Source: a virus
Direction: 5' to 3' (one strand)
Length of the DNA: 20,326 nt
IMG/VR virus record: IMGVR_UViG_3300017782_002169
Span: 1-20,326 of that record
Shown here in pieces: positions 1-20,326 of this stretch (positions within the stretch are counted from its first letter, which is position 1; the number at the start of each line of letters is the position of its first letter). The notes below the pieces were generated by a model that had not been told where the DNA came from, searched no databases, and saw only the letters and a list, made by a program, of their open reading frames with translations. A program made the translations under genes and the position numbers.

Positions 1-234
1 GATATTAGATGAACCTATTTGGTTTATATCTAAAGTCATGCTAATACCATCAAGGTCAAGAGCAGTCATAGTACCTGATACAGCATTAGTTCCACCTATA
101 AGGTTAGAGCTTCCAAGTTGTTCTAGGTCTATAGATGCAGTGTTACCACTTTGGTCTACATAAATTTCGTTATCCGCGTATGTTTGCAATGCACTCAGCA
201 TCACAATCAGGCTCATTAAGTTTAGTTTCTTCAT
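1..234 (-). CDS. Secreted curlin-repeat-like protein (5' part, runs off the window)
   Basis: Seventy-eight codons are visible, open to the left edge. The first 20 residues form a clear Sec signal peptide (MKKLNLMSLIVMLSALQTYA, cleavage likely after QTYA). The mature part begins DNEIYVDQSGNTASIDLEQL and goes on with GSSNLIGG. Near the edge comes MTLDINQIGSSN. The spacing Q.G....I.L.Q.G..N is that of curlin repeats in CsgA/CsgB. ATG 234 is preferred because the basic n-region MKKL and the hydrophobic core begin there; the upstream GGAAAT is a weak ribosome site. It overlaps the CsgG-like gene by 65 bases in another frame. It is the likely cargo of the CsgG/CsgF-like pore, or an amyloid-like or beta-solenoid surface protein. 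Confidence 0.8.
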   Translation of the reverse strand, partial: MKKLNLMSLIVMLSALQTYADNEIYVDQSGNTASIDLEQLGSSNLIGGTNAVSGTMTALDLDGISMTLDINQIGSSNI

Positions 235-1042
235 ATTTCCAGTACCCTTTATCGTAACCGATAATAATAAGTTCCAATACAGCACCTTCTATAGCTTTCA
301 TTAAGGCTATAGTGGTACTTTCGTTGCGTGAAACACCAAATTCCACTTCAACTAATTCAGTACCCATTTCTATGAATTTAAACACATCTTGTGACTGACC
401 ATAGCTAAGTATTGTCTTGCTAGATAACACTTCTACTAATATTTCACCAGTAGCTACAGACACCATTCTAAGGCTTACTGTGATAGTATCTTCACGATAC
501 TGAACACTTGTGCCTATTCCTAAATATCTAGCACCTGCACCACCTGTGATTAGATTACTATCATACGACACAACAGCACCTTCAAGCAAGACACCTGCAA
601 ATAACAAGGGCATGATAGTTTTTTTATCTTGTAATTCTTCTCTTGTACTTCTTATAATTTGTCTTTCTTTTGTTAAGTTATCAAGACCAACTCTTTCTAC
701 AACTCTAAAGAATTCACCATTACTTGCATGTTTTAATGCTCTTATTAAAAGGTTGCTTGGTGCTTGGGTTATAGCACTAGAAAACAAAGCAAATTCACTG
801 TTACTCTTTCGTTGTCCTGTTTGGTCTGTAAAGGCTGTAGGATATACAGCTACTACTGGTTTTGTTAAGGGTGGTTGTACGTTTAATAAATCTTTTGATT
901 GTAAAGAAAAAATACTTGGTTTATCTTTTCTTTCTTTTTCAAATCTTAATTGTTGTGTGTCTTGTATAACACTAGTAACGGAACAACTAGAAAGTAAAAG
1001 AACCAATAGGTAATGTGATCTCTGTGATATTGCCATCTGCAT
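170..1042 (-). CDS. csgG: CsgG-like outer-membrane curli secretion channel (lipoprotein)
   Basis: A 290-residue protein close to the length of E. coli CsgG (277 as precursor). The signal sequence has a lipobox LLSSC with lipidated Cys20. CsgG-family hallmarks follow in order: KPVVAVYPTAFTDQTGQ (61-77), FFRVVERVGLDNLTKERQII (111-130), EGAVVSYDSNLITGGAGARY (154-173), then LGIGTSVQY, VSVATGEIL (194-202), SSKTILSYG (207-215) and VFKFIEMG. CsgG forms a nonameric beta-barrel pore that exports unfolded curli subunits. The pore-lining loop (about 78-95) differs from E. coli at several positions, while Phe87 may match the constriction Phe. The gene overlaps csgF by 56 bases and the curlin-like gene by 65. 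ATG 1036 is an alternative start; neither has a clear ribosome site. Confidence 0.93.
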   Translation of the reverse strand: MQMAISQRSHYLLVLLLSSCSVTSVIQDTQQLRFEKERKDKPSIFSLQSKDLLNVQPPLTKPVVAVYPTAFTDQTGQRKSNSEFALFSSAITQAPSNLLIRALKHASNGEFFRVVERVGLDNLTKERQIIRSTREELQDKKTIMPLLFAGVLLEGAVVSYDSNLITGGAGARYLGIGTSVQYREDTITVSLRMVSVATGEILVEVLSSKTILSYGQSQDVFKFIEMGTELVEVEFGVSRNESTTIALMKAIEGAVLELIIIGYDKGYWKYEETKLNEPDCDAECIANIRG

Positions 1043-1529
1043 CCGTTATTTTAAGTGTTATAAATTGTCCATCAGATGTGTATTCTATAATATTACCTTC
1101 TAGTTCAATAGTACCTGAATCACTTGGGGTTTCACCAAAAAGGTTTTCTACTAATTGTCTTGATAGTTGTGCATAGATACGAGATTCCAAGTTACGCATG
1201 AATCTAGCTAGTGTAGTGTTTTCTTTATCCCTTTCTATTTGTTCTTGTAAGGCTTTGATTTCCTCTTTGATTGTCATTTTTCTATTAAACTCTTGGTTCT
1301 CAATAGTCAAATAATGTGAACTAGTATTGACACCACTAAATGATGGGGATTTAAACTTGTGAACTATTTGGTCTGCTGTTAGATGTTGTACAAAGATACC
1401 ACAGAATAAAATCACACCAATTAGCATAACTAATTTTATCAACCTATCTTTTTCATAAGCTTCTTTTCTTTGTAAAAGTTCAGCTTTACTAGGCCTACCT
1501 CTTTTTCTTTTAATCTTTTCTTTGGTCAT
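987..1529 (-). CDS. csgF: CsgF-like curli assembly/transport protein with basic N-terminal extension
   Basis: A 180-residue protein. ATG 1529 is chosen because AGGCGG lies six bases upstream; the longer reading begins with TTG at 1547. Residues 1-31 are strongly basic with an AT-hook-like KRKRGRPSKAE. A hydrophobic segment follows at about 32-50 and a possible cleavage after VQHLTA (residue 52). The rest tracks CsgF. HKFKSPSFSGVNTSSHYLTI aligns with the CsgF mature N-terminus (F.FRNPNFGG....A.LL in E. coli). A helix LARFMRNLESRIYAQLSRQL follows, then IIEYTSDGQFITLKITDADG, equivalent to the C-terminal strands. In curli biogenesis CsgF plugs into the CsgG pore and couples secretion to nucleation. 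The next gene is CsgG-like. Confidence 0.82.
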   Translation of the reverse strand: MTKEKIKRKRGRPSKAELLQRKEAYEKDRLIKLVMLIGVILFCGIFVQHLTADQIVHKFKSPSFSGVNTSSHYLTIENQEFNRKMTIKEEIKALQEQIERDKENTTLARFMRNLESRIYAQLSRQLVENLFGETPSDSGTIELEGNIIEYTSDGQFITLKITDADGNITEITLPIGSFTF

Positions 1530-1860
1530 CTCTATCCGCCTTTGCAATTTTACTGCTATCTATGAGTTGTGGTACGCCAAGAATAGTTTTAATTAAAGTG
1601 TCTTGTCTTATGATTTCATTGTCTAAACTACGCACCCTATCAATTAATGCTACTAGTATTCCATGTTGTGAGTCAAGTTTTGTTCCCAGTCTTTCTTCTA
1701 TTGAAGCAATCTGTGATTCTACTTTTTCATCAACATTATCAAGTTTAGTTTCCATGCCATCTACAATACGCATGATAAGTTTGTATATAAACCAACCAAG
1801 ACCAACAGAAGCGGCTATTGGAAACCCAACTTCCTGTATAACCTTAATTGCCATATCCAT
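1510..1860 (-). CDS. Small membrane protein with coiled coil (holin-like)
   Basis: A 116-residue protein with one N-terminal membrane segment at about 12-31 (GFPIAASVGLGWFIYKLIMR). A long charged helix with heptad-like spacing follows (about 33-92: METKLDNVDEKVESQIASIE and onward), ending in a hydrophilic tail ADRDDQRKD. This layout resembles single-span BhlA/UviB-type holin-like proteins and other small phage membrane proteins at the end of tail operons. No endolysin or spanin is visible in the window. The start lies 15 bases after the preceding stop with no clear Shine-Dalgarno sequence, suggesting reinitiation. ATG 1854, two codons on, is an alternative. The holin role is only an inference from topology and position. 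Confidence 0.65.
   Translation of the reverse strand: MDMAIKVIQEVGFPIAASVGLGWFIYKLIMRIVDGMETKLDNVDEKVESQIASIEERLGTKLDSQHGILVALIDRVRSLDNEIIRQDTLIKTILGVPQLIDSSKIAKADRDDQRKD
1536..1541 (-). promoter_or_regulatory. Shine-Dalgarno-like AGGCGG deciding the CsgF-like start
   Basis: AGGCGG on the minus strand lies six bases before ATG 1529. It supports this start over TTG 1547, for which the site would fall inside the coding region. Confidence 0.6.
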
Positions 1861-1875
1861 TGTTATTTAACTATA

Positions 1876-2118
1876 TTATTCCCAAATAGCAGTAGCGATC
1901 GTTTGTACTAAAGCATCTTCTCCTGATACATCATCACTACAGTAAAACATTTTTTGTTTATTTACTGAAACTGGTAAATCAGCGTCATCAGGGTCATCAA
2001 AGACTTCGTTATATAAAACTAAAATACTAGGTTTAGTTTCGTTTACTATTTCAGAACTTAAATCCACAGCAGGATTTACCCTTGCTTGTATCGTGTTCTT
2101 TGTTAAGGTTATTGCCAT
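1876..2118 (-). CDS. Small hypothetical protein
   Basis: An 80-residue protein that I do not recognise. It has no signal peptide or membrane segment. It starts MAITLTKNTIQARVNPAVDL, has an acidic middle (EVFDDPDDADLP, residues 38-49), a possible hydrophobic strand SILVLYN, and a C-terminal FYCSDDVSGEDALVQTIATA. A strong ribosome site, AAGGAG seven bases before the ATG and just after the previous stop, suggests it is well expressed. It sits between the fibre chaperone and the holin-like gene, so it could be a fibre accessory, a minor virion protein or part of the lysis/export block. There is no sequence basis to choose. Confidence 0.7.
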   Translation of the reverse strand: MAITLTKNTIQARVNPAVDLSSEIVNETKPSILVLYNEVFDDPDDADLPVSVNKQKMFYCSDDVSGEDALVQTIATAIWE

Positions 2119-2132
2119 ATTATTTCTCCTTT

Positions 2133-2501
2133 TTAATTTGGTTCATTAGGGAATATAACATCATTAATAGATGTTGCATCACTATTACTTGCAGGTAAGT
2201 CTCTTAGTTCTTGTCTATATGTTGACCATTCTGTTTTTTTACTAGAAGACAAAGGACTATCAGGCATTTGCGTCCAATCTGATTGTGTAAGTAACGAATC
2301 TCTTTTAGACCTTAATACTTCTAATACATTATCAGTTCTTGTAACAGCTTCACCATCAATAATAATATGCTCATTAGATTGATAACCGCCTATAATAATT
2401 CCTTCGCCTTCTTGCAACCCCATTACATCTATAGGTGTATCAGTTGTAGTTGTATAAGAGATTTCTCCTGAATCTAAATTGTATATAGTAAAAGTGTTCA
2501 T
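2133..2501 (-). CDS. Tail fibre assembly chaperone-like (Phage_tail_APC)
   Basis: A 122-residue protein with the signature of the Phage_tail_APC group (PF16778) in its C-terminal half: LRSKRDSLLTQSDWTQMPDS (63-82), then a WSTYRQELRDLP helix (92-103), ending in a Pro/Asn-rich tail. The first 55 residues form a small beta domain (FTIYNLDSGEISYTTT, then EGIIIGGYQSNEHIIIDGEA). The group occurs immediately downstream of fibre or tip genes and is thought to help fibres fold or assemble. Here it starts in a one-base TAATG overlap with the giant tip gene, consistent with coupled, stoichiometric translation. Confidence 0.8.
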   Translation of the reverse strand: MNTFTIYNLDSGEISYTTTTDTPIDVMGLQEGEGIIIGGYQSNEHIIIDGEAVTRTDNVLEVLRSKRDSLLTQSDWTQMPDSPLSSSKKTEWSTYRQELRDLPASNSDATSINDVIFPNEPN

Positions 2502-5500
2502 TATCTTGTGTTGTCCATCATTACATTAAGTGACATTTGCGTATGGTTGTAACCACCTGAAAAATATACTCTCCAATAAACAGTTGACTGTGAAGTACTC
2601 AAAGTAGTTATTTGCCCTGTATATACATAAGTATATCCTCTATAAGTTCCTGCATTCCAAGATACATTCGTGTTTCCATTCGCATTAACCCAAGTTGAAC
2701 CGTTTAAAGAGTATTGAACTCTACCACCACTTACATCACCAAGTACTCCTGAAAAAATAGCAACATACCCTGCATTATCTCTAACTTGAGTGATTGTTAC
2801 ATTTACGAAGGAACTATTACTTCCTGTAAATGGATTTGTCCTTTGAACATATGATTGACCAGTTTTGGCTAATGGGAATTTAGTTCCTGCAGTTAGATGA
2901 CTAACGATGGTAGAACTTACATTATCAAAACTTTTTACATTTAAAAGATCAACATTAATTTCAGCACCAGTGATAGTGTCTGATGCTATCTCAGTAGCTG
3001 TTATAGTGTTAGCGGCTATTTTATCAGCTTCAATACTATCAGATTTTATTGTTATATCGCCCTGTTGAGTTATCTCTAATTCACCTGTGCTTAAATCAAC
3101 AACACCTAAAGTAGCACCTGTAATAATTCCATGCTGATGAGCAACAGAAGTAAGGAATGTGAGAGTATTATTTGCGGCATCAAAAGGAGAAATATCTCCA
3201 ACTGGTGAGCCTACAGTTGATTTAAAGTCTATATTTTTACTTGTGTACAATTCTCTTTGCATTGCACCAAGTTGTACCATCTCATCATCAGCTTCGTTTT
3301 GGCATACTAAGTGAAAAGGTGCAGTACCTATAAACTTAAATGGACCATCAGTGCTTAATGCTCCACCTGAACCTGAATCAGTACCCTCTGAAGAATACAA
3401 TGGAGCGGACTTAGTTGCGGCTCTATGGTCATAAGTATAAAGAACATCATTTTGACTATCTAAAACTTTAATAGTATTTGTTTTATAAGAAACTAATCTA
3501 AAGTTTGTTATATCTTCTTCATTGTAAATGTAATAATCAGATAGCGATTCTATAGGGACAGCAAATTCAGCGTCACCCCCTGCACCATCTGCTGTGCCAT
3601 AAGCAAAGATTCCATTTTTACCTGAATTGTCTCTATAGTAAGTTGCGTTTCCATTAGTTGCGGTTGTTATAGATGAGGTAACAGAGCTTTCTGTATATCC
3701 AAAACTAGCAGGTGAAAATGTAGAAGAACCTATTAACTCCATACCTGCAGGTGATAGTAAAGTATAGTCACCACCACCTTGTGGGATTGATTCAGCACAA
3801 ATTAATCCATCTGCTTTTACTATAAAATATTGAGTACCTGAAGATGTGCCACCACCATGCACATCTTCTTGAAATACAAATCCTGAACCTGCATTAATAG
3901 TTGTCGTATAAATAAAATCACCTGAAGAAGAACTAGAAGCATCAACTGGAGCAGTAGACTTTCTATAAAACTCAACAGTAACTTGTGCATATGGTGAATA
4001 GACATAAATATCTATTGGTTGATATCTATCAACATATAAACCTAAAACCCTACCTGAATAATTAGTATTCATTGTAGGTGCTGAAGGATTAGTTGCCATC
4101 ACAGATATTGGTTTATCTGCAGTGATCTCTGAAAAAGCTGAAAGGTCAGCCGCTAGTATTTGATAGACTGTTCCATCTGCTTGTGCATTAGGAATCTTAA
4201 TAACACCATCAACAAAAACATCAGTTCCATCAACATAAGGAACTATTAAATGTATTTGTCCTGAATGACCACCCACAATATATTTTGCACCTGCATGATG
4301 TCCTTTAGATACCATGTAATCTCTAGTATCTAAATATTGATGTGCTTCTGATAAACCATCTACGACATAGTTTTGATAGCTAGAGCCTGTACCCATAACC
4401 AAAGGACTAGCTACTATTTTTGTTATGCCATTAGTTGTTAAAGTACCAACTGCATTTATATTATTAGAATTCAAATCCAAGTTAGCATTTGTAATATCTA
4501 TGTCTTGTGTTCCTGAACCTGACTGTAGTGTCATTCTAGTGGTTTCACCTGCCGCAACACCATTATTAGACATTAATACTAAGTCACCTGAGGTATGTCT
4601 ATTAGTTACATAATGATGTCCACCTAATTCATAAGCAAAGTTTCTGTAATTAGCGTCTGTTCCACTACCCATGAAAGCTATGGGTGTTCCATTACCTACT
4701 AAATATATTGATGAAGCAAAATTTGCAACACCTGCTGAATCTAATGTTAAAGCAGGTGTGCCTTCTACATCTAAACGTATTGAAGACGCTTCAATTCTTA
4801 AATCTTTCCATGCACTACCATCCCAATCTCTTGACCTAATTCTTGCTTGTTCTTCTGAACCAGTATCTCTATAGTCAATTACTAATGCTGAATTTACACC
4901 TGATGGATTTGACCTAGTACCTGCATCTAAAACAAGCCTACCATCTAAATTTAACTCTGATACTGGACTTTGAACACCAATTCCAACATCTCCTGCATCA
5001 TTAAACACTACTGTAGATGTTGTTGCTCCTGAATTATAAAAACGTAAACTACCTGCACTATCTACACCAAGTTGCCAAGTTTCTGCTCCTGATGCTTCTT
5101 CAATTGCAATTGCATGGTCATTTGTACCTGACTTTACTATTAAGGGAAAGTTTGTTGTGGTTTCTATGTTGCCTATTTCAGCACTATTTGCAGTAACATC
5201 TCTTGTACTGTTTACAAAAGTATCATTATTAGCACCCATTTTTATGGTATTAATATATAAATTGTCCCACACTCTATTAGTTAAACCTAAATTTGAAATA
5301 GCAGTTACCTCAGGTCTCCATGCACCGTTTGCATTATTAGCTCCATCCCATCTAACTGCTTTTGCTTCACTTGAAGGATTTAATACACTAATGATTATTT
5401 GCCCTGAAGCATCCTGTGAGTTTCTTATAAATGCAGTAGGGTCTGTAAAATTTATGGTATCGGTGACACTAATACCTGTTGATGTGGTTTCTAAAACAGC

Positions 5501-8500
5501 ACTACCTGCATAATAAAGTTCTACTTTTCCTGTAGAGTCTGTTACCTTTATGGCACTTCTTGGAGTTGTATTTCTTTGTATTAATAAATCATCAGAAGAA
5601 CGGATTATAGAATTAGAACCATCATTTAATATTAGTAACTCACCTAAATCACCTGCTCTAATAATATTACCTAAAGCATCTAAATTTGATCTCAGTGTAA
5701 CAGCAGCAGTACCAGATCCTAAATACAACTTAGATTCTGAAAAGTCTCTGTATATAAAGTTTTTTGTTGTATCTGTATTATCTCTTACTATAAAATCTAC
5801 ATCATCGGCACGAATAGTGACACCGCCACCACCATGAATATATTTGCCTGTATCCATGTATAGACCATTGTCATTTAGTTGCATGATAGAATCAGTCTGT
5901 ACAGCAGTACCACTTGTAACGCTTGATTTAAGCTCAAAATACATAATTGCATTAGAACCACTATCTGTATTAACTTCTATACGAGCAGAGTTACCATCTT
6001 GTTCAGGTACACCACCTAAATGATTCCAAGTTACGTTAGCATTTCCATAACCATCATTAATAGTTAAAGCAACACCACCACTATTAGCACCTGATTGAAC
6101 ATGACTTGTAGCTGTAAGCTGTCCTGTTAAATTTAATACAGTGCTATCATAAGTAAGCCCTGATTCACCATTTAATGTATTTGTAACATCACCACCAGTT
6201 ATAATTCTGTTATTTGCATTGTTGTTAATAGTAATAGCATTCGCACCTGCACTTATACCATCTAGCTTAGTGCCATCTGTAGCTATGTCTCTACCATCAA
6301 CAGTACCTGTAACAGATATATTTCCCGAATCCTGAAATGTAACTGAAGCTGTAGTGCTTCCACTATTATAAAAACCTAAATCTCCATCAGCATCTACACC
6401 TAACTGCCAGTTTTCATTTGCACCTACAGGCTCATAAATAGTTATTGCATGAGAGTCTGAATCTGAACGTATAGCTAAAACGCCATCAATAGACGAAGGA
6501 ATATCTCCAATACTCAAACTTTCAGCACTAACACCTGCTATATTGGTAAGGTTTCTAGCACTTGTAATAACCTCCTGCGTTCCAATGCTATAAGATGTAG
6601 CAAAAGCATTAGCACTAGCATCAAATACTTTTGTTCCTTCTCCATCAACTAATCCAGTACCATCAGCAGAAGCACCAACACGAACTGAATCATGGTCAAC
6701 AAGTAAACCCATGCTAAATGAAATATTATTTCCTGCTGTTCCAATAGGTGCTGAATTTAGTGATATAGCACCATCAACACCATGACCTTGCATAGATATT
6801 TTACCAACACCATCACCTGTTACTGCATATTGACCACTTCCTGTTCCTGAATAACCAATAGAAATAGAATAGTTACCATTACCATCATTAACATTGTGTC
6901 TGATTGAATAATCTCCACCACTATCTTTAAAAGCTAAAACATTATCCCCTGTACCACCATCCAAACGAGCATCTAAACGAAGCTCTCCATCTATATTTAC
7001 AGTAGAACTAAAAGTAGAAGCACCACTACTTGAAATAGCACCACTATTAATAGTTCCTGCAAAAGTTACACCACCTGTTTGGTATAAAGTTATATCAGTT
7101 TCACCTTGTCTTCCTATTCTTAAGTCATCTCCCTCAACATCTATTCTGTAGAAATCATAAGTGGTATCGTTTGCGGCAGTTGTATATAACCTTAATTCAC
7201 CACCTTCGTTACCTGTAGCCGCACCATAGGCACTAATAGTTCCACTAACAGCATCATTTTCACCAACATCTAAAGCAGAACCCTTAACATAAACATTGCC
7301 TTGAAAAGTTGAGTTTTGTGTTCCATCTATTGTTAATGCATCTGAACTATCAGTTCTTAATTTAATACTAGCTACTTCATCAGTTTCAATAATAAGGTTT
7401 CCAGTACCTCTGTGATAAATTGCTGAACTTGTATTAGCACCACTATTGTTTCTTATAAGCCTAAGACCATAGTCTGTATAGGTGCTATCACCTACGAGAT
7501 CAATATAAGCGTAATGATTACTAGATGTGTTTGTACCTACGTTTATGAATGTGTCTGCTGTGCCATTATGATTGACATTTATTGTGCCTGTAGCAGTTAT
7601 ATTTGCTGTACTATTAACAGCTCCTGAAGAGATACTTCCAGTTACTTCAATTCCATCTGTAGTTGTATTGAGCTTCTCTGCTCCATAAAAGAAAAGTTGT
7701 GCCTGTCCAGTAGAACCATCTGCCCTAAAGTATGTAGTTACTCCCCCTGAACCATTATCACTTTTTATATAAATGTCTTTAGCAAGAAAATCATTTTGTA
7801 TAACTAAATCACAATTAGTGACATTTTGAATAATAGAATTAGTGCCATTATGATAAAGTCTTAAATCGTTAGAATCTCCTAGTGATATTCTGCTATTGTC
7901 ACTCCATTTTGTGTATAACGCACCTGAACCTGCCATACTCCCATCTAATCTGAAATATATAGCAGAGGCACCTGTGCCATCATCTGACCAAAATTTGATA
8001 TCGCTATCATCTGCAAAGTTCTTAATATCAATATCGCCTGTGTAATTTGATATGTTGGCTGAACTCCCAGTGTGTTGTAATCTTAAATCGTCATCTGAGC
8101 CTAATATCAATAAAGCACTATCAGGAAAATCTAAACCATGCGAGAAGTTAAACCTATCACTGGTTGTAGCCCAAGTTAAGGTCGCATCATTACCTGCACT
8201 TACAGCATCTTGTATAGTAATACCTGCACCATTTGCATTAGCTGAAGTATCACCAGTTCCATAATTAAGCGTTATGTTCTTATCTTTTACATCAAGATTT
8301 GCAGTATCTATTGTGGTAGTAGTACCCTGTACTTCCAAATTTCCTTGAATGACTACATTGTTAGTAAAGGTTCTTGCACCATCAATACTAGAAGCTAGTG
8401 CCAAAGTAAATGAAGCATCACCTGAAGTAAAGTTTGCACCACCAGTTAGACCACCACTAGAAGCAGTTGTTATTTGTACTCCTGTTATATCGCCTTCAGG

Positions 8501-11500
8501 TGGTACTGTAGAACCTGTGCCATTATCAACATAGAAACCATCACCACTAGGGTCTGTTACAGATATAACTCTAGGTGCTGTTGATGTTACATTATTAGAA
8601 ACAGCATTATAATTAGGTGTTCCAGTAGTTTGACCATTAACTGTATCAGTAGATGACACTGTAGCTTTAATTCTATGCGTTGTTCCTGAACTTGTCCCTG
8701 TTAAAGTTAGACCTGTATGAGATAATGTAGTTCTTCCATCACTATCAACACAACCAACATTTGTTGTTGGCGTACCTAAAGATGTTGTTGTTGAACCAAG
8801 ATATAAAGTTCCACCTTGACCTGATATAAACAATAATTGTACGTTACTATTTATTTTATATTCATCTGCATCAGGTGAGGTGTCTGGGTTTAGTCTATCG
8901 TTTACCCTTCTAAATTCGTCTGTAACAACTGTGTTATAAGAAGAACCACCATCACTTGAATGTTCTATCGTTAAAGTAAAGTTTGCAGGTACTTCTTTTT
9001 CTGCATTATCTATAGCATCATTAGAACTTGCTTCATCTGCAAAACCACCAAAATTTGAATCAATACTTACTGTTACATTTACATCTGTATTTGCTGTAAC
9101 TGTTATTTCTTCGTATTCACTATCGCTATCTGTGGTTGTTGATACAGTTGTAACTTTAGTATTAGAGCTACGCCCTATTTGTGATAAAGCTGAATCACTA
9201 AATCCAGTTTCAGAATCAAAATAAACTGTTCCATCTGTTAATTTTAAAACTAGGTTTCTTGCTATAGCCTTTCCATCTTTATCTACAGCAAAACTTGCGT
9301 TTGATGGCGATTCACTTCCTGACCAAAATCTATAATCACCAGTACCTGACATCTTAGCAATCTGACCACTACCTGCTACACCTGCTGTAAATGTTTTAGT
9401 TGTTTGTACTTCACCATCACCTAGAACTTTAAAAGGTGCATTAGCAAAAGTGCCATTACCTAAATAGATACCATTAGTATCTGCTGTAAATATATTAGTT
9501 CCTGAACCTGCTATAAATGTCCCATTAATACTAGCACCAGTTGCATCTAAAACACCTGCTGTATTAACAGTAAAAGCACCTGAACCTATATTAATTTGAC
9601 CTGCTGTAATACTTCCTAAATTAGCTGATAAAGAAGATAAGCTATTCACTATTAATTTATCAGCAGTAATAGAATTAGTTACAAATAGATCTCCCTCTAT
9701 TTTTGCAGGTAATCCACCTGCAGGATTCATATATAAAGATTGAACTTGTTTATCTGTTATAGCTTTTGTGTAAAATCTTACATCTGATAATTTTCCAATA
9801 AATACATCATTAGTATTAACAATAGAACTCTCTGTATTACAACCAAGCACAACTGGTCTTGAATTAGTTGTATAAGCAATATTAGTATCTGTAGCTCTTA
9901 ATACGCCATCAAGATATAGTTTGGCACTTGTAGTACCATTTACAACTAAAGCCAAGTGATGCCATTCGTTTACAGAAGCACCATTATAAGAAACATTTTC
10001 ACCATCTGTATATAATCTTACAGATTGATTTCCTGTATCATTTTGGTCTATCGCTAAAGACCAAAAATCTGAAGCATCTCTACCAATTATTCTTGCACCA
10101 GCTACTCCTGATTCAGTTGTTGATTTGAACCACAAAGCGACAGTATAGTCACCTGTGGTTGATTGCCATGTTGTAGCTTGTGCGTTGTTTAAAAGTGTTA
10201 TACCTGTATCCGCACCATTTACATAAGATTGACCATTTGGACTATCAGTAGCAAAGCTTCCATTACTACCAGTTATAACACCTGTTACATTACTAACAAC
10301 ATCAATAATATCAGCAGGGGTTGTATCGTTAGGGTCACTAAATCCATTTAAAGGGAAGTAGTGTAATAAGCCATCAACTGGGAAATCAGGATTTATGACA
10401 CTAGTGACTGTTAGATTATTACCACTTCCGTCTTGTAGTATTCCACCACCTAAAGTAAGAGTAAGGTTTTGTATATTTGCTTCTACTACATCAAGGGTCG
10501 TTGCTGTTATATTTCCATCAACACTTAAACTTGTACCATTCCAATAGACTTTGTCTTTAAGAGAAAAATTACCATTATCGTCAACATAAAATGCAGTATT
10601 ACTATTATTAACAGTTCCTGTGCCTACATATAATTTATCACTAGCTAAATTAATACCACCTATAGTTCCACTTTCTGCTTTTAGAACACCTGCTTCAGTT
10701 ACGCTAAAGGGTGCAGAACTGAATGTTGCATGACCTAGCTGTATACCAACACCTGTTTCTGCTTTAAATACGTTGTTGCCTGTACCTACAACAATATTGT
10801 TTGTTATCGTTGCACTGGTTGTTAATAGATTTAATGTGGTTATAAAGTCTGTATCAACCCTATCTGCTGATATGGTTTGTGCAATAATCTTTGTACCTGC
10901 AAGAGTACCATCTACAACCAAGTCACCAGTTGTGAAATTATTGATCTCTACAAAAGTTGAACCATTCCATTTATAAGCCTTTGATACTTTAGGAGTAACA
11001 CTGGTATTAACCATGATTAAAATATCATCTGTTAATGGTGTTCTGCCATATTCGGTATTAAATTGTGATGATGTTAAGGCTGTAGTTGTGTTGCCTTCCT
11101 TATGGAAATAACCTGAGAAATCAGGTAAATCAATATCACCTGCATCTACTAGCGTAAAGCTACCTGTTGTTGTGCTTGTAAAAGTAGAATGTGTGCCTGA
11201 ATGATTTATGGCTCTTACTGCAAAATGATAAGTAGTTCCTGCTGTCAATCCATCTTCTAAACCAAAAGTAAGCTTCTGTTTTTCGCTAGGCTCTGATGTA
11301 ATTGTTGAAACTAAATAAGTGTCATCTGTTGGTGTAAAGTTAGATGTATGTCTGTAAACCTTTACTGCTCTTAAATCACTATTACTTGGAGCATCCCATT
11401 CTAAACCTATGACAAGAGCCTTGCCTGATGTTGCAGAAAGGTTAGATGGTGCTGAAGGTGCTGAAGGTAATCCTGTATTTACACTTTGTTCGCCAGTGTT

Positions 11501-13555
11501 TGAACTAAATACATTATTACTAGAGAAGTGTCTAGCTACTACATAATAATTAGAGTTAGACATCAAATTAGGTATTACTGCCTTTGTCTTTCCTTTACCT
11601 ACTAAAATAGAACCAATATATGTTCCTGAAGATGTGCCATATAATATTTCTGTACCTTGTATTAAATCATCAGGGTTGTTTGTCCAACTTGCATCTATGT
11701 TTACTTTACTTGTAGTTGAATCTAATTGTAAATCTACTGTAAGAGATAAATTAGTTGGTGCTGTTACGCTAAAACTACCTGTAGGAACGCTAGAGCCTTC
11801 GTCTATGGGGCTTGTATAAGAAGAAGAAGCAAATGCATATACAGAAGAATCAATCTCTTTAATGTCAAGTCTAGTAGCCAACATTGGAACATCATTTTGC
11901 TCTATAACTTCTAGATTTGTGCTTAAAACTTCAAAGACTTTGTTTGTGTAACCTAATCTTTCATTGGTTAAGTAAACCCAATCAAAAGGTTGCAATTGCA
12001 TATAAGCGATATTACATAAGACTGATAATGCTACCTCCTGTCTGCTGTGTAATATTGCTGTTCTTTGTAACCTTTGTGCCATTGTTGTGTTGTCAGTAAA
12101 TGGCAACTGTATTTCTAAAGTTTTTCTATAATTAGCCTGTGATTCTCCTGTTGGCGTATCTTCACTTAAAAATGTATTACTGGTGTCAGGATTTACTGTA
12201 GTTTCTGTAGGTGAATCAGTTGCAACATAATTATTATTACCATCAACATAGACTGCTTTTACTGTATTAAAGGTTTCACCACTAGTCTGTTTAGTTGATA
12301 TAGAGATCGGTGCTAATAAATTATCATCTGTAATTGTCATTTCAGGTGTAACAGTAGCACCTGCAAACATAACAAACTTACCATTTATATAAGACATTTT
12401 ACCTGCACAAGAACTAAGCAACCCTTCAATAACACCTGCACCATCTGCAGTCATATTAGTAATTCCATTAGCTTTATATGAGACTTCATTAAACGTTAGT
12501 GTCACACCATCAGCGATAGTTACTGCTGAAGATAAGGTTACAACTAAACCTGTTCTTTTGATTACTGTTACAGTGCCTGTAATTCCTGTTCCTGTAACTG
12601 TTTGTCCTATATCTATTAGTGTATTAGTGACTGCTGTATCAATTGTTACTGTAGTAGAACTGCTTATAGCACCATTAACTGTAGCTGTTGTTATTGCACC
12701 TGCGGCAGTTTCACAAGTATTAGCGGCTGATGCAAATCCACCCAGTGCTGTAGTGTCATTGATCTCACTAGATGTAGCTTTTAAACCATATGTTGTATTG
12801 GTTAGATAATCTCTTACACATAGAGCAGGGTTAGTTCCAATATCCTTACCAGTGCTATCAGTGTATGCTGTTTCACCACTTCTAGGGTCATAAACCTTTT
12901 TACCTTTTATAACAAAAGATAAAGGTGGTATTCCACCACCAAAGGCTTCTGAATCAAAAACAAATTGAATTAGCATGTAAGCCAAGCCTGTGAACTTGTC
13001 ATTATTATCTAAAGATGTGTTACTGGTGACTGTTGAATCAGCACTTGTCTGTGAGCCATCTAAAAATTTATATCTTAGTAATTTACCACTACCAAAATTG
13101 TTTTCATTATCTGTATTAATAAATTTACTATTTGTGGCAACTTGAAAACCACCACTTGATGTTGTTGTAAGCTTTACATCATTGACCAATACTTCTTCCA
13201 AACTCTCTACTTCGTGTCCTGCCAGTACGACTATCATTGATAGCTTGTAGTTATCTGTTCCTGAAGTTTCTATATGGGTGATTGTTCCACCAACTCTAGC
13301 TTTACCATATATGATTTGTCTAGGTGATGTAGCTGTTCTTGTTGCTACCTTTGTACCAAAGTTTTCAGAAGTAGCATTCGTACCTTTTGACATCAGACCA
13401 CCAACTAAGGCACTTAATGCTGATGCAGTTGCTACTTGTAAAGCAGTCAATCCTGTAAGAGCTAATGTTGTTGTACTTAATAAAAATGCTGTACCTGTTA
13501 CTACTAAAAATGTTACAACAAATACTGTTACTGCCGCTTTGAGTGCTTTAGCCAT
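2501..13555 (-). CDS. Giant tail-tip / receptor-binding protein (J-like hub fused to fibre)
   Basis: A 3684-residue single frame. Residues 8-53 are hydrophobic, as in many J-like proteins. Residues 70-590 resemble the lambda J hub (RQIIYGKARVGG at 79-90; GGIPPLSFVIKGKKVYD at 207-223; LLSSCAGKMSYINGKFVMFAG near 380-399), interrupted by a small beta insert at about 284-356. Two FnIII-like domains lie at 597-697 and 700-800. A LamG-like lectin fold is at about 1058-1278, from LLHYFPLNG to GKLSDVRFYTKA. Residues 1660-3050 hold marine-fibre repeats (for example IQGNLEVQGTTTTIDTANLD at 1736-1755, DLRLYHNGTNSIIQN at 1897-1911, DVGIGVQSP at 2856-2864). The end (3051-3684) is probably receptor-facing, with a repeated IxADKIAANTIT stretch at 3507-3530. 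No C-terminal S74 chaperone is seen. GGAGA precedes the ATG by seven bases. Confidence 0.9.
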   Translation of the reverse strand: MAKALKAAVTVFVVTFLVVTGTAFLLSTTTLALTGLTALQVATASALSALVGGLMSKGTNATSENFGTKVATRTATSPRQIIYGKARVGGTITHIETSGTDNYKLSMIVVLAGHEVESLEEVLVNDVKLTTTSSGGFQVATNSKFINTDNENNFGSGKLLRYKFLDGSQTSADSTVTSNTSLDNNDKFTGLAYMLIQFVFDSEAFGGGIPPLSFVIKGKKVYDPRSGETAYTDSTGKDIGTNPALCVRDYLTNTTYGLKATSSEINDTTALGGFASAANTCETAAGAITTATVNGAISSSTTVTIDTAVTNTLIDIGQTVTGTGITGTVTVIKRTGLVVTLSSAVTIADGVTLTFNEVSYKANGITNMTADGAGVIEGLLSSCAGKMSYINGKFVMFAGATVTPEMTITDDNLLAPISISTKQTSGETFNTVKAVYVDGNNNYVATDSPTETTVNPDTSNTFLSEDTPTGESQANYRKTLEIQLPFTDNTTMAQRLQRTAILHSRQEVALSVLCNIAYMQLQPFDWVYLTNERLGYTNKVFEVLSTNLEVIEQNDVPMLATRLDIKEIDSSVYAFASSSYTSPIDEGSSVPTGSFSVTAPTNLSLTVDLQLDSTTSKVNIDASWTNNPDDLIQGTEILYGTSSGTYIGSILVGKGKTKAVIPNLMSNSNYYVVARHFSSNNVFSSNTGEQSVNTGLPSAPSAPSNLSATSGKALVIGLEWDAPSNSDLRAVKVYRHTSNFTPTDDTYLVSTITSEPSEKQKLTFGLEDGLTAGTTYHFAVRAINHSGTHSTFTSTTTGSFTLVDAGDIDLPDFSGYFHKEGNTTTALTSSQFNTEYGRTPLTDDILIMVNTSVTPKVSKAYKWNGSTFVEINNFTTGDLVVDGTLAGTKIIAQTISADRVDTDFITTLNLLTTSATITNNIVVGTGNNVFKAETGVGIQLGHATFSSAPFSVTEAGVLKAESGTIGGINLASDKLYVGTGTVNNSNTAFYVDDNGNFSLKDKVYWNGTSLSVDGNITATTLDVVEANIQNLTLTLGGGILQDGSGNNLTVTSVINPDFPVDGLLHYFPLNGFSDPNDTTPADIIDVVSNVTGVITGSNGSFATDSPNGQSYVNGADTGITLLNNAQATTWQSTTGDYTVALWFKSTTESGVAGARIIGRDASDFWSLAIDQNDTGNQSVRLYTDGENVSYNGASVNEWHHLALVVNGTTSAKLYLDGVLRATDTNIAYTTNSRPVVLGCNTESSIVNTNDVFIGKLSDVRFYTKAITDKQVQSLYMNPAGGLPAKIEGDLFVTNSITADKLIVNSLSSLSANLGSITAGQINIGSGAFTVNTAGVLDATGASINGTFIAGSGTNIFTADTNGIYLGNGTFANAPFKVLGDGEVQTTKTFTAGVAGSGQIAKMSGTGDYRFWSGSESPSNASFAVDKDGKAIARNLVLKLTDGTVYFDSETGFSDSALSQIGRSSNTKVTTVSTTTDSDSEYEEITVTANTDVNVTVSIDSNFGGFADEASSNDAIDNAEKEVPANFTLTIEHSSDGGSSYNTVVTDEFRRVNDRLNPDTSPDADEYKINSNVQLLFISGQGGTLYLGSTTTSLGTPTTNVGCVDSDGRTTLSHTGLTLTGTSSGTTHRIKATVSSTDTVNGQTTGTPNYNAVSNNVTSTAPRVISVTDPSGDGFYVDNGTGSTVPPEGDITGVQITTASSGGLTGGANFTSGDASFTLALASSIDGARTFTNNVVIQGNLEVQGTTTTIDTANLDVKDKNITLNYGTGDTSANANGAGITIQDAVSAGNDATLTWATTSDRFNFSHGLDFPDSALLILGSDDDLRLQHTGSSANISNYTGDIDIKNFADDSDIKFWSDDGTGASAIYFRLDGSMAGSGALYTKWSDNSRISLGDSNDLRLYHNGTNSIIQNVTNCDLVIQNDFLAKDIYIKSDNGSGGVTTYFRADGSTGQAQLFFYGAEKLNTTTDGIEVTGSISSGAVNSTANITATGTINVNHNGTADTFINVGTNTSSNHYAYIDLVGDSTYTDYGLRLIRNNSGANTSSAIYHRGTGNLIIETDEVASIKLRTDSSDALTIDGTQNSTFQGNVYVKGSALDVGENDAVSGTISAYGAATGNEGGELRLYTTAANDTTYDFYRIDVEGDDLRIGRQGETDITLYQTGGVTFAGTINSGAISSSGASTFSSTVNIDGELRLDARLDGGTGDNVLAFKDSGGDYSIRHNVNDGNGNYSISIGYSGTGSGQYAVTGDGVGKISMQGHGVDGAISLNSAPIGTAGNNISFSMGLLVDHDSVRVGASADGTGLVDGEGTKVFDASANAFATSYSIGTQEVITSARNLTNIAGVSAESLSIGDIPSSIDGVLAIRSDSDSHAITIYEPVGANENWQLGVDADGDLGFYNSGSTTASVTFQDSGNISVTGTVDGRDIATDGTKLDGISAGANAITINNNANNRIITGGDVTNTLNGESGLTYDSTVLNLTGQLTATSHVQSGANSGGVALTINDGYGNANVTWNHLGGVPEQDGNSARIEVNTDSGSNAIMYFELKSSVTSGTAVQTDSIMQLNDNGLYMDTGKYIHGGGGVTIRADDVDFIVRDNTDTTKNFIYRDFSESKLYLGSGTAAVTLRSNLDALGNIIRAGDLGELLILNDGSNSIIRSSDDLLIQRNTTPRSAIKVTDSTGKVELYYAGSAVLETTSTGISVTDTINFTDPTAFIRNSQDASGQIIISVLNPSSEAKAVRWDGANNANGAWRPEVTAISNLGLTNRVWDNLYINTIKMGANNDTFVNSTRDVTANSAEIGNIETTTNFPLIVKSGTNDHAIAIEEASGAETWQLGVDSAGSLRFYNSGATTSTVVFNDAGDVGIGVQSPVSELNLDGRLVLDAGTRSNPSGVNSALVIDYRDTGSEEQARIRSRDWDGSAWKDLRIEASSIRLDVEGTPALTLDSAGVANFASSIYLVGNGTPIAFMGSGTDANYRNFAYELGGHHYVTNRHTSGDLVLMSNNGVAAGETTRMTLQSGSGTQDIDITNANLDLNSNNINAVGTLTTNGITKIVASPLVMGTGSSYQNYVVDGLSEAHQYLDTRDYMVSKGHHAGAKYIVGGHSGQIHLIVPYVDGTDVFVDGVIKIPNAQADGTVYQILAADLSAFSEITADKPISVMATNPSAPTMNTNYSGRVLGLYVDRYQPIDIYVYSPYAQVTVEFYRKSTAPVDASSSSSGDFIYTTTINAGSGFVFQEDVHGGGTSSGTQYFIVKADGLICAESIPQGGGDYTLLSPAGMELIGSSTFSPASFGYTESSVTSSITTATNGNATYYRDNSGKNGIFAYGTADGAGGDAEFAVPIESLSDYYIYNEEDITNFRLVSYKTNTIKVLDSQNDVLYTYDHRAATKSAPLYSSEGTDSGSGGALSTDGPFKFIGTAPFHLVCQNEADDEMVQLGAMQRELYTSKNIDFKSTVGSPVGDISPFDAANNTLTFLTSVAHQHGIITGATLGVVDLSTGELEITQQGDITIKSDSIEADKIAANTITATEIASDTITGAEINVDLLNVKSFDNVSSTIVSHLTAGTKFPLAKTGQSYVQRTNPFTGSNSSFVNVTITQVRDNAGYVAIFSGVLGDVSGGRVQYSLNGSTWVNANGNTNVSWNAGTYRGYTYVYTGQITTLSTSQSTVYWRVYFSGGYNHTQMSLNVMMDNTR
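4991..6481 (-). repeat. Pair of diverged 52-53 residue repeats in the fibre region
   Basis: Residues 2359-2411 and 2804-2855 of the tip protein are copies of one unit; the DNA lies at 6323-6481 and 4991-5146. Both read HAI.I.E..GA..WQLGVD..G.L.FYNSG.TT..V.F.D.G. The second copy leads into VGIGVQSP. The arrangement suggests internal duplication of a fibre module. Confidence 0.8.
7712..8101 (-). repeat. Tandem fibre repeats of the 'LRLxHxGxxxxI' type
   Basis: Residues 1819-1873 and 1893-1948 of the tip protein align as diverged tandem copies. They share D.LRL.H.G....I.N, then D..IK.....G.....YFR.DGS. A third, looser copy is around residues 2639-2697 (LLILNDGSNSIIRSSDDLLI, then GKVELYYAGSAVLETTSTGI). 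These units are common in marine phage fibres and probably form beta-rich trimeric shaft segments. Confidence 0.75.
9722..10384 (-). other. LamG/concanavalin-like domain inside the giant tip protein
   Basis: This encodes residues 1058-1278 of the tip protein. The opening LLHYFPLNGFSDPNDTTPAD, the core DYTVALWFKST and FWSLAID, the NEWHHLALVVNGTTSAKLYL strand and the closing GKLSDVRFYTKAITDKQVQS follow the LamG-like lectin pattern. A carbohydrate-binding role is inferred from the fold. Confidence 0.85.
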
Positions 13556-13967
13556 TAGACACTCTCCATACAGATATTATGTTTACATTCTGTTTAGCTT
13601 CAACCATGTCATCTGAAGGTGTTAAAACTTTAAAACCATCTGAAATACCAACTAATTCTGATTCTTCTTTATAAACCACTAAATCACCTTTTTGCATAAA
13701 TGCTTTGTCTATTTTTTGTAAACCTTTTGCTTTACAAGCCTTTTCAATACTTTTAGAAAGAGTTTTACCATATTCTTTTATTGATCTCATAGCTTCTTCT
13801 TCGTTTTCCCATTTAAGTTTTTCAGGTATTAAATCCTCACCTGTCATAGCTTTAATTACAGCATTAGCAAATTTGCAACAATCCCAAGAACCCCATTTAA
13901 AAGGCACAAACCTGTGCTTGGTTATAAATAAGTCAAATTCTATATTCCAGTCTGTTTTCTTAATCAT
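13548..13967 (-). CDS. NlpC/P60-like (DUF6950-like) tail tip assembly protein
   Basis: A 139-residue protein in the position of the tail peptidase between hub and tip genes. Residues 20-35 (FVPFKWGSWDCCKFAN) match the DUF6950/NlpC-like pattern 'fxWGxxDCcxfaad' around the usual nucleophilic Cys (Cys30, Cys31). The C-terminal part has QKGDLVVYKEESELVGISDG and ends in an SVWRV strand. No His follows the cysteines, so the Cys-His pair of active NlpC/P60 enzymes is not visible. The protein may be structural or only weakly enzymatic. It overlaps the hub stop by one base and the giant tip gene by eight bases. Confidence 0.7.
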   Translation of the reverse strand: MIKKTDWNIEFDLFITKHRFVPFKWGSWDCCKFANAVIKAMTGEDLIPEKLKWENEEEAMRSIKEYGKTLSKSIEKACKAKGLQKIDKAFMQKGDLVVYKEESELVGISDGFKVLTPSDDMVEAKQNVNIISVWRVSNG

Positions 13968-15061
13968 TATTTTTGATGAACTGCATTCCTATCAATTCCA
14001 CTATCTTTTTTATTATGAACTAATATATCATTAGCAAAATAGTTATTGTGTTTATATATTTCAATTAAATTATAAGTCGGTATGTCTGTTTTATTATCTA
14101 TAACTTCTATGCTTGTTATTTCTAAAGAATCTGCATTTTTATCAAATAATCTATCTCCAACTTCCAATTTATCTACATCAAGCCCATGCAGTTCTTTTGT
14201 TGCTGATGGGTTTATACTTACCCAACCTTTTTCAATGCAATACAAAGGGTGACACTGCGTTGTATGTAGTGAATTATCTTTATAGTTGATGATATAAGTT
14301 TGTTTATTAGTTGTTTTGTGTAATTTTTGTACGCTTGATTTAACTAATAAATTATTGTCTATGTCATAAGACATAATTTCATCAAGCATTTTTATATCTT
14401 CAATATTTTTAGTTGTACCATCGCCCATAAGAATTTGTGTACCTGCAACAAAACAACCACCTCCACCACCACCAGTGTTAGATGATGATCTCCCCCATAT
14501 AATCTCTTTATCTTGTAAAGACTGTACTCTGTTAAAACAATTATCAGTAGAATCTATATACTGTTGTGATTCTTTTGTATATCTAAGATTTGATGGTCTT
14601 TCTAAATCTATAAGTCTATTTTCAGCATCAACAGTAATAGTAGAACCATTAGGGTCATCATTTATTACCATAGATTGCATACGACCTTTAAACAAAGTCA
14701 TAGTACCCACAACAGTGTCTGTACCACCTGAAAGATATCCTAAATAAACAGTTATAAATCTGTTTTGATAGTTTTCTGTAAGTGCTAAGTCAAGAACAGT
14801 TGCATCCATACCTGCTAAAGAAACAGACAAACCACTGGACTTTAATTCTAAGGTATCTTCTATGTTTGATATAGACAATAAAGTGCCAACACCAAGATAT
14901 GTTGCACCATCAATCGTGAGATCATAATCACCTGACCAAAGTCTAATTGTTTCTGTGTCAAATTCAGCTTTGACTGCTAAGAATAATACTTGATGGTCTG
15001 CTTCAAGGTAACTTTGTATTGATGTATCAATCCCACCCCTGTTTGGCACAAAATGAGACAT
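13967..15061 (-). CDS. Tail hub protein (DUF2163-like) with C-terminal Hint domain
   Basis: A 364-residue two-part protein. Residues 1-190 look like a DUF2163-type tail hub as in GTA clusters: YLEADHQVLFLAVKAEFD, then TIRLWSGDYDLTIDGATYLG, a strand-rich core with TLFKGRMQSM, and an end NCFNRVQSLQDKEIIWG. A serine and glycine linker with six consecutive glycines (197-202) follows. Next comes a Hint domain from Cys203 to Asn350, and finally 14 residues ending VHQK. The Hint part shows CFVAGTQILMGDGTTKNIED, a TxxH block B (Thr268, His271) and a terminal LVHN. The stop of the distal tail gene abuts this ATG, with GAGG nine bases upstream. The hub part sits below the tail tube and binds the tip protein. 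The role of the Hint part is inferred self-processing. Confidence 0.8.
   Translation of the reverse strand: MSHFVPNRGGIDTSIQSYLEADHQVLFLAVKAEFDTETIRLWSGDYDLTIDGATYLGVGTLLSISNIEDTLELKSSGLSVSLAGMDATVLDLALTENYQNRFITVYLGYLSGGTDTVVGTMTLFKGRMQSMVINDDPNGSTITVDAENRLIDLERPSNLRYTKESQQYIDSTDNCFNRVQSLQDKEIIWGRSSSNTGGGGGGCFVAGTQILMGDGTTKNIEDIKMLDEIMSYDIDNNLLVKSSVQKLHKTTNKQTYIINYKDNSLHTTQCHPLYCIEKGWVSINPSATKELHGLDVDKLEVGDRLFDKNADSLEITSIEVIDNKTDIPTYNLIEIYKHNNYFANDILVHNKKDSGIDRNAVHQK
14012..14455 (-). other. Hint / bacterial intein-like domain within the tail hub gene
   Basis: This stretch encodes 148 residues (203-350 of the hub protein). It has the catalytic Cys first, splicing block A (FVAGTQILMGDG), block B (HTTQCHPLYC with Thr268 and His271), an F-like block (IPTYNLIEIYKHNNYFAND) and the C-terminal His349-Asn350. 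There is no homing endonuclease insertion and no LAGLIDADG motif. The residue after Asn is Lys, not Cys, Ser or Thr. That is unlike a canonical intein and like Hint or bacterial intein-like domains that cleave or ligate proteins without standard splicing. Confidence 0.85.
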
Positions 15062-15970
15062 TTAAACTACCTCAATACATGAAAAGGAGATACCATAGTT
15101 AGAAATATTATCTGCATCCCAGTCAACATCTTTTGTTGTTAATCTGAATAAACCTTTAGCAGGATTATTAAACAATTTAACATTATTAACATAACCAGTT
15201 CTTAACTTAGGTTCTATTCTTACAGAATATTCATTTTTAGCTGAACCACCTTCATCTGTTTCAACTGCATCGCTTGTAACCATTACATATTGTGTTGGAA
15301 CATAGTTTGATGATGTTTCTGTTGAAGATGTGCCTATTCCTAAATAATCACCTTTTAATATAGTTCCTGTTCCACTATTTAATTGTGCTTTTATGTTTAT
15401 TCCTTTTGCACCTTTTGCATTACCATTTATGTTACAACCTGTTACATCTGCTTCTGTAACTAAGGAGTCATAGTCTACTGGGTCAACTACAACTGTATAA
15501 TCATTAGTTTTAGTAACTATCTTATGTGTGCCATTGTTTGCAGGATTAGTTGCTCCTGATACAACAAAAAAATCACCTTCGTTAGCGGCACTGAAAGGTG
15601 TAGTGTTAGATGGTGCTGTTATTGTGTTGGTTGATGAAGCAAAGTCTAGTTCTATATTGTTAATCCCAACTCTTTTTTGGAATAAAAATGTAGTTCCGTT
15701 ATAAGTACCTTGTTGATTCAAAGCATCAGGGTCTGCAAATTTAAAATGATTGACTGGTCCATTAAGTTCTAAAAGAAAGGACTGCCAATTCTTAGCAACA
15801 TCTCTACGCATAGGTGGAAGTGTCACAGTAGCTTCCCAGTAAACACCATCATATTCTTGTGTTCTTACTTTTCCAGTATATGGCGAAGCTACACTACCTA
15901 CTGCTCTTTTAAGTGTGAAATTACTCCTAATAAAATTAGGGGTTGTTGGCATTGTTATTATTTTAGCCAC
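15062..15970 (-). CDS. Distal tail protein-like
   Basis: A 302-residue protein occupying the distal-tail slot directly after the tape measure. The N-terminal region (MPTTPNFIRSNFTLKRAVG, then a GKVRTQEYDGVYWEATVTLP strand pair and PPMRRDVAKNWQSFLLELNG) resembles the opening domain of distal tail proteins that ring the end of the tail tube. The middle (about 100-200) is a beta-rich, low-complexity domain, and the C-terminal 60 residues return to a strand-rich fold. The start is GTG at 15970, supported by AAGGAG eight bases upstream; the first ATG is six codons later and less well placed. The name is based on position and the N-terminal pattern. Confidence 0.75.
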   Translation of the reverse strand: MAKIITMPTTPNFIRSNFTLKRAVGSVASPYTGKVRTQEYDGVYWEATVTLPPMRRDVAKNWQSFLLELNGPVNHFKFADPDALNQQGTYNGTTFLFQKRVGINNIELDFASSTNTITAPSNTTPFSAANEGDFFVVSGATNPANNGTHKIVTKTNDYTVVVDPVDYDSLVTEADVTGCNINGNAKGAKGINIKAQLNSGTGTILKGDYLGIGTSSTETSSNYVPTQYVMVTSDAVETDEGGSAKNEYSVRIEPKLRTGYVNNVKLFNNPAKGLFRLTTKDVDWDADNISNYGISFSCIEVV

Positions 15971-17882
15971 CTAATAGACTCCTTCTAAATGTACCACCAC
16001 GCATTGCTGATTCTTGAACTGCCGCTTTTGTTACATCTGCTATCTGTGGCATCATCTTTGTAACCTCTGCTCTTACAGTAGGTACTATGCCTGTAGCAAA
16101 ATTGATTGATTGATTTATAACAGTAGTACCACCACCACCCATAGCGTTTTTACTATTCATGTTATTCATGATAGTACCGCCAGTATTAGGTACAAATATT
16201 TCAGGACCACGTTCTCCTACCAGTGTTGCTCTACCACCTTGTATAGTTCCACCACCTGCTTTGCCTGTTGGCATAGTTGGTAAACCTACAGCAGTGAATA
16301 AAGCGTTCATCATAGGTTTTATTACTTGCATTTTTAAGAATTCAGCTATTACTTGTTGAATCATATCACCAACTAAGTTTCTAAATGATACTAAAGCATT
16401 TTCACCATTTTGAAGTGCGTTTAAAAAATCATTAGCAAACTGATCACTAGCTCTTTCAAGAGTTTCTGCCATAGCATCTGTAACTTCATCAGTTTTACCC
16501 ATTTCTTCTTTTAATAAACCAAGACTATCAACAACTGCTCCAATCTGTTCTTCTGTTAAGCCATAAAACTTTAACAATTCAGTTTTATCTTCAGATTGTA
16601 ATATTTCATCAATCAATGCTAATTGTGCATTGATTTCTTTAAGAGGGTCTTCTGCATCTTTTGCTAATTTTTGTAGAGGAGTTAGAAATTCTATAAATTT
16701 TTGTTCAGGTGTAAATTCTTCTGTTACCTTGTCATCTTTTTTTTCTAATTTTAGTTGTCTTTCTGCTTCTATTCTTGCATTTATTTTTTTATTTACCTGT
16801 TCAAGTAATTTTACTTCACGTTGTAAAATTTCTAATTCCATTTGAGATTCAACAGAAAAATCTACTGGTGGAAATGTGCCATCTTCTGACTGTGTTTTTA
16901 ATTGTAATAATCTATTTATATCTTTGTTGTATTCTCGTAAGATATTTCTTGATAATTTCAACTGATCAACATCTGAAAGTTTGTCTGTTTTACCAGTTCT
17001 GTCCTCAACTATATCGCCAAGTGTTGCTTGACCTGTTGCTACTCTTACTGATCTTGCAGACTCATTTGCAAACGCTGTTAATCTATCTGTAAGTTTTTTT
17101 AACCTATCTCCTAAACCACCTGTAAAAACTGCATCTGCTAATTGTTTAAAAGCAATACCCATATTTGATGCTTTGGTAGAAAGATTATCCATTTTATTAG
17201 TCATTGCACCACCAAACTGCTTATTTAAAGCCGCAACTAATGTGTCTATCATTGTTGCCGCACCTTCTGTGGTTTTACCAAATTTTGTCAGTTCTTCTTT
17301 GGTCATGCCTAATTCTGTTGTAAGAATTTTTAATGCAGGTATTCCTCTATCATCTAATTGATTTAGTTCTTCTAAGCCTAGACCACCTGAAGCGGCTCTT
17401 TGTGTAATTCTGACCAAGGCTTGGAATGCTCCTAATTGATCTACTGAGGTTGAAGCTGTATCTGCGAATGTCTGTAGCATATCCATGCTAGGTTCAACAC
17501 CTACTGCTTTTAATTGTATAAAGGCTTTGGTTACATCTTCAATTTGAAAAGGTGTTGTTTGTGCAAAAGTAAATATTTTTTGCATTGCTTGTTCGCCTTG
17601 ATTTATACCACCAAATACAGTATTAATAGAATCTCTAAGGTCTTCAAAGCCCATACCAACTTTTGCAACCTTACTGATAGTTGCTCCTACAACAGCTAAA
17701 GAGGCAACTAAAGCAATAGCACCACCTTTTGCTTTTGACATAGCACCTGCCATACCACCAAAAGCTACACCACCAACAGCACCTGTTGTTTTAAGTTTTC
17801 TTTGTATTTGATTTAATTCTTTTTGAAGTTGTTTAGTGTCAGCTTTTATCTGTACAACTAGTTCGTCTATGGGTTTACTCAT
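15963..17882 (-). CDS. Tail tape measure protein
   Basis: A 639-residue protein. Residues 1-32 form a basic amphipathic coiled coil, and 34-78 are a Gly/Ala-rich hydrophobic stretch. The tape-measure N-terminal pattern follows: GFEDLRDSINTVFGG at about 78-92, FTFAQTTPFQIEDVTKAF at 104-121, and AASGGLGLEELNQLDDRGIP at 163-182. A long helical region (260-530) follows, then a Gly-rich tail with VGERGPEIFVP at 555-565, a signature common in tape measures. It sets tail length and is ejected ahead of DNA. At about 0.15 nm per residue the tail would be near 95 nm (an estimate). ATG 17882 overlaps the chaperone stop by eight bases, with GGAG ten bases upstream. Confidence 0.93.
   Translation of the reverse strand: MSKPIDELVVQIKADTKQLQKELNQIQRKLKTTGAVGGVAFGGMAGAMSKAKGGAIALVASLAVVGATISKVAKVGMGFEDLRDSINTVFGGINQGEQAMQKIFTFAQTTPFQIEDVTKAFIQLKAVGVEPSMDMLQTFADTASTSVDQLGAFQALVRITQRAASGGLGLEELNQLDDRGIPALKILTTELGMTKEELTKFGKTTEGAATMIDTLVAALNKQFGGAMTNKMDNLSTKASNMGIAFKQLADAVFTGGLGDRLKKLTDRLTAFANESARSVRVATGQATLGDIVEDRTGKTDKLSDVDQLKLSRNILREYNKDINRLLQLKTQSEDGTFPPVDFSVESQMELEILQREVKLLEQVNKKINARIEAERQLKLEKKDDKVTEEFTPEQKFIEFLTPLQKLAKDAEDPLKEINAQLALIDEILQSEDKTELLKFYGLTEEQIGAVVDSLGLLKEEMGKTDEVTDAMAETLERASDQFANDFLNALQNGENALVSFRNLVGDMIQQVIAEFLKMQVIKPMMNALFTAVGLPTMPTGKAGGGTIQGGRATLVGERGPEIFVPNTGGTIMNNMNSKNAMGGGGTTVINQSINFATGIVPTVRAEVTKMMPQIADVTKAAVQESAMRGGTFRRSLLGG
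15979..15984 (-). promoter_or_regulatory. Shine-Dalgarno AAGGAG supporting a GTG start
   Basis: AAGGAG on the minus strand, within the last codons of the tape measure gene, lies eight bases before GTG 15970. It decides in favour of GTG over the ATG at 15952 for the distal tail gene. Confidence 0.65.
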
Positions 17883-18102
17883 CAGGATATAACTCCATTA
17901 ATTCGCTAAGACGATCACTGGTCATAGGCTTATCTTTATCTTCTGAACCACCATTAAATTCTGTAAATCCATCTATAGCCATATAGACTTCTTTAGGGCT
18001 TGATTGCCAAAAATCTTTAGGAGACATACCCATCATGCCAACACAAATAGAAAAGTAGCGTTTGATGGGTAGGGAATCACTAGTTAATCCCCCTGTTCTT
18101 GC
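17875..18102 (-). CDS. Tail assembly chaperone, TAC_12 / DUF2376-like (frameshift extension, T-type)
   Basis: After a -1 shift at GGGAAAG the frame stays open for 75 more residues, with no stop until a TAA that overlaps the tape-measure start. The extension reads through [20 protein letters not shown] and [20 protein letters not shown]. This strongly resembles the PF09550 (DUF2376/TAC_12) pattern of a helix, then 'lgLsPxxFWxltPxEl', found next to TAC_11 in gene transfer agents. The conserved part begins upstream of the first in-frame ATG (18036), which argues for frameshift expression rather than a separate start. The predicted fused product is 186 residues. It would act as the GT-like partner that binds the tape measure during tail assembly. 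Confidence 0.78.
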
Positions 18103-18434
18103 TTTCCCTCGTCTGCTTCTTCCTCTGAATCATCAGTTAGAGATTGTGCAATCAAGTTAGCAACTGCGGCTGTTGATTTAACTATTCCTGCATCTTGTAC
18201 TATTTTAACTACATCTTTTCTTTGAAAATCATTACCACCACCTCTCAGAGCAGGTAATAGTACATGGATTACCTCTGACATTCTTATATCAGCTTCACCC
18301 ATTTTTGTAGCAAGTTTTATAATTCCACAGTCACATGCATCTTCTATTTGAATAATAGCATCTATGGTTAATCTAGCTTTATAGTCCTTACCTGCTAAGT
18401 TAAGTGTGGTTTCACCCTTTAGTTTGTTTGTCAT
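18084..18434 (-). CDS. Tail assembly chaperone, TAC_11 / GTA gp10-like (G-type product)
   Basis: A 116-residue protein similar to the GTA gp10/TAC_11 family (PF11836). It has a [20 protein letters not shown] opening, a helix beginning [10 protein letters not shown], then an [18 protein letters not shown] segment and an acidic C-terminus (residues 101-116). I chose ATG at 18434 because AAGGAG lies ten bases upstream; a longer reading from TTG at 18476 lacks such support. These chaperones bind the tape measure and recruit tail-tube subunits. Codons 110-111 (GGA AAG) lie in the heptamer GGGAAAG, so a fraction of ribosomes should shift to the -1 frame and make a longer fusion with the downstream chaperone domain. 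Confidence 0.82.
18102..18108 (-). promoter_or_regulatory. Programmed -1 ribosomal frameshift site (slippery heptamer GGGAAAG)
   Basis: On the coding strand the sequence is G GGA AAG in the phase of the upstream chaperone (GGA begins 327 bases after the ATG). This is the same heptamer in the same phase as the lambda G/GT frameshift site. Both tRNAs can re-pair with GGG AAA after slipping. It lies 18 bases before the zero-frame TAA, and the -1 frame then carries the TAC_12-like domain. I did not establish a downstream pseudoknot. Confidence 0.8.
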
Positions 18435-18654
18435 CTGACTTTTTCTCCTTTTTCTTAGGTTTACTTGCTTCTGCAAGGTTTATTCTTAATAAATCATCTC
18501 TAGTATCTAATCTTGATGCTAAAACCTTTCTTTCTTTACCATCAACATTAATAGTTTCACCAACCTCAATGACGTTTTTTATAAGTAATTCGCCTTTATA
18601 TAAAGCTCCTCTTATAAACTCATCACCTACTTGTACTTTTACTTCTTTAAGCAT
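18412..18654 (-). CDS. Small Lys-rich protein of unknown function in tail cluster
   Basis: An 80-residue protein that I do not recognise. Residues 1-58 look like a small beta domain ([18 protein letters not shown], then [15 protein letters not shown]), and residues 64-80 form a charged, Lys-rich and probably disordered tail. It lies between the major tail protein and the first tail assembly chaperone, overlapping the former by TAATG and the latter by 23 bases. That position suggests a tail-assembly accessory or a minor tail component. No membrane segment or signal peptide is visible. The start is fixed by the TAATG coupling, since no strong Shine-Dalgarno sequence is present. Confidence 0.7.
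18445..18450 (-). promoter_or_regulatory. Shine-Dalgarno AAGGAG fixing the chaperone start
   Basis: AAGGAG on the minus strand lies ten bases before ATG 18434, inside the 3' end of the small Lys-rich gene. It favours this ATG over the upstream in-frame TTG at 18476. Confidence 0.7.
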
Positions 18655-19088
18655 TATGCAAATGTAATGTAACCTGCTGACTCAAAAGACATTGAGTAAG
18701 TAGCTTCACCATTATATTCACCTGCATATTCCAAAGATGTGATTTGGAATGCACCAGTGTATGCACCTAAATCAGGTATTGTGAATTCAAATGTTTCAAA
18801 TGCAGGTGTTTGTGAATTTGTACCATTGGTAGTATTTTGTTGTGCTTGGAATGCCGCTCTTACTGCAACTTCACCTGCATCATCTGTGAATACACCTGAA
18901 CCACTAATAGAAATACTATTTACACCTGCACCTGCTAAAAGTGTTCTAGTGCCTTTACTATCTTTATTAGTAATATCAACTGATTCGTCATTTAATGTAA
19001 TTGATGTTGATCTCATGCCACCAATAGTAGTTTGACTACCACTGACATTCATTTTGACCACTACATCTAAACCTTTTTGTGCCGCCAT
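18654..19088 (-). CDS. Major tail (tube) protein, TP901-1 family
   Basis: A 144-residue protein matching the TP901-1-type major tail protein fold (PF06199) in its order of features. It opens with MAAQKGLDVVVKMN, continues with a GMRSTSITLNDESVDITNKD strand pair, then GVNSISISGSGVFTDDAG, and closes with GAYTGAFQITSLEYAGEYNG and a final strand YSMSFESAGYITFA. Hundreds of copies would stack as hexameric rings to form the tail tube around the tape measure. It has the best-placed ribosome site of this region, AGGAG seven bases before the ATG, consistent with high expression. Its stop overlaps the next start (TAATG). Confidence 0.9.
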   Translation of the reverse strand: MAAQKGLDVVVKMNVSGSQTTIGGMRSTSITLNDESVDITNKDSKGTRTLLAGAGVNSISISGSGVFTDDAGEVAVRAAFQAQQNTTNGTNSQTPAFETFEFTIPDLGAYTGAFQITSLEYAGEYNGEATYSMSFESAGYITFA

Positions 19089-19109
19089 ATTTATCTCCTA
19101 TTTATAAAA

Positions 19110-19517
19110 TTAGTTAGTTCCTAATATTATTGCTCGGAATCGCATGACTCCATGTCTAGTAACACCGTCTGGGTCTCTCATTATATCACTATATTCAAAT
19201 CTTAGGTTTACCAAGTTAAATCCAGTGACTGTTAAGTTACTATCATGCAATAAATCGTGAATTCTGTCCATTATTTGTTTTGTTTCTTTAGCACCCTTGT
19301 ATTGTGACCATATATGAATATTTATAGTAGTTTCGCCACCATTAGTGTCTTTCGTACTATAGTCAATAGCTGTTTCTTCACCTAAGGATACAAAAGGGTA
19401 TGTAGCACCTTCTGTAACCTCATCAAATACACCTGCACCTAAAGTTGATGTAAGTGTATTATCACTAGATAAAGTGCTGTATATGGTGGTTTGTAATGCA
19501 AATTGACCAATACTCAT
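19110..19517 (-). CDS. Tail terminator / tail completion protein (DUF3168-like)
   Basis: A 135-residue protein typical of DUF3168 (PF11367). It begins with an ALQTTIYSTLSSDNTLTSTL helix region, followed by GVFDEVTEGATYPFVSLGEE, then a central strand region with INIHIWSQYKGAKETKQIMDR and a C-terminal strand RHGVMRFRAIIL. Family members cap the tail tube at the head-proximal end and set its final length. The gene overlaps the gp10-like gene by four bases (ATGA) and has AAAAGG nine bases before its ATG. It is followed by a 21-base gap that holds the ribosome site of the major tail protein. Confidence 0.85.
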   Translation of the reverse strand: MSIGQFALQTTIYSTLSSDNTLTSTLGAGVFDEVTEGATYPFVSLGEETAIDYSTKDTNGGETTINIHIWSQYKGAKETKQIMDRIHDLLHDSNLTVTGFNLVNLRFEYSDIMRDPDGVTRHGVMRFRAIILGTN

Positions 19518-19945
19518 TTCAGTATGCCTTTTTTAAATAATGCTTCTATCTTTCTTTTATTCTTTTCTAATGCAGGTTGCATAACGGGTCTTTCAGTCAT
19601 ATTAGTAGTTCCAAACTCTAAATGCTTTGAATATGGTGCAGATGAAATTATTTGACCAATCACTGTACCATTGGGTTTTGCATCTACATCCATTGTTATG
19701 TTACTAGCTAAAAATCCTGTGTCACTTGCAGGTGGTTGATTGGGTGCAGATGCTATATGTGTTCTTCTTGGTTCGTATTTTTGATAAGTCTTACCTGTTC
19801 CACCTGCTAAAATACTTTTTTTAGCATCATTTTGAACCATTAGTGTTCCACGAGTTACATATTCTTTAACTTTATTATCTGATAACTTTCTATTTAGTTT
19901 TTTATTAAATGCTTTTAAGTTTAATATTTTAAGATTGGCACTCAT
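19514..19945 (-). CDS. HK97 gp10-like tail completion protein
   Basis: A 143-residue basic protein resembling the HK97 gp10 family (PF04883). It has an N-terminal helical region rich in Lys, then the family-like segment of PNQPPASDTGFLASNI (about residues 80-95), and a C-terminal YSKHLEFGTTNMTERPVMQP motif (about 115-134) followed by a helix. These proteins act at the head-proximal end of the tail, at the junction with the connector. The ATG overlaps the preceding stop (ATGA) and has GAAGG nine bases upstream. The gene sits between head closure and tail terminator genes, as in most siphophages. Confidence 0.85.
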   Translation of the reverse strand: MSANLKILNLKAFNKKLNRKLSDNKVKEYVTRGTLMVQNDAKKSILAGGTGKTYQKYEPRRTHIASAPNQPPASDTGFLASNITMDVDAKPNGTVIGQIISSAPYSKHLEFGTTNMTERPVMQPALEKNKRKIEALFKKGILK

Positions 19946-20268
19946 GTTGCTATGCCTTCTTCACACAGAAGTTTAAGGAATCTATCCCTTTCATCAACAT
20001 TGATAATAGCCCTAATATTAAATAACTTACTATCAAAACTAATCCTAGAACCATTAGTAATATCAGTCCTATAACGCACTGTAATCTCGTGAGACACGCT
20101 TCCAACCAGTTTACCTTGTGCATATACCTCTTTCCCACTTTTAGGCTTTATATCAGCGTATACAGAAGCAATAGTTGACCAACCTGAACTTATACCACCA
20201 CCTGCATCTCTAGTTGTGCCTTGACCTTGTAAGGTGATTTGATGTCTTAATTGACCTACTTGGCTCAT
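19942..20268 (-). CDS. Head-tail joining / head-closure protein
   Basis: A 108-residue protein with the hallmarks of the SPP1 gp16 / Phage_H_T_join family (PF05521): an N-terminal GQLRHQITLQ segment, an internal WSTIASVYADIKP strand region, a GKEVYAQGKLVGSVSHEITVR core, and a C-terminal FNIRAIINVDERDRFLKLLC. Members form a ring that closes the capsid portal after DNA packaging and receives the tail. The length is usual for the family. It starts in a TAATG overlap with the connector gene and ends in an ATGA overlap with the gp10-like gene, so translation is probably coupled. The assignment rests on recognised motifs plus position. Confidence 0.85.
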   Translation of the reverse strand: MSQVGQLRHQITLQGQGTTRDAGGGISSGWSTIASVYADIKPKSGKEVYAQGKLVGSVSHEITVRYRTDITNGSRISFDSKLFNIRAIINVDERDRFLKLLCEEGIAT

Positions 20269-20326
20269 TATCCAATTGACATGAGTTTAGAAGAACCTAA
20301 ACCACTATAAACTACATATGGTGCTA
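20268..20326 (-). CDS. 3' end of head-tail connector gene (partial)
   Basis: Only the last 19 codons are inside the window, reading APYVVYSGLGSSKLMSIG before a TAA that overlaps the next ATG by one base (TAATG). The reading frame is open to the right edge while the other two minus-strand frames are stopped within the first few codons. The position directly upstream of a head-closure gene, and a leucine/Ala-Pro-Tyr type ending, fit the C-terminus of a gp6-like head-tail connector. Function is inferred from gene order. The fragment is too short to assign alone. Confidence 0.5.
   Translation of the reverse strand, partial: APYVVYSGLGSSKLMSIG

Follow-up and report, generated by a model that had tools for sequence, protein, structure and literature searches.

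A curli-type secretion module in a siphovirus-type phage fragment whose relatives carry it next to lysis genes

Bacterial curli systems, such as csgBAC/csgDEFG of E. coli and the alphaproteobacterial csgF-csgG loci, share CsgG, CsgF and a curlin-type repeat protein with a module known from marine phages. Phage curli were noted by Zaragoza-Solas 2020 (PMC7029224) and later by Wittmers et al. 2022 (PMC9599517) and Buchholz 2022 (PMC9004378). Wittmers et al. described CsgF-CsgG-CsgA/B-FecR-cyclase in podo- and myovirus-type pelagiphages, always with one or two 'histidine kinase' genes before csgF, which were left out of their trees as short or diverged; neither holin nor spanin is mentioned there (PMC9599517), and a spanin is mentioned once, in general terms, in Buchholz 2022 (PMC9004378). 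What phage curli do is a published puzzle with several ideas. The locus analyzed here is, as judged from its sequence, a further case of published phage curli, in this instance in a siphovirus-type phage. The initial annotation of this DNA had singled out the full trio of CsgF, CsgG and cargo as the point to pursue; the trio, together with FecR and an adenylate cyclase, is already in Wittmers 2022 (PMC9599517). What is added is the run of the module into lysis genes, a different reading of the gene before csgF, and a phage CsgG clade and module distinct from bacterial curli.

The window comprises an entire 20,326-bp IMG/VR fragment (G000; G+C 34.9%), in which almost all coding lies on the minus strand. 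Siphovirus-type head-tail and tail genes occupy positions 13548..20268 (minus strand) and match profiles for head completion (PF05521), tail completion (PF11367), tail tube (PF06199), a GTA-gp10 chaperone (PF11836) and tape measure (PF20155); further tail genes of distal tail, hub and NlpC/P60 type lie in this region, which also matches phrog_1302, phrog_2048 and PF22262. The last large structural gene ahead of the module encodes a tail fibre-type protein of 3,684 amino acids (2501..13555, minus strand), the N-terminal 600 residues of which match tail proteins of relatives. This one gene takes up over half of the fragment; proteins at the same place in relatives have about 950–1,260 residues. 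It is followed on the minus strand by a tail assembly chaperone (2133..2501; PF16778, E = 7e-19) and an 80-residue protein (1876..2118) that lies between the tail genes and the module, is kept in several relatives and gave no significant match in family profile searches. The tail hub protein (13967–15061, minus strand) carries in its Gly-rich tail a C-terminal Hint/intein-type domain (CFVAGTQI...ILVHN) that is absent from the hubs of five relatives; it is bacterial-intein-like by look and might process the hub. Resemblance of the tape measure to that of Pelagibacter phage HTVC202P (47% over 192 residues) is only a hint of the host. An integrase profile, sought as a sign of a temperate life style, was found in none of 12 contigs searched, which are possibly incomplete, and a search for carriage of the module on plasmids gave no plasmid match.

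Four module genes lie in the window, all on the minus strand and each overlapping the next: a small membrane protein gene (1510..1860), csgF (987..1529), csgG (170..1042) and the 5′ part of a curlin-like gene (1..234). The gene coordinates thus bear out the proposal of one overlapping cluster after the tail genes. The CsgG-like assignment was confirmed by profile search (PF03783, E = 1e-47; 162.6 bits versus a cut-off of 20.8), with a match that spans profile positions 6–208 of 210, and a profile search against solved structures returned E. coli CsgG (3x2r/4uv3) at 2e-66. The protein has a lipobox, LLSSC, whose cysteine C20 is invariant in 15 sequences, and its place in the export machinery, as a predicted outer-membrane lipoprotein pore, is well supported. 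The CsgF assignment held equally (PF10614, E = 4.3e-17; 63.0 bits versus a cut-off of 25.8), on the strand and in the place proposed; a search of the single sequence against the PDB gave no significant match. CsgF has 180 residues, starts at an ATG at 1529 and has a long basic N-terminus (KRKRGRPSKAELL) followed by a signal segment, with a predicted mature start of DQIVHKFKSPSFSG. In E. coli the N-terminal segment of CsgF binds CsgG and enters the CsgG barrel. This CsgG-binding segment is kept in the phage proteins as in bacterial curli, with F59, P62, F64 and G66 (F-x-x-P-x-F-x-G) invariant in 17 sequences. The unusual 30-residue basic N-terminus (1440–1529, minus strand) contains an AT-hook-like KRGRPSKAEL before the signal segment; such an N-terminus recurs in distant relatives (L017, L027, L111, L135) and is absent elsewhere. 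A general DNA-binding function for the motif was considered and rejected, as many relatives are without it.

The curlin-like gene is cut by the contig end, as the record ends at base 1 of the window. Its visible part (ATG at 234; 78 codons) encodes a signal peptide, MKKLNLMSLIVMLSALQTYA, followed by DNEIYVDQSG.... Extension of the contig to the left, as the initial annotation had proposed, was possible with a related contig, L002 (99.57% identity over a 4,209-bp overlap), in which the gene is complete (244 residues) and is followed by genes for a FecR-domain protein and a cyclase. The window ORF scores below the PF07012 cut-off of 20.7 (E = 0.0072, 16.7 bits), and the complete L002 protein does not reach it either. 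Four orthologues that align with the L002 protein do: L083 (26.0 bits), L163 (23.2), L162 (22.5) and L111 (21.3). The mature L002 protein has seven regularly placed G-x-x-N turns, at 21, 54, 77, 105, 131, 153 and 182, and one further match at 27; this total of 8 compares with a shuffled mean of 2.6 and was reached in 3 of 2,000 shuffles. For the longer motif hydrophobic-x-hydrophobic-x-G-x-[SNTDG]-N, not one of 2,000 shuffles reached the observed count. Most repeats are without the Q of the curlin consensus.

An AlphaFold2 model of the L002 cargo (30-sequence alignment) is a solenoid built of beta strands alone (pLDDT 87.3, pTM 0.84), and its strands end at the G-x-x-N turns. Comparison of the model with the PDB by Foldseek gave no match at E <= 0.001; in Foldseek/VIA-align, beta-helices such as SufB/SufD lead and no curlin is among the matches listed, which excludes nothing, and the cargo profile returned from the sequences of solved structures no curlin, only weak unrelated chains. 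Because the orthologues pass the PF07012 cut-off, taken with the repeat turns and the solenoid model, we assign the L002 cargo to the curlin family as a divergent member and a predicted fibre subunit. The curlin-like cargo of the initial annotation therefore stands through its orthologues, turns and modeled fold, and not through the window ORF or the L002 protein, both of which are sub-threshold. The gene looks to be under purifying selection (median dN/dS 0.14, over non-independent pairs). A second curlin-repeat protein of phage HTVC008M (L082:8444-9769, annotated as hypothetical) carries a PA14 domain (E = 3e-6), possibly a sugar-binding head on the fibre.

The gene that precedes and overlaps csgF encodes 116 residues (phrog_18771, E = 2e-15), with one N-terminal hydrophobic stretch and then a coiled coil. 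Across relatives, one or two proteins of 85–116 residues of this family precede csgF. A histidine kinase requires a phosphorylated His and an ATPase domain. Profile searches found no kinase profile in the proteins before csgF, which have no conserved His; histidine is entirely absent from 11 of 21 sequences. Holin profiles gave weak matches only (phrog_4898, 7e-5; phrog_1296, 0.001). From its position and number, this protein is probably the published 'HK' of Wittmers 2022. On sequence features the gene before csgF is a one-helix protein and not a histidine kinase, in which respect the locus departs from the published description; this counts against the published name, not against membership in the module. 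Among 50,697 phage records, phrog_18771 matches only HTVC008M and Melnitz, both curli carriers, which indicates that the family belongs with the module.

Beyond the cargo, L002 encodes an exported FecR-domain protein (L002:4640-5734; PF04773, E = 5e-10), a 127-residue protein and the first part of a CHASE2 adenylate cyclase, which is whole in L004 (PF05226, 1e-23; PF00211, 2e-20). Past its signal-like N-terminus, the FecR protein has no segment of strong hydrophobicity, which makes a role as a membrane-bound sigma regulator unlikely. Its structure prediction is poor (pLDDT 63, pTM 0.35), and no claim about its fold is made. The FecR protein and the curlins have in common a C-terminal motif of I-x-I-x-Q type (I358, I360 and Q362 are invariant in FecR), perhaps an export or assembly signal.

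The composition of the module was examined in 80 IMG/VR loci retrieved with CsgG as the sole query, many of them close relatives, so that the following counts are not independent; loci long enough to tell were taken as testable. csgF is present in 79 of the 80, the curlin gene in 79/79, FecR in 77/77 and the cyclase in 70/70 testable loci, and the small membrane protein is present, and precedes csgF, in 67/67. The CsgE profile (PF10627) is absent from 12 related phage records with a positive E. coli control, in agreement with the initial annotation; with CsgE missing, gating of the pore is left unexplained. The gene content of the window with L002 and L004, that of the 80 loci and the absence of CsgE in relatives place the locus in the phage type VIII (T8SS) module of Wittmers 2022. 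The pelagiphage versions in HTVC008M and Melnitz likewise consist of the small protein or proteins, csgF, csgG, curlin, FecR and cyclase and lack CsgE; their CsgG proteins are 41–49% identical to that of the window and belong with it to one phage clade. The window differs in its siphovirus-type backbone, the published ones being podo- and myovirus-type, and in that its close relatives run into Rz/Rz1 spanins and a lysozyme.

The latter feature is one of the three additions. Where at least 900 bases extend beyond the cyclase, as the count needs, lysis genes follow it in 53 of 53 testable CsgG-fetched loci, 34 with Rz/Rz1 and 19 with a lysozyme but no detected Rz. The spanins are not within the window itself; in relatives, the genes next after the cyclase encode an Rz-type i-spanin (phrog_739, 7e-13), with an N-terminal membrane anchor and a coiled coil, and, in an overlapping frame, an Rz1-type lipoprotein (phrog_812, 5e-15; lipobox IANC), beyond which lie a nuclease and then a lysozyme (PF00959, 6e-47). 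In podovirus-type relatives with no detected Rz, the genes after the cyclase encode a 159-residue holin-like protein (PF11351, below cut-off) and lysozyme, preceded in some by a small one-helix protein. Each of 10 long contigs has a single lysozyme site. The T4-like HTVC008M and Melnitz are exceptions, in which the module does not adjoin lysis genes. The Rz with its overlapping Rz1-type lipoprotein gene and the downstream phage lysozyme recall a lambda-type lysis cassette (holin, lysozyme, Rz/Rz1), which in the phage version is preceded or interrupted by a six-gene export module. The three genes first proposed are thus all present, but the cluster is, on gene order, at least six genes long (small membrane protein, csgF, csgG, curlin, FecR and cyclase), with lysis genes next in relatives.

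A curli-less siphovirus-type relative was sought as an empty site; siphovirus-type loci fetched by tail protein and reaching far enough beyond the fibre gene have the module in 8 of 8 cases, and the loci that have Rz/Rz1 but no curli come from a podovirus-type lineage. A membrane protein of 115–132 residues (phrog_10198) lies ahead of the small proteins in several loci and directly after Rz1 in curli-less podovirus-type phages.

The CsgG tree separates all phage sequences, as a single group with 100/99 support, from 28 bacterial CsgG. Within that group the siphovirus-, podovirus- and T4-type carriers are intermixed, which fits the transfer from one phage lineage to another that Wittmers et al. 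proposed (PMC9599517). Unlike bacterial curli, the phage unit lacks CsgE and adds the small membrane protein, FecR and the CHASE2 cyclase; among 80 genome loci, the 76 that are bacterial curli loci carry none of these three. The other four group with the phage CsgG; two of these were examined and contain genes of phage type (terminase, T4-type clamp loader).

The DNA itself shows the genes, the fixed order in which they lie and their export signals, the assignment of two of them to CsgG and CsgF, the repeat and predicted solenoid character of the cargo and, in relatives, the run into spanins and/or lysozyme. These features make it somewhat probable, in our judgment, that this is a phage-type curli (type VIII) secretion-and-display module of the late operon, with curlin fibre export timed with lysis. 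The module lies between tail genes and lysis genes, a gene order from which we infer that it would be transcribed late, with the lysis genes. The curlin subunit would be exported by Sec and then secreted by CsgG/CsgF, and would polymerize on the dying cell, so that fibres surround cell and debris as holin, lysozyme and spanins open the cell. In the step that we hold least firmly, the likeliest benefit would be that neighboring host cells or progeny are held together in dilute seawater, and the next likeliest would be shielding from other phages. In Melnitz, the one cultured case examined, infected cells did not clump as judged by cytograms and TEM (PMC9004378), which argues against strong aggregation in the Melnitz host at least, and the neighboring lysis genes may reflect no more than a shared place in the late operon. 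A stronger version, which we advance only tentatively, would make curlin export a dedicated part of lysis: a mobile, phage-assembled module fired with holin, lysozyme and spanins that casts an amyloid net round the debris of each burst, across unrelated marine phage backbones.

Somewhat more doubtful is the notion that the CsgG/CsgF pore is itself part of lysis, through outer-membrane permeabilization or lysis timing, with curlin as a plug or relic. CsgG works in the outer membrane, whereas holins work in the inner membrane; many of these phages already encode spanins for disrupting the outer membrane, and the curlin gene is present in every testable locus and looks to be under purifying selection. 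The adjacency to spanins or lysozyme in all 53 testable loci argues for such a role, as does the proposal, made on other grounds, that CsgG/CsgF of Melnitz act as a pinholin or gated pore (PMC9004378). We give the same low credence to a curlin coat that is expressed well before lysis and shields the infected cell from other phages. Such superinfection exclusion, proposed by Wittmers 2022 (PMC9599517), is consistent with conservation of the module across several lineages of phages with possibly shared hosts, but a position in the late lysis operon would offer protection only near the end of infection. An open CsgG pore for uptake of nutrients or cofactors during infection, as proposed earlier (PMC7029224, PMC9599517), accords with the lack of a CsgE gate in 12 records but leaves the constant CsgF, the secreted curlin and the placement with lysis genes unexplained, and is very improbable. 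Incorporation of the curlin protein into the virion or tail, as the initial annotation had suggested and the position directly after the tail genes might imply, found no support and is the least credible reading, since the cargo signal peptide and the lipoprotein/Sec-type signals of CsgG and CsgF route these proteins out of the cytoplasm, where virions assemble, and phages whose tails differ carry the same module.

For fibre export timed with lysis, the position next to lysis genes in both siphovirus- and podovirus-type phages narrows the published ideas and makes the timing and the cargo export of phage curli directly testable. Should the fibres indeed form at lysis, sticky aggregates would arise from viral bursts in the open ocean and affect phage encounter and carbon export.

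Phage contigs that carry the module are also binned in MAGs of Sphingobacteriales and Pelagibacter (L163, L162), and curli read from such MAGs would mislead. OR851715.1, a 1,499-bp record named Salmonella phage with a CsgG match of 42%, may be host DNA mislabeled as phage.

Follow-up and report, generated by a model that had tools for sequence, protein, structure and literature searches.

The open frame that leaves the left edge of the window (the whole analysed stretch of 20,326 bases, which is also the entire IMG/VR record, classed linear and with no sequence left of position 1) is, judging by its sequence, the beginning of a genuine secreted curli-like protein of 244 residues, and the gene is a member of an already described phage type VIII secretion module. 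Its signal peptide, a predicted solenoid of G-x-x-N repeats, linkage to csgF and csgG, and purifying selection come from sequence or prediction, and most likely it is a curli-like subunit, produced late in the infection and exported to the cell surface.

The cut-off gene and its complete protein

The frame lies on the minus strand, starts with the ATG at 234 and reaches the window edge without a stop, as a sequence-only reading of this DNA had described. The features of this region are:

1..234, minus strand: curlin-like secreted protein gene, 5' part (78 codons); open frame, Curlin_rpt E=0.0015, matches the first 78 aa of the protein of contig L003
175..234, minus strand: predicted signal peptide MKKLNLMSLIVMLSALQTYA, cleavage before DNEIYV; read from the sequence
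142..159, minus strand: first, partial curlin-type motif VDQSGN, residues 26-31; from the sequence
103..120, minus strand: Q-x-G-x-x-N motif QLGSSN, residues 39-44; motif count
4..21, minus strand: Q-x-G-x-x-N motif QIGSSN, residues 72-77; motif count
170..1042, minus strand: csgG, curli outer-membrane export pore, lipoprotein; Pfam CsgG E=1e-47
987..1547, minus strand, likely start ATG 1529: csgF, pore-associated curli assembly factor; Pfam CsgF E=4.3e-17
1510..1860, minus strand: 116-aa membrane-anchored coiled-coil protein upstream of csgF; PHROG 18771 E=2.4e-15

The csgG gene ends at 170 in a different reading frame, which bears out the 65-bp overlap given in that reading, and the hydrophobic N-terminal signal that it had named as a signal peptide is present in the fragment; the junction [AG][DS][NS]E[IV] occurs in 146 of 157 relatives. 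The curlin-style spacing that it had claimed holds for QLGSSN and QIGSSN, both full Q-x-G-x-x-N motifs, but not for VDQSG, an incomplete motif (Q-x-G-N). Across 43 relatives, Q28 and G30 of VDQSGN, Q39, G41 and N44 of QLGSSN, and G74 and N77 of QIGSSN are invariant. Two Q-x-G-x-x-N motifs in 58 mature residues compare with 0.036 expected (P = 0.00025; at least two motifs in 0.025% of 20,000 composition-preserving shuffles of the mature part). The Pfam Curlin_rpt match of the 78-aa fragment (E = 0.0015) scored 18.9 bits, just below the 20.7-bit cut-off.

Contig L003 overlaps the window over 4,209 bp with 18 mismatches and supplies the continuation of the cut gene. Its protein starts with exactly the 78 residues of the window, no stop follows soon past the edge, and the complete gene (L003:3976-4710, stop at L003:4710) has 244 codons. 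The expected continuation of the repeats was found in part: there is no third Q-x-G-x-x-N, but G-x-x-N repeats persist to near the end, at residues 41, 47, 74, 97, 125, 151, 173 and 202 (8 versus 2.5 expected, P about 0.001), with a spacing of 22-33 residues if residue 47 is omitted. Likewise, the 157 relatives mostly have 7-8 G-x-x-N per protein and only 1-2 Q-x-G-x-x-N. Q-x-G-x-x-N in most repeats, as in curlins, is therefore absent, since Q is kept in two rungs only. A C-terminal cysteine pair occurs in 156 of the 157 relatives, and the positions invariant among the 43 include both cysteines and the G and N of most turns. Curlin_rpt was matched by 38 of the 43 relatives at E<=10 (best 8e-5); the full-length 244-aa query had no match in Pfam, and its sequence shows no glycine-rich secretion signal of the N22 type.

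With a dN/dS of 0.05-0.16, the curlin-like gene is evidently under strong purifying selection. The overlap of the frame with csgG and its truncation at the contig end would suit a chance open reading frame with a meaningless curlin resemblance, but at least 573 relatives, this dN/dS and a constant gene order refute that explanation and leave it next to no probability.

Predicted fold and known relatives

In an AlphaFold2 model based on 43 natural relatives, strands flank each G-x-x-N turn (pLDDT 81, pTM 0.76), and a second subfamily, about 53% identical, gave the same pattern (pLDDT 80, pTM 0.77), so that a strand-turn-strand beta-solenoid is predicted for both. Foldseek against viral models returned as its only significant matches the top three, all "Curlin associated" phage proteins (E 1e-6 to 6e-5). 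By hhalign, the protein aligned over 178 columns (prob 97%) with the PA14-curlin protein of phage HTVC008M, which has canonical curlin repeats; the E-value of this alignment needs caution, both proteins being rich in G, S and N. Against the PDB, Foldseek had no match under E 0.001 and a profile search with the curlin-like protein gave noise only. Structural alignment to the PDB found generic beta-helix proteins, with SufB/SufD on top and adhesins among the structural neighbours; CsgA is absent among the matches listed, which does not count against a curlin fold. The beta-solenoid candidate of the earlier reading is thus favoured by the models, Foldseek and hhalign, while its Q ladder stops after two rungs. 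A curlin-related, phage-encoded beta-solenoid protein is the prediction supported by the full-length gene in L003, AlphaFold2, Foldseek, hhalign and the neighbouring csgF and csgG.

The protein resembles E. coli CsgA and CsgB in being secreted (here predicted), in its strand, G-x-x-N turn, strand repeats, and in having csgF and csgG as neighbours, but differs in its 22-33-residue rungs with loops and in carrying Q in two rungs only. The terminal cysteine pair and irregular loops seen here are unlike E. coli CsgA, and E. coli curli has CsgE and CsgC, which are not found here. In the Caulobacter holdfast anchor HfaA/HfaB, a CsgG-family exporter works with a curlin-like partner. This pairing and a faint HfaB profile match are shared with the present system; unlike HfaA/HfaB, however, CsgF is present here, and the HfaB match is far below cut-off.

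Phage curli genes have been reported before. In pelagimyophages, csgF and csgG were described with the subunit not identified (PMC7029224), and in phage Melnitz, csgF and csgG were described with the subunit noted as absent and a lysis role proposed (PMC9004378). CsgA/B, FecR and cyclase genes were described in Pelagibacter podo- and myophages, with homologue transcripts in metatranscriptomes (PMC9599517). The gene is therefore not new as such, given the latter module and HTVC008M AGE60350 ("curlin-associated protein / CsgB"). This homologue lies right after csgG and overlaps it, as here, but is about 36% identical over 72% and lacks the C-terminal cysteine pair. HTVC008M also has a second curlin protein, with a PA14 domain, whereas one curlin gene is present here; this "hypothetical protein" (L083:6768-8090, HTVC008M 10638-11963) joins a PA14 domain to canonical curlin repeats. 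The module of PMC9599517 shares with ours the order CsgF, CsgG, CsgA/B-like, FecR and adenylate cyclase, a single preceding gene, and the absence of CsgE. It differs in that the curlin gene is single here, and in that an endolysin (with Rz/Rz1 in sipho-type contigs) lies downstream, which PMC9599517 does not mention.

The secretion module and the proposed role of its presumed cargo

Both the CsgG pore and its CsgF partner of type VIII secretion were recognised by profile, and neither csgE nor csgC was recognised among the module's genes. The csgG product matches PDB CsgG structures at E=8e-43 over residues 48-272, across the pore domain, and its PRK15184 match (6.6e-48) contrasts with the faint HfaB match (8e-4, far below the HfaB cut-off). 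CsgF has an N-terminal extension that is basic and a single TM/signal segment; its segment FK[SN]PSF, the part that in the E. coli protein inserts into CsgG, is kept in 130 of 145 relatives. The 116-aa coiled-coil protein has a weak holin profile (PHROG 1296 "holin", E=0.0011) and is possibly the gene called histidine kinase in PMC9599517.

The order and strand of six genes (coiled-coil membrane protein, CsgF, CsgG, curlin, FecR, CHASE2-adenylate/guanylate cyclase) are identical in 124/124 complete loci. The window itself covers the module only to the start of the curlin gene; what lies downstream in its phage, the lysis genes described below included, is taken from relatives and from L003, which extends as far as the cyclase start. 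The start of the FecR-domain gene overlaps the curlin gene. In the CsgG-selected loci, the distances of CsgF, CsgG, curlin and FecR co-vary (rho 0.79-0.90), much more weakly with those of the cyclase or the coiled-coil gene. Curlin-CsgG co-evolution was dropped as proof of cargo pairing, the rank correlation varying with locus selection (0.83 versus 0.22).

Several smaller features of the module were also seen. In the clade of the window, a C-terminal extension of csgG overlaps the curlin signal peptide (170-234); in other clades (e.g., L032) the csgG-curlin overlap is just a few bases. The gap between FecR and cyclase is a variable insertion site (L014:4864-6546, L085:1694-2857 and L155:7744-8283), and some of the inserts resemble DNA methyltransferases by eye. 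L018, L029 and L035 have CsgF and cyclase about 80-87% identical to the window type, yet carry different CsgG-curlin-FecR alleles (curlin 91% versus about 51%), thus suggesting allele exchange inside the module.

An endolysin gene lies within 3 kb downstream of the module in 88 of the 98 loci with enough sequence, accompanied in 54 of those 88 by Rz and Rz1 spanins, and tail-fibre or tail-spike genes lie upstream in the relatives examined. In sipho-type contigs, the module sits between tail-fibre genes and the Rz/Rz1/endolysin genes. The frequency of the nearby endolysin suggests that the module may be expressed late.

The curlin-like protein is probably a curli-like fibre subunit, the presumed cargo of phage type VIII secretion, deployed at the surface late in infection. 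We infer its export, assembly, timing and benefit along the following lines. Late in infection, the protein would cross the inner membrane by Sec, leave through the phage CsgG-CsgF pore and assemble outside the doomed cell, on its surface, into a curli-like solenoid or fibre. There the structure could change cell-cell or cell-phage contact, for example by holding sibling cells near released virions or by protecting the cell against other phages. Export or assembly would probably be assisted or controlled by the FecR-domain and CHASE2-cyclase proteins. We count in favour of this the full-length L003 gene, the order kept in all 124 loci, the Curlin_rpt matches of 38 of 43 relatives, hhalign, the solenoid models and Foldseek, and further the conservation of CsgG and CsgF, dN/dS, the co-varying distances, the downstream endolysin and the published metatranscripts. 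Against a curli reading stand Q in two rungs only, the lack of a full-length Pfam match and of an N22-like signal, csgE and csgC not being recognised, the cysteine pair and irregular loops, and the absence of clumping in cultures infected with Melnitz (PMC9004378), a phage that is itself reported to lack the curlin gene.

Some of these points would fit as well a secreted solenoid that is monomeric and non-amyloid, leaves through CsgG without polymerising and acts as an adhesin or shield, nearer to the use of HfaA/HfaB than to curli fibres; this reading differs from a fibre subunit in the last step only, i.e., assembly. The lost Q ladder, irregular loops and conserved terminal cysteine pair, the adhesins and beta-helix proteins among the structural neighbours, and the faint HfaB match of CsgG (E=8e-4) point that way. 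But CsgF, which serves fibre assembly in curli, is present, and CsgG matches PRK15184 far more strongly than HfaB, so that we regard a monomeric product as rather unlikely. The neighbouring lysis genes raise another alternative, in which the gated CsgG/CsgF pore helps to depolarise or open the envelope as a lysis-timing device and the curlin-like protein is its periplasmic plug or partner, not a fibre. The sipho-type position between tail-fibre and Rz/Rz1/endolysin genes, the endolysin after the module in 88 of 98 loci, the weak holin profile of the upstream 116-aa protein and the lysis role proposed for CsgGF of Melnitz (PMC9004378) are consistent with it. The contigs nevertheless have their own Rz/Rz1 and endolysin, which would make the pore redundant, the neighbourhood may reflect late transcription only, and Melnitz was reported without a curlin gene whereas here the gene is always present and conserved; a lysis-timing function is accordingly quite improbable. 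A virion structural protein was rejected, since the signal peptide and the location in a type VIII secretion cassette speak against it.

Phage type, host and distribution

The phage of the window has lambda-type tape measure, tail-tip and central-fibre genes, and no contractile-tail sheath gene was found in 26 long records; a contractile tail was therefore rejected, and the phage is, by its gene content, long-tailed and non-contractile. Its tape measure is common to 8 of the 26 long module-bearing contigs, and for others the tail-spike and virion proteins found were of another type. The window and these 8 of 26 long relatives are thus lambda-type long-tailed phages, unlike the podo- and myophages of PMC9599517. 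Among isolates, Pelagibacter phage HTVC202P gives the highest-scoring tape measure match (47% over 30%), whereas other structural genes best match Roseobacter, cyanobacterial, rhizobial and other phages, not HTVC202P. A search of 12 related records, several of them >36 kb, yielded no integrase, and a lysogenic conversion cargo was rejected on that ground, although the records may be fragments.

A CsgG-based scan gave 292 viral contigs, and at least 573 viral contigs encode the curlin-like protein. In 84,980 prokaryote genomes there were 5 curlin loci, all in metagenome bins, by a DNA-pattern search that is insensitive to distant homologues, such that distant bacterial relatives may exist; a search of plasmids found no curlin-like gene. 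Of the five loci (L084, L085/L086, L087 and L088), the flanks of L084 and L088 were checked gene by gene; these two are probably misbinned phage, because a terminase small subunit and a tail fibre are encoded there. A bacterial origin through a close homologue was rejected, with five bin loci only and phage genes beside the module in L084 and L088. By these searches, the gene appears almost wholly confined to phage sequence.

In the literature searched, with subscription papers and preprints incompletely covered, we found neither the module in lambda-type long-tailed phages nor a paper placing it beside a lysis cassette; its occurrence in such phages and its position between tail-fibre genes and endolysin thus appear to be new. 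Phage curli genes are abundant in the ocean and have had no demonstrated role, and one cultured-phage report argued that the fibre subunit is absent. Here the subunit gene is regularly present, conserved, nearly phage-confined and lysis-linked in a further phage type, so that a single cloned cassette would suffice to test the fibre hypothesis directly. More tentatively, and as a possibility somewhat short of even, the protein may represent a phage-specific, cysteine-capped solenoid family, diverged from bacterial curlins and carried as cargo by a type VIII secretion system that phages own. This system would have spread to all three tail types and be timed with lysis, such that the dying cell would build an extracellular structure for the phage.

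A csgG match also occurs at OR851715.1:295-942, in a record of 1,499 bases named "Salmonella phage S.Kent 1-2-1" that may be host sequence. Elsewhere in the window, 2501-13555 encodes a tail-tip/central fibre protein of 3,684 aa that takes up more than half of the window and contains fibronectin type III as well as concanavalin-like lectin domains. The tail protein at 13967-15061 (PHROG 2048) has a C-terminal Hint/intein-like domain at about residues 203-350 (Pfam Intein_splicing 1.7e-5, Hom_end_hint 1.3e-6, AXH 3.6e-15). Only 5 among 71 related loci have a match to this region, and the homologue in G002 has 212 aa and no such domain. In the protein of the window, the residue that follows the terminal HN is K, not C/S/T.

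Follow-up and report, generated by a model that had tools for sequence, protein, structure and literature searches.

An apparently mobile Hint domain, followed by a conserved lysine, in the glycine-rich C-terminal tail of a gpL-like phage tail hub protein

Introduction

BIL2 is a Hint domain that was reported to splice by a mechanism giving an isopeptide bond to lysine, on different substrates (PMC8616854, in the part consulted), and it carries RGG ahead of its first cysteine, Cys1 (PMC9200820, likewise). It is the only relative of the domain described here that is reported to form isopeptide bonds. In the part of PMC4031507 that was consulted, the type-A BILs are described as ending in His-Asn, lacking a nucleophile at the +1 position, and mostly cleaving; they can also splice, by attack of the freed amine of the C-terminal fragment on the thioester. 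One BIL described there has tyrosine at +1.

The titles and opening abstracts searched (most subscription papers lay outside the search) gave no description of Hint or BIL domains in phage tails, nor of an intein, a lysine and an isopeptide bond together in phage. The current study concerns such a domain in a viral contig (IMG/VR record IMGVR_UViG_3300017782_002169, positions 1 to 20,326), referred to below as the window, which is the whole stretch of 20,326 nucleotides analysed. An earlier note on this DNA had placed a 148-residue Hint domain at the C-terminus of a tail hub protein.

Results and Discussion

The features of the locus are as follows (window coordinates, all on the minus strand).

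13967-15061, minus: tail hub ORF of 364 residues, gpL-like, phrog_2048, with a C-terminal Hint domain (ORF and profiles)
14492-15061, minus: hub part common to relatives without the Hint, residues 1-190, ending ...EIIWG (relatives' sequences)
14456-14473, minus: run of six glycines, residues 197-202, preceding the Hint (sequence)
14012-14455, minus: Hint/BIL domain, residues 203-350, 148 residues, no endonuclease inside (profiles, PDB search, model)
14453-14455, minus: Cys203, equivalent to Cys1, predicted nucleophile of the N-S acyl shift (sequence)
14249-14260, minus: block B, T268-Q-C-H271 (sequence)
14012-14017, minus: terminal His349-Asn350, predicted Asn cyclisation site, with Asn350 at 14012-14014 (sequence)
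14009-14011, minus: Lys351, the +1 residue, kept across the Hint subfamily (sequence comparison)
13970-14011, minus: C-flank (C-extein) of 14 residues, KKDSGIDRNAVHQK (sequence)
13548-13967, minus: downstream gene, DUF6950/NlpC-P60-like tail assembly protein in the gpK position (Pfam, PHROGs)

In a PHROGs profile search, residues 12-194 of the hub matched phrog_2048 'tail protein' (2.1e-47), a match that spans the hub part and identifies it as a gpL-like tail hub. PF09931 (baseplate hub, attachment domain) gave 1.9e-5 and 25.3 bits, which is 0.7 under its cut-off of 26. The gene order (tube protein, tape measure, distal tail, hub, DUF6950/NlpC-like gene, and a J-like protein of 3684 residues) places the hub gene in the gpL position. 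An AlphaFold2 model of the whole hub, built from 31 hub relatives, was weak (mean pLDDT 44.4); the first nine Foldseek matches of this poor model were all tail-tip or baseplate proteins, weakly suggesting the same for the N-terminal part of the hub.

Two genes for curli secretion adjoin the tail genes, csgG (PF03783, 1e-47, window 170-1042, minus strand) and csgF (PF10614, 4e-17, window 987-1547, minus strand). The csgGF genes have been reported in pelagiphages. The tape measure protein (window 15963-17882, minus strand) is closest to that of Pelagibacter phage HTVC202P (46.9% over 192 residues), a hint that the host is Pelagibacter-like or a related marine organism.

Residues 203-350 form a complete Hint domain whose catalytic residues, as read from the sequence, are intact. 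The first Cys, the TxxH motif, the terminal His-Asn, the six glycines and the 14-residue C-flank were all confirmed at the positions given in the earlier note, which had also proposed a search with Hint/BIL profiles. In profile searches, Pfam AXH scored 3.6e-15 and 56.9 bits against a family cut-off of 33 (residues 204-305, window 14149-14452), while Hom_end_hint, Intein_splicing, Hint, PT-HINT and Vint all stayed under their own Pfam cut-offs and TIGR01445 (intein N-terminal region) was slightly below its cut-off at 1e-4. A sequence search of the PDB gave 6y75/6tmm, the BIL2 structures, as the best match (E 5e-11, residues 201-350), and the BIL 2lwy at 2e-4.

An AlphaFold2 model of the Hint domain, built from 48 related Hints, had a mean pLDDT of 88.5, with stretches at 90-98 throughout the domain; the flanks were given very low confidence. 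Foldseek returned BIL2 (6y75/6tmm) first, with an E-value of 7.7e-14 and a TM score of 0.93 by target, and then the BIL 2lwy. Structure comparison gave the same order, with BIL2 at Z 25.3 (rmsd 1.5 A over 149 residues), the C. thermocellum BIL (2lwy) at Z 21.1, inteins at 19 or less and Hedgehog (1at0) at 16.7. In the VIA alignment, 88 of 996 chains had a Z of at least 8, and the 50 matches listed were BILs, inteins, intein endonucleases and Hedgehog. The predicted fold is thus the full Hint horseshoe of beta strands, nearest to BIL domains and above all to Tetrahymena BIL2, and the profile, PDB and fold matches far exceed chance.

The block-B His column is invariant in the 48 aligned Hints and lies outside both of the patterns by which most of them were fetched. 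Decay of the catalytic residues in relatives, named in the earlier note as evidence that would count against its proposal, was not seen in any of the seven distinct Hint-bearing hubs: all seven keep Cys1, the block-B T..H, the LVHN end and the +1 Lys. The Hint of one of them, L009, is about half identical to the others, yet its catalytic residues are intact. Over 21 pairs, dN/dS of the Hint was 0.08-0.43. Retention of the active site together with this ratio indicates that the hub Hint is not decaying. The placement of a Hint at the C-terminus of the tail hub therefore holds, and self-processing is likely from the catalytic residues kept.

The domain has the features of a type-A BIL (an N-terminal Cys, the block-B T..H, a C-terminal His-Asn, and a +1 residue other than Cys, Ser or Thr). 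Type-B BILs have no intein-like C-terminal motif, and here the LVHN end is present. A BUBL would have ubiquitin-like flanks, and here the N-flank is the tail hub and the C-flank has 14 residues. Type-A BILs lie in variable regions of non-conserved proteins; the hub is a conserved protein, but the part of it that holds the Hint is the variable Gly-rich tail. No LAGLIDADG or HNH homing endonuclease was found in the hub by Pfam, NCBIfam or PHROGs, and a Hint length of 148 residues in all seven distinct hubs leaves no room for one.

Canonical class-1 splicing is unlikely because Cys, Ser or Thr is absent from +1, as the earlier note had concluded for ordinary splicing. Its conclusion does not extend to ligation, since type-A BILs are described as splicing without a +1 nucleophile (PMC4031507, in the part consulted). 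That the Hint is an ordinary class-1 intein, or a product of chance or annotation, is scarcely credible: the hub Hint has its fold and blocks A, B and G in common with inteins, but +1 is Lys, no endonuclease is present and the insertion site is a variable tail past the last conserved hub residue, and chance is excluded by Pfam, the PDB search, the model, the fold matches and conservation in nine further contigs.

Three samples of Hints were drawn, and the identity of the +1 residue is given here for two of them. The first of these was fetched by a C-terminal pattern that left +1 free, its tabulation includes five hub sequences from the hub search, and it held at least 129 unique Hints; among the matches listed, +1 was C in 85, K in 24, S in 4, T in 4, R in 4 and other residues in 8. 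Hints with the block-B motif H[PF]..[KR]GW had K (21) or R (2) at +1 (n=23, among the matches listed), whereas in phage Hints without the KGW motif +1 was C, S or T in 93/106 and K in 3/106, again among the matches listed.

The second sample, on which the claim about +1 is based, used an internal pattern, in block B, and left both ends free; its listing of 97 stretches is complete. Of these, 96 were re-found; two rows without a profile were set aside and identical 80-residue stretches were dropped, leaving 58 unique Hints. HN ends were present in 54 of the 58, and +1 was K in 53 of these 54; the four without a recognised HN comprised two HV, one HS and one in which it was not found. The sole row with Gly at +1 (L342) is cut at its N-side and was left out of clustering. 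Ser1 was called in two rows, one of which (L170) has Cys according to the Gly-run tabulation described below. Clustering at 50% identity, with five hub Hints added, gave 11 clusters, all with Lys at +1. One cluster holds 36 of the 58 clustered Hints, mostly from tandem-Hint proteins, and the 11 clusters are the fairer count.

The C-flanks of the clustered Lys(+1) Hints range from one residue (...HNK ends) to 649, and the host proteins are unrelated. The sole match in bacterial and archaeal genomes, on an archaeal MAG contig, also reads HNKK. The +1 position lies in the host protein, and beyond it the C-flank is not maintained; for this reason Lys+1 seems to belong to the functional module, in the way that Cys, Ser or Thr at +1 does in inteins. 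Candidate roles would be that of its side-chain amine, of its backbone amine after Asn cyclisation, or simply of favouring cleavage.

An IMG/VR scan for hub relatives found the Hint in nine contigs (L001-L009) among the best 80 of 101 relatives, which were analysed. Hubs without the Hint and with their C-terminus present end about 20-30 residues past the conserved ...EIIWG, in a Gly-rich charged tail; most of the Hint-less relatives have a Gly-rich stretch at the position of the glycine run, and some are up to 93% identical to the N-terminal part of the window hub. Both forms occurred within one metagenome in three cases (L002 with L018; L003 with L022 and L073; L005 with L051).

In each Hint-bearing hub the Hint lies between the Gly run and the charged end. 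When its 148 residues are subtracted, the tail after WG has 26-28 residues, compared with 24-32 (median 28) across 43 distinct tails that have no Hint. The charged end varies too much in sequence to be aligned; with Gly removed, the similarity of the C-flank to Hint-less tails was no better than that of shuffles (shuffles were as good in a proportion of 0.11-0.74, seven tails). Removal of the Hint would therefore leave a hub of normal length, a restoration that rests on length and make-up and not on sequence.

The gpL proteins of two isolates, Pelagibacter phage HTVC202P (...WGRA) and Roseobacter phage CRP-811 (...WGRKSS), end soon after WG, which indicates that the Gly-rich tail is itself an optional extension. 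Phage CRP-811 gave the best isolate match that apparently reached into the Hint, and was rejected as a Hint-bearing isolate; the match had extended by chance, and the hub ends ...IVWGRKSS before any Hint. The hub of Campylobacter phage A116 also has no Hint. A tblastn search of the phages collection with the Hint alone returned 21 records, most of which carry the annotation helicase, terminase, portal or hypothetical protein, and no isolate with a Hint in the hub was found in that collection.

A tree was built from 185 codons of 61 distinct hub DNAs, with the Hint and tail excluded; rows that were too short or lacked WG, identical rows, L082, L083 and second copies of the same contigs were omitted. 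The seven Hint-bearing rows are interleaved with the 54 Hint-less rows, which include close relatives. The best tree needs four changes in Hint presence or absence, of which well-supported branches force at least two, and a single clade of Hint-bearing hubs was rejected (AU p 0.013).

The divergence of the Hint was compared with that of its flanks, with the DUF6950/NlpC-P60-like gene as the downstream flank. In nine of the ten pairs among five Hint-bearing phages, synonymous differences per site were 0.06-0.26 in the Hint, 0.37-0.50 in the hub and 0.36-0.46 in the downstream gene (permutation p from 0.023 to <0.0002). The exception was the pair L002-L005, in which the Hint (0.07) equals the hub (0.09). 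Hint DNA is 89-99% identical between phages, and identity drops in the flanks; L005 and L007, for example, are 96-99% identical across the Hint and the 150 nt preceding it, and 69-91% elsewhere in the aligned flanks. The Hint has a GC content of 27%, against 35% for the rest of the hub. In L009 the same site is occupied by an old Hint that is about half identical.

The interleaved hub tree and the low divergence of the Hint indicate that it spreads horizontally at one site and is dispensable for assembly. Judged from these comparisons, it behaves as an allele gained and lost by recombination at a single site. No endonuclease was seen in or near the Hint domain, and plain recombination would suffice for its movement. 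The horizontal spread and the conserved +1 Lys go beyond what the earlier note could see.

Taken together, the hub Hint is probably a mobile BIL of type A, in a subtype with lysine at +1, which would remove itself from the dispensable Gly-rich C-terminal tail of a gpL-like hub. Cys203 would attack the carbonyl of Gly202 to form a thioester where the flexible Gly run ends, and cyclisation of Asn350 would cut the chain before Lys351. Either both ends would stay cut, or the alpha- or side-chain amine of Lys351 would attach the freed tail to the glycines again, in a slow or isopeptide re-ligation. Cleavage is described as outweighing splicing in type-A BILs (PMC4031507, in the part consulted), which counts against re-joining. 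In both cases the mature hub would resemble the Hint-less hubs of related phages, with a fold of about 190 residues and a Gly-rich tail that either keeps or lacks the final 14 residues. That the Hint is active during infection, how the steps follow one another and what becomes of the tail are our inferences.

A wider proposal, possible and put forward tentatively, is that lysine(+1) Hints form a distinct and widespread class in phage virion-like proteins, of which the hub Hint is a mobile example. The side-chain amine of Lys+1 would replace Cys, Ser or Thr and attack the N-terminal thioester, giving an isopeptide-joined (branched) product, or the protein would be passed to the Lys of a neighbour; tail tips and fibres would then have self-made isopeptide joints.

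The self-removal proposed above has to be weighed against a Hint that is folded, inactive in its setting and carried unprocessed as an appendage. A disordered terminal tail might tolerate this too: the site tolerates inserts, its flanks have very low AlphaFold confidence, and another class of Gly-run phage Hints has lost the terminal HN (33/125 matches listed, with the ending KNVNIL). Such a passenger is nevertheless doubtful, given purifying selection and the presence of all catalytic residues and the +1 Lys in all seven distinct hub Hints.

Also unlikely is a covalent linker on the model of BIL2, which conjugates a ubiquitin-like protein to lysine; here a Lys on a second tail-tip protein, or on a surface partner, would attack the Gly thioester and leave the hub C-terminus isopeptide-bonded to it. 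BIL2 is the nearest solved relative by sequence and fold and is reported to act on Lys of different substrates (PMC8616854, as above), the flexible Gly run before Cys1 could present a thioester where BIL2 has RGG (PMC9200820, as above), and related Hints lie at the extreme C-terminus of other virion-like proteins with C-flanks of 1-18 residues (in part among the matches listed). Close hub relatives function without the Hint, however, so that no link can be essential, and the conserved Lys stands in cis at +1, pointing first to an intramolecular reaction.

The earlier note had further suggested an assembly checkpoint, in which hub processing would be a required step licensing the joining of tail-tip proteins. 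The hub gene does adjoin gpK-like and J-like genes, but the idea is now disfavoured and very improbable: 54 of the 61 distinct hub DNAs have no Hint, close relatives among them, the hubs that carry it are dispersed across the hub tree, others whose N-terminal part is as much as 93% identical do without it, and gpL of the isolate HTVC202P ends directly after ...WGRA.

Among virion-like proteins in these contigs, Hints flanked by Gly are common, close to the ends or within loops, as judged from the sequences. The pattern GGG-C-F-x-x-G-T, which fixes Cys1 and Gly by design so that their conservation is no evidence, matched at least 125 places; among the matches listed, 70 end in HN, 33 belong to one class without HN, and in 22 others HN was not found, some of these 22 being shortened by contig or ORF ends. 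The HN-less class (33/125 matches listed; e.g. L093, L107, L113) has about 140 residues, keeps Cys1 and a block-B-like THM, and ends ...KNVNILNA. Hosts of Gly-run Hints include J-like proteins (e.g. L100, L161) and what seem to be tape-measure and fibre-like proteins.

In L222 (2028-5447, minus strand; contig shared with L327), and also in L328, a J-like tail protein (phrog_4271, 7.8e-80 for L222) contains a Hint with Ser1 and HN-KK, placed where the protein is rich in Gly. Its setting in L222 is ...HTSQNPTGGGGKK / Hint / KKDSNTTNQGG..., and no Hint-less relative close enough to define an empty site was found for it.

Tandem-Hint proteins were seen in L142, L233, L243, L246, L272, L276, L286 and L307, with up to four Hints in a row; L142, L233 and L276 have two to four in succession. 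The linkers are of 2 to about 15 residues (HN-IPPK-C, HN-KF-C, HN-RA-C), and most of these proteins finish with a Lys behind the final HN or with a short tail.

If the proposed self-removal is true, a mobile self-processing intein-like module is present in the tail-tip proteins of abundant marine phages, outside the usual replication and packaging genes, and hub and fibre lengths taken from phage genomes may differ from those in virions. The +1 Lys makes it possible to test directly whether an amine can replace the +1 thiol or hydroxyl in Hint domains. On the same condition, the module would also be a compact natural device for joining a protein with a Gly end to Lys without ATP or enzymes.

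Comparison with known Hint systems

The AXH domain (ataxin-1/HBP1 module) is alike in that residues 204-305 of the hub score above the Pfam cut-off, but the AXH model spans just the first two thirds of the Hint, whereas the predicted hub fold is the full Hint horseshoe. Human ataxin-1 AXH chains also match the hub in the PDB sequence search (4e-7), and AXH was above cut-off in all six of the Lys(+1) or hub Hints checked. AXH may be what remains of a former Hint, a relationship for which the literature search found no paper.

The Hedgehog C-terminal (Hog) domain is likewise a C-terminal Hint with a thioester at its N-side. The hub Hint differs from it in showing no sterol-recognition region and in having a terminal His-Asn.

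Phage class-1 inteins (terminase, helicase and others) resemble the hub Hint in fold, Cys1, His-Asn end, patchy occurrence at a fixed site and spread between alleles. Unlike it, they mostly have C, S or T at +1, often carry an endonuclease and are placed in conserved protein cores. At the start of the Hint, window positions 14391-14461 (71 nt) are 80% identical to the start of an intein in the UvsX gene of Klebsiella phage vB_KpnM_Lion_ER11 (L412); this T4-like UvsX gene is split, with a separate homing endonuclease gene between the halves.

Bacterial type-A BILs (e.g. that of Clostridium thermocellum, PDB 2LWY) share with the hub Hint the His-Asn end, the absence of Cys, Ser or Thr at +1, the lack of an endonuclease and the fold. 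The hub Hint differs in residing in a phage tail hub, in being horizontally mobile at a fixed site, and in belonging to a subfamily whose +1 Lys is almost invariant.

BIL2 of Tetrahymena thermophila BUBL1 (PDB 6Y75 and 6TMM; the crystals are of C1A-N143A variants) is the best PDB match in sequence and fold, with Cys1, a terminal Asn and glycines before Cys1 (RGG in BIL2, PMC9200820, in the part consulted; six Gly in the hub). In the ciliate it sits between ubiquitin-like domains and conjugates them to Lys (PMC8616854, in the part consulted), whereas the hub Hint is flanked by a tail hub on its N-side and by 14 residues on its C-side.
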